Assembly: GCA_014058105.1 (NCBI GenBank)
Contig: JACGCM010000337.1
Span: 59,831-123,830, forward strand
DNA from: Kingdonia uniflora
Lineage: Eukaryota > Streptophyta > Magnoliopsida > Ranunculales > Circaeasteraceae
Length of the DNA stretch: 64,000 nucleotides
Reading direction: 5' to 3'
Shown: positions 1 through 64,000 of the stretch, piece by piece
Position numbering within the stretch: position 1 is the first letter of the stretch
Layout of the letters: every line of letters starts with the position of its first letter
The notes under the pieces: generated by a model
The model's input: the letters and a program-made list of their open reading frames with translations, nothing else
Told to the model about the DNA's origin: nothing
The model's database searches: none
Position numbers and translations under genes: made by a program

Positions 1-205
1 ACAAAGCAGTGTACATTCAAGTTTGCGATTTCTGAGAAGTTTATTGACGAGATGACGTGTGAGGTGGTTCCTTTGGATGAGTGTCAGGTCATCTTGGGTA
101 GCCCTTATTTTTGGGACCGATATACAATTCATTACTGTAGAGCTCGCAATTATTGTCTTGTGAAGTAGGGAAAGGAGTTCCATATCAATGCTTGTAAGGA
201 GTATG
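1..205 (+). pseudogene. Retroviral-type aspartic protease, C-terminal part
   Basis: The frame starting at base 1 reads through about 55 codons with the gypsy protease tail pattern: a VPLD segment, then LGSPY, then a short basic end. A stop follows at 166-168. The catalytic D-S/T-G motif is upstream of the window. The family processes Gag-Pol in virus-like particles. This copy is not functional. Confidence 0.6.
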
Positions 206-339
206 TCACTACGTCAAATTTGGTAACGGCGACTCAGGTGAAACGGTTGGTTAATGCGAACAGCAAGTTTGTGTTATTGGTGCGTTCGGTTCAGGAGGGT
301 ACGTCGGCTAGAGTATTGTCTCCAATGACACCATTTTTT

Positions 340-875
340 AAGAAACAAACCGATTTGGGAAAGTTGCATGACGAAGTTGTGGTACATACTGATCACAAAC
401 CGTTCTAGATTTTTACTATACAGTCCAAGCTACAGTAAGCTCGCCAGATAAAGGGGAGGTTGTTTCTCCAACAATTGCCCTTGATTATACAGTATAAGAA
501 GGGAGTGGACAACAAATTGGCTGATAGTCTATCTCAACCCCCATTACCAACTATTTCCGCTATGTTGGTTTCTATGCAGATACAACCTTTTGTTAAGTCA
601 GGTTATGTTGCGGGATATGATGATCCTAAGGGGCGTAGTGTGTTTCTCCAAAAGTTGCCTGGCTGCATTGCTGTGTATTCCTGAGGGTGGAAACCGCTTG
701 CAGTGGATTCGAGAAGCACATTGTTCCCGGGTGGCAGGTCATTTCGGGATTGAGAAGACTCTTTTAAATTTGTAGCATTATGTCTATTGGCCAAATATAC
801 AGGTGGATGTTGTTCGTGTGGTCCGTGGTTGCGTGCTATGCAATACATCGAAGCCTTCCAATAGGAAGATAGGAC
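340..875 (+). pseudogene. RNase H end plus integrase H2C2 zinc-binding segment (gypsy)
   Basis: HTDHKP at about 388-405 is the RNase H signature of Ty3/gypsy elements. It is followed by a GVDNKLADSLS block at about 505-537, the end of RNase H. At 718-850 an HxxxxxH segment (HCSRVAGHFG) and a later CVLC make the H2C2 fold that precedes the integrase core. Stops at 406 and 436 and a frame change near 680 break the frame. The junction with the protease lacks about 1 kb that would code reverse transcriptase. Confidence 0.65.
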
Positions 876-922
876 TATACTTACTATTACTGGTTCCTAG
901 TCGACCTTAGGAGAACATTTCG

Positions 923-1999
923 ATGGATTTTATGGGTGGTTTACCCATGACCAGGTGTAAGAATGACTATTTGTTTGTAGTGGTGGATAGATTCAGCAAG
1001 ATGATTATTCTCATTCCATGCCAGAAGACGGTCATAGGGGAAGGAGCAGCGCGATTGTTTTTCAGAGAGGTCTGGAGGTATTTTAGGTTTTCTTCTTCTA
1101 TTAATTCTGATAGGGATTGCCACTTTTTGAGGCATTTCAGGAGATCATTATGGGGGATGATGGACACTAAGTTGAAGAGAAGTACCACTTTTCATCCACA
1201 GACAGACGAGCAAACAAAAGTCTTTAATCGTACTTTGGTACATTTATTACGGGGATTCCATTCAAAGCATCCTGAGACTTGGGATGAGAGTTTACCGTAT
1301 CTTTAGTTTGCATTCATCTGGGTGATTCATGGTTCTACTTTGAAGTATTCTTTTGAAGTTTGTTTGGGATACTTGCCACAAAGCCCTTTTGATTTGGCAT
1401 TTAGTCTTGACGACAAGACGGGGTCAGGGAAGGTGGAAGAAGAGCAGGCTAAAGCTCCGTGTTTCATTGAGAAAATCAGAAAGGTTCATGAGGTGGTTGA
1501 AGCTCAGTTGAGGAAGACTCAAGCGAAGTATAAAGCTCACCACGACAAGCATCGGGTTGAGTGTACTTTTCTTGAGGGCGACCTCGTTTGGTTGTATTTG
1601 GGTAAGGAACGGCTTAAGGGGGAAGGTAAGAAGCTCAAACCTATCTGTTATAGTTCATTTTTTATCCTCAAGAAGTTTGGTGACAATGCATTCCAGTTGG
1701 ATTTTCCACCTTTCATGAAGATGTATTCAGTAATTAATGTCGAGCATTTAAAGTTGTTTGAGCTGTCTCTTCTGGATGAAGACTCTGAAATCGATAGTCG
1801 CCTACCATCAGTTGATGACTTATGGATGGAAAGAGAAGATCCATTGCCAGAGGATGGTATTCTAGAGAGGAAGGTTCATACTACAAGACGGGGTGCTATT
1901 GAATCATTCCGAATTGGGAAAAAGGGTACACTACCGAGTAAGTCGAAGTGGTACAGTAGGGAATTGGGCATTGTCGCATTCCTACATCTCCAGTTCTAG
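923..1999 (+). pseudogene. Gypsy integrase core and C-terminal domain
   Basis: The frame opens with MDFMGGLP and VVVDRFSKM, the start of the Ty3/gypsy integrase core including the first catalytic Asp. A degenerate SDRD segment (second Asp) and FHPQTD follow. A stop near 1303 and a frame change lead into a 225-codon frame (1322-1999) with the integrase tail: a coiled basic stretch, a GDLVWLYL motif and an INVEHLKLF end. The family inserts the cDNA copy into the host chromosome. This copy is inactive. Confidence 0.75.
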
Positions 2000-2023
2000 C
2001 TTGAGCAGGAGCTCAAGGCTCCT

Positions 2024-2037
2024 AAAGGGAGAAGCCA
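2024..2037 (+). other. Polypurine tract of the gypsy remnant
   Basis: A purine-rich run (AAAGGGAGAAGCCA) directly abuts the LTR start TGATCC at 2038. This is the expected site for priming plus-strand cDNA. Confidence 0.6.
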
Positions 2038-2534
2038 TGATCCAGGAGGATCTGACGAAGACATGAAGGTTTTCAAGTTTCTATTCGAACAAAATTATTT
2101 ATGTTCGAATACATTTCAGCCTGATCGGCTTTATTCAAATAGACTTATGTCTGTTCGAATACAAATCAGCCTGATTAGTTTTATTCGAATACAAATTATG
2201 TGTATTCGAATTCACTTTATTTTATTCGAACAGAAACTTATTCTGCACGAGCAGAGGTGCGATTCAGCCTTTTTCTTTTGGCGGTAGTTGTATTTTGAGG
2301 GGTATTTTTACCTCGAGATACGTGTTTTTAGTATTTTAGGATCCCTAGTATATAAAGGGGACTTAGGTTATTTCTTTTCTAGGTTAGATCTTGAAAGATT
2401 TTTGAGGAAGAGGTTTTGGAATGATTCATTGTAATTACTTCATTTTTAAGCAATTGAAGCTTTTATTTTCCTAATCAATGGGTGTTCTTCGTACTTTTCA
2501 GCTAACTAAAGCTTCTTCATCGTATTATGGATTA
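2038..2534 (+). repeat. 3' LTR of the gypsy remnant (497 bp)
   Basis: The LTR starts TGATCC and ends GGATTA, short inverted ends. It is homologous, by eye and over its whole length, to the minus-strand solo LTR at 31550-32101. It contains repeated TTCGAA/TTCGAAT motifs (about 2085-2245) and a TATA box followed by purines at about 2350-2361, a likely promoter. The five bases after it (GAGGT) are the predicted target duplication. Confidence 0.8.
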
Positions 2535-2554
2535 GAGGTAAGAAAATTAGTCTA

Positions 2555-3060
2555 GAAAGAGGATCACTCAAGGTAATGTAGAGGAGAGATAATCACTTGT
2601 GGAAAATAAATCCACATAAGTAAAGAAACAGTTTACTCAAAGACAAAGAAATCTACTAGAGTAAGAGGAATATATATATATATATACTTGAGTTTGGAAA
2701 AAATACTACTCAATGAAGATAGGGAAAGAAAATTACTTGAGGAAGAGAGAATCACTTGAGGATTAGAAGTCATAACCTTGGTAAAATGAATTCAACATCT
2801 TCACCCGATTCAAAGAAAGAACTCATATCTCACAATAGAAAAAGATAGCATCTCGATTTCGTAATTTATACTTGTGAATTTGGCGAATTAATCACTAGAG
2901 GAATGAATTGTTATAGGAAAGAATCACCCGAGGAAAGAAAACCGCTCGAGGAAAGAAACAAAAAACTCATGATCGAGGTGGAAAATGATTTAGCAACTTC
3001 ATCCGATCCAAAGTGAGAAAATCATATCTCGTGATAGGAACCAAATAAAAGAAAAGTCGC
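2555..3060. repeat. Degenerate CACTCGAGG-motif repeat inside LARD A
   Basis: Short motifs close to ATCACTCGAGGAA recur about every 30-60 bases. They lie within a longer imperfect unit of roughly 190 bp that includes a TTCACCCGATTCAAAG phrase (about 2800 and again, diverged, near 2995). The same arrangement is seen in LARD B at 32400-32900. An (AT)n run lies at about 2669-2685. No coding potential is visible. Confidence 0.5.
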
Positions 3061-3454
3061 CTTTCAGAAAAACAAGAAAATAGAATCGTGTGCAAAATTG
3101 ATAGAGAGAGGCGTCTTGACTGACATAAACATAGAGAAAGATCCACGTTAAAATAGGAATACGGATCACCAAAATAATAGCTCCCAAACAAATGCTCATT
3201 TGCGAACATAGTTTATTTATTGCTTTATAGCAAGCTCAATCAAAGCAAAGTATGAACCTGATTTAGACATAGCAAACTTAAACCAAACGGTGAGAGAACT
3301 TGATTTGGAGATAACTAACACCGTTCTTCTTTATACAACACAAGGAAAACCCCATCCAGGTTTCACATATCACAAATAAAAACATGGGCGTAGAGTACCA
3401 CATTGTAACAAACGCGAACTAAATCTTGATATGCACCACCAACGATACTATACC

Positions 3455-4027
3455 TGCAGTGGCTTATTCCGCATCTCGAACTCAAGCTCCATCTTCGACA
3501 ATCATACGTTCGCTCGACCTCGTCAGCATACACGTGGCACATTTATGGCACAATACAACTGCAGAGTTTTACTTATTATTTTTGACATCTACATCAATAG
3601 CTCGAATCAACAAACACTCCATAATTAATGAAGCTGTTACAAGACTGGAATATCAGACCGTTACACAATAAGTTCAAAGACTCACCAAATTTATATTCTA
3701 ACGTCCATCATTAAGAATAATAATAGTCGTCAAACGGTCATATTATAAGACCTATAAATAAGACTAAAGAATTCCAGATGAAGGACGGATGAATCCTCAC
3801 TCAAATACTCTATACAAAACTATTCAAAACATCATTTATAATAGCTAGCAACCTTCAATAAAATCTTTCTCTCTCTCTTTCCAAATTCTCAAGAGAGGTC
3901 ATGGTTTTTAACCTATTCAGAGATTTTCTACGCTAAACTTTGTGTTAGCAATTACTTATCGTGCACTAACGTTCTAATTATCTTTGGTGTAAAGGCTAAG
4001 ATCGTATTATGAAATTAGGCTATTACA
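3455..4027 (+). repeat. 5' LTR of the Tat-like element (573 bp)
   Basis: TG...CA ends. A TATA box (CCTATAAATA at 3751-3760) lies about 280 bp before the end. A CT-rich tract (CTCTCTCTCT) near 3866 precedes the likely transcript start region. The partner is 18215-18782. Confidence 0.9.
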
Positions 4028-4046
4028 TTTGGCACCGTCTGTGGGA
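4028..4046 (+). other. Primer-binding site of the Tat-like element
   Basis: TTGGCACCGTCTGTGGGAA starts two bases after the LTR. It resembles the TGGCGCCGTCTGTGGGAA type common in plant Ty3/gypsy elements, with one changed base in the core. Confidence 0.65.
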
Positions 4047-5250
4047 ATGAAGTTTTTTATTCCCATTTCTTAGAAACAACTAATTTATCTTCACAGCATG
4101 GCGATTTTAGACCTTCTAGCACCAATTGGCCCAACAAAAGGAAGCGCTCTACTAGCAGAATTGCGAGCCACTCTATACTCCGAAACATAATGGCGAGCCG
4201 TTCTGGAATAATAGATGGCGGGTATGTAAGATGCATTAAAGGTTCTGCAGGGACAACAGGTTGCAGCCCAGAGAACAAAGGCGTATTGTCAGCTGCCTCA
4301 CGAGTTTTTGTTCGAGAGAGGCTAGGGGCCCACCCTAACAGCCTAGGAGGTGATATTCGATCAAATCATATTTAGTCGGGGGTCGAGCTTGTCCAGATAC
4401 AGGAAGTTTAACAAGAAGTCGATGACAGCCTGTTGGAGTTAGACAAGCAGAAGATCTACCCTGTGGAAAAGTTTGTATTCCAGCGCGTGAGCGAATAAGT
4501 GAAGGAAGTGGCGAATACAATCCTCGTGAAGAACGCATTCCCCGCTAGACCATCACAGCTCGCCAGTATGTAAATCAGGAACATGTTGAAAAGCGCATTA
4601 AAAAATTGCTCGAAGCCCAGGTTTAAATCGCTAAAGGTATTCACAACAGACTAAAGAAAATCCCGATCGCTCAAGAACTGTTGGACGGCAAAGTTCCCAC
4701 CGGTTTCTACACCCCAAAAATCTTAAAATACAGGGGAAACGATCATGTGGAGCACGTTTAAGAATTTCATAACGCTTTAGGCTTGCACTCTACATCCGAC
4801 CACTTTCTATGTCGTTTCTTTCCTACCAGCCTACAAGGCAAACCTTTGCGATGGTTCCACTCACTACAAGAAGAGTCTATTACAACTTTCGAACAGTTGT
4901 GAGAACTTTTTGCCAAGAATTACTCGCACAATAGAGACAAAGAGGAGAATATGTATTCTCTATTCAGCCTTAAGCAGGTGCCAGGAGAAATGTTCAAAAC
5001 ATTAACTAAGAAATTCTTGCAGTTAACCAGAAAAGTGGACTGACTTGATCAAAAAATTTCTATTTCGGCCTTCAGATTGCTTTGCCCGTGGATGGAAGAG
5101 CGAAGGATTACCTAATTCTAAACAAACCTATGACCTTTGAGGACATGATCGAAAAGGTCAATGGATATATTGATCTCGAAAGGATGGTATCCGAAAGGCA
5201 GAAAACTCAAAAATCAACATTGACAGTAAGAGATTAATCCACAGAGGAAG
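4046..5250 (+). pseudogene. Degenerate gag
   Basis: A retrotransposon Gag core is readable at about 4800-5045. It begins with an F-L-C-R-F-F-P-T-S-L stretch and continues through GKPLRWFHSL and LKQVPGEMF. The flanking parts (4090-4790) are basic and full of stops. Gag builds the cytoplasmic virus-like particle. Several stops and frame changes exclude a functional product. Confidence 0.65.
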
Positions 5251-5389
5251 ATTTTAATCGTGTTGCTAATCACGTAGGAGACAGGAAGCGGACCAAGTCT
5301 AATGATGATCAAACTCGGAGAGATAGTAATATGCCCAAGCCCTGTCTTCCCAAGATGACTGTCATGATAGCTAGCCTGTATCCCACACT

Positions 5390-6030
5390 TCAAAAAGATA
5401 AATTCTTCTGCAATGCCCAATATCTTCAACCAATCGAAAGTAAACCATATTGCATGCACCACAAAGTCTGATATCATAACACGGAACATTGATTCGCCTT
5501 ACAACAACTATTGGAGTATATTTTTGTGGACGGATGAATGCATGAGTACATCGTTGACGTTAAAAGTTACAAAAATAGGAGTTACAAGCTTACTACTGAG
5601 ATCGTATAGATAAAAGGGACAACAGAAGAAAAACATTTGTACCACTTCTCTCTCAGCCACTTTATCGAGACTCATACCATTAACAAGTCGATCATATACA
5701 AAAGATAACGTCTCGGACAATACCACGATTTGTCCAAATCCCGGTTACTCCCCGCATCTAGTTTTCAGTGCACAGGGATCTCCTTCGAAGATTATGGTGT
5801 TCGCCACATCAACTTTCCTCATCCTGATGCACTCATGATCATACTAAAAATGAGAAATGTTGTACTACATACAATGATCATGTTTCCTATTACTGCTAGA
5901 CCGGCAACGGCTGACATAGTATTTTATGTTATCAATATAAAATCCTATTATTTGGGAATCATAGGACGCTGCTAGCTGCATAACATGCGAGCTATCCCAT
6001 CGACCTATCATTTGGGGATATGATTCGATT
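5390..6030 (+). pseudogene. Degenerate aspartic protease (gypsy)
   Basis: The readable segments are GISFEDYGVRHINFPHPDAL (about 5776-5835), the approach to the protease active site, and a later RAIPSTYHLG (about 5988-6017), the usual protease tail of Tat/Athila-type elements. The catalytic D-S/T-G triplet between them is not preserved in any frame I can follow. Confidence 0.55.
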
Positions 6031-6359
6031 GGAATGGCGACATTTACAAAATTAAAGGCAGTAGGAAGCTAGCTCGAGATTATAAAAACACTGTTACTAT
6101 TGTGACAGAACCACCTGTACTACAGCTCGCATATCAATTACAAAAAACCACAGAGAACATTATAAAGAATTCTACAGAAAACAAGTTGTAATGTGCATAA
6201 ACTACAAAATACGTCGAATTCAGTGGAAACAAATGGGTCACCTACATTGGAACTCTTTTGCCCACGATAGAGCGCGATACTCTTATTCAGTTTCTCAAAG
6301 ACAACAGTGATGTCTTCGCATGGACATTTCATGAAATGCTAGGCATTGACCTAAATTTG

Positions 6360-7310
6360 GCTTACCACAAGCTTAGTTTAAAAAATAAATTTGAGGAAGT
6401 CAAACATAAGTAGAAGACTTTAGTACCAAGGCTCCAAGAAGAAGTCAATAAAGAGATCGACAAAACTCATTGAAGTTAGTTTTATTCGAAAAGCCAACTA
6501 CCCGGAATGGATCTCGAACATAGTAGTAGTTCTGAAGAAAAATGGCAAGATCAGAGTATACGTGGATTTTACAGACCTCAATAAGCATACTCTGAAAGAT
6601 AGTTTTCTACTTCCTATCATCAACCATCTGCTTGATTCTATAGCGAAACACAAACTTTTATCCATAATGGATGCTGCATCAGAGTACAATCAGATACCTC
6701 TGTTTCCCAAAGATCAAGAACAAATAGCTTTAATCACAAAGCATGGTTTGTATTGCTACAAGGTTATGCCTTTCAGCATCAAGAACGCAGAAGCCACTTA
6801 CCAAAGACTAATGACACAGATGTTCAAGGACCATCTTGGGAAAACAATGAAAGTTTATATTGATGATATGTTGTGTAAAAGTCTCAAAAAGGAAAACCAT
6901 CTTGTAGATTTTCACATGACCTTCAAAATTCCTCAGTCCTACAGGATGAGGCTAAATCCTGACAAATGATAATTCGTAGTCCAATCAGGCAAATTTTGGG
7001 ACATTTGATCAGTAAGCAATGTATTGAAGCTGATCCAGATCGTATCCGTACTTTATTATCCATGCCTTCACCAAAGATGAAGAAAGATATACAGAAGATA
7101 AATGGCAAGATAGCAGCACTAAATCGTTTTGTCTCCAAGTCTTCAAATCGGTATCGATGGTTATTCGACCTACTACATGAAGGGACAACGTAAAGGATAC
7201 CTTAAGAAGTCCCCGAGATCGAGTGGACCACAGAATGTGAAGCAGCATTTCAGGAACTAAAATGTTATTTGGAAAAACCATCACTAATGAGTACACCCAA
7301 AGAAGGAAAA
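6360..7310 (+). pseudogene. Reverse transcriptase (Ty3/gypsy)
   Basis: The best-preserved frame is 6562-6969 (135 codons). It starts in the VDFTDLNK block, passes the catalytic first Asp region (MDAASEYNQIPL) and ends after YIDDML at 6856-6873, the polymerase active site. The thumb continues after a frame change at about 6966-7190 (GHLISKQCIEADPDRI). The upstream fingers (6380-6560) carry stops. The enzyme would copy element RNA into cDNA. Confidence 0.8.
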
Positions 7311-7319
7311 GAGCTCACG

Positions 7320-8150
7320 ATATATCTCGCCGTTACTGATAAGTCATTGAACTTAGTCCTTATCTGACTTAATGAAAAGACAGAGAAACCTGTCTACTTC
7401 ATCAGCAAGACTCCCACTCCAATAAAAATGTGGTATACTAAGATTGAGAAACAGCTTTTAGCTCTCGTCAATACATCGCAAAAGCTAAAACAATATTTCC
7501 AATATTATTCAGTTCGAGCAATGACAAATTATCCCTTGTACAAAATCATGTCTAAATGAGAGAAATCAAGACGAATCCAGCAAGGGTCGGTTACTCTTGG
7601 TGAGCATGATATACGTTTTGAACCACGACATTTTGAAAAAGGGCAAGCAGTAGCAGATTTCCTTGCAGACTTTTCAGTATATAACCCTGACTGAGAAGAG
7701 GATAGTACCGACATAAATGAGGAACAATTCGAGGAAAAATCACATTGGATATCCAAGAAAGATTGGCGTCTTCTAACTGACAGTTTTGCCAGACCAGCTA
7801 GGTCAGGCATTGGGATCGTTCTTATCACACCTTCAACTGATAGAATTAAGAAATCAATCCAATTCAACTTCGAAGCCACAAACAAGGAGACTAAATATAA
7901 GGCACTAATCCATGGACTAGATATAGCTCTAGAGATTGATGTACCCGAATTATATGTGTATACGGGCTCTTTACTCATCGTAAACCACTATACATACAAA
8001 TATCTGAAAAATGGAAAGATGATCAATTACACCATAGCAGTAGCCAACGGGCTACCATCAAACATTTGCCTCACAGAGAAAATAGGCATTCTAATTCTCT
8101 TGCCTACCATGCGGGAGTCCTGGGAACAGAAGCTCTATATTTGAAGATTG
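7320..8150 (+). pseudogene. RNase H followed by a second, archaeal-type RNase H
   Basis: A first RNase H region runs about 7320-7560 (Y-F-I-S-K and Y-T-K-I-E-K blocks). A second RNase H-like block follows at about 7690-8130: LTDSFARP, IVLITPSTD, FEATNKETKYKALIHGL. The second block resembles the extra archaeal-type RNase H that Tat-clade elements carry between RNase H and integrase. Stops are frequent. The lineage call rests mainly on this block. Confidence 0.65.
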
Positions 8151-8379
8151 AAGTAGTATCCACCCCCAGCATTAACATCATCAGCTCAAATTCCATTAAT
8201 ATTGGGGGCGGTGAAGAGGTCGAAGATGATTGGAGATGACCTTTCCTCACATACATCGGGCCCAAAAACAAATTTGACGGTGAACTCCCTGAGGATGCTA
8301 ATAAAAGAAGATGTTTACTGGACAATGTTAAACAGTACGTCGTTGACAATAACCTCTTTTATAAAATGTCAGTTACAGG

Positions 8380-9440
8380 GCCCTATCTCTAATGTTTATC
8401 TGATAGAGGCCCAGGCCTTCCTACATGAACTATACGAAGGCATTTGTGGATCTCATACATTAAGACAGTCTTTAACAAACTGAGCTCTTACTCAAAGAGT
8501 TTTTTGTCCTAAAATGAAAGCCCAAGCCATCAAATGTGCAAGCAAGTGTTATGCATGCCAACGATATGGACCCAAAATTTGAGGTCCAGCTTTGGAACTT
8601 TATTCTAGCAAAGTTATCTGGACATTCAAAAGATGGGCCCTCAGTCACGTGAGAAAATTTCCAACTGCACCAGGAAAATGGAAGTACCTTCTAGTAGCAA
8701 CGGACTACTTCACCAAATTGGTAAAAATAGTTCTTTTGTGTCAAATACGTGAAGATGAAGTCATCAAGTTTATATGGGAAACCATTATAATACGGTTTAG
8801 CTGCCCCGACCTCATCTGAATCGACAATCGTTGGTTCCAAGGTCATTGATTTCCTCAGCCAGGATAACATCGTCCACACTTCTTCAAATCTGTATTACCC
8901 ACAAGGAAATGGTCAGGCTGAGATTGCCAATCGAACTATAAACGACGGAATCAAAAAGTGCATGACATAAAAGAAGGGGAATTGGATACAAGAATTAGCA
9001 TATGTGTTATGGGCATACCAAACAACACCTCGAGTATCAACTAGATGTACACCATTCTTGTTGGCATACGGTACAGAAGCAATCATACTCACTCAATATC
9101 ATCACCCACTACGTAATCATACCATGACAGACGAAGAAAACGAGTTCCAGTTGGCATATAACATGAACTAGATCAATGAAACAAGAGACAGAGCAGTAAT
9201 AAAATTGAGAAGGTACCATCAAGCTTTAGTAAGATCGTATAACAAACGAGTTCGTCATAGAGAGTTCGATAGTAAAATCTTGTCATACGAGAGATACAAA
9301 AGCACATAAAGGAACTTAATGCTGGGAAACTCGCATAGAATTGGGAAGCACCTTTTATCGTTATCAAAAAAAATATACTTGGCTCTTATGACCTCGCCAC
9401 AAAAAATGGAGATTGAGTCCCTAATCCTTGGAATACGATG
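8380..9440 (+). pseudogene. Integrase (Ty3/gypsy) with tail
   Basis: The H2C2 segment lies at about 8400-8575 (HELYEGICGSH, later CYACQRYG). The core begins with PGKWKYLLVATDYFTKLV (about 8671-8724) and includes the first catalytic Asp. The usual second Asp region near 8815 is interrupted by a stop. The tail runs to about 9430. Pol coding evidence ends here. Confidence 0.7.
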
Positions 9441-9466
9441 AGATTAAAGTTATATCACATATAATA

Positions 9467-9800
9467 TTCTATCACAGTGTACTATTCTACTATTTCTTTT
9501 AATTGTGTACGTCGTACTTACATCAATGAAATACTCATGTTTGATCGACCTACATCAGAGTACTTTCTACTATTTTATACAGTACTCTTCTACTATTTCT
9601 ATCATCTTGTACGTCGTTTTTACATCAATAAAATACTTATGTTTGATCGCCCTACATCAAAGTAATTTATACTATTTCAGACAGTATTCTTCTACTATAT
9701 CTTACATTTTTGTACGTCAATCTTACACTAATGAAATACTTGTGTTTGGTTGCCCTACATTACAGTACTTTTCTACTATCTCATACAAGTACTTCTATAT
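9467..9800. repeat. Tandem repeat, about 102 bp x 3, after pol
   Basis: The phrase TGTACGTCGT starts at 9506 and 9608, and TGTACGTCAA at 9711, giving a 102-103 bp period. Each unit also contains ATGAAATACT-like, TTTGATCG-like and CCTACATCA-like phrases in the same order. Reading frames across it are artefacts of the repeat. Confidence 0.8.
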
Positions 9801-9856
9801 GCATAACATATTTCTAATGTCACAGGTTACCAGTGGGTTCACCCAATTTTATTATT

Positions 9857-10055
9857 ACAGATCATTTGTTGCTTCAGCCAATTTGATCTTTTATTATATT
9901 ACAGATCATTTCTTGCTTCAACCAATTCGATCTTCTATTATATTACAGATCATTTGTTGCTTCAGCCAATCTGATCTTCTATTACATAACAGATCGCTTA
10001 TTACTTTAGGCAATTCGATCTTCTATCATACCATAGGTCGGCTATTAGTTCCACA
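9857..10055. repeat. Tandem repeat, 44 bp x 4.5
   Basis: ACAGATCATTTGTTGCTTC-type units begin at 9857, 9901, 9945 and 9989, an exact 44-bp spacing. A fifth, decayed unit follows. Conserved parts are ACAGATC and CAAT(T/C)(T/C)GATCTT. Confidence 0.85.
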
Positions 10056-10286
10056 ATCCGGCTAACAGATGACAAACTATTATGCTACAATTGGTTCATC
10101 AAAAGGTCAGTACAAATACGTATCGATCACTAATTCTACTATCACTCAAAAAAATTTGTAACATAACCTTCACACTCTATATACTATATTTAGTTGGTAT
10201 AGTTTGAATAATCCTTTTTTACATTAATAATAATGCCTCCTCAGTCACTCAAACTCTCCGACGGTACATAGCCCCGTGAACTTTCT

Positions 10287-12874
10287 CTACTTCCCGAAAG
10301 TCACAGATGCATCAATTCTCGTACCCTCCCCAGTCACAATTTGTCTCCCTTCTTTAAGCTTACTCTTTGTAAGAGTACCAATTTTTGATGTAATACGCTC
10401 CAAATACTCAGTCCGTACTAGTTGCATGTCACATTGCACACCATTTGTGATCAGGTTGTCATAAACTGTGTCTCTTTCTTTTTCCAATCTCTTGAACTTT
10501 GACATAAAAAAATGTATTGTCATCATTTCTCTGGCATGCATATCACTTGCCTCACGCTTAACCTTGTCAGGGACAACGATCTCCGCAATTTTCCCCTTAG
10601 CTTTATTCAGCATCACTTCTAAAGTTTTATAGCGATCTTCCATCACCTTTATTTATCCACAGAAGCTTTGTTACATGCTACCATTACCGTCATGAATTGG
10701 TCCATTTCTCCCAACACAACCATCGATTCCTCCGACATGAACTGATTATGATCCCTCTCAATAACATCTGCGTTCAAACTTTGCTCAACCATATTAAGAT
10801 CCACCTCCAATTTGGTCTCCGAGCTAATCAGTTCCCCAATTTCCTTTTGGTACTCCAAAATGTTTAACTCCAACACTTGAACTGCACCCTCTAAAATCTC
10901 TATCTTAAGCTAATATTTTTTATTAATTCATTTTGTTCATTGTTGGCTTCTTATAACTCTTTACCCTAATATTAGACGCATACCACATTCCATCAAATTT
11001 ACGAGCACGCCCATCTACTTCCCTCGCCGCATCTCGCATATCAACTACTTCCGCTTCAAGTGCATTTGTACATACTTGTAAGCATTTAACACTATCTTCT
11101 TCTTTCTTCAAACTCGCCAACAAATCTGTCATTTTACTTCGCGCAAGTATAAGTTCTGCCTCCTACCGGTTTACTTGTTCCGAACTATTACTTGTATGAC
11201 ATTAAATTTTTTCAATATCCAACTCTTTTTTCTTTACAACCTCTTTCAATTCCACCATTTTTTTCTGCAAAATGGCTAATTCTGCCTCTTTATCTTCCAA
11301 TTGTTCAGTCACACGACCCACTATGCCTTGCTCTTCAGTTACCCTCACCTTCATTTTTACATTTAACTCCGCAACACTTTTTAGTGCTTCCTGATGAAAA
11401 TTTAAATCAGTGTTTAATTTTTCATTTAGCACATGCAACGCTTTACACTGGCTTTGAACCTCTCCCATTTACCCCTGCAGCAATAGTTAACTTTCACATA
11501 CATACTAGCTCGTGTATCAAAACAGTTTACATATTACAGTTAATAATTTTACTCAACAATCTAATACTTGAGTACTATTAATCCACATCTTTATATTATC
11601 ATCATAGAGAACAAATTTTATTTATCATCAAAACATTGACACACGTGCTATGCATATGCAAGTCGGTGAAAACTTAACTACTTTACTTTCGCTCCCTCGA
11701 GCTATGAGAGGACTACCCCCTATCTCCCGAACTCCTTGACCTATCTGCCTGTACATCCAACTGAGCTATAAAGGTCACCATCTCTTATTGGCATTGTTTT
11801 CGCCGCAAGCGAGGTATCAAGCTCTCGACCTCCTCCTCGTCATCCCCTGACAAATTTGGCGCCGATCTAGGAGCTGGTTTTTCAACAACTTTTTCCTCTT
11901 GATCCTTTGTAAACCCCATATTTTTAGCTTTTTCATTCTCTACGTCAAAATCTTTCCCATAATTTATCAGATATTTCCTAAACTTATTCTCTACCCTCTC
12001 CAACTCCCCTCCATAAAACTCAATCACACTTTCTATATGACGTTCATGGTTCGTTCGAGCTGCGACCTTTACTCGTGATGGATACAAGTGCTCCCTCAAT
12101 TGCATATGTGCCTTGTACAGACGCTTACACTTTCCTTCTGCAATGCACCCAATGCTTTCAAATTGCCTTCTACCTTCTTTCTAACAGTTGTTTTCTTTGT
12201 CAATTAATTTACCACGGGCGTTTTTTACTCCATACTTTGCGTCAGCACATTCTGTAACTCCTTTACCTCACCCTCTAATTTTCTTTGCACCTCTATATGT
12301 TATTTCCTTATTTTGAAAAATAAAATTCTCACTGATCTTCGATCCAACATAAAGCCAAGAGTATCAGGTAAGGGTCCTATATCACCCCATATAACAAACA
12401 CACCAACTCGAGCTGAGCATTTTTTTGCCTCTACACTATGACGATTACGTACTTCTTGAGCTATAAACAAAACTCGAACTGGGTCAGGCATTACACCCCT
12501 TTCCTTCAAAAGTTATACATAAGCTTCTTTTAAACCCCACTTGCTATCTACTTCAGCCTCAAAATGCAGTGTTAGAGTTACCAAAAACTTCTAACACCTA
12601 GCTTTATTACTTGGGTCAATAAAACAAGTTAAATCTTTAGGTTTTTGTACTAATACCCCCCTCTCCTCCTCTCTTTTTTTAAAACCTCATCCCTCTTTAT
12701 TTTTATTTTTGCATGTCTACACTGTAGATCATATAATTCCTTAAAAAAATTCTCTGAATTAGAATTAAGCTGTATTTTCTCATACTCAATTTTATTTAGT
12801 ACTTGCTGTATACGAATCACAGAATCCCTCGCTCTACACAACGATCTCTCCAGAGTGGAAACAGTTTTTCTCAA
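10287..12874 (-). pseudogene. Antisense coiled-coil frames in the Tat-like element, distal part
   Basis: Seven consecutive minus-strand frames (12650-12874, 12300-12509, 11785-12105, 11202-11468, 10923-11132, 10649-10876, 10287-10646) are rich in Glu, Lys and Arg with heptad-like Leu/Val spacing. Examples are VMLNKAKGKIAEI and ELNVKMKVRV. Their plus-strand complements give low-complexity peptides, so the minus strand is the coding-like one. They are separated by short AT-rich gaps with GT/AG signals and may be exons of one long coiled-coil protein. I recognise no enzyme domain. Antisense frames after pol are known from Retand/Tat-type elements. Their function is not established from this sequence. 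Confidence 0.5.
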
Positions 12875-13298
12875 CCGCTCTATCTCCTACACAGATTATA
12901 AATTTATTGTTATCATACAAGCATTCAAACAGAGAACAATAAAAAGATGTTTATCAAACTTAACAGTTCTGGAACACATAGAACACAATCTCATCAAAGT
13001 CACGACATAACATAATGGTTCAAAAAAAAATACCACAATATGATTAAATATTATTGTCAGTCTCTACCCCAGATGGAGGATCCACTTTAGTATCAGTAAC
13101 TCAAACTTTCTCAGTTTGCAGAGTAGGTACATTGACTGGAGTAGCAATATCTTCCACCAGTTCATCTTCTGTATCTGAAGAAAAGACTATTTCATAATAC
13201 CTGCCAGTTCGGCCGAGATCGATATCAGCAGCATTCAACCCAAAATGACGATAAGATTGGATCAGATGGTTTCTCTCTGCCCTTATCTCTATGAATGT

Positions 13299-13936
13299 TT
13301 ATGACATAGTCTCCTCGCGCTCAGATAACTCTACATACCGCACTTCAGATGCCTTCAACTCTTCGGCCTTGCTCTCTTTCTCTTTCTTAAGCTCCTCCTC
13401 GAGCTCCTTCATACGAGCTGCTTGGGCATCGAACCTGTGAGTAAGCTCTCTGAACTCCTGGTTCGTCATCTTAATAAAACTTGCAGCCCCCTTCACCAGC
13501 ATCGAGAGCTACCAATACAAGAAACAAGATCAGACATACATATATATAAATCACAATATAGCAGGTAGAGAGTATCAGTATGTACACCCGTTGTTTGCTC
13601 TTGAAACATATCTTCGAGCTGTTGTGGCTCGGTCCCCACCATCTTAAAATACCTTTGCTCCATTTCTCTCAGCTTAACTACAGTTTTAGCACTAGTATGG
13701 TTACTGCCTTCGAGGTCATGTTGTTTCCTTTTCAGCGACCTCTTGTCCGCCTCTAAAGGAGCGACCTCATTCACTACTTGCTCCACCACTACACCTTCAG
13801 TAGCAAGCTTACCGCCCTCAGTCCCTTGGGCCACCACCACACTAGAAGGAGAAGCTTCTGGTGCTGCCCTTTTCAGCCTCCAAAACTTTCGCTCCACGCT
13901 CGTACTCTCTGGCACAGGCGGAGGGACATCAGTCAA
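13299..13936 (-). pseudogene. Antisense frames: Pro/Ser-rich start, then coiled coil
   Basis: Frame 13493-13936 begins MTDVPPPVPES, passes a basic KRSLKRKQ patch and enters a helical Glu/Gln-rich stretch (EMEQRYFKMV). A GT splice-donor-like site follows EQTTG near 13585. An AG precedes the next coiled-coil frame near 13513 (KELEEELKKEKESKAEE at about 13359-13409). This suggests a spliced junction. The pair looks like the middle of the antisense protein. Confidence 0.45.
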
Positions 13937-13996
13937 GCCCCCTAAAAGAAGAAGGGTCTTCTTCTTCTCAACCTTAGCTCAATTCTCGTGAGCTCG

Positions 13997-14700
13997 TTAC
14001 ACTTTGGGAACTCTAAAATTTACCCTTTTATCTCTGCGGATATTTAACTCACCAAGTACTTCCTTTAACTTGACCTGCTCAAGGGCTACGCAGTCGAACA
14101 AGCTCGTGTTATCATAAAAGAATTTGGGATCAGGACCTGAAAAAAAAATCATGAAAATGTTTAGCAGCTCGAAGGAAACCTCATAGTTGGTCAAGTTGGC
14201 ATATGTTACTTACTCAGATTATAATATTTATAGTTCAGGATGAGCGTTGGTTCATCTGGAACCTGTATACAATTGCCCTTATCCATACAAGATGGTTCTT
14301 CTATGGTCTGCCAGCAGATTCGAAGTCAAAAAATTTTGGGCTAGAGGAGTTACTAAATAGGTAACCACTATTACCACCTTTAACAAACTTCATTCTATAA
14401 AATTTTAGCACGTCATCTGCTACGAACTATTTGGCAGTTCCGCGCTCATTATTTCAGATACATTCCCATTTAATTGGGCAGGGCAGCACTGCAATGCATT
14501 CATATCCATTTTTAAATAAGGTCAGATGAATCTTAAGGCCATATACGACCTGGTTTAGATCGCACAAAAACCCATCATTCGGGCCTGTCATCTCCGCTCC
14601 ATTATAGTACGTAATTTCTACGTCTTCCCTAATACTTTTCTCCTTTTCCACATATCCAGACTGGGAACTTGGTAGTATACCCCTTCTTCCCATTTTCCTG
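13997..14700 (-). pseudogene. Antisense frames resembling the plant 'putative gypsy type transposon' domain
   Basis: The readable pieces are DGFLCDLNQVVYGLKIHLTL (about 14525-14584) and a KFVKGGNSGYLFSN stretch (about 14346-14387). A short helical frame follows at 13997-14194. The order (acidic entry, DL..VV.GL.IHL.., then a W/Y-rich K-G-x-x-G-Y-L-F segment) resembles the domain found in antisense or accessory proteins of large plant gypsy elements. Stops interrupt it near 14450 and 14305. The family call is a recognition by eye. Confidence 0.4.
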
Positions 14701-14746
14701 GTACCAAGGTCTTAAACCATAGGCCTTGCTCCATCACATAATTTCC

Positions 14747-15049
14747 CTACTCTCCTTTTACCTTCTTTTTCAATTTCAAAAATTCTTTCCCAATATTTAC
14801 TCCTTCAGGATATCTGAAAAATGTCTTATCTTTCACCCCTATATCATCTTCCTCTACAAAATTATTTACTTCACTAGTTTCTCCAACCTCCATACCTACA
14901 GTAACTTCCCTCCTATCTACAGTTTCTTCCATACCACTACAATCGCCCTCCCTACCTGACGATGATATTTCCTCTAAACTAGATGACACTATAAATTTAC
15001 CCATAGACTTTATGTTTTTTGAATGCATACTAGACCTACAAGTATACAC
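14747..15049 (-). pseudogene. Antisense acidic frame, 100 codons
   Basis: A Ser/Glu/Val-rich acidic frame (EETVDRREVTVGMEVGETSE) ends in a basic helix (KEFLKLKKKVKGE). No family is recognised. It lies between two other antisense frames and may be an exon or disordered linker of the same product. Confidence 0.3.
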
Positions 15050-16168
15050 AATATTTTATTATTTTCTCTACATATATGATTCAACACTTACACAATTACA
15101 TGTTATACCATACACACAGTAGAAACAACCCCACTTATACTTTTTACCCAGTCAAGGCATTTATTATCAAACTTTCCAACATGATAGAAAATCATTTTTC
15201 AACTTTCTCTCTTCTTCTCCAAAAACAATTTTCTCTCTCTAAAGTTTGTTCCCATACCCAAAGCTTTTGCAAACATAAAAATATAGGCGAACAATCATTC
15301 CTTAGCCACCTACATTACCAAATTTGAAATCCCCAAATCATTTGCATTCAAAGGCGATGAACATACAACATCATATACAGAGTACTATACAATACAATCA
15401 ACATAGAGGAACAAAATTTACTAACCTGTACTAGAAGATCTGTAATCTTTTACTTTACCAACAACTTTCATAGAGCGTGATTGCTTACGTTGTTTCTCCA
15501 ACACAATTTTATCACCAGATAAAGCTTTCTCAATGAGATTACACTCAGAACTCAAACATTTCTTCTCTCTAGAAACACTGGTTACACTACTTTTTTCTCT
15601 CTCTATAACTGTAGATAATGAGGGAGAGAGAGACGAGTTTTTATACTCTCCATCGGTTTATGAAATGACGGCTCTTTCAAACACATATCATCCACCCCTA
15701 CTGCCCCTACAGGCATATTTTTTCGTCTCACAACATCATCATGACTTCTGTGATAACGTCTATTGTTATCAAGTATATCTCTACCTTCAGCTATTAAATA
15801 ATTTCTTCCCTCTTTCCCAAGACAATCTAAACGATCCATTACCTTACTTTTATACTTAACCAAAATCGTACCATAATATACGTCATTCCTAAAATAGCTA
15901 AATATTCAAAATTCAATATTATATGCACAGCTGTTAAAATTAGACAACTGTAATCCACAATATTCGACACATGAGCAGTTCAGCAAACACATTGATCTTA
16001 TTTTTTCTAATTCACAGATTCAATCTGTATTATTCTACATTCAACAGGTAACAAAAACATAATACGACAAACAGATTACTTATTTATTTCGAGCTCTCAA
16101 AGTTTGAGCTTACAATCACATGTAGTTACATTTAAAGCAACCCGGATGATTCACTTCACCATATGGCA

Positions 16169-16480
16169 TTATCTCCCCTCCTGCTGCTCTCTCATCCTCT
16201 TCAGCAAGTTTGTCCTGTGCAATTCTCGAATAGCTTCCTCCCACAAGGTGGCATCTAACAACAACTCGCGAAACACATCACACCAAAAAAAATGATCATA
16301 CTCTACACGCCTACCTTCGTCATCTAACCCACCCAACTTCAACGGCCACTCGGGTAGCACAACATTATAAGGTAACAGGCAAAAATAGCGATCACGGAGT
16401 TTAGCCACTTTGATGTTCAACCTACCTTCCGTTGCATGACGAACACGCTGAGAACGTTTCCTCACCATGATAACTTCCAA
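16169..16480 (-). pseudogene. Antisense frame with folded-protein composition, 103 codons
   Basis: The frame begins MEVIMVRKRSQR and includes AKLRDRYFCLLPYN and a WPLKLGGLDDEGRR stretch, then a helical end (WEEAIRELHRTN). The aromatic and charged residue mix is protein-like. The plus-strand alternative is not. I do not recognise the family. Confidence 0.4.
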
Positions 16481-17532
16481 TCAACCAATAGCAGGCTTTT
16501 CTGCACAAGATATAAGGCATAGCAGATAAGGATCAACAATTTATATAACCATCATGAAGATCTATTTGCACTGCTGAAGTCGTCTCCCCAATAAATTTTG
16601 AGGGAAGATATATTTTACAAGAACACATTTTCGAAAAAAAGAATATCAGCAGAAGTCAGAGAATATTTTGACAGCTACTACTTCCCATTCTGCGAAGGAT
16701 ATCCTCAGATCTTATTTGCATGCTTCGTACAGATGACACATCCGCAAAGATGAAGTTCGCACCGAATATTTAAATAGCTCTAGAAGTAGCTCCAACAAAA
16801 GAAACAACAACTTCTGCACATACCAATCTCCTCTCAATTGATACAATCATACTAGCCACTTGTCTGTTTGCCTTCACCAAACGACCTCATTACATTTTTA
16901 GACTCCCCTTTTTTAACCTCATTTCCTAGTATTTTCACTGATAACAATATAAAGTGTTTATCGCACCAACATATTTCCAAACTTCCTTTTCACTATTTTT
17001 ACTTTCTCACATTTTGATTCATCCACAGTTCGAATTATTATTCTCAGTTCCCAATACCCAACAAGTCATTTCGCAAGAAGGCTAGACATATAAATTGAAG
17101 TTCGAAATACAGTACAACATCGACAAAACAAGAATAACTCATTAGCTCGAATATTTCTTATATCTCAGAATTTACATAATACTTTGCAGATAGCAAATCT
17201 TCCAGACATTTTTACAGATCATTTTATAGACTACATTACATCAGTTCACAGCCTGAAACTCTTCTTCAAGAAAAGAAAATTGCAGCAATAGAGCCTGAAG
17301 ATGAAAAATTGAAGCATGCTTCCAATCTTTGTTCTTCTGCAAGAATGGCCCAAGGAATCTAGGAACTTGAAATCACTGAGGGAGTTAAGGTGTCAGTGCT
17401 TGAACCAAACCTTAGTAGAAGGATCTTCTTCACGACAAGAGACGATGATTATGCGGAAGAAAAAACCTTCTCTGCCACCGTCTCTTCTACCATAACCCTC
17501 ACCACCCGCGTAATAGAAAAGGAAGAAGGGTC

Positions 17533-17904
17533 CTATTTTTTAGAAAGAACCCACTCACCAGCAGGGTACCGGAGAAACTCCCTTGGACGAACGTCTGTCG
17601 TTTCACCTTCAATTATAACAGCCTCCTCTACCAGCAGACGCAGTCCATTTCTACGCTCCTCCGATGTCAACAAATAATGGAAGCCCACCATTTGATGATC
17701 ATCCTCCGCCTCCACCACCTCTTCATATGTCATACCGTGGAAGGTAGGACTCACTGGAATTAGCGTAGGAAGACTCATAAACTTATTCCTAAAGTATCGG
17801 AACCTTAGTTCTTCTACTTTTGCAAGAATCCTAGTCTCCAGAGATTGTCGTCTAATGGTTACTATCCTCTCAATCGGAGGAGGGTTGCAGACAGCATAAG
17901 GCAA
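17533..17904 (-). pseudogene. Antisense frame, 123 codons, likely 5' end of the antisense product
   Basis: The frame starts MPYAVCNPPPIERIV and contains SLPTLIPVSPTFHGMTYEEV and a helical SEERRNGLRLLVEEAV stretch. It is the most upstream of the minus-strand frames and sits about 310 bp inside the 3' LTR, so an antisense promoter in or near that LTR would be needed. No family is recognised. Confidence 0.4.
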
Positions 17905-18201
17905 GGTACAGAAGAAAAAGGTTAGAAAGTCAGAGAAACACTTGGTTAATCACAAATGCAACAGCAAACCACAGTACTATTTATACTATCATTAACATTA
18001 AAGCCGACTTTCCAAATTCCCAACGTTAGAAGGAATTCCCATGTACCAAACTTGACCAGAACCATTGGTTCTAGGAGACCCAACAACCACAATAGATATT
18101 CATGAAGACGCATTAGAAATGATTCCCCAATATTAATTACAGCATTAATGAAGCTTCTCAACCAACACCACTCGTTCACAATGCTTCTCGTGCTCTTGGC
18201 T

Positions 18202-18214
18202 GAGAAGGGGCGGT
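18202..18214 (+). other. Polypurine tract of the Tat-like element
   Basis: A GAGAAGGGGCGGT-type purine run lies immediately before the 3' LTR start at 18215. Confidence 0.65.
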
Positions 18215-18782
18215 TGTAGTGGCTTATTCTGCATCTCGAACTCAAGTTCCAACATCGACCATCATACATTTACTCGACCTCGTCAACATACACGTGGTAC
18301 ATTTATGGCACATTACAACTACAAAGTTTTACTTATTATTCTCGACCTTTACATCAACAGCTCAAATCAACAAACACTCTGTCATTAATGAAGCCGTTAC
18401 AAGACGGGAAAATCAGACCATTACACAATCAGTTCAAAGACTCACCAAATCTATATTGTAACGTTCATCATTAAGAATAATAATGGTCGTCTAACGGTCA
18501 TATTAAAAAACCTATAAATAAGACAAGAGAATTTCATATGAAAGACGGATAAATCCTCACTCAAACACTCTATACAGAATTGTTCATAACATCATTTATA
18601 ATAGCTAGCAACCTTCAACAAAATCTCTCTCTCTTTCCAAATCCTCAAGAGAGGTCATGGTTTTTAACCTATTCAGAGGTTTTCCACGCTAAACTTTGTA
18701 TTAGCAATTCTCATCATACACTAACGTTCTGATTATTTTTGGTGTAAAGGCTAAAATCGTATTACGAAATTAGGCTATTACA
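18215..18782 (+). repeat. 3' LTR of the Tat-like element (568 bp)
   Basis: It starts TG and ends CA, and matches 3455-4027 along its full length. Differences are mainly transitions plus a shorter CT run. Flanking ATACC (18783-18787) repeats the five bases before the 5' LTR. Confidence 0.9.
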
Positions 18783-19684
18783 ATACCAAGGATCAAACTT
18801 CAACTTACGATCAGTTTCCAAAAATAAACCAACTTAAAAAATACCCCATAAAAGAATATCACCAGTAGTATTAAGAGAGTTGCCTGGCAACATCAAAGTT
18901 CATTAACTCCTGCCAACCCACAAGCATAATTATGAAACTATAACTTAAGGAAGCAATAATCGTCGAATAAAAGCCGACATAAATCATCAATCACAGAAAG
19001 AACCAGCACCAAATATTCCATCAACTTCAAATATAATTGTAGCAGCCAAATACGAAGAAAAACTTCAAATTCGAAGAAAGCCAAGTAAGATCTTATGGCA
19101 GTAGACTATTACAGACATAATCGCTTTAGAGTTTCAGATCTCACCGAAGAATCCAATTAAAGGTTCACAAACAGAACCTGGTTCTCATCAAATACTTCCA
19201 ATTTGATTAGATAATTCACAAAAGGAACTTGGTTCTCCTTGGTCAACAGCAACATAGTAAGGGAGAGAGAACCGATACTCAAAAAGAGATTCTAAAATTA
19301 GGAGGGACTCCCAAAAATCATGGGAGAAGCCACCAAAAAATTGAGGGGGTGTTAAACCCTGATCAAAAAGGTTTTTGGTCAAACTGATTATGGGCAATGA
19401 CAAGAAACCCCTATATGGGTTTAAGGAACCCTAAGTTAAAATGATGGGTCTATCGTATATACTATGGAAAGAGAAATTCATAATTCATGGATCTTACTGT
19501 TGAAGCAGTAGAGAAAGAAAAATAGTCACGAGAATGAATTCTCATAGACTAGAAGCAAATATGCGAGACAAAGAAAAATAAATAAATAAATTACCCGGCA
19601 CTTGAGTAATCCGGTGGCGGCGTGCCACCGACGGAAGCAACAAAATTTTAAGTTGTCTTCAAGAACGTATTCGCTCTGATATTA
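18783..19684 (-). mobile_element. LARD copy A, right part of the interior
   Basis: This block is non-coding. Its right end (about 19590-19684) matches LARD B 34045-34141: a CGG-rich stretch, then TTCAAGAACG, then the primer-binding site. The last 12 bases (19673-19684) read, on the minus strand, TAATATCAGAGC, close to the TGGTATCAGAGC complement of initiator tRNA-Met used by copia elements. Confidence 0.65.
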
Positions 19685-19960
19685 TGTAAAAATAAATAAG
19701 ATGAGAGTTTATTCACTCTTAAATTTATAATAGATTATAACCTAGCCTCTTTTATATAATAGGAGTTCTTTAAGCTACTTCTATTCTTACCCAATGTGGA
19801 ACTAAAGTAGATATGTGTAGTTACAAACACTCCCCCTCATGTTCATACGAACATAATGTAGAAATCTACTAAATCTAGATTATTCTAGACATATACTTGC
19901 ATAGTAAGTAACTTTATATTGTGCTCCACATGTTGCATCATATAGACATATATTCAACTA
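19685..19960 (-). repeat. LTR of LARD copy A, atypical
   Basis: It starts TGTAAAAATAAATAAG as in LARD B. Later it has the shared phrase ACTTGCATAGTAAGTAAC and a GTGCTCCA segment. In the middle, at about 19823-19840, it contains ACAAACACTCCCCCTCATG, which looks like an LTR end plus a reverse polypurine tract. Either the LTR is chimeric or two element copies abut here. The right border is approximate. Confidence 0.45.
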
Positions 19961-20463
19961 CAATCATATCTCAAAGCCGTAGAGGTTCAAGGATCCATGT
20001 AGACAAGTAAATAACATATGTCCAAACTTTTAGTCTCAAATCGACGTGGAGCTGGTTCACCGGTTTACTTAATTCATCCAGGGTCTGCCCAAATCCTGTG
20101 GTTTCAGTCATTGACGGATATCCTTTACATTAATCAAAATTCCAACATTCAGACATTGCACTAAAAATATCAAGATACTGTGAGAACATTTCAGAAAACG
20201 TAAGAAAATATCTTGTTAAACCATCGATTGTATTTTACAGTCTCTGCACAATCTTCAGAATTACAGAGGTGAGAGAAGACCCAGTACAAACAATTACAAC
20301 TCAATATCCTTAAATGTACATAACGTGGAGCGAAATCAAGTTCTGTTCACAAAAGCAAAATCATTAAAGTACAATGTTGACACTATCAAACAGTGGAATA
20401 AGGGGATTACCTATTGACACTATCAAATCGTGGAATAAGGAGATTAGCCGTGGAATAAGGAGA
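19961..20463 (-). other. 3' flank of the sphingomyelin-synthase-like gene
   Basis: This stretch lies between LARD A and the stop codon of the gene and should hold its 3' UTR. A GTGGAATAAGGAGATTA-type phrase is repeated three times between about 20393 and 20466, with an intervening ATTGACACTATCAAA repeated twice. The last copy overlaps the stop codon. No other coding signal is seen. Confidence 0.5.
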
Positions 20464-20856
20464 TTAACCGTCGCTTGTAGTCACCAATGTCACAATAACA
20501 ACGACAAGGGCCAATAAGATGATGCCACAACCGTATAAAATAGTTTTTAGTGAAGCTTCTTGGTTACTTTCATCGCTCGACTCAACCTCTTCAAGTAGAT
20601 TTCTTACCTTGTCCACATCTGCGTCTTTTGCAGCTTGAAGTAGAGGGCCTTGAATCTTTTCGAGCTTAACTAGTCTTCTGTTCAAGGACAAATCCTTAGC
20701 AGACCAGAGAAAACCAGTAATCTTCCACAAAAATATGCCAACGTAGAAGGCCAAGACGCAGTCAACGCTGTAATGATATCTTTCTCGTATCTCTCTCTGA
20801 GCACTGTGAAACACCAGAGTCCATATAAGAGCAGATGTCCATCCTCCATAAGCTTC
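20464..20856 (-). CDS. Exon 4 of the sphingomyelin-synthase-like gene
   Basis: The acceptor is TGTGGCAG before GAAGCTTATGG. The exon encodes [12 protein letters not shown], then [13 protein letters not shown] with the second catalytic His and the Asp. An acidic linker ([13 protein letters not shown]) and a hydrophobic [13 protein letters not shown] segment come before the stop at 20464-20466. Confidence 0.9.
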   Translation of the reverse strand, partial: EAYGGWTSALIWTLVFHSAQREIRERYHYSVDCVLAFYVGIFLWKITGFLWSAKDLSLNRRLVKLEKIQGPLLQAAKDADVDKVRNLLEEVESSDESNQEASLKTILYGCGIILLALVVVIVTLVTTSDG

Positions 20857-23800
20857 CTGCCACATTTGTAGGATTAAAAGGTTAGCACAATAAAATGAAC
20901 CAATATGTTTTGGAAAAACAGAAGTCTTGAACATGGAAAACAGACTTCCTTCTCGTGAGAACGAGTAAAAAAATACACATTCATCAAATAAAGGAAAAAA
21001 CCATTTTCTATTATCTCATTAGTGAAGAAATTATTGATACACATTGTCATGTATCACGAGGTAGTGCCGAAACATCTATGGTAGTTGAACACCCTTCCTG
21101 CTTGTATTTCCAAACAGAGCAGGACGGTGTTCCATCAGGTTTTTGGGCTGAAGGTTTTACAGTCCAAACAACTTTATAATTCTCAGAGAAAGAAAACATT
21201 GAATAAATTCTACGTAATAAGTTCATCCTTCCGAAGAATATTCTCACAAACTAAACACAACTAAGCAAAGTATTGCATAGTAGAATAAAATGGAATAAAA
21301 ACTGGGACGCTACCTGTAAAAATAAATTAATGTTAGAAGTTGGGTCCAAGCCCTTCTTAGGAGCCCAACAGGGTTGGAGTGTCCTATACAGACTCCTAGC
21401 AAACCCATAGGCCAATATGGTTATGGGAAGAGTCAGAGTAGAATAAAGAATCCTTCTGGGTTACCTATATATATCTCTGTACATAGTACAGAGAACACAA
21501 TTATGATATTCAATAAGTCTCTTTCTCTATTTCTCTCCTGTTCATGTTTTACTATAGTTCTATTCTAGATTGATCATATCCCAACACGTTATCAGCACGC
21601 AAGCTCTAGGAACGAGAAGAGCAGATATTTCCGTCCAATCAGAGATTTCACGAAAACAAAGCGATCAGGAGAAGAGGTATTTTACGTTTTTTTTATACCT
21701 ATATTCAGATCTATAATATATCATAGATCCGCATGTTTCGAAAATCTATTTTTTTTGGATTAAAAAATAGGGCTTTTAGTGTTTTTTTTTACCCTTGATA
21801 AAGGGTTGTTTTCGATCGTGCATATCTTTCACGGTGGAGATCGGATTGAGGCGAGACCACTTCGGCTGGATAGCCTACTCCGAGAGCTTTCCAAGGATAT
21901 ATGACACTTCTCTGGGAGATGCCCCAATCGCCGGGAATAGCTCGTTGAAACTAGGCAATTTCACGGCCAAAAACGGCGGGGGGTTTTTTTCGCTGACGTC
22001 ATTTATTTATTTATTTCGAAAAAAATTTCTTCTCTTTATGACGTCATCCTTATCAATAGTGACGTCAGCCGTGGCACGTGTCGAGGACACGTGGCACGCT
22101 GACGTGGCATGTAACGTGCGTGGCACGTGAGGCATGCCGTGACACGTATGACACGTGGCAGTCGCCGGACTATCACCGGAGACCGGCCACCGGACTCTTG
22201 CCGGAATTTTCGCCAAAAAATTTGGTCGGAAGGTAGCCAGAATATTCTTCCCGGTGACCGGAATATTCCTTGCCGTTCCAGATCAGTGTGCGTGTGTGAC
22301 ACGTGACAGTGTACGTGTGTGACACGTGGCAGTGCACGTGGGGGCGCGTGTGTGAGTAGCACTTTTGTGGCAAGTGTGTGTTTGACACGTGTGGTGCATG
22401 TGCGGGGCACGTGTGACCGACTCAAACCGGTTCAGACCGTGTCAACCCGGTCCAGACCAAGTCAGACCGGTTCAGAACCGGTCCAGACACTAAAACGGCT
22501 TTATAAAGCCCAATTTTTGGTCAAATTTAGCCCAATTTTTTTTGAAAAATTCATATTGACTGAACCTACCCCGTAGGGGACCCATTTTTGATTTTTTTAT
22601 GCAAAATATTTTAAAAAAAAAATTGGGAATCGGTGCCTCGTCTAGGAACATTGGCTCACTTATACGTGATATAAGTACTTCGTGTGATTCCTATTTAAGT
22701 ATATTTACGATAGCTAATAGATATTACTGGTATGCCCCTAGGATACTAATTGTCATGATCAGGGATCACAGATAATACGAAACTAAGACTGATTTAGCAT
22801 ACGACTGTGAGTCATATCTAAATCACAGTTCATTGTCACGGACAATTAACTAGAGCTCAATTGGGAATTGACTTAGTCTTATTTCTAAAAACTTGGCGTC
22901 TGAGGAACCAATTTTTCGTATCTAGGTGCAATTAGATGTTACAAGCATAACATTTAGAGGTATATAGGCATTAATAGCAACCTATAGTACCCTAGACTAT
23001 TAGTTCAAAGACAGACCTAATCAACCTATCTTGTGAACCCAGTTGACTTCTGGATGGAACCACTCGTCAGCACAACATCAAATACCCCTCATATTCGTAG
23101 CAAATAGGGTCATTTGGCTAGAATATACAACCATTTATTGAACTCGAGGGCTTAGAACACCCTAGTTCTCTGACTACGGGGCGCACACATCTTGTAGTTT
23201 TAAATAGCACTCCTGACTAGGATTCTATTTCACTGCACACTAAGATTCCGATCGTCATTTTACAGGGTATAATTTGGGATTTGATTCTTTTCGAGGAATT
23301 TCATATATTTTAGAATATGAACGGGGTTCACCTTTAATATGATTCGGAATCATTTTTAGCTTTATTCTTAATACAATGATTTGTCTTCCATGCAATTAAT
23401 ATGTTTTATATCTCATTACGATATCTCTTTTGCATTACAGATGTCTGCGAAGCTTAAAAATGTTGAATTCGCACCATTGCTGCTTACTGGTGCTAATTAC
23501 CTGGTGCATTGACGCTGACTTGTTCTTGAAGTCGCTCGGTCTGCAGAAGACCATCGTCATTGGCAACAAGGAAGAACCTGTGGACAAAGCAAGGGCTTTG
23601 TTTATCCTCCGTCATCATATTCAGGATGACCTCAAGACCGAATACCTCAACAAGGTTGAGCCGGCTGACCTATGGGCAAGTCTCAAGGGGCGTTATGGTC
23701 AGCAGAAGACTATAAGTCTCCCCAAGGCCATGCACCAATGGAACAACCTTAGGTTCCAAGATTTTAAGACAGTCGCTGAGTACAACTCCGCAGTCCATAA

Positions 23801-26800
23801 AATCACTTATACACTTGAGTTGTGTGAGAGGAAGGTCACTGATGCTGAAATGGTAGAGAAGACTCTATCTACTTTCCATACTAGTAATATTGCGCTTCAG
23901 CGGCAATATCGACGCGAGAACATGAAGACTCATGAAGCCTTGATTTAGGCATTGTTCCTCTCTGAGCAGAACGATGAACTTCTGATGAAGAATCATGGTA
24001 TGCGGCCCTCTGGGAGTGCGTCATTGCCTGCTTCTAATAATGTTCGATTTCAGGGAAACAACTCTGCACGTCAGGGACGCAGAAATGGAAAGGGTAGAGG
24101 AGGATACCAGAACACCAAAAAGGGAGGGCACCAAAAACCCTTTGGCCCTTGGAGAGGTAACAGATTACAGCAGTCTAGAACACCAGGCAATGTGAAGGAC
24201 AAGAAGCCAGATCAGGGATCTATTTGCTTTAACTGCGGTGGCAAAGGACATTGGGAACGAGACTGCCAGGCACCAAGGGTGGCTGAAGCTAACAAAGTCC
24301 GAACCCATCGTACAGTTGTTGACACCAACTCTACCCCTGTGGCGTTTGGAGTGTCAGACTTCTTTGGCGATATTGATGCCGTCATGATTCAGCATACAGA
24401 GTTATCCGTCACGATTCCCCAGTAGACATGGAATGTCACATTAGAGATAGCACTAGTAGTTTCTATTTCTAGTATAGATTTACTTTACTTTTCTTTGTCA
24501 GTATTTTTGATTTTGTTTGGAACATATCATTTATCTTTCAGTACTGTGCCCGTGACATACATGATATTTTATTTTGTTCTATTCCATGATGATTTTTTTT
24601 TTGTTATTCGTTCATTTGCATATATAGTTTTTAATCTGCTATATATACAGGTCGCTCATGGATTTTCTGCCTATAAGGCACTAATTGATAATAGGACGAG
24701 TCGCGACACATGTCTAGTAGACAGTGGTACCACACACTCGATCATTCGCGATAAAAAGTATTTTTCGCAATTGACCGCGTATGTCGGGGACATTCACACT
24801 GTTACTGGGTCAGCCAGTATCATAGAGGGCTCAGGGAGCGCCACGCTTTTACTCCCTAACGGTACAATACTGAGTATCCAAACCACGTTATTTGCTAGTA
24901 AATCTCCCGATAATTTACTTAGCTTTAGGGATATACATGATAATGGTTATCAAGTCCGGACGATAGGAGATGATGCGAATCAGATTCTATGCATCACCTA
25001 TTTGCCTAACGGTCAAGAACTTATATTGGAACGGTGTCCAATGTATTCCTCAGGGTTTTATTCTACTGCCTTTCGGCATGTCGAAACATATACAATCACA
25101 AATTTTTCTCCGTTACAAGAGAAAACATTAAAGATTTGGCATGATCGTTTCGGACACCCTGGACAGAGAATGATGAGGAAAATTATCAATAGTACCTCTG
25201 GATATTCACTGAAGGGCGAAAAGATTAGAATTTTGCAAGATTGTCCATGTAACGCCTGCTCTCAGGGAAAGCTTATAGTCCAACCTAGTAAGACCAAGGT
25301 GGAGTTAGAGTCTTCAGCCTTTCTCCAACGTATCCATGCAAATATTTGTGGACCTATCCATCCACATTGTGGTCCGTTCAAATACTATATGGTCTTAATT
25401 GACACATTTGTGAGATGGTCCGAGGTTTGTCTTTTATCGTCTAGGAATATGGCGTTTCCACGACTGCTTGCCCAGATTATACGATTGCGGGCTCATTTCC
25501 CGGATCACCCGATCAAATATGTGAGATTTGACGGCGTTGGCGAGTTTACCTCAAAGGCGTTTCTTATTATTGCATGGCTAATGGGATAGATGTCGAGCAT
25601 CCAGTACCCCATGTCCATACCCAGAATGGGATGGCGAAGAATCTAATCAAGCGATTACAGTTAATTGCTCGACCACTGTTATTACGATCTCAGCTTCCAG
25701 CCTCTGCGTGGGGCCATGCAATTTTGCATGCCGCCGCCCTAATTAGGATTCGTCCAACAGCCAATAATCAATATTCCCCATTGCAACTAATAACTGGGTC
25801 GGAGCTCGGTGTCGCCCATCTACGAACATTTGGATGTTCTGTACAGGTGCCCGTTGCACCACCACAACATACGAAGATGGGACCCCAACATCGTCTCGGC
25901 ATTTACGTTGGTTATAATTCACCATCTATCATTCGATACTTGGAACCCACTACTAGCGATGCATTTACTGCGAGATTCGCTGATTGTCACTTTGATGAGA
26001 CGATTTTTCCAGCATTAGGGGGAGAATTGACAGTCAATGCTGAGGATGTTTCCAAGATTAGTTGGAACACACCATCGTTGTCTCATCTAGATCCCTTAAC
26101 CAATTATGGTGACAAGGATGTGCAGCGGATTCTATACTTACAACAGATCGCTAATGAATTACCTGATTCATTCAACGATGCTGCTAAAGTAACCAAGGCG
26201 CACATACCTGCAAGTAATGCGCCTGCACGACTGGATGTTCAGGGAACTGGTGTGCAATCTGCTAATGAATCCAAGCCGCGCGTCAAGAGAGGACGCCCCA
26301 CTGCAAAGAAGGACGCTGAGCCGAGGGATAAGATACAGCGTACGGGAAAAGAAAAGACTAATGGTGTAGTCAGTCCATCGGGGATGGCACCACCCACCAA
26401 TAAGGCTATCGTAACTACATACCCACGTGTAGCATTAGGAAACAAGCCCGGCGAGGCACGTGTACATGATAATCGAGAGATCTCGATTAACTTTGTTTCT
26501 AATGGCACTACGTGGGATCGCTTAGAAGTAGTAGTTGACGAAGTATTCACTTTCGCTGCTACGCTCGCCATCGAGGATGATGATCCAGAACCACTCACTG
26601 TAGACGAATGTAGAAGTCGTACAGATTGGCCAGATTGGGAGTCTGCGATCAATACGGAGCTTAGCTCATTAGCTAAACGCGAAGTGTTTGGACCAATAGT
26701 CCTTAGGCAAGATGCCATGAGGCCTGTCGGTTATAAATGGGTATTCGTACGGAAACGTAATGAACTCGGAGACATAGTAAGGTACAAAGCAAGACTAGTT

Positions 26801-29800
26801 GCTCAGGGTTTTTCTCAAAGACCTGGCATCGATTTTGATGAAACCTACTCTCCAGTCATGGACGCTATAACGTTCCGCTACTTGATCAGTCTGTCAGTCG
26901 TTGAGAACGAGCTAGACATGCGCCTTATGGATGTAGTTGTTGCATATTTATATGGGAAATTAGATATGGAGATCTACATGAAGCTGCCACAAGGGTTTAA
27001 GCTTCCGGAAGCGACAATGCCAGGCACACGGGGTGCCTACGTAGTAAAACTGGATAAGTCATTGTATGGTCTGAAACAGTCAGGGTTCATATGGCACAAT
27101 AGGCTGACTGAATATTTGAAGGCCGAGGGCTTTACAAATAGCCTTGTTTGCCCATGCGTTTACATCAAGAAAACGAATACTAGTTTCGCCATTATTGCAG
27201 TTTATGCAGACGATTTGAATATTATCAGAACTCCGGGGGAGATCGCGAATGCTGCCGAATACCTTGGGAAGGAATTCGAAATGAAAGACCTTGGGAAGAC
27301 TAAATTTTGTCTCGGTTTGCAGATCGGACATCATGGTCGCGGCATAATCGTACATCAAGCGACGTATACCGGAATAATCATAAAACATTTCGGTATGGAT
27401 ACGGCACATAATGTCAAGACGCCTATGCATGTCCGTTCATTGGATGTGAACAAGGACATCTATCGTCCTCCTGACGAGGGGGAGAAACTTATAGGGCCTG
27501 AAACACCATATCTAGGAGCTATCGGTGTTTTGCTATACTTAGCAGGGTGCACTCGACCCGACATCTCATTTGCAATAAACTGTTTGGCACGCCATAGTTA
27601 TGCACCTACCCAAAGGCACTAGAATGGGATCAAGTACATTCTGAGATATCTCATCGGTACGAAAGACTGGGGTCTGTTCTATCCACAACTTGGTAAACGG
27701 GAACTTATAGGATATGCCGATGCAGGATATTTGTCAGGTCCACATAAAGGCCGATCACAATCGGGTTATGTATTCTTGTATGGAGATACTGCGATTTCAT
27801 TGAGGTCAGTCAAGCAGACGATGGTTGCTACATCCTCGAACCACGCGGAGATTCTTGCATTACATGAAGCCGGCAGAGAATGTTTTTGGTTGCGTTCTAT
27901 GATCAACCATATCAACGGAAGTTGCGGTCTGAATTATATCCAAGATAAACCGACGACACTTTATGAAGACAACGTAGCTTGTATCGTTCAAGTCAAAGGC
28001 GGATTTATTAAAGGTGACAAGACGAAGCATATTTCACCAAAGTTTTTCCACATACACGAGTTGCAGAAGACGAATGAAATCGACGTTGTTCAAGTCCATT
28101 CAGCAGACAACCTGGCTGATCTATTCACGAAGGCTCTTGCATATCCTACATTCAAGAGATTAGTTCATGGAATCGGCATGCGGAGTTTACAAGATTTATT
28201 ATCTCAGGAAGATCGACGTCAGGGGGAGTAGTCCCAGCCTGATGTGGACATATGCGTGTTGTACTATTTTTCCTGACAGCGCAGTTTTTATCCTAGGAGG
28301 TTTTACTGACTGGAGGTTTTAATGAGGCAACGTATACGCGTCCACAACCTATACAGGGCATATGATTGTACTCTTTCCCTGCACAGCCTTTTGCCCAAGT
28401 GGTTTTTGCTAGGCAGAGGTTTTAATGAGGCAAGTCGTCCTAGTATGGAACACCCGAAGGGGGAGTGTTAGGAGTTGGGTCCAAGCCCTTCTTAGGAGCC
28501 CAACAGGGTTGGGGTGTCCTATACAGACTCCTAGCAAACCCATAGGCCCAATAGGGTTATGGGAAGAGTTAGAGTAGAATAAGAAATCCTTCTGGGTTAC
28601 CTATATATATCACTGTACTATGTACAGAGAACACAGTTATGATATTCAATAAATCTCTTTCTCTATTTCTCTCATGTTCATGCTTTACTATAGTTCTGTT
28701 CTAGATTGATCATATCCCAACAATTAATAATTTTTCAGAAAATAAATTATTTTCTTAACCGAAAAGATGAAAACTGAGCTCTAGCTGAACACAAAAGTTA
28801 CATAGGTATTGAGATTAATTCGTACCGTCCATGCCATAGCTGTTAATACGGCAACAAGCAAGTGCCCACTATATAAAAGGTCGTTGCAACCCCCACCAGC
28901 TGTCGTCAGCAGACTGTACCATGGAGGTTTATCGGAAGTGGGCCTGAGGATATCACTTAAGAAGCTCATTGATCCCCATTCTGGCTGGTACTCAGCAGGG
29001 TAGTCCCATACTTTAGCTGAGAGGTAAAAGAAGAATCAATTCAACATTTCAACAAAAATGTAAGTTATTTGGAGTTAGTCTAATAAAGAATTACAAGGAA
29101 TGCACTACAATACAGAGACCTTTTTGGGTGTTCCGTCAATGGATGAGATGAAGAGAAGGACACATTAAATTTTGAGTCCAACTTTGAGATTTCAAAAGCA
29201 TGGGAATTATAGATAGTACATGGCAAGGTCAGTAAGGAACTGAAGTCAACCATGGAAGAGGGATCAGAAAGTGGAAGAGAGGGCGAGGAGAGGGGTCGGG
29301 TACAGGAGATACCAAGGAGGAGGGAGAGGTATAAAAGAAGCTATTGTGCAAGTACCCCACACGGATCGATCAACACAATTAATGAAAATAACCACAATAT
29401 GTGAAACATAAGAGTAAAGAATTAGGAAAGAACTATCACAAACCATAACACAATCATTTATGGGAGAACTCCCAATCATAGAGGCGAACCCACGCGCAAA
29501 GATGATCGGATAATTGACTTCGAAGAAATGAAACTATATTAAATTATTCTCTTTGAGATATAATACAAATCTAAACTGATTTAACAGGATAAAATAGGGG
29601 GCGAGGGAGGTCAAGTCAAGAACAAATTGAATGGTGCCTATAACAGTACAATTTGAGGCAAACCATTCAGACATTCTAACGTTGCCCTTTTAAAATACCA
29701 TCAAACGAACAAGACCCATTGCATAAGGATTAAGAAATATTTACATACCATAAGCTTTGTCACGATGCAATAGAAGGCGAATAGCACCATAATCTGAAGC

Positions 29801-32800
29801 GTAAGGCACAAAGTATTTCTGAGCCCAGGGATGAGGATGATTTGGGAGCGTTGAAAATTTTGAAGAAGCACACCAAGGCCGTAATGACGGAAGAATTGTA
29901 GAAACAAATGCTATGACGCGAAGAATACGTCCAATTGCCATCGTGAACATGTACCTTGCACCTAACCCGAGACCAGGAGCTTTGACAAAGTTGAACATAC
30001 CGAGAAAGCCAACATCACAAAAAGTATCAGAAACTGCTCTAGGCCAATTATATGAGCTCTCAAAATCTCAACCACCAACGGCGAAAGTTTCTCATTCAAG
30101 GCTAGAAATAACCACTGGCCAGGGTCAGGAAGAGGATGTGTCGCTCTGTGAAATCATGAACAAGCTTGTTCAGCAAGTCGTTATTTCACAAATTGCGTTG
30201 TTAAGAGTGATAAAACGTAGTGAGAACTTTGGAGAGGTAAGGCTTTGTGCTAGTGTTACTATGACTAATAGTAAGTTACAAACAAAAGAAATCAAGTCTA
30301 AGTTTCACTTAAAATCGATCTCCTTAAGCATAGTATCACTTTAGCAATGTAATATCACAAAACTTATATGCAAGTTAAATTTCCAATGTACGATTAAACA
30401 AATTTGTTCAATCGCATGTATCAGTAGCCGTAGAGATTACGTATGGTTAATGGGTTTTGAAGATGCAAATACTAGTAACTGTTATTCAGATCGAGGGCAA
30501 ATATGCGGAAAAAAGAAAGCGAAGCTTTAAATCTGAAATTACCTACTCTAATCAAGGAGAACCATCGACAATCAAGCACACACAAACACACTATTTACCA
30601 AAGTGGAAATCCCAAAACCGGAATCAAAACCACCTCTAAAAGGCACGATGAATTAGTATTATCAATCTCCAAAATTGCTACAATAAAATTTCTCCATTTC
30701 ACACTCCCCTTACCATTGATGTTCCCCAACACAAGAAACCCTAAAAAAAACTCCCAAGAGAAAACCAAAGAAACCCTCAGAAACTCCCTTAAGCTTTCAA
30801 TGAATTTTCTTTAGATATCCTTTACGTTCTCTTAAGTCCTTCCAAATTTGGTCCACAGGTATTGATAACTACACTATAGCAGCTTGGGATTTTTATGCCC
30901 CTACAATGCATTGTAATATTCCTGCATAGGTGGTCAACCATCTCTAGTCTGCATTTCTTTGCTTCCTTATGACGGAATAGTTCATTTATGTAGCAACCCG
31001 TACTTTCTTAGCTTACTTGTATGGTAACGCTTTAATGGTTTCATTTTACCTAAATTACACCCTCATGTACAGGATCTCTACCTTTTGAATTCTTAAGAAT
31101 TAACCCAGTCGCATAAATTGTGGTTATCTTCTCCTTCTTCATCTGCGATTTCTTCCTTTATCACCTCCTGGAAATTAGTTATACAAACCATTCTACTTGC
31201 TCCTAAAATGCAACAACTAAACCCCTCTTTTCCCCAACTTTGGCTTTGGAAACAGCTCCTAGTTAGTAGAAACCTCCTTGTAAAAATAAATAAGAGGAGA
31301 AAATAATTCTATTGATTAGAAATTGATAATTACAAAGAGAGGAGACATCTCTATTTATTGATTAGAAATTGATAATAGAGTGTCTCATTGAATTAGAAAG
31401 TCTCATAGAGAGAGAAACCTACTATTGCTGAAAATAGAATATATTCTAGTCTATTCTAGAAATTAACTTGCATAGCAAGTAACCTCATTGACTTGATATG
31501 ATGTAACACGTTTCACCGTACTATTGTGCTCCATATTGTCGCACCAAATTAATCCACAATACGAATTGAGAAACCCTAAAAAGAAAAAATTTACGAAGAC
31601 TACACAAATTGGTTGGGAAAAATCTCTTTTAGAGTTTCAATTGCTCAAATAAATTGATTACAATCAAATTTCTCTCAAGTGCTAAGTCTCTCTCTCAGAA
31701 CTTCGATTGATCTAACATGATCTAATCTTGCCTAGCCTTGCCCCTTTATAAGGGTTACAAGTTCCTAGTCACAAAATAGGACAAATATGCCCTTAAATGC
31801 CTAAAATTATAGGCTGAATCGCGCCTCTGTTCGAATAGAGCAAGCCTCTGCTCGAACTGAAAAAGTCGAATAGACTTTTTCTGTTCGAACAAAACACTCA
31901 GACATGTGTTTATTTGAATAAAAATAAAGGTCTATTCGAATAGAAAAGAAATGAATTCGAACAGAACACTCAGACACCTGTTTATTCGAATATGAAAAGA
32001 AGTTTATTCGAATTCAAAAGGGGTGTATTCGAACAGATCAAAAGTCTGTTCGAATAGACTTTTTAAAAAGTCAAAAAAAGGCTCAAATCCTCCTGGATCA
32101 CAAATACTCCAACACTCCCCCTCACGTTGATACGGACATATAATGTTTGTGTCAAGGTGGATTACAATAAATAATAAAAAATAGATAGTCCCTCATAAGG
32201 ATACAATCACTCCCTCACTAATAAAGAAAATTAAGGCTTCCCCTAAAACATATAAAACTTCTTCTGGACAATCCTTTTGCAGCAGTAGAAACACTTCAAA
32301 GCTTCACATATCCTTTGTGAAATCGGCGGCATTCCGACTTGCCATTTTTCCTACATGTAATTGTGAAATCGGCAGCACTAACCAACTTGTCAGTTTTCCC
32401 ACTCGAGGGTAATGTAAATATCTTGAAGAGACACCGTGGTAAGAAAATTAATCGATGAAGAGTATCACTCGAGGTAATGTTAATGAGAGATAATTAATTG
32501 AGGAAAGAGAAAACCACTTCATGAAGAGAGAAAAAAAATCACTCGAGTAAGAAGAAACAATCGAGGATAGAAAAGTTTACTCAAGGAAAAGAAAATCATT
32601 TTAGGAGTGAAATCATAACCGTAGTAGAAGGAATTCGACATCTTCACCCGATTCAAAGAAAGAAATCGCGTCTCGCGATAGGAAACAATAGAAAAGATCA
32701 AAAAATAATCACTAGAAGAAAAGGTAATCGCTCTAAGAAATAATCACTCGATGAACGAAACCAATAACTCATGCTCGAAGTAGAAGGTAGTATAATATCT

Positions 32801-35800
32801 TCATTCGGTCCAAAGAGAGAGAAAACTCATTACCAAAGTGGAAGGTTAGTCTAATAACATCTTCATCGGATCTACAGAGAGAAAATCGCATCTCGCGATG
32901 GGAACCCAAAAAGAAAAACGTTTTTCACGAAAATAAGAGAAAATAATCAAATACTTAATCTTCTCTAAGAGGAGTTGAGACATATGAGATGGGTTATATG
33001 AGGGGGCATACACAAGAGCACGCACAACTTCAGAATCGCCCATCGCCGCTCATCTCCACCGTACGTTGCTTATCTCATCATATATTACAAGGATTATATT
33101 CCAAGGGCCGAGTTGAACCACAAATTAAGACTGGAAACACTGAAGTTGGTAACCACACATCACTTTTTATTATAGAGTGTGCACATATCGTGACATGCAC
33201 AACCAACCATAGTGTAGCAAAGTTCGAACACACGTTAAAGATGATAGGCCAGTAATATCATATAAGAGAGGTGTTTATTATCAAACAATGCCCTGGCAAT
33301 ATCACATCTTTTACTAAGTAACCAAACATAAACAAAGAGAGGAATCTTTCCTCTTCATCTTCTTCTTCTCAACGGCAACTACGGCAGAGCCAAAACGTAG
33401 AATTGCTTAAGAACGAATTCATCTCATATCAGTTGTAATCGCATCTGATCCCATCGCAACATAGCAGCAACTAGAGAAAAAATTGTAGCAGAGAGATAAA
33501 GATCGAAGAAGGAGCAATCACAACCACAACGTTTAAGCCTTAAGGGTAGAAAGAATCACACATATCATAATGCAATATTGCCATAAAAAGCATCAATGGG
33601 GAAAAGTAATTGGAGCCCTAATATCCAATAGAGGAACCAAAAATTGAGATATTCAATTAAGATAGATTTAGTTAAAACCTAATTGCAAAGATCCAAACTT
33701 TCGAAGCAAAGGAAGAATTACAGATCTTAATCATACTGTAGATCATCATTTTTTTACCAATAATCACCATCAACTTCATATTCAATTTGAGCAGTAAATG
33801 AGCCACCATAAGTTGGGGATTTACACTGGATTGAAGCCTTTATAGGAAGTATAGTGAATGACCCCAGCAGTAATTTGCATACATAATTTGCTTCAGAGTT
33901 TCAGATCTCACTGTATCTCCTTATCAACAGCAATAGCAACAAATAAACAATGAATTTGAGAAAGAGACTTTCATTGTTCACAGGAAGCAGTAAAAGGAGA
34001 ACAATAAGAAAAAATTCCTGAAACAATTCGAGAAGAAACACCGAACTTTGGTAGTCCGGCGGCGGCCGACAATAATGGCCGCCGGCGGCGGAAACAAAAG
34101 AACTTTCGATTGCCTTCAAGAACGCAACCGCTCTGATATCATGTAGAAATAAATAAGATGAGAAAATAATTCTATTGATTTGAAATTGATAATTACAAAG
34201 AGATGAGACATCTCTATTTATAGATGATAGAGTGTCTCATTGAATTAGAAAGTTTCATAAAGAGAGAAACCTACTATTACTGAAAATAGAATATATTCTA
34301 GTCTATTCTAGAAATTAACTTGCATAGCAAGTAACCTCATTGACTTGATACGATTTAACACTCTTCACCGTACTATTGTGCTCCATATTGTCGCACCATG
34401 TACTCCAACACTCCTATTCATCTACATATTGGGCGCCACAAACCCCTATGTCGCCCCCATGATTCTTGGCCTTAAACCCTTTTCTTTTCACCAAATACTT
34501 AGCAACAAAAAAAAACATAATGTTTCCTGTAATCTCTGGTAGTAGAAAACTCCCATATCTTCTGAAAGACAGTTGCTTTTATCTACTACTTTTTCCTGCA
34601 TTGAACTTATGAAAGAGAGCTTTTGAATCAGCCATACCTTGCACAAGTTGGGAAGTGAGAAGACTGTACTAATGGTGGTGAGCAGTAGCTTGAACGTCAA
34701 TATACTATGGTGGTTATTCATCCCTCATCTCTACCTTTTCACCTTCATCATGTTCGAATAAAGGCAAGTACTCTTATCCATTCTCATATGCCATAATTAG
34801 AGTATGTATTCACACCTGTAGAGATTATACTTTACTTTTGGTTTATCTGAACCCATATTCATGTATGCTATCTTATTCAAGTTACTAATGATTCCTATCC
34901 TTGAATTCCTTATCTGAACTTGGAACCTTACTGAGTCTAGGTTTACCTATTGTTTATTGGTGATAGGTTATCGTAAATTAACTTTTAGTACAATTGCTTA
35001 GGGACTATATCTTTGGCCCGCTTTCTTAGTTGAGTCTGCTAATAGTAATATGATTTCTTAGCCACGATCTTTAGTTAACAGCACTTCCTCATAGGCATGA
35101 TCAGTTTCTATTAAGTCATGGTATTCATCTCTGTTATCAAGCTTTATTCAATTTTGGATAACTCAACATAGATTACTTAATTAGTCTTTTATGTGGGTTG
35201 TAGATAGATGATCTTTGACCCCCAAATCAAAGGTGGTACTTTGGAAAATAAGTTATGCTTTGTGTGGCACAGAGTCTCCTTAAAAGGGAAGTTAATATCT
35301 TATGTAGTTCCTTTAAACCATGTATCCAGGAGTAGTAAGCTTTAACTTGTAGTTTTGGAAGAAGTAAAGAGAACAAGAAGGATAAACCACATTAGGAGTT
35401 GTATTATCTTTGAAACCAAATCATGTACGGACATGAATGGGAATCTTATTCAGGACCTCAGTAGTTTATTCTCAACTTTTGATTTTTTGATTAGAACACT
35501 TGATAGTTTGGACTAGTGATGGATAGATTTAAGTACGGAAGACGTGTTTTGAATTAAATATATGTTGGTCTTATGGTTAGGCTGCATGATATGTTTTTCT
35601 TCCTATTATTGAGATCAAATTTGAAATATTAGTGATAACTTATTGTAGTTAAGTACGTCATTTCTTGGACATCTTACTAAGGTTGGACTATTAAGCTTCA
35701 TATTAGTTTCTTGGGGATATTGATGGTGCATAGTCTCTGTGGGTGGAGTTGATTGCGGGTTATTTCATCTAGTTGGTTTAGTGTTTGGACACCGTTAGTT

Positions 35801-38800
35801 TTCTTACTATTGTAAATAGTTATAGGAGTGCGGTCTAATAACCGTTGCTAGACATTATTTTAGTACAAGAATCAAAAACTCATTTGGACATTGGGCTTGG
35901 GCTTAAGTTTGGGTATGGGCTTGGGGTTTTTGTTCTCATTTAAAATGGGTCTTTCATCTCTTTCATTCCAACGGCTATTACATTGATAGACCTGATCTTC
36001 AGGGAGCGTTTTGCATGCATTCAAAGATTGTTATTGAACGTTTTGCATGCGTATGACCGTTGTGTTTTAACCTATAAATACCTTCCTTCCTCCTACAAAC
36101 AAAACACACAAAAACTATTGTTCATCGTCTTCTTTCTTTCTCTCTCTAAAAACGGTTTATACTTGAGGTGCAAACTCATTCAGTTTTTACGTTGACTTCC
36201 GGCGAAGCTACCGTATATGCTCGTTGTATCCTGGGAAAGTACTTGAGATACTCTTTAAAGAGAGTGCGACCCACACCTCGAGCACTAATCATCTTGTTAC
36301 TCTTTCAGATCAATCGCTGTTACTATTACTATTGTTCAGAACTCAGTGTTGCTGTCACGAAGCTTAATTCTGTTGCGAAGTTCGAGTTTGTTGTTACTGT
36401 TCCTATACAAAACTGTTACTGTTACAGTTCGAAATAGTTGTTGTTGTTAAAAGATCAAATCTGTTGTTACTTAGCTGAGCTCGAATCTCTTTGTTGCTTC
36501 GACCTAACATTTGTGGTTTCGAAATTGGTTTTACGAAACTGTCCGAACTGAAGTTACTGTAGCGGTTGGTATTCGAAGCACTGTAGCTGTTAGTGTTCGA
36601 AGTTACTGTAGCTGTTGCTGTTCGATGTCTCTGTAGCTGTTAGTGTTCGAAGTTACTGTAGCTGTTGCTGTTCGATGTCTCTGTAGCTGTTACTGTTCTG
36701 AATTACTAAACAGAAAAAGAAAAGAGAAAGCTAATTACAGGTTCCTTTCAATTTTATTCCACAATTTTAAAGAGTATTTGTTTCCGTAATATATCTCTTA
36801 CTTTAGACGTGTTGAAGTTTGATTCCAACAAACCCTCTAAGTTTGATGGTCTCAACTTCAAGAGATGGAAGAACAAAATGTTCTTTTATCTCACACTTAA
36901 GGAAGTGGCTTATGTTCTAGAACAAGAATGCCCAATTGAACCTCCCGTTCCTGTACCTACGGTAGACCCTGACCTGATTACAAATGAATATGACAAAACC
37001 TTATAATCAATCTCGAACTGGACTGAAGCTGACTTCAAATGCCGTAATTTTATCCTGAACGGTTTAGTAGACGAACTGTACGATTACTATCTACAGTCCG
37101 AAACTGCGAAAACCGCTTGGGAAACATTACAGAGGAAGTATGATACGGAAGAGGCAGGCTCTAAAAAGTTTGTTGTAAGCTGATATCTCAAATTCACTAT
37201 GGTCGACGATAAGACGGTAATTGCCCAATCAATGAGTTGCAACGAATTGCGCATAAGATTGTGTCCGAAGGGATACCTCTTGATGAACAATTTCAGGTTG
37301 CCGTGATGATTGACAAATTACCGCCTAATTGGAAAGACTATAAAAATATCCTACAATACAAGTCAGAGGAACTTACCATGGAGAACTTGATTACTCGTCT
37401 TAGGGTTGAAGAAGAATCTAGAAAACAAGACCTGAAAGAGGAAATCCTTTTGGTTCAAGCCAAAAGGAAGGTCCATTTGAAACCTAAAGGGAAACCTTTC
37501 AAGGCTAAGAATGGCGGTAATCTGACCAACCGTCCTAATGGTGGTAATCTGAATAACCGTCAGAAAAATGGACACCAAAATCCTAACAAGGGAACGAACC
37601 AACAAGCCCCACCATATAACGGAACAGTTTCTATTGTGTGCTTCAACTGTAACAAGCCTGGACACATCTAGAAACTGCCGGAACCGCAAACCTGTTGCTC
37701 AGACGAACATTACTGAAGAGCCCTTAGTGGCTATGATCACGGAGATCAACATGGTCGGTGGAACCGACGGGTGATGGGCCGATTCGGGCGCTTCTAGGCA
37801 TGTTTGCTATGAACGCAATTGGTTCAACACCTACAAGGAGACTGAAGACCAGAAGGTGCTACTTGGGGATTCCCATTGCACCAAAGTGTTAGGAACTGGA
37901 GATGTTGAACTGGTATTTACCTCTGGAAAGACAGTGACTCTAAAGGATGTGATGCACAGTCCTGAAATGAGGAAGAATCTTGTTTTTGGCTATCTTCTCA
38001 ACAAGGCAGGATTTCAGCAGACCATTGGCTCAGATCAGTACATTTTAACTAAGGGTGGGATTTTTGTGGGAAAGGGTTTTACTTGTAATGGAATGTTCAA
38101 ATTGAGTATTGAAATGAATAAATCTGCTTCTGCTTACTTATTGTCTTCTTTTAATATTTGGCACTCTAGACTATGTCATGTTAACAAGAAGCTAGTACAC
38201 AATATGAGTAAACTAAGTATGATCCCTAAAGTAGATTTAAACGATTTTGATAAATGTCAATCTTGTAGTCAAGCTAAGATTACTGAAACCTCACATAAAA
38301 GTGTTGTAAGAGAATCACAACTTTTGGATTTAGTACACTCTGACATTTGCGAAATGGACGGTATATTAACTCGAAATAGTAAAAAATATTTTATAACTTT
38401 TATAGATGATCACTCAAACTATACTCAGGTTTACCTAATACGTCACAAAAGTAAAGTTATAGATATGTTTAGGACATATGTAACAGAGGTGAAAAATCAG
38501 TTTAATAGACACATTAAAAGATTTCGTAGTGATAGAGGCACAAAGTATGATTCACATGAATTTAAAAACTTGTATGAATCCTTAGGGATTATACATGAAA
38601 CTACTGCTCCTTATTCTCCATAATCTAACGGTAATGTTGAACGCAAAAATAGAACGTATACTGAGTTAATAGTTGCTATTTTACTTAGTTCTGGATCACC
38701 CAAATCTTTATGGGGTGAAGCCTTATTATCTGTTTGTCATGTTTTAAACCGTATTCCTCATATCACATCTGAATTATCACCTTATGAAATTTGGAGAAAA

Positions 38801-41800
38801 AGAAAACCTAATGTTAACTATTTTAAGGTTTGGGGTTGTTTAACCTATGTTCGTAAACCTGATCCTAAACGGATAAAACTAGCTAGTAGAGCTTTAGAAT
38901 GTGTTTTCATTGGTTATGCTATTAACAGTAAAGCTTACAGGTTTCTTGATATTAAGAATAATGTAATAATTGAATCACTAGATGTAGATTTCTATGAGGA
39001 CAAGTTTCCTTACTTACTGAGGGACAGTGGGGGTAGTAGTGGGGGTTCTCAACCTTCTACGTCTTCGACCCCTAATGTACCTAAAGTAAACGTTCCTAGA
39101 GCTGTGGATTCTCATGATACAGACCCAGAACTTCGTAGAGGTAAACGTTTAAAGATTGCTAAAGATTTTGGTAATGATTTTGTTGTATATACCTTAGAAT
39201 CGGACCCCAATACTACCAGGGAAGCGTTAACCTCAGGTGACGCTAATTTGTGGCAAGAGGCCATTGATGATAAAATGGATTCTCTTACTACAAACGAAAC
39301 CTGAGACTTAGTTAACTTACCTCCTGGTAGTCGTTCTATTGGGTGTAAATGGATATTAAAGAGAAAACTTAAACCATATAGTACTATAGATAAATATAAG
39401 GCAAGACTTGTAGTAAAGGGATATGTGCAAAAGGAAAATATTAATTTCTTCGACACATATTCCCCAGTTACTCGTGTGGCAACCATTAGAGTATTATTGG
39501 TTGTTGCTGCCGTGCACGATTTGTTTATTCACCAAATGAATGTAAAAACTGCATTTTAAATGGAGAGCTTGAAGAGGAATTATATATGGATCAGCGTGAA
39601 GGCTTTGTAGTGCCTGGTGAGGAACACAAAGTCTGCAAGCTGAACAAGACCTTATACGATCTAAAGCAAGCTCCAAAATAGTGGCACGACAGAATCGACC
39701 AATTACTTCTTTCAAATGGTTTTAAGATTAACGTTGTTGATAAATGCATATATTATAAAGTATCTGGTGAAAGTTGTATTATGATATGTCTATACATTGA
39801 TGATCTACTTATTTTTGGTTCTACACTTGGTATCATTTTAGAGACCAAAACCATGTTTAACAATAATTTTGATATGAAGGACCTAGGCGAGGCTAGTATA
39901 ATTTTAGGCATGAAGATCGCACGCACAGACACTAGTATTACTCTTGATCAATCTCATTACATTGAGAAGATATTGAAGAAGTACAAATATTTTGACTGTA
40001 GACCTGCTTGTACTCCTTGTGATCCACAAGTTAAACTTTTAACGAACTTGGGGGAGGCAGTTAGAGATAAAGAATACGCAAGTATTATTGGTAGCCTTCG
40101 CTATGCTACGGACTGTACTAGACCCGATATAGCTTATGCTGTAGGGGTTTTATGTAGATTTACAAGTAAACCAAGTTTGGCGCACTGGGGTGCTATTGAT
40201 AGAGTTATGCGGTACCTGAAAAGGAACATGAACTTGGGTTTACACTATCAAAAGTTTCCCGCGGTCCTTGATGGATTTACCGATGCAGATTGGAACTCAT
40301 TTTCAGATGATTATAAAGCCACCAGCAGATACGTGTTCAGTATAGCTGGAGGTGCAGTTTCTTGGAAATCCAAGAAACAAACGATTATAGCTCAGTCGAC
40401 TATGGAGTCTGACTTAGTAGTACTAGCTACAGCTAGTGAGGAGGCAAGTTGGTTGAAAGACCTCTTGTCTTATATTCCTTTATGGAGTAGGCCTATACCG
40501 CCGATACTGATCCACTCAAATAGTACTACTGCGATAGCCAGAGTACAGAACAATTAGTATAATGGTAAGAAGTTAGCGATACGTCGCAAGCACAGTACGA
40601 TGAGAGGTTACCTCACATCTAGTACTGTTACAGTGGACTTTGTAAGATCGGAAAACAACTTGGCAAATCCTTTGGCAAAAGGACTGTCTCGTGACAAAGT
40701 GTGGAGCACATTTTTAGGGATGGGGCTAAAGCCTGTTATAGAATCACAAGTGGTGGGAACCCAACCTAAATGACTGGAAATCCCAATAAATAGGTTCAAT
40801 GGGGAAAACAAATCACTGTGATATAGAATCATGCAAATAAGGAGTTTGTCACTCCAGAGTTCATCTCGCTATACATAAATATGCATGATATCTTGAAGCA
40901 AATGTTAGGCTGAGTTTTCTTAAACTCTTAATGAGTTCTATATCTCATTCTTTGAGTGGGGCGTCTAGCTACAAGAACATTCTTCATAGACTCGCCAAGG
41001 TGATTGTGGAAGTGCGGCCGCTTCCTATGAGAAATTAGGCTAACTTCTCTAAAGCCTTCACCTAAACTAGGATTAAGCACATGGCCGAAATGTGCTGGCA
41101 TTTAGGAATTGCACCTGGTAGGGTTGTATGTGGTTTTCCACACTATATAAAAGCGAATAATGAGTTCAAGACTCTGATCACTTATTATTCTTATACGTTG
41201 AAGATTGTCCACTACGTAAAGGTTCAAGTCTAAGGACACCTTTACTTATGTACATCTCTATATATTAAAACCGTTATCTCGTTTCTTTTCTCATTCAGAA
41301 AGTTTTTTAAAAGTGGGGGACTGTTGGATTGTTTCAAAAACTCATTTGGACATTGGGCTTGGGCTTAAGTTTGGGTATGGGCTTGGGGTTTTTGTTCTCA
41401 TTTAAAATGGGTCTTTCATCTCTTTCATTCCAACGGCTATTACATTGATAGACCTGATCTTCAGGGAGCGTTTTGCATGCATTCAAAGATTGTTATTGAA
41501 CGTTTTGCATGCGTATGACCGTTGTGTTTTAACCTATAAATACCTTCCTTCCTCCTACAAACAAAACACACAAAAACTATTGTTCATCGTCTTCTTTCTT
41601 TCTCTCTCTAAAAACGGTTTATACTTGAGGTGCAAACTCATTCAGTTTTTACGTTGACTTCCGGCGAAGCTACCGTATATGCTCGTTGTATCCTGGGAAA
41701 GTACTTGAGATACTCTTTAAAGAGAGTGCGACCCACACCTCGAGCACTAATCATCTTGTTACTCTTTCAGATCAATCGCTGTTACTATTACTATTGTTCA

Positions 41801-44800
41801 GAACTCAGTGTTGCTGTCACGAAGCTTAATTCTGTTGCGAAGTTCGAGTTTGTTGTTACTGTTCCTATTCAAAACTGTTACTGTTACAGTTCGAAATAGT
41901 TGTTGCTGTTAAAAGATCAAATCTGTTGTTACTTAGCTGAGCTCGAATCTCTTTGTTGCTTCGACCTAACATTTGTGGTTTCGAAATTGTTGTTTTACGA
42001 AACTGTCCGAACTGAAGTTACTGCAGCGGTTGGTATTCGAAGTACTGTAACTGTTAGTGTTCGAAGTTACTGTAGCTGTTGCTGTTCGATGTCTCTGTAG
42101 CTGTTACTGTTCTGAATTACTAAACAGAAAAAGAAAGGGGAAAGCTAATTACAGGTTCCTTTCAATTTTATTCCACAGTCTCCTTAAAAGGGAAGTTAAT
42201 ATCTTATGTAGTTCCCTTAAACCATGTATCCAGAAGTAGTAAGCTTTAACTTGTAGTTTTGGAAGCTTTTAAGTAAAGAGAGCAAGAAGGATAAACCACA
42301 TTAGGAGTTGTATTATCTTTGAAACCAAATCATGTACGCCCTGGGAATCTTATTCAGGACCTCAGTAGTTTATTCTCAACTTTTAATTTTTTGATTAGAA
42401 CACTTGATAGTTTGGACTAGTGATGGATAGATTTAAGTACGGAAGACGTGTTTTGAATTAAATATATGTTGGTCTTATGGTCAGGCTGCATGATATGTTT
42501 TTCTTCCTATTATTGAGATCAAATTTGAAATATTAGTGATAACTTATTGTAGTTAAGTACGTCATTTCTTGGACATCTTACTAAGGTTGGACTATTAAGC
42601 TTCATATTAGTTTCTTGGGGATATTGATGGTGCATAAACTCTGTGGGTGGAGTTGATTACGAGTTATTTCATCTAGTTGGTTTAGTGTTTGGACACCGTT
42701 AATTTTCTTACTATTGTAAATAGTTATACGAGTGTGGTCTAATAACCGTTGCTAGACATTATTTTAGTATAAGAATCAACGAGTCTACGTTGGACACGGT
42801 AGCGTAGTGATGGCATCATTCTTCGTTAGATTAGAATTCTAAGTTTGAGTTGTTTAAGAAAGACCGTAGATCATTTTTTACATTTGGGCAAGTCTTTTAT
42901 CCTACAACTTAGATGATTCTTTGGTATGTCTTCCGTGATAGTTAAACATAGCTATGGATTTCCATGATTCTAGTAGTACGTGACTTAGATTCGCTTTGAC
43001 GCTTAGGACTTCTTTTCGATATAGTCGCACTTGTTGAGCAGGTTACGACAGATAGATCATTGGATGTTGGAGCTTTACTTCATTTAATAGAGTTCCCACT
43101 TGTTATTAAAGTGAGGGCAGATAGGTCATTTGGTTGTAAGAGCGGTAGGTCATTTAATAGAGTCCCAGATACTGATTAGGCAAAGGCAGGCATATCATTT
43201 GATTCTTATTTGAATTCAAACTTCTTATTTTCCATTACGTTGGACGATTTTGAGTTATTGTACACAGTAGGGCTACGCTGTTACGGTCCTTGGATTCGAT
43301 TCCCTAAACAAAAGATTCGGTTATTGCTAGTTAGTGCCCAGGGTTGCAAGCCCCTAAATTATTTCCTAGTTACTTATCGGCCTTGTTATTCTTTGTAAAT
43401 ACTCCTCGTGGGCATATATCCCTAAAAGTTAAAATAAATCAGGCTTTAGACCTGTAGGTTGAAATTCTTTGAACACCCTGATCGGGTGCGTTACCCGCCA
43501 ATTCCTGGCTCAATAAAAAGGAATCCGTCAATCCCTGGCTCAACATTAAGGGATACGTTTCTGTTAAATACAAAAGGGTGCGAGAGTGTGGTCCCACTGA
43601 ATTAAAAGTGACCCTGTGTACTTGACTTACTAATTCTCTTACCACAGCTACCTTACCTCTTTAGATCATAATAACTAGATTAAGTTTACGATAGCACACA
43701 TATCTTGCTAGGATTCTAGTTGTATTTAGACCGTCTTCCTCAGGACTCGTAGCTTGGTTGATATTCTCCTATACTTCCCTTGGGTTCTTCGTGTCTCAGT
43801 GTTGGTGATTATCTTGGTCTGTCATGTCTTATAACCTTGGATATTTGTACTTGTTGGGCGTTGCTTGCTTATGCCTTCTACATATATTTTTCAGATGAAT
43901 CGTTGCAGTAGCGATGGTAGTAAGTTAGAGCGAGCTAGACTTGCCAGTTATGGAATTCTAGTTACCATGTGGTAATATTTCTGGTTATATCTCTTTTTAG
44001 ATTATTCTTCCACTGCGTAGTTTGTTAGTGTTGTAGATGTAGTTACACCTCAAAATTTGTTTTAAATTGTAGTACATCTTTTGGGGTTCATCTTTGGGAT
44101 GCCCGACGTTACACCTCAAAATTCGTGCTCATAATAGATTATTAAGAAGAGAATTTTGGGGGCGTGACAATTTAGGATCCTTGCTCGTCCAAGTCAATAA
44201 TTAATTGGAGACATTATGTAGATAGTTTTGGAAATTTTGGATCTTCTATAATAGGTTTCGAGTTAGGGCGTGTGCACAAGTAGGATACTTAGATTTGTTG
44301 TCTGAATGAATTCTCTGCTCCACTATTGTAAATGCTTTTGTGAAAAATCTGGAACCTTAGATTAAGCTCAACTACTGTATGACATTAACTTTTTGAGCTA
44401 AAAGCAATTTGTTAGAAGCTTAACTTGAATTATGCATTAACCGATATCTGATGAATATCCTATATATTCTCTTAAGCCCTTTAATAGTTGGCCAAGATAG
44501 CAATACAATAAGCACACAGCTCGCAGTTTCCAACAAAACCATAAATAGATGACGGTCGAAAAGAGACTATTTCTTCGGAGCTACTCACAAAAATAACACA
44601 AAATCATCCTTCTGAACCAAGAGTTGAGCTACAATCTTTGGTAGGAAATCGATCTAAATCCATAACTCAAGGTTTGATGGCTTCTTATAGCAATCTAAAG
44701 CCCTCACCAATCTAAAGCCATCTCTTGATCGATTCTTATAGAAAAACTCCAAGGTTTGATGGCTTCCCAATATCTTGAGACTTAAAATGAGCAAAAAAGG

Positions 44801-46706
44801 AGGGAGCTTGCTAGACTCCCTAGAGAGTTTTGCAACGAAGACCTAAATGAATTATAAGGTGAAACAGGATGAACCATACCCTTGCTCACAAAGTCACAAT
44901 CAACCCAGAGGTGTTGACCTCCAAGGTTAAATGCAAGATCTACTGGCACAAGTATAGTACGTTAGTTGATGAATAGGAGGTCTTGAAGGGCAGGTGAATC
45001 CTTACTTATAAGAAGAACTGATGCACGGGGGCAGAAAGAATCTTGGACATCAGAGAAATTAATATGGAGGAGGGCAACAAATCCGAATATAAACAACTAA
45101 GTTGAAAACGCAAAAGCCATGATAGCTGGTGTTTTGGGAGGAAAATAAATGTAAGGTTCACTACTAATATGGTTTGTGATAAGCAACCGTAGATAATGCC
45201 AATGGCAACTCAATCCATGTCCAAATATCAAACTCAACCCATAGATGCCAAATAGTATCTGTTTGCGATAAGAACATTAACTTATTATAACCTCCTATTG
45301 AACACTCCCAAGTATTTCTTACGCATTGTCTTAAAACTCAACACGATTATCCACTATTAAGTGTCGTCGACACCCCACTCAACATTCCTTCAATGTTAGA
45401 CCTCCCTCTCTGATTTTTCATTGGAGTAAGATGCTTATCAATTAGGAGACGTAAAGATTTTCTAGCAACATTTCCAATATTGAACACCTATTTAGAATCG
45501 GCAAAGAGATCCCAATGACTACTATGAAAACGAGAAAATAGAATCGATCCTAACTAATACTGAAAAAGGAAGTGGATCAAAGACAAATCTAAATGAGAAG
45601 AACTTGAAATGGTTTGACAGTCCTCCCTAAACCAAGACATAGGATTTCTATCCATATTATATTTTCCATGAGCTAACTAGAATTTGGCTTAGTTCAATTT
45701 TGGTTCAATTATTTGCCATCTGGACATTATGGACCTGCCCTATGGAGAGATAGTAGAAATGTTGTTTATGTTACGATTTATGTTTTTAGATAGAACTAGA
45801 CTGCCAAGACTTAAAAACAGCACCAAGAAACGTTACGAATCCCCTTACAATGTTGTTTTTCATTAACCCTTACTTCACATAACATAGACCTTTTCTGCTT
45901 CATGGGCATCTAACCACTTAACATTTCTTGAGGATTGCAAACCCATAAAAGCAGTTCTTAAGTGGTTTGGCACCAAAGAATTTAGTCTTCCAATAAGCAA
46001 AAGACAATTATATCAGTATGAAGTAAGTGTTACTAAAGATTAACATTATAGCGGAAATGATAAGTTTGCTTCGGCATCCTATAATCTATCTTGGTAGTTA
46101 TGTCAAATGTGTCTTGTGAATCAATTTTTACAGAATCGTTCTACAATCGATAAATTGAACTCTAATCAACCTATTTCCATAATCCATATTAAATGAAAAA
46201 CTTCAAAAAATCCCAGTAAAGGTCACTGAATATCAAGATCCGTAAATTAAATGACAAAGCTAATTAAAGTCTAAACATTTCATTTTCTCATTTAATCTAA
46301 CTGAAAACATAAATCAAAACCATATTATAGGAAACCCCATAAATCAAATGCAAATCTAATAACAGATTTTTACGCACCTGTGCCAATCAAGGCCAAGAAC
46401 AGCAGTCACAAACCGCACTGATATACACTCAAAGAGAAGCGTCGAAAGCATAAAAATCAACGAAGCAACAAACCCCTTCACACATCGAATCTCAAGACTC
46501 CAATGCTTGTAAAACCAACAACCCCGGATCACAATTGCAACACCAATTACCCCCACAAGAGAGTTCCGCAGTTGAACGTGCCAAAAGGGTGAAACATTTC
46601 TAAGGTAATCGATTGTTACGTATAAGAGAGCAACAATGCCAAGGCCATTGTTCTTCACCATTGTTGCTAATGAAGAAGATCTTTGAGTTCTCTCATTGTT
46701 TGCCAT
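20464..46706 (-). CDS. Sphingomyelin-synthase-like (PAP2_C-type) multi-pass membrane protein, four exons
   Basis: Exons 46706-46378, 30145-29749, 29016-28826 and 20856-20464 join with GT-AG borders into about 436 codons. It begins [10 protein letters not shown]. Exon 1 has hydrophobic segments, including [11 protein letters not shown] and [14 protein letters not shown]. Exon 3 has [12 protein letters not shown] and exon 4 has [11 protein letters not shown]. These are the two motifs carrying the His, His and Asp of the lipid phosphatase/sphingomyelin synthase catalytic triad. Exon 4 ends in a cytosolic helix and a C-terminal membrane segment. It resembles the plant 'sphingomyelin synthetase family' proteins. 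The plant substrate is not known from sequence. A one-base frame break lies in exon 2 (about 29996-30000). Intron 1 (16.2 kb) and intron 3 (8.0 kb) are filled with retrotransposons. Whether the locus is expressed cannot be told here. Confidence 0.85.
20857..21330 (-). other. Start-proximal part of intron 3
   Basis: Intron sequence between exon 4 and the copia element. A 66-codon minus-strand frame at 21047-21247 has a protein-like segment ([20 protein letters not shown]) that I do not recognise. It has no place in the host protein. It may be a captured exon or chance. Confidence 0.3.
21331..21596 (+). repeat. 5' LTR of the intron-3 copia element (266 bp)
   Basis: TGTTAGAAG... ends ...CCCAACA. 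A TATATATAT box lies at about 21465-21475. The following bases CGTTATCAGCACGC form the usual copia primer-binding region. Confidence 0.9.
21597..23440 (+). other. Long untranslated leader of the intron-3 copia element
   Basis: 1.84 kb between the LTR and gag. It contains a GC-rich island (about 22060-22500) with many CACGTG boxes and ACCGGT-type repeats, then AT-rich sequence. A 111-codon frame at 21795-22130 ([14 protein letters not shown]) has no recognisable domain. No conserved product is seen. Confidence 0.5.
22070..22420. repeat. Array of CACGTG (G-box) motifs
   Basis: The palindromic hexamer CACGTG occurs about nine times in 350 bp, in contexts such as GACACGTGGCAG and GGCACGTGTC. It comes with GTGTGTGACACGTG repeats at 22289 and 22315. 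G-box cores bind bHLH and bZIP factors in plants. Whether these act is inference. Confidence 0.6.
23441..24425 (+). pseudogene. copia gag with CCHC zinc knuckle
   Basis: ATG at 23441 opens [11 protein letters not shown] one-base change near 23505 shifts the frame into [10 protein letters not shown]. The Gag helical core ([27 protein letters not shown]) follows. A TAG at 23946-23948 interrupts it, and the knuckle [14 protein letters not shown] lies at about 24226-24267. The stop is at 24423-24425. The knuckle binds element RNA during packaging. Confidence 0.85.
24495..25589 (+). pseudogene. copia pol, part 1: protease and integrase N-terminal half
   Basis: The frame contains DSGTT at 24720-24734, the catalytic Asp of the aspartic protease. 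The GAG-pre-integrase zinc-binding block follows ([10 protein letters not shown], later [10 protein letters not shown]), then the integrase core start ([28 protein letters not shown]). The frame is lost at about 25575-25589 inside the integrase core. The first 50 codons (24495-24650) are hydrophobic and probably untranslated sequence. Confidence 0.85.
25574..27622 (+). pseudogene. copia pol, part 2: integrase C-terminal half and reverse transcriptase
   Basis: It continues the integrase core ([16 protein letters not shown]) and its basic tail with a [10 protein letters not shown] patch (about 26285-26314). Reverse transcriptase follows: [25 protein letters not shown], and the active site YADD at 27203-27214. 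The frame ends at a TAG (27620-27622) just before RNase H. Translation of the next codons continues the conserved protein, so this stop is a single disabling change. Confidence 0.9.
27623..28231 (+). pseudogene. copia pol, part 3: RNase H
   Basis: In the same frame as reverse transcriptase: [10 protein letters not shown], the block [23 protein letters not shown] and [11 protein letters not shown]. These are the copia RNase H motifs with their acidic residues. The stop is at 28229-28231. A 230-bp untranslated stretch then leads to the polypurine tract. Confidence 0.88.
28453..28722 (+). repeat. Polypurine tract and 3' LTR of the intron-3 copia element
   Basis: CCGAAGGGGGAG directly precedes the LTR start TGTTAG at 28466. 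The LTR (257 bp) ends CCCAACA at 28722 and is followed by ATTAA. Confidence 0.9.
28826..29016 (-). CDS. Exon 3 of the sphingomyelin-synthase-like gene
   Basis: Acceptor CTCAG/CT at 29017, donor ACG/GTACG at 28825. The exon encodes [14 protein letters not shown], then [20 protein letters not shown] and GH with the first catalytic His, and ends MAWT. It is the most conserved exon. Confidence 0.9.
29017..29748 (-). other. Intron 2
   Basis: 732 bp with GTATGT donor and CAG acceptor. No repeat or coding signal is recognised. Confidence 0.7.
29749..30145 (-). CDS. Exon 2 of the sphingomyelin-synthase-like gene, with a frame break
   Basis: The acceptor TTTCACAG precedes AGCGACACAT. The exon encodes [15 protein letters not shown] and [19 protein letters not shown]. 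After one missing base near 29996-30000 it continues in another frame with [20 protein letters not shown] and a [11 protein letters not shown] segment. Both halves are clearly the same protein. The donor is TATG/GTATGT. A stop or frameshifted tail results if the base is truly absent. Confidence 0.85.
30146..31273 (-). other. Intron 1, exon-2-proximal part
   Basis: 1.1 kb of AT-rich intron before LARD B. No element ends, RNA gene or coding signal is recognised. The plus-strand frames here overlap exon 2 or are low complexity. Confidence 0.6.
31550..32101 (-). mobile_element. Solo LTR of the 1-2534 gypsy family, nested in the LARD B LTR
   Basis: 552 bp with ends TGATCC...GGATTA on the minus strand. 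CAAAT occurs at 31545-31549 and 32102-32106, an exact target duplication. Removing the insert and one CAAAT restores the LARD LTR as seen intact at 34142-34410. It contains the same TTCGAA-rich region and a TATA-type box (minus strand, around 31748) as the LTR at 2038-2534. The interior was lost by LTR-LTR recombination. Confidence 0.9.
32116..34141 (-). other. Interior of LARD B
   Basis: Non-coding. At 32400-32900 it has repeated CACTCGAGG-type motifs and three diverged copies of a TTCACCCGATTCAAAG phrase. At 34050-34095 there is a CGG-rich stretch. No frame resembles a retroelement protein. It matches LARD A 2535-3454 and 18783-19684 in the same order. Confidence 0.65.
34142..34410 (-). repeat. 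Right (5') LTR of LARD B (269 bp)
   Basis: It starts TGTAGAAATAAATAAG and ends ACTCCAACA. It is nearly identical to the left LTR after removal of the solo LTR. The left copy has an extra GATTAGAAATTGATAAT duplication. Confidence 0.85.
34416..35266 (-). other. Intron 1, between LARD B and the duplicated host segment
   Basis: 850 bp, AT-rich. No coding, RNA or element-end signal is recognised. Confidence 0.55.
35267..35871. repeat. Direct repeat A (about 605 bp), left copy
   Basis: It runs from GTCTCCTTAAAAGGG to TACAAGAATCAA and abuts a copia LTR that lacks its first 14 or so bases. The same sequence recurs at 42178-42780 directly after the copia 3' LTR. Differences by eye are few: small indels plus scattered substitutions. 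Confidence 0.85.
35872..36763 (+). repeat. 5' LTR of the second copia element, truncated at its start
   Basis: It contains a TATA box (CCTATAAATACC, about 36071-36082). Near its end is a 52-bp unit (TTCGAAGTTACTGTAGC ... TGTCTCTGTAGCTGTTA) present one more time than in the 3' LTR. Frames inside it recur in the other LTR and are not genes. Confidence 0.88.
36764..37790 (+). pseudogene. Leader and gag of the second copia element
   Basis: The Gag frame is open from about 36809 ([20 protein letters not shown]) to a stop at 37004-37006. It resumes with [14 protein letters not shown], and after a break near 37220 continues in 37237-37671. The basic tail and a knuckle CFNCNKPGH (about 37640-37666) end it. 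The last Cys of the knuckle is in another frame. The start appears to be GTG at 36809, so the true start may have been lost. Gag builds the particle. Confidence 0.8.
37775..38830 (+). pseudogene. Protease and integrase of the second copia element
   Basis: DSGAS at 37781-37795 is the protease active site, directly after an in-frame TGA (37772-37774). The zinc-binding block is WHSRLCHVN ... CQSCSQAK (about 38160-38278). The integrase core has [21 protein letters not shown] and [17 protein letters not shown] at 38621-38623 cuts the frame. The remainder ([15 protein letters not shown]) continues in frame after it. Confidence 0.85.
38831..40230 (+). pseudogene. Integrase tail and reverse transcriptase of the second copia element
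   Basis: The linker ([10 protein letters not shown]) is followed by [17 protein letters not shown] lies at 39302-39304. Reverse transcriptase follows: [28 protein letters not shown], then a frame break near 39555. A TAG lies at 39679-39681. The active site YIDD is at 39793-39804. The thumb contains [13 protein letters not shown]. Confidence 0.85.
40231..40771 (+). pseudogene. RNase H of the second copia element
   Basis: GFTDADWNS, the block [19 protein letters not shown], and IHSNSTTAI followed by a TAG at 40555-40557, then [11 protein letters not shown] and [11 protein letters not shown] to a TGA at 40769-40771. The acidic motif positions are kept. Confidence 0.85.
40772..41321 (+). other. 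3' untranslated region and polypurine tract of the second copia element
   Basis: 550 bp without coding signal. The last bases (AAAAGTGGGGGAC, about 41309-41321) are the polypurine tract before the LTR start TGTTGG. Confidence 0.65.
41322..42177 (+). repeat. 3' LTR of the second copia element (856 bp), full length
   Basis: TGTTGG...CCACA. It matches 35872-36763 closely apart from the missing start in the left copy and one fewer 52-bp unit in this one. Confidence 0.9.
42178..42780. repeat. Direct repeat A, right copy
   Basis: It starts GTCTCCTTAAAAGGG directly after the 3' LTR and ends TATAAGAATCAA. It then runs on into unique sequence (CGAGTCTACG), which is the continuation expected of the original host locus. 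Confidence 0.85.
42781..46377 (-). other. Intron 1, exon-1-proximal part
   Basis: 3.6 kb, AT-rich. Around 44150-44170 a TTTTGGGGGCGTGACA phrase looks like a polypurine tract next to a gypsy LTR start, so a decayed gypsy fragment may lie at about 42.8-44.2 kb. I cannot delimit it. No coding or RNA signal is recognised in 44.2-46.3 kb. Confidence 0.4.
46378..46706 (-). CDS. Exon 1 of the sphingomyelin-synthase-like gene
   Basis: ATG at 46706-46704 ([10 protein letters not shown]). It encodes [20 protein letters not shown] and a second hydrophobic region ([20 protein letters not shown]), and ends VLGLDWH plus two bases. Donor CACAG/GTGCG. It joins exon 2 in phase. Confidence 0.88.
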
Positions 46707-47135
46707 GAAATCGAGAATTAGAAACGACCCAAATAGTCAAATCACTTCAATTACAAAACCCATAGCTCAGAAACAGCTGATTTGTAGGAAATCTTTGATT
46801 TTGATTTTAGTTGGTTCTTTGAAGTTGACGTTTTTTTCCCGGTCATACAAAAAAACAGTTAATTCTTCTCACTCGTATAACTGTTTTGCGGAATTTCTGT
46901 AAAGTGGTAAGAAAAAGTAAGTCACTGTTAATAACATCTCTTGGGTTTATTTGCGAGCAGAAACCAAAACTCACATTCTTTTTATTTCGCTTCTAGTCCC
47001 AAAAATTAGTGTGAGTTGCTGACTTGGACATGTCAGAACTCAACTAAGCGTCGGTGTTTATACTAAAATAAAAAATAAAAAAACGAGTGTGACAGATTTG
47101 TGAATACCGTACAGTGTTTTAAATTTTGCACAATT
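46707..47135 (-). promoter_or_regulatory. Probable promoter and 5' UTR of the sphingomyelin-synthase-like gene
   Basis: This region lies between the start codon and the TAGGGCTG-ended element. No firm TATA box or motif cluster can be singled out. It is assigned by position only. Confidence 0.4.
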
Positions 47136-47607
47136 TAGGGCTGTACACAAAACCGATGAACCTGTAAACCCAATCCAGACCGACCCGACCCGGCTAGTTC
47201 GGTCCGGTTCGGTTTCAGTTATAATTTCAGAACCCGGATCTCATCGGTTTGGGTTTGGTTTAGACCTTGAAAGACCCGACCAAACCCAAACCGATTTTTA
47301 TTTTATAAAGTATAGCTTTTATGTTATAAACTAATTTTATGTTACCCTAGCCTCTCTTCTCTCAAGCCTCAACTTAGCCGATCTCTCTCTCTCTCTCTCT
47401 CAAATTTTGCTCATGAGGTTCATCACACAACAACGGCTTGTGATCTTCATGATGCTCGTGATTGTTAAGCTAGGGTTTATCACACAATAACAACAACGGC
47501 TTGCACAATGTAATCTCTCTCTCACAGCTTGTGATGCTCATGATTTTCAAGATAGAGATGAATATGCTCGTGATTGTCAAGCTAGGGTTTACGAAATCGA
47601 TGAATAT

Positions 47608-50600
47608 CACTACACCAAAATTAAGCAATTACCAATCTATTTTGGAAATTGCCACGGATTTGATCCCTAGTATACTTGAAACGGACATATTCCGTGGCAA
47701 ATTGGGGAAGTATCCGTGGTAATTCTAATTTTTTTTTACTTCAACTCAAACGTTTGAATTGGCTTTTAAATATAGCAGCTGCAAGCATCTCCAACAAAGC
47801 AAACTTAAGGTTTTCAATTTCACCATTTTCGGTTTCTCAATCGATTTTAGATTTTAGATTTCTTAATCAATTTTGCAATTTATGAAGATTCGTTGATTTT
47901 CCCATTGCGTATTATTATACTCGATCTGCAAGTAACTCTCACAATCTCAAACCTTAAGTCTCTTGTGATCTCGTTCTTGAGTGCAGATTTGATCTGAAGT
48001 TAGAGTTTTGAAGGATCTTGGAGGCTATGTTGTTGCATCGTAGTTGCATCTGAGATGAAATTTAAATCTTGGATATCCAATTTTTTAGTTCTTCTGATCT
48101 TGAAAGATTGGATTTCATTTCATTGTTGTTACTTGATATTGAGTGATTTCATGATTTTTTAATTTAGCATCGTTTGATTCCTGATTGTACTGTTTGATCC
48201 TTCTGTGATAATGTATGATGTACGTTCAGGAAAGCTAGAGTTGAAGCAATTAGAATAGAAGATTTTGAGTGATGGTATAACCTCTGGTGATCACAAATCT
48301 TACTCAGCCAAAGCATTTCATACGCAATGGTACACATTATTCTCTCATTTATGCTCTTTAGGTATCTTTGGTTTGCTCAATCTATTTCTAATTTTTGATA
48401 TTTAGGGTGTTTTTTTAGAAACTCATGAAAAATCACATGCTGCTTGGCATTTCAGATCCTCGTCAGTAGCGCTCTAAGTAACTATTGTTATTTTTTCTTT
48501 CACTTTAAGTGAATCTGAGTTATGGCGTGATTCACATTTGTTTATTGATTGGTTTGTGCAATGTAGAACTTGAAAATAGATAGTGATTCTTACGCATCGT
48601 GCATCGTGGATGTTGCACCCCAAGGGGCAAAAATGATGCTTACTTGTCCCTTTTATTCTTACTTTTTTTTTTGTTGATTAGGTTCTTGGGCATGTGTTTG
48701 ATTACTCGAGTTGCGGATCATGTTCGTGTAGGAATGCAGTTTAACCCATTTGTGAAGTGAGAGGATAAGGTACACAATTTGTAATGTACGATATCTTTTA
48801 ATGTGTCGTCCATCCTTATGGAACCACGCTTTCATTTTTGAGAGTTTTCATAGACTTTGATCTTTGTAAAGCAAGTCATCTCCTTTCGAGACCCGTGTCA
48901 TCTTTGAGCTCCTCTTTAGCCTTTATAAAATCTAGACCAGATCAAGACTGGTGGAAAACCAATTTTATCAAACTTTAAAATCCTGCCATAAACCAAAAAG
49001 AAAATATTTGAATTTTGAAAGGTTGAACCAACCATGATCTCCTTCGTTATTGAAATTTCTAGATTTCCCTTTCTGCTTTTGCCACAATCACACAAACAGG
49101 AATTGCGCAGTTATTCAAATCAATGTCCCCGCCTAAAACTGTAACAACCTTAAATAAACCGAAGAACTGAAATAAAGATGTTAATTATTAGCCTTCTTCC
49201 AAATTTAATGAAGTACACTTTATATGATGATGAAACAGTCGAAGTTTATATATGCTCTTTTAACCAATATTAGGACATGTTTTACGTTATCCTTTTCAAA
49301 GGTACCCTTGATAAAACAACTCTTTGATTTTCTACAGGTTCCACAAAGAGAAGCGTTCTTTTTATGCCCCAAAAACTGGGGGGGCGCTATGATGGAATTT
49401 ACAGGAAAATGTTGGCGCAAAATTAGAATTTTGGTGTGGTATCATTCTTATTTGCTTCTAATCAAATATATTTTACCTAGCCATTATGTCCTGTTGTATT
49501 TACTGGAAAGTAGTTTCTGATGAGAATATCACATATCTGGGGTTTAAGGTTTGCAGATATATATTTGCCCGTTGTGACAATGAACCCGCACCATGGACAA
49601 GGTTTGTATTTTGTAACTTTGTTTAAATTTAAGAGTCCCAAATATATTATATAACTAATAATTAATTTATATTATGTTTCTTGGTTGCAGCGATAAACAT
49701 GGGGATTGCCCAAGACCTTTGCCCCTGATTAAAGAGCTAAATAAGGCAACTGATATCACAAACAGGAAGAACGTCCCTTCTTGGGATTACGAAGTGAGTT
49801 AATGCAATTTCTTTTTACTTGCACATCATAAGTGGAAACTGGTTGTTGAATATTGTGTAATGGATGAGTATATTTTGAGTAATGTGATATACTTGAGATT
49901 GTATTTATAGTAAAATAGAATCTCATTATATAGTTGTTGTGGCATATCCCATAAGGATTGGACCTAATCAAACAACTCATACAAATGAGAGTAAAGAAAT
50001 ATTGAAGAGTAAACTAATCACATAGCACAACACAAGGTTTTTTGTTAAAATTTAGCAAAAAGTGGGAAAAGAGCTCGTGTCTTCTTTAAAAAAGAGACAG
50101 CAATAAGTTACATCATTCCCTTACTTTTTCTGAAAGAACTGGTCTATTTGAACTCCTTAAATCTTGATTTAAGATCAGCCTACTAAAGAAATATATCAAA
50201 AAATCCTTTGAGCTTAACACACTCCCCAAATGAAATCACAAATGACTGGGGCAATCCTGTACCATATGGAGGACTCTCCTGCCTCCAACCCCTGTCTACT
50301 ATTCCACAGCATACCACCAAAAATTATACCTAATAATTTGAGCTTACTTAACATGAATGAAACTTGGTTACAAGAGCATAAAACACTACTCTCATGGCAG
50401 TAGAAAAACACCATTAGACGTTGTTCATTTTGTTTTCACCAAGCCATAATGACATGGTTATAGTATATGTACAATATATTTACTTACTAGTTTTATGTGC
50501 TAATGGATTAAAATTTGTGCCCAAGTCTGGAATTACTAAGTTGTAGGACTTGTAGGGTACTATCTTTCTACAAACTCGTCTATCCCATTCTAATAGACAT

Positions 50601-51264
50601 GTACGGCACAATAATCCGAGTTATCATTATGTATAGTATTGAAGGTAACATAAAAATAATTAACCTTCACATTTTTTTCTAGTTATATCCAACAATCTTA
50701 TGATATTTTGACCTATACTTTCTTTTGTAGGGGACGCATGGTAGGTCAAGTCGTTATGTGTTTCTCAGACTTTGTATGGGATGTGTCTACTATAAGGAAT
50801 CCTCTTTTAATTGTCAAGTAAGTTTGTAAGCACATTGAATTGAGCCTATGAATATTGAATGAATTTGTGTGTTTATGATTGTTGTATGAACTAGCGAGTT
50901 TATGATTGTTGTAAATGACTGTTTGATGAACGTACGAGTTTATGATTGTTGTATGAATTATGGTCTGATAATTTTTTTGATATATTTCTGATTTTTATTT
51001 TTTTTGAAAAAATGAAAAAAAAAATTGCCACAGACTTTTTTGGTGGTAAATAAATAACCACGGATTAAGATTGTGTCTTACCTTGTTTTATAACACGGTT
51101 TATATATGTAGTAATAAATTAACCACAGATTAAATCTATGGCAAAATAGTAGGTTAAGCTCGGATAAAGTTCGTGGCACAAACCTCCACCACAACCAAAA
51201 TCAGTGGCAAATAGCATTTTACCACAGATAGAGTCCATGGTATTTTGCTAAAATTGGTGTAGTG
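47608..51264 (+). mobile_element. CACTA (En/Spm) transposon, 3.66 kb, non-autonomous
   Basis: The left end is CACTACACCAAAATT and the right end is AAATTGGTGTAGTG, inverted. TAT at 47605-47607 and 51265-51267 is the 3-bp target duplication. Subterminal motifs of the CCACGGAT/ATCCGTGG type recur near both ends (47650-47725 and 51025-51240), as expected for transposase-binding sites. No transposase frame is present. Putative exons of unknown origin lie inside. Confidence 0.88.
49557..50817 (+). pseudogene. Putative captured gene fragment inside the CACTA element (three exons)
   Basis: Segments 49557-49601, 49691-49793 and 50731-50817 have AG acceptors and GT donors. They join in phase into 78 stop-free codons: YIFARCDNEPAPWTSD, then HGDCPRPLPLIKELNKAT, NVPSWDYEGTHGRSSRYVF, and a Cys-containing end. 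A fourth exon may start after TCTACAG at 49339. I do not recognise the source protein. Phase-compatible splice sites plus an open frame suggest a captured host gene rather than transposase. Confidence 0.5.
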
Positions 51265-51631
51265 TATGCTCGTGATTGTTAAGCTTGTGATTGTCAAAAT
51301 AGAGAGAGAGATGAAATTAGGGATTATTGATTCTCCAAAGTTTTCATTGGGAATTAATTAATGATTGAAAGTGTTTTCATTGAATTTGTTGGACTTGTTG
51401 AATTTATTGGATTTGGGGGCGAATTGGGGAAGAAATCGATTTCCCGGTTGGATTTGGGGTGAATTAGGGTATGATGTAAACCTGAGATTTGGGGTGAATT
51501 CGGTTCGGTTTCGACCCGGGTTTTGGAGCCAGCCGATTCGGGTTCAGGTATGAGAATTGAAGACCCGGTTGTTCAGGTTCAGATCTTATCCAGGCCCAAA
51601 CCCGGGCTGACCCGACCAATGAACAGCCCTA

Positions 51632-52024
51632 GTACATGCTTCAAAACACCGCACTGTTTCAAACTTTTAACCCAATTTCAGAAAATCAGTTTTCTCACTC
51701 AAAACTTCCCTCCCTCTCTCTCTCTCTGTAACTCTCATCAAACTTACCATCGATGCCACTTTAATCTCTCACTTTTTCTCATATTTGTTCAGGTGAGGCT
51801 GAGGCTTTTGCTTGTATGGAGTACACGATATAGTAGTGAGCTAACAGAACTGTGTATACCACAAAAAATAAATCAACAAGAGGCACTTTTACAAAAAATA
51901 AAATATTGTGATATACAAACAGTGAGCTAACAAAATTGTGATATACAAAAATTGGATAACCATGTATACTACCAATAACAATGAGGTAACAAAACTGTGA
52001 TATACAAACATTTGGTCGGCAACC
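51632..52024. repeat. Spacer with a degenerate tandem repeat
   Basis: TTGTGATATACAAA recurs at about 51906, 51937 and 51996 (second base A or C variants). Each is linked to GAG(C/G)TAACA(A/G)AA, giving two to four imperfect units within 51835-52015. A CT microsatellite lies at 51713-51728. Confidence 0.5.
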
Positions 52025-52471
52025 CTATTTGGTTGTCAAGAAACCAATAGCAATCATGTCATTCACTTTATACCTTTTTACATTGTGCTCTCTGAGTAAT
52101 GTCTTGAAGGTCATGTTCCTCACATCAAAATACCTAGTCAGTTGTTCTTTTGCAAAAGCCAGAGGAATTTCCAGATTTGCATGCCCATAGAAAACAGTAA
52201 AAACTGGAGGCATTGGTACATGAAACCTTGGAAACAAACGAACATAATGATTGTCTGCCTCTAAACCAAATCACCAGTACGTACTAGTATCCATAAGAAG
52301 GTTCTGGAACCTCTCCTCGTTCCACGTAGTATTTTTCTTACGTGCCCAAAAAAGGGGTAAGAATGTATATGCTTCAGTGTGGTTAATGAAGACCACAACC
52401 TTCTCATAGTAAGTGGATAGTAAATGCGTCATATGCCTATACTCCACATGTTGATGACCAAATGAACATGC

Positions 52472-52795
52472 CTACAACAAACGTTCATGCGCCTTCTCAT
52501 CGGCTGGAGTGAATTGTATGCCCAATGTTTGGTTGAAGATACTCTTCCAGAATATGGGGTCCTTACAGAGAAATGACTTTAACGATTTCATTATATCTGG
52601 GAATCCATGCAGGCTCTGGTGCTGAATCGTGGCAGAAACCCTAAAAGCATAATTGTTATCACTGATTTCGACGCCACGAACATCTATAAGATACTTCGCC
52701 CACGGTTGCAATAGAACTTCTTCTAACTTCTTTTTAGCCATATTCTCCCTCCTAGCAATGATAATATTTTTAAGGGTTAGCCGCGTGGAAACCAA
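52472..52795 (-). pseudogene. C-terminal exon of the PMD gene region, unrecognised domain
   Basis: 107 codons with basic entry (NIIIARRENMAKKKLEEVLL) and a folded-looking part (FPDIMKSLKSFLCKDPIFWK). The next minus-strand frame, at 52025-52237 (PRFHVPMPPVFTVFYGHANL), probably belongs to the same product after an intervening broken stretch. The family is not recognised. Confidence 0.4.
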
Positions 52796-54450
52796 GTCTT
52801 CTTGATAATCTCCCTTGGGTCCTTATTGTGCTATTGTAAAAAATCTTTCATTCTGATCAAAACGTTTTTCAAAGGTTGGGTCCCCCATGTCTCCCATCCC
52901 TTCACTCGCAAGTGCCTTCTTCAATGATTAACGTTAAACCTTCTGTAACAACAACAACTAGATATTAGAGTAGACACTAATAGGTGCATCACCAAAGCTT
53001 ATCTATAATGACATGGCATGGAGTAACATAAGTACAAGAGTTAGGAATATGTCATACCTATTAATTGTTATTTACTTCTAAAAACTTCTTCATTTCTTCA
53101 GCATTAACCAACTTCTAACGCTGAAAAAAAAACTCCAACATTAGGATTAACAGTGAAATAAACATTTCATGAAATAAATATGGAGAGGGGGGCTTACAAG
53201 ATCATTAGTTTCCTCCGTAAATCTCGCAGCTTCTTTTTTGTACTTGGATGTCCAGTTCCATATCTGTTCCAAAAACATAAAGGAGATGAGCATCCAGTTC
53301 AGGTATTTGTGATTTGACAGTCAATTATTGCTGATTTTGACAATACTATGTTGTCTAACCAAAGACAAATTGTCGAGTGTGAACTAAATCAACAATTACT
53401 TCAGTTGTTATTGTCGATACATTAGTTAATTCAATAATATTTACGCATCACTGTTACCACAACCAAACAAATATTGACCAAGGAACACAAGTTGAATGGA
53501 ACATCTGATTATCCCTAACATATAACATACAAAATACTCAAGTGCTTTACAAAATTAAACTTAAATAAAGTCAATACTATCAAACCTAGCCAAGACATAT
53601 TCCATTCACTTTTGGATAATCAAACACAAACTCCAATTCACTAACTAAAACTAATATCATTCATTTTGAATGACTTACAAAATCTTCTTTCACAATCAAC
53701 TTCTTCTTAAGTTCCTCATGCGCAGATAACAAGTCATCATACTTCTTTGCTAGGTTTATGTCTGTCATAGGCTTATGTGATTAGAGAATAGTTAGAAGTT
53801 CAAAACACGCAACTCAAGAAAAATGTTACCATAGTTAGAAATAATATAGCCACTAACCAATAGATCCCATACAAGTGTGGGTAAACTCACAGGTGTAGCT
53901 GGTGAAAGTTGTAAGTCTATCTGCTCCATCAAAAGGGCATTGACCGCTTTTAGTGGCTCATTATCTTTAGACTGTACACATTTTGTAACATAATTACACC
54001 ACATGCAAGAATAATTAATGGACCCCAATAAGTAATTATCTTATACACTACATTACCTTCTTATTCAACTCAACAAATAAGTTCTCATTACATTCTTCAA
54101 TGCCAGATTTTTGCCTTAGCTCTGTCTCCAAAATTACATTTTTTTTCTTGTAAATTCTTGTACTCCAATATCTACAAACAAAAATATTATTACGAACATC
54201 ATGGTTTGGAATAAAATAATCAATGGAGGGGATAATGATATATGCCTAAGACCTTACCTTCGCATCTAACTGCCCCGGTAGATCTGCGTATGCTAGTGCA
54301 TATTGCTCGTCAAGTACATGTTTTAGCTGCATGTCCTCCTTCATTTGATCAATGTTTTCACTCAGCAAATTACATTCACTTGTTTGAGGTTAAGATGAGA
54401 TAAAATAATTATTTTATAACCCAATTAAAACTGTACATGTGAACTTCAAA

Positions 54451-54624
54451 ATTGTCGACCCACTGGGGATTCGACAATTTTCTAATGTGTCTTACTATAT
54501 TATTGTCGATCTCGAAAATATTACATATAAATGAATTCACAAATAAATACCATAATTGTCGAGCTCGACAATATGATATATTTTTAACTTTACATATATC
54601 AAGATAATTGTCAAATTCGACAAT
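54451..54624. repeat. Palindromic repeat array 1 (52-bp period)
   Basis: Cores at 54451, 54503, 54555 and 54607 are spaced exactly 52 bp. The copy at 54555-54572 is the perfect palindrome ATTGTCGAGCTCGACAAT. The copy at 54607 is ATTGTCAAATTCGACAAT. The first has a spacer between the arms. It lies between exon-like frames of the PMD gene. Confidence 0.85.
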
Positions 54625-55662
54625 TAGATATAAGGATAACTGTGGATAAACACTAACATTAAGTTACATGTAGATAGTGAACAACAATATACTAGTTACT
54701 GGTATATGTTGGCTTAAGGAAGATAGTGAACAACAATAACTGTGGATAAACACTAACATTAATTGTGGATAAATAATGACCTTCTCTTTCAGGGCCTCTG
54801 CTAGCTTTATGTTGGCTTCTAACTCTTTATCTTCATCTTCCTTAAGCTTCTGAAGTTCGTCATTTAATGTTTTGATTTGTTTATCTAACCTGCAAGATTC
54901 AGCCCGTGTTGGCATGGTATCATGGGTATTTGGAGACAGAGTGGCATGCTCATTGAGCTACAATTTTGTGAACAGAATATTAGACAATAAATATTTGAAG
55001 CAAAAATGAAGGGAGTGAACAAAATATAAGGGAAGACATACTAACTGATGCATGATATTGTTCACTACCAGATTCATAGTGGTCTACGACAGCATCCTCA
55101 TTGACAGATGCTTCCTTCTTTCGATGAATTCTAAATATCCCAACGTCATCATCTGCAGTCAATTCAATGGTAATGGGACAGATCATCGTCCACGAGACAG
55201 TGGCAAACTACTCCAGTATCCCTCCATATAAACTGGAGGCCCCTCTCGTACCTTCCCCCCTTTTAGCTTCTTTATTCCCAATCCTTCCTTCTTCGCGGAG
55301 CGAAGAAGCAATCACCCACTCATACTTATGATTGTATTTCCTCGGCTCTTCTGAGATTCAAGGTTTGACACCTCTAGACACAAAGCTTTATGGGGATGCC
55401 TTGTTCCCATGAGAACTGTCGCATAACCCTATTTTGGTAGTAGGGCTGAGCATGGTCTGGACTTGCTAGTGCACCATAAAAATAGGTGATCTCCTTGAAA
55501 ACCATGTGCAAAATCCATTTTATCTCTATATGGGTCCCATACAACCTACATAGAAAAATGAGCCAAATGTATTATGTAAGAACAAAAAAAGAGAAGGGAA
55601 AGGCATCTAAATAAAAACATACATTAAATTGTTTACCCAGTAGTTCTACAGTATTTAACTAT

Positions 55663-55882
55663 ATTGTCGATTTCGACAATATAATATATGCATAACTCAA
55701 TTGGAATTGGAATTGTCAAACTCGACAATATTGTATATGCATAACTAGAACTACATTGCCATAATTGTCGAGCTCAACAATATTATATATGATAACTAGC
55801 TACATTGCCATAATTATCAAACTCGACAATATTATACATTGCCTGATCCATATACACTACCAATATTGTCGACTTCGACAAT
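55663..55882. repeat. Palindromic repeat array 2 (49-52 bp period)
   Basis: Five 18-bp cores start at 55663, 55712, 55764, 55813 and 55865. They vary around ATTGTCGANNTCGACAAT. AT-rich linkers contain CTACATTGCCATA in several units. The array lies in the PMD gene, just downstream of the mobile domain. Confidence 0.85.
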
Positions 55883-57538
55883 ATGTACATATGGTTGTGT
55901 ATGTAAGTATATAACAGTGACAATAGACCTTTGTCTAATACCAAAAAATTATGGGATAGTTCATCTAATAACTTACATCATCGACTTTGTATTTGTCCAA
56001 TGTTTCCCTAAACTTTAGTAAGTCGGACCATCGTATTTATCCGTAAACAGATTCGCCCCATTTCTAACAGTACAGTGCTCATATTGGTCGGAATCCATCT
56101 CTATCGGTATCCCAGCAAACTTTGGGAAATGTGCAAAGATCCACGACTACTGTATATAGATAAACAAAATTAAATTAGTAAAGGATAGGTTCATGCATAT
56201 GTATCAAAATTAGTAGTAAAGAGTACGGGAATAACCTTGAGTAGCATGGTATAGCATGCAAATTGTCTCCCTCATCTCGAGATGCTGCACCGAGATTATG
56301 ACATGTGCGCCAGAACTGCTGACCTCATGACCACTTCTTTGCCACTATGTCCTTGGCAAACAAGTTCAGATACCGTGCGCTGACATCAGTACCCTTTTTC
56401 GTGGGGCATAAAAGGAACCAAGTACATATAACATGTATGCATGAGCAATAGACCTGGCTATTAACCCCTTTTTCTTGGCTCGCAGCAATACCGTCACTAA
56501 GAACCTTCTCTAATTTATAGGCATAATGTTCTCTTAGTTTTTCAGTGACAAAGAATTACCGCACCACCAGCTTTCAAAGCCTTGAATCCTTTTAAATCTA
56601 GCAAAAGATCTTCTAGAATACCTTGAGAAGCGCAGGGAATCCCCAAGTCCTGCCAATTACAGTGGTATCACCATCTGTACCAAAGCCAATCAGTTGTTCC
56701 ACATCCCAAAGTTGGAGTCATTTCCCCCCATGAAGGGGAAACTATTAGTTTCTAGCTGCCAACATCGGCAAAAAGCAGAAGTAAGGCCAGAGTTATAAGA
56801 ATCATATAATATGGCCCCAATTCTATCTAAACCCTTCAACATAACTAAATTTTGGACCATTTGTAGTTCCTTTGTAAGATCCCATGTTGATGGTGATGGT
56901 GGATACGAAGGCACGCCTTCTCTTGAACAATAACATCGATTAGGTCAAAAAAATGAGTGATTTCCAAATAAAATTTAACAAATAATGGGAATAACAAATA
57001 TTAATTAAGTATTATACCTGCCCTAACGCGATCGACCTCGCCTATAGATCTTAAAGCTCTGAGCAAACTAGTATCAATTGGACCAACCTCTTCGTTGTTT
57101 GCAGCCCCCTCGCCTTCACAATTACCCTCAACACTACGCTCACAATTCTCTCCAGTACTATTATATTAGCATCACAATCTGTTGGGAGCGTTGGTTGAGC
57201 TCCCAAAGTAGCTCGGGCTGACTCACTCTGAATTTGAGAACCGCCAGTCACCCAAACCTCATCACCATCTTCAATGTGAGCTTCACTGTGTTCAGAAACA
57301 CCATCATTTGTAGTTTCAAAGTTAGGAGGGGATTGTTCAACAGTGTTTAGAGGGGCCATTGTTGTCTTCTAAATAGTTTTTTCTTTCTCTTATATGTAAC
57401 TAGATCTCCAAAGTCTGGGTATTCCGGGTCTGCTCTATCCAACTCTTTCTTTCTTCTATTGGAAGTCGTAGGAGACACTTTCTCTTCATTGTGTACATGT
57501 ACACAATTTTATAGAATTAGTCTAAGTCTCAGTGTAAT

Positions 57539-57787
57539 ATTATCGAAATCGACAATATATGTACTTGGTAATTGTCAAAATCGACAATGTATATAGCAAT
57601 GCTTTGTACATTATCATAATTGTCGAGCTCGACATATTTTGTTTCATAACTTTAATTACACTTGATAAATATCGATTATGATAATTTCTATTTTCTATAA
57701 GTCCAATTTCACAGTTAAATTGTCGAATTCAACAATACTATATTTTCATAACTCTAATCCAATTACCATATTGTCGAATTCGACAAT
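57539..57787. repeat. Palindromic repeat array 3, 5' of the PMD gene
   Basis: Cores start at 57539, 57571, 57619, 57719 and 57770. The last is the perfect palindrome ATTGTCGAATTCGACAAT. The array sits 180-430 bp upstream of the PMD start codon, where a promoter would be. Confidence 0.85.
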
Positions 57788-58917
57788 TTACTCATCAATG
57801 CATAGAGGGGACATGGGCTAGGGGTACAAGCACAGAGGGGAACGAAATTTCTAATTTTGATTGTAAATGAACTATAATTATTGGGGAATATTGGGATATT
57901 GTCAAGGTATAACAGAAAATTCCAATACCTTCAAATAGACGCCAATTTTCACTTTCTTTCTGTTCTCCAATATTCGGGACCCCAATATTCAACGCAACAG
58001 CAAACCTTTAATTATTCCTTCCCTTAAAGAGAAATTCCAAAAAAAAACTCTCTCCCCTGTCTCTAACGATGAGTATAACAGAGAGAAACTGTTCGAGAGA
58101 GATAATGGTTTGGTAAAAATGGAGAGAGAAACTACTCAACAGAGAGAAAGAGATTTAAGAGAGGGAATTTAGGAAGGTTTAGGAAATTCAAATTACACTC
58201 TAATGGTAATATAACAGAGTTGGTTTGTAAGAGAGAGAGAAGAAGGTGGTTGTAAGAGAGAGAGGGGGAAAGACAACAATGTGATGTTTCAAATCTTTGT
58301 AAGAGAGTCAACAATGTGACGGCTGACATAGAGAAGTGGGGCAGGATGGACCAAAATATTTTCCACCTCATTTCCTATATAGCAAATCACTAGTTTTGAG
58401 AACCATTTATCTAATAGAGATAAGTGGTTGGTATTGAGTGAGATTTGAGTGTCTCTAAATCCTCTCCCAAATTTGAAAACTCAATCTTTTCCAAAAACCA
58501 ACTCAAGTTTCTTCCACAGTGCATTAACAAACAAAAAGAAATCAAACAAGATGTCTGATTTTTTTTCCCGAAAAACAACAACCATCTAATGCCTAAGACT
58601 TGGCGCTTGCTTGATTATTATTTTTCTCTTACAAAAAAACCCCCTTTAAATTAGACTTGGCGCCTAACTTTAAACGCTGTTTGCAAACTCAAAGATCCAA
58701 ATTTTAAACTACAGAACATCTTTATTTCTGCAGGTTCAAAATTTAAATCCAACCCAATCTAATCTGCCTTGTCTTCACTGTATATCGATGATAGAGACCA
58801 ACATTGGTCCAAGTTAATAATGTAACTGGATCGGACAAATATGTTTCAAGATGGGTGGGAACGCTACAGAAGGAAAAATCAATCATACACGATAATTTAC
58901 TTTTGTGATTAATCACA
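57788..58917 (-). other. Intergenic region upstream of the PMD gene
   Basis: It contains GAGA/CTCT-rich stretches (58080-58270) and otherwise AT-rich sequence. A minus-strand frame at 58132-58371 is low complexity over the GAGA tract. No gene is recognised. Confidence 0.5.
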
Positions 58918-59420
58918 TTTTTTAGACCTTAATATCCTTCCACCGTGAGTCCATATAATAAGAATCATTATTTTGTGCCCACTTAAAGAAAGTGATCTTC
59001 CTCCACGGTCGTCAACCTCTAACTTCAAAACACCATCCATGAAAACCTTTACTTTTCCACCATCAACATCATGAATAACGTTTAACCGAAACCACTTATC
59101 ATAGATATATGGGTCAAGAACTTTTGTTTGATAGTACATAAGCGAGCTGTCATACCCAGACGAGCAGTCGTATCCCTGAGAAGAGAAATTGCAAGCATAC
59201 AAACAAATTGGCGAGGGACACATTTCATACTTGCTTAACTGTAACAAAATTAGAGACTTACTCGAATACAAACTTCCGTGGTTTAGTTTTGCTTATCATA
59301 GAATGGGGTCCGTAGAAAACACACCCAGAGCTTGTGAACACCATCAATGAAACTATATCTCTAGCTCTCTACAATGTCATACGGTCTCTGGATTTCAATG
59401 TTTGAGTTGTTAAGCAGAAA
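58918..59420 (-). pseudogene. Citrate-binding-protein-like gene (alginate lyase 2 family), broken
   Basis: Two exon-like blocks. The first, about 59420-59262, encodes NNSNIEIQRPYDIVES, then RYSFIDGVHKLWV. The second, about 59178-58918, follows an AG at TTCTCTTCTCAG and encodes SSLMYYQTKVLDPYIYDKWF, NVIHDVDGGKVKVFMDGVLK and, in another frame, FKWAQNNDSYYMDSRWKDIK with a stop at 58920-58918. This is the C-terminal half of the plant citrate-binding-protein family, which folds as a jelly-roll and is usually vacuolar. At least one in-frame stop and two frame changes are present. The N-terminal part is absent. Confidence 0.75.
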
Positions 59421-59641
59421 ATTAGGGTTATAAGTAACAAAGGCAAATATTTATCTCAGGCAAATATTTCAATGTTCAATGTCATACAACCGAAGAAGAG
59501 AGATCTACTTCCACGTAAAATATTTCATTTATTTGCCACACATCATACACCATACAAGAGAACCATAAATTAAAGAATGGAGGATCAGAGAAACTGACCT
59601 AAAGAATGTAAAATCTTTACTGTACAAGTTACAACACATTA

Positions 59642-61388
59642 CTAGAAGAATGCTATTATGATGAACAAGGAAGACAACACCATTCCCAATGACCAGAAAG
59701 AACCTCTGCAGAGGATACGAACGGTCTCTTCTTCAACGATTTCGATAGGAAGTGGCGTCTCTAGAGGTAAATGCCGGTGAAAAGCATCAACGGCAGCTGC
59801 AACGCCATCTTCGTTTTCTATCTTTTTGGCTAGCTCAATTGCTCGTTCCTTTACCTGGAAATATTCCACTCATTAATAACAATTAAGAAGTGTCAAAATA
59901 GGATAATTCACGGCGAGGAAGGATTTTCATCTCCTCATAGAAGAAACATGCACCTAAACTTACCTCTGGTTGGCATAAATCTTATAGCATTTGAAAGACC
60001 TTCCACACTGAGCTCTGATATGGGTATTTGTTTAGGTCCAAGTCTTATTTGGTGAATTCTTTCACCCAGAAAAATTGGTCCCCGAAAACGGTATAATGGT
60101 AGTTGGACACTGGGTTGTTGGAGATTACAAGATGAAGCCATTCATGAGTACATAATCTTATAAAAACACCAAAAGGCAAGTGAGAAACATCCAAGAAAGA
60201 AAATTACCCCGCTCTCAGTCCCGTGGCCATCGTCCCAGCGCCACCATGATGAACCTGCAGTCAAGTTTCCATGTAAGCAGTCAAATTTAAATAACCATTT
60301 TGTGCTTAACTTCTTTAGTTGATATTACATTTCATAATTTCACAATAATACATATCCCCTAGGGCATGAAACAAGGAACTCACCACTGCAGCACAATGAG
60401 GAAATAGCCAATCATGAGGATAATCCTCAAGAAAAAAACATTTTAGGAACTTCTGGAACTGCAAATTAGCTAGAGACTCCGTTAGAAGACATTTTGACAA
60501 AAGTATTATACGCATCTAAGCAACAAAGAAAAAAGAATGTTTAGGATACTCGAGAGAAAAAATATAGGCCAATTCAAGGGCCTAGCTAGATGTGAAACGC
60601 ATCTGGTCAAGGGCCTTTAGTTCAGGTAAATAAAAAAGAAACACTGTACACTGTACTAAGAACATAAAGCTCTAGATGTGAACACGAGACGAACAAATAC
60701 TATAGGATGTTGATTGCCAAACTTAAAGCAGAATAAATTAAGTAAACTAGACCTGGTATCAATTAAAGCTCACATTCATAAATAGTAGCAAGCTTATTGG
60801 CAAGTTACGAACAAAAAGCATTCCAGTTTAATGAAGAGCTAATTGGGTAAATAACCTAAGCTTTCCCTCCTCCCACACAAGACAACCCAATTTTGTAAGC
60901 AGACAGTTGTTTTGCTACATCAAAAACAAAAGAACATTTGAATGAAAAAAGAAAAAATGCTTACTTATTCCAAGATCTCCCCACCCTCTGTCAAGTATTC
61001 CCCTTTGTCCTGTATCTTTTAAGGCCTCCAAATAATATTCGTAGTCTTCTTAGAATTTTCAAGGCTGAAGAAAAGAAATGGAACAGGTGTCGATTACAAT
61101 TAACTTTAGAAAAACCAAGATAGGGGGACGTGCAAATAAAGCAAATGGGAAAGCCTCGGTAATTAATGTTATTAAGATAAGAACAAAACAAAATATATGC
61201 AATGCAACTACAGTACGCTCATCCATAAGGTCAATGACAGTTTGAAAAAGACTATTACCATGCTTCCAAATCGACATATATAGGCTTTTGGTCCGTCTTG
61301 AATCCATTCTATAAACTCTTCTGAGGGCTTATACTTTGCTCCAAGATTCCAAAAACAAAACCAACAACATCAACTAAGGGCCCCCAAT
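59642..61388 (-). CDS. Sterol 3-beta-glucosyltransferase, UGT80B type, 3' exons (frame-damaged)
   Basis: Exons of about 61388-61259, 61064-60965, 60458-60384, 60254-60208, 60109-59964 and 59854-59642 run to a stop at 59644-59642. They encode GPLVDVVG and EEFIEWI, then ALKDTGQRGILDRGWGDLG, EDYPHDWLFPHCAAV, HHGGAGTMATGLRAG, CPTTIIPF with GPKQIPISELSVEGLSNAIR, and KIENEDGVAAAVDAFHRHLP. HHGGAGT and the preceding W/H-rich stretch form the UDP-sugar-binding box. The enzyme glucosylates membrane sterols using UDP-glucose. Nearly every exon needs one or two single-base corrections at homopolymers to read through. The 5' part is missing from the window or displaced by the gypsy element beyond 61.4 kb. 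Confidence 0.8.
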
Positions 61389-62089
61389 CTGCACAAGTAA
61401 ATTAGAACAAGTTATTGAAACCAATGAGAAGCTTGTCTACATAACCCACCACTTCTCTTGCTAGATGGACATTCTAAGTGTATTACACGACTTCACTAAA
61501 CAATGAATCGAGAATCTCTGATATCCTTCTCACGGAGAATGGCCCAGTTGCGAAAATGAAGAGTTACACCATCCTGGCCCGTTCCTTGTCAGCCCCACAG
61601 CAGATAACTAACAAGGAAAAATAGCTACCAATCCCTGGTAGAGTTAAGCTAGTGTAAACTGATTACGCGGAAGCCAAATAATCATGAAGAACACTTTACT
61701 ACATTCAATTGGGAAGAGAAATAAGTTCTGAGGAACCCTAATTTTACTTTATTAGAACTTTCTTAATACACAAAAACTAACTAAAAAGATGACACCACCT
61801 CTCCCTTTATGACCTAGGTTTCCCTAAGTTCACTCCTACTATACTCCCCTAACCAATCCAATTAGGAACTAACCTAAAAAAGAAAAACTGCTAATACCCA
61901 CATGGTCTTCTCCAATAGAGCATAAGTTAAAGCATAACATAGGTCAAACAGGTGGGTAGACGACCCTATAAGGGGCGTGCCCCGTCCGGAGCCTCTCTTA
62001 TAGAATAAAAAAGAGAGAGGCCACTACTGTGAGAAACGTCCCGTCTAGAGATGTGCTACATCAAAACCCTCCCTCTGCTGAAGAATTCG

Positions 62090-62420
62090 ACCACGAATTT
62101 AACCGATCGGTGTAATCAGAAAATAGACCCGAATTCCTCTGTGAGAATATGCCTCCGATATCCATGACTCCTCTGAATCAGGCTTGCCCAACCAATGCAC
62201 TTTGTACATATGAATACCCCCTCTCTTGGCATTCATTGTAATCATCCTAAAACAGTTGTCAATACGGTCAAACTCTGTTGCTGAGAAAGAGAATCGGTAA
62301 AGCAATAGCCGGCACGTGATCACCACAAAAAGAGAAAGGAGACTCACATTAAATCGTGAGAGCATTGCATATTCGTGGGAGGTCCAGCTCGTAAGCGTTC
62401 TCCCCAATACGTTGGATAAT
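62090..62420 (-). pseudogene. Chromodomain-like C-terminus of the gypsy element
   Basis: YKVHWLGKPDSEESW (about 62160-62204) matches the Y-x-V-x-W-x-G-x-x-x-x-E-x-S-W core of chromodomains fused to plant gypsy integrases, thought to guide integration to marked chromatin. The upstream linker is out of frame. Confidence 0.7.
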
Positions 62421-62559
62421 ATGAAAAGGAGCCGTTTGTCGAAGGGATAATTTGGAACCCACTCCGGAATAACGTTTTCTCAATATACAACATAACCACA
62501 TCGCCTAGCTGAAAACTGAGTCGACGACATGTATCGCCAGGGCCTTATAGGGAGCATAT

Positions 62560-63140
62560 GTCTCTCCCAAACGTGTACGTACACTCTAAGGGATACGTGT
62601 ATCAAAATAGCAAATTCTGCAGCAGAGGACGAAACTGGGACCGTCGGGGGTATAGGTGCCAAATCCAGAACTTATCCGGCGATCGCCCCTGGACAATATA
62701 AATGGAAACAATCCCATCGATCTGTGGACAGAATTGTTAAAAGCGGACTCTGCTTGAGTAAGGGCGAACACCCACTCCTTTGGGCTATCTGCAACGTGGC
62801 TCGTATAGGTTACCTAAACTTTGTTAATGACCTTTGTCTGTCCATCGGTTTGAGGATGATATGCTGTGGAAAACTGTAACTTGCAACGTAGATATCCCCA
62901 CCATGACCGCCAGAAATGACCCATGAAACGGACATCTCTATCCGAACGTGATTGACCGTGGAATACCAGTCAAACGAACAATCTCCCGAAAGTACATGTA
63001 AGCAACATGAGAGGCGTCATTTGTCCGAGAACATGGAATGAAAGTGCCATCTTGGAGAACCTGTCGACGACAACAACAACTGAATCAGGCCATCCGCTGT
63101 CATTGGTAACCCTGTTACAAATCATAGAGACGTCTCACCA
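62560..63140 (-). pseudogene. Integrase core and tail of the gypsy element
   Basis: Segments visible in different minus frames are [10 protein letters not shown] (about 63045-63075), SDRDVRF and then YHPQTDGQTK (about 62829-62858), ALTQAESAFNNSVHRSMGLF (about 62706-62765), and APIPPTVPVSSSAAEFAI. The first and second catalytic Asp regions are present. Many frame changes. Confidence 0.7.
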
Positions 63141-63147
63141 TGGGGTC

Positions 63148-63384
63148 TCAAGAATGGTTAAGGGTGTGAATAGGCCGGTGTTTTGCTAAGTCCCTTAGCT
63201 GTCTGACAAGTACAGCACCTCTGAATGAAGTGGTTGACATCCCGCCGCATGCTAGGCCAAAATATCTCTCTCGCATAGACGACCCGTCTTGGCCTCCAAA
63301 ATGACCCCCAAATCCCCCGTTATGTATCTCAGCTATGGACAAAATCTCGAACTGACGACGTAGGGATGCATAGTGTAGACTCAC
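63148..63384 (-). pseudogene. H2C2 zinc-binding segment before the integrase
   Basis: EIHNGGFGGHFGGQDG and RYFGLACGGMS correspond to the HxxxxxH and following segment. The CxxC pair near 63205 is altered. Basic tail. Confidence 0.55.
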
Positions 63385-63539
63385 GAAACAATCCCATCCA
63401 GTATAGAATATTCACCGCTCCCCTCCCTCCTGTGCAAGACAATTGCCAAAAACAGGACCGAAGAACTCATCTGTAGCATATAGATCATGTAATGTTTCAA
63501 CCCAAATATTGAAGCTCGGAAAGTAACGAGACCTCCTTG

Positions 63540-64000
63540 CGTCTAACTCAGACCATCTGCGACCGTGTTCTCTTTCCCTTGACATGCTGAGTACTGAACG
63601 TATAGTCTTGGAGAAAGTTTAACCACTTCGCCTGTCTATCAGAAGTGACCTACTACTGACTGTGCATATGGCGTAATGCATTATGGTCGGTGTGGAGAAT
63701 AAACTCCATGTGTACCAAATCGTGCCTCCAATGAGTTAGTGAGTGGACATGGAGTTAGTTTATCTCATTGTCCGGTAGCTCAGAAGTTCAAGTCAAAAGT
63801 GGAATAACGCATGTGGTGACCCGTACTTCGAGCGAAATACGCAACTGTCTTTCCCCCCCTTAGAAAGAATTGCCTCAATACCAGGTTTGCACGCATCTAT
63901 GTACATGGAACAACTGTGTTAAAGTGTCCGGTGCGCACAAACGGGAGCAAACGTCAATCTATCCTTATTCTTTGCAAAAGGCCGCAGCTACCCCGACGAA
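63540..64000 (-). pseudogene. RNase H of the gypsy element, partial
   Basis: KWLNFLQDYTFSTQHVKGKE followed by NTVADGL (about 63548-63630) is the end of the gypsy RNase H. Upstream, ARSTGHHMRYSTF and an acidic VAAAF region continue it to the window edge with stops. Confidence 0.65.

Follow-up and report, generated by a model that had tools for sequence, protein, structure and literature searches.

Arrays of an 18-bp palindrome are a built-in feature of a Mutator-like transposon family with a plant mobile domain gene in Kingdonia uniflora

Here we show that arrays of a short palindrome, ATTGTCGANNTCGACAAT, in a 64,000-nt stretch of Kingdonia uniflora DNA (the window) are a built-in feature of a family of Mutator-like DNA transposons (MULEs) in this plant. 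Structurally complete copies are 11.4-12 kb long and carry a FAR1/MULE transposase gene and a plant mobile domain (PMD) gene, placed tail-to-tail on opposite strands; complete refers here to structure, the coding blocks of most copies bearing stops. The window copy is a truncated, dead relic that has kept the PMD half and four of the eight arrays.

Results and Discussion

Palindrome arrays in the window

The window contains 14 near-copies of ATTGTCGANNTCGACAAT at up to three mismatches against 0.37 expected, and none of 100 shuffles reached 14. Thirteen lie in the three arrays named by an earlier, sequence-only reading and one lies outside them, at 53327. The traces suspected near 53340-53430 proved to be real and form a fourth, decayed array. 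With decayed copies added there are 18 sites in four clusters: the 14 matches, the decayed unit at 57668, a wide-armed copy at 54451-54478, and half-sites at 53369 and 53410. The features of the locus are as follows.

51842..52027, no strand assigned: sequence 3' of the PMD gene with homology to 7572-7799 of region L006; similarity stops at ~51842
52028..57484, minus strand: PMD gene relic, ~12 coding segments with frameshifts and stop codons, mapped by tblastn with family proteins
52028..52942, minus strand: C-terminal PMD exon, 64-74% identity to family proteins in the tblastn listing, with internal stops
53327..53417, no strand assigned: fourth, decayed array, sites 53327, 53369 and 53410, the latter two half-sites; inside a PMD intron (~53264-53663); probably position 5 of complete elements
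54451..54624, no strand assigned: array 1, four units; inside a PMD intron (~54384-54777); position 6 by order and distance
55663..55882, no strand assigned: array 2, five units; inside a PMD intron (~55546-55973); position 7 by order and distance
57539..57787, no strand assigned: array 3, six units, one of them decayed (57668); 5' of PMD exon 1; position 8 of 8 by order and distance
58316..58468, minus strand: remaining inverted end (TIR), the PMD-side end of the element, with end sequence GGGAGAGGATTTAG

None of the 18 sites falls in the mapped PMD coding segments: array 3 lies upstream of the first segment and the other arrays lie in three introns, which agrees with the earlier placement of two arrays (1 and 2) among PMD exons. 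Array 3 is upstream of the PMD start as had been described, but the gap is ~55 bp rather than 180 bp, since exon 1 extends to ~57484 by homology.

Four window copies have perfect 8+8 arms and make up four of the nine perfect 8-NN-8 palindromes in the window. Exactly two copies are perfect over all 18 bp, at 54555 and 57770, confirming the original count. The 8-mer ATTGTCGA occurs 11 times in the window, each time inside 53-58 kb, and a variant with a single intact arm reads ATTGTCAA. In the first unit of array 1 (54451-54478) the arms are 12 nt apart against the usual 2, an addition of 10 bp or about one helical turn.

Periods of 49-52 bp, with all cores on the same face of the DNA, had been proposed for the arrays. 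Spacings in the window actually run from 32 to 53 bp and their phasing is weak (R=0.55, 11 spacings), and strict same-face phasing in the window was dropped. For 213 spacings from 20 sequences of related copies the best period is 10.2 bp (R=0.61); the 71 spacings outside 46-56 bp, also from related copies, give R=0.44 at 10.5 bp, as high as none of 5000 uniform draws. Counting each of the 26 distinct spacings once gives p ~0.08, and we regard helical phasing across the family copies as suggestive only.

The transposase half and the second TIR are missing from the window, where no transposase match was found, and beyond the PMD locus the window has no match to the TIR or to the PMD family. A search of the window alone for TIRs and target duplications gave nothing convincing, because one element end is missing. 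An LTR retrotransposon was rejected as an explanation of the PMD locus, which has many introns and MULE ends and has no direct-repeat pair around the gene.

Complete elements

Three elements of ~11.5, 12.0 and 11.4 kb are enclosed by inverted ends of 166 bp (91%), 181 bp (84%) and 153 bp (84%), and TIR length across the complete elements ranges from 150 to 180 bp. The ends read GGGGAAGGATTTAG, the left end of the first element being GGCGGCGGATTTA. Perfect 9-bp target duplications flank three of four complete elements (TTTTGTATT, ATTATGTTT and CTAAACTTT); around the fourth, C42b, none was clear by eye. A MULE domain (PF10551, E=2.5e-17) lies at L006:5168-5410 and a FAR1 domain (PF03101) was found in L006 and L020 (E 5e-8 and 3e-9), with related transposase pieces in L010, L015, L018, L020/L021, L023 and L029. 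With a MULE domain, long TIRs and 9-bp duplications all present, the family is a TIR-type MULE. A 30-base pattern of the TIR end (up to three mismatches) matches 288 places in the genome (135+153) against none for the reversed control, and an element chosen by its TIR pair alone has the CTAAACTTT duplications, both genes and 36 palindromes (up to three mismatches).

Eight palindrome positions are shared by all four complete elements examined, with their order and approximate distances preserved. They lie upstream of the transposase gene, between transposase coding segments, between the two 3' ends, at four places in the PMD gene, and upstream of the PMD gene. The number of units per position varies between copies from 1 to 11, and the site between the two 3' ends is down to one copy in the element chosen by its TIR pair. 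The eight shared positions in four of four PMD-bearing MULEs bear out the suggested link of arrays of putative dimer-type sites with both a PMD gene and a mobile element. That the arrays mark the ends of the element was disproved: in each of the four complete elements the first palindrome from either end lies ~495-660 bp inside, and the rest are distributed along the entire element.

Gene-less copies

Five copies of 2.2-2.7 kb fall into two subfamilies, one with L005, L008 and the first element of L020 and the other with L017 and L019. Each has TIRs and 11-15 palindromes, and no match to PMD or transposase was found in them. Among the matches listed, they have TIRs, subterminal pieces and array units in common with complete elements. 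Their 9-bp duplications are perfect in three of the five, agree at 8 of 9 bases in one, and were not found in one. The arrays thus do not always accompany PMD genes, as these family copies carry them too, and the retention of arrays by copies with neither gene suggests that the arrays serve the element in cis, beyond its own genes.

The main rival to the reading we favour below is that the element's own FAR1/MULE transposase binds the palindromes, as a dispersed form of subterminal repeats, either to transpose or to regulate the genes of the element. The element does encode a FAR1 DNA-binding domain and a MULE domain, and mobile copies devoid of genes keep the arrays, three of five with perfect 9-bp duplications, which is what a requirement for mobility would predict. 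Against this, the TIRs of the four complete elements are without the palindrome, its outermost copies being several hundred bases inside, and some arrays are more than 5 kb from both ends, between coding segments. The site of the FAR1/FHY3 family is CACGCGC, which is unlike the palindrome. We consider transposase binding rather unlikely.

A transcription factor of the host, such as an auxin response factor, might instead bind, with the arrays being enhancers amplified for cell-specific expression. Auxin response factors recognise TGTCGA half-sites, and an inverted TGTCGA is found inside the arms; arrays 5' of each gene and in the gaps between coding segments are also placed as enhancers might be. 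In gene-less copies, however, the retained arrays would be enhancers with no gene to drive, and the spacing of auxin response factor half-sites differs from that of the palindrome, which makes a host factor an improbable binder.

Genome-wide distribution

In the Kingdonia uniflora genome (1.003 Gb) ATTGTCGANNTCGACAAT occurs at 16,409 places at up to two mismatches, compared with 265 for the reversed control. The description of the arrays as confined to one gene locus is thus true inside the window and untrue of the genome. Nineteen regions with 14 motif clusters were taken from the first-listed places, all on contigs C2-C42, and grouped by eye; the sample is non-random. Overlapping regions were trimmed by hand before units were aligned and positions counted. 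Coding segments were mapped in detail for the window; elsewhere, family 'PMD' matches lying on antisense transposase or on arrays were excluded from the exon count, such false matches arising because the query gene models read through transposase antisense and arrays.

Clear PMD-family exons were found in 8 of the 14 clusters, those of L018 being strongly diverged; in L018 the genes are present and the TIR is absent within the stretch read. Five further clusters (L005, L008, L012, L017 and L019) have the family TIR and no PMD gene, although L012 has a single TIR, and L008 has one 189-bp PMD-like segment beyond the element borders that was left out of the PMD count. In five arbitrarily chosen control regions neither the motif nor the TIR was found (0/5 each), and one region had PMD-family matches (L028, two matches).

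The sequence-only reading would have been overturned by a common dispersed satellite with no link to PMD loci. The motif is indeed common across the genome, but the link is there, with PMD exons in 8 of 14 clusters and the TIR in another five. A free dispersed satellite was ruled out on the same evidence, since 13 of these first-listed, non-randomly sampled clusters have family TIRs or PMD exons and one has neither. This sole exception, L009 (G000:C11:949500-959400), has four palindromes with 51-bp spacing at 4780-4950 and neither TIR nor PMD exon in 9.9 kb.

Conservation of the palindrome and loss of CpG

Across the 14 window units, identity is 0.87-0.90 at the 16 arm positions, 0.49-0.52 in the aligned linkers and 0.29-0.33 at the central dinucleotide. 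The 143 units from all regions give 0.88 for the arms (a value inflated by picking units by motif match at up to three mismatches), 0.46 for the centre, where AT, GT and AC are common, and 0.32-0.38 for ungapped linkers. The three main window arrays tile with no unit skipped, and in their nine internal units 14 of 144 arm positions are changed. Linkers on their own score 0.531 compared with 0.437 when shuffled (maximum 0.515 of 40), so that they are nearly saturated.

Among the 143 units the core positions keep 220 of 286 CpG, and the linkers have 27 CpG observed vs 83.5 expected. Core losses are divided between CA (33) and TG (29) and are, on sequence grounds, the mark of past methylation; in the window alone they are lopsided (CA 6, TG 1). 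With cores masked, the three array-bearing window introns contain 1 CpG vs 19.8 expected, and a value of 0.05 CpG observed/expected or less was not seen in any of 107 control segments (400 nt each).

Fifteen arm pairs are changed in the window, 14 of them without compensation, which favours protein binding over hairpins; selection for an RNA hairpin or for a cruciform was rejected for this reason. Two arms, a loosely constrained 2-bp centre and almost no compensation point to the palindrome as a candidate site for a protein dimer on DNA.

A neutral or host-side origin would have the arrays arise by tandem duplication of an A+T-rich spacer, or serve as hairpin RNA feeding siRNA and silencing of the family. 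Arrays do expand and contract (1 to 11 units per position), the CpG-poor linkers suggest methylation in the past, and PMD genes of the tea plant are described in the available text of PMC10673657 as yielding phased siRNAs. Even drift would be expected under such an origin, yet the window arms stand at 0.87-0.90 against 0.49-0.52 for the linkers, compensation is seen in only one of 15 changed arm pairs, and eight positions recur in four of four elements. We hold this origin to be very improbable.

The PMD gene and its protein family

By homology, the window PMD gene is a decayed member of a large Kingdonia uniflora family. Its product is ordered as a basic N-terminus, the plant mobile domain, a long coiled coil and a C-terminal domain. 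Every match listed in three protein searches (the best 120 of 139, 45 of 45 and the best 120 of 141) is from Kingdonia uniflora, giving 182 distinct proteins. In four of the 182 the palindrome is translated strictly in frame (mean 0.14 and maximum 2 in 200 shuffles), since gene models from other copies extend across arrays: P0007 in the same intron as array 2, P0128 directly before the start, as array 3, and P0021 and P0140 in an intron of the distal coiled coil. Manual analysis places two decayed palindrome copies in P0106 with a spacing of 52 bp.

A Pfam-type scan of eight family proteins found PMD in six and DUF7745 in four (two above the cut-off); UDPGT matched one fused gene model, a coiled coil was matched weakly, and two proteins had no match at all. 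DUF1985 and DUF287, the domains of VANC, were absent from the eight. PDB profile searches returned 0 and 2 matches, the two at E 0.055 and 0.11 and taken as chance.

Median dN/dS is 0.355 for the PMD coding block (26 pairs, 0.22-0.70), 0.41 for the C-terminal exon (27 pairs, 0.30-0.68) and 0.31 for the transposase coding block (6 pairs, 0.17-0.77); the pairs are non-independent, L006 and L007 being one C-terminal copy and the window being counted twice in the PMD block, and some are near saturation. From these values the element proteins appear to have been under purifying selection while the family spread, although stop codons occur in most of the coding blocks compared.

A possible role for PMD in anti-silencing

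The reading we favour, tentatively and at somewhat less than even confidence, is that the palindrome is a candidate site of an element-encoded homodimer, most plausibly of the PMD protein, with an anti-silencing role by analogy with VANC of VANDAL elements. The coiled coil of PMD would provide the dimer, dense sites would let the protein find all family copies whether or not genes are present, and the bound protein would keep silencing (DNA methylation) away, as VANC does on the motif arrays of VANDALs. PMD is preferred as binder because the arrays are placed in non-coding intervals away from the ends, as for VANC and unlike the terminal sites that a transposase requires, because gene-less copies suggest a role in cis, and because an anti-silencing role has been speculated on for PMD. 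VANC anti-silencing is described as targeting motif arrays in introns and upstream regions in the available text of PMC5735166 (for VANC21) and PMC10398659. The speculation that PMD proteins borne by transposons are anti-silencers is that of the authors of PMC5418596 and PMC8616336, whose available text names no DNA targets.

Several observations count against this reading. The eight family proteins scanned gave no match to a known DNA-binding domain, and predicted structures of the C-terminal domain and the PMD are too poor for a fold search (mean pLDDT 48 and 41). The cluster with neither TIR nor PMD (L009), the single TIR of L012 and the lack of a TIR beside the genes of L018 also weigh against it. 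Array retention in gene-less copies is equally compatible with transposase binding, and host PMD proteins of Arabidopsis are described in the available text of PMC5418596 as aiding silencing, not opposing it.

A broader proposal, possible but doubtful, is that PMD proteins are dimeric, sequence-specific DNA binders whose transposon-borne genes coevolve with palindromic arrays in the non-coding intervals of the element, a second, independent anti-silencing system. Were this true, the host proteins MAIN/MAIL1 would represent a DNA-binding fold that was domesticated and recruited for silencing.

Other features of the window

A CACTA-like element at 47608-51264 has inverted ends CACTACACCAAAATT and a 3-bp TAT duplication, and no match to the ATTGTCGANNTCGACAAT motif (up to three mismatches) was found in it. 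A coding-like stretch at ~49.3-49.8 kb in this element may be a captured piece of a host gene; the one ORF scanned had no Pfam match. A second CG-centred type of palindrome, TATTCGAATA/TGTTCGAACA, forms arrays at 2082-2230 and 31811-32055 with periods of ~20-72 bp, the latter array being flanked by LTR-like direct repeats at 31279-31546 and 34142-34398 (91%). Direct-repeat pairs at 3455-18782, 21331-28722 and 35270-42779 (257-894 bp, 89-96% identical) are probably LTR elements, the last having two pieces in swapped order. Beside the end of the PMD element, on the minus strand at 58909-60515, are fragments that we take to resemble a citrate-binding-like protein and a sterol glucosyltransferase (UGT80); no supporting family match was found for the two pieces scanned. 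A remnant of a Gypsy-type chromodomain lies on the minus strand at 62099-62479 (Chromo E=5e-4, below the curated cut-off).

Comparison with known systems

The subterminal repeats of CACTA (En/Spm) elements are a known case of a repeated protein-binding motif on a transposon. Unlike these, the Kingdonia arrays extend beyond the subterminal regions along the whole element, and its ends are not CACTA. CACTA subterminal repeats were rejected as an identification, the element having ends GGGGAAGGATTTAG and a 9-bp duplication instead.

In the literature searched, which was largely open-access and had Repbase and the Kingdonia genome paper outside its scope, no report was found of a PMD element bearing palindrome arrays, nor of a TIR-MULE in which PMD is a gene of its own. 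Searches with the motif strings gave no plant transposon arrays among the matches listed (titles and abstract starts).

The closest likeness is to the VANDAL/VANC system of Arabidopsis as set out in the available text of PMC5735166 and PMC10398659: a Mutator-like transposon with a transposase and an accessory gene, and dense arrays of a short motif, of tandem-repeat origin, in introns and upstream regions, the motif being concentrated in the family. Anti-silencing by transposons with coevolving motif arrays is already known from VANDALs. The Kingdonia element is laid out like a VANDAL yet is not one, because it has TIRs and no DUF1985 was found. VANDALs are non-TIR MULEs (available text of PMC13317346), whereas the Kingdonia TIRs are 150-180 bp; its accessory protein is a PMD protein rather than one with DUF1985/DUF287; and the VANDAL motif is given in that literature as the 9-base YAGTATTAY, compared with an 18-bp, CpG-containing palindrome in Kingdonia. 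If PMD is the binder, motif-array anti-silencing would have arisen more than once, from unrelated proteins.

PMD-containing MULEs of grasses and Amborella, as described in the available text of PMC5418596, resemble the Kingdonia element in that a MULE carries the PMD, which in those elements is fused to the transposase. In Kingdonia, a eudicot, PMD is instead a separate multi-exon gene on the opposite strand, accompanied by palindrome arrays. The role of the plant mobile domain is left open in the available text of PMC5418596 and PMC8616336, and a TIR-MULE with a separate PMD gene and palindrome arrays offers a concrete candidate DNA target for PMD proteins. The 16,409 sites in one genome, on copies with and without genes, form a natural data set for the coevolution of arrays and protein.
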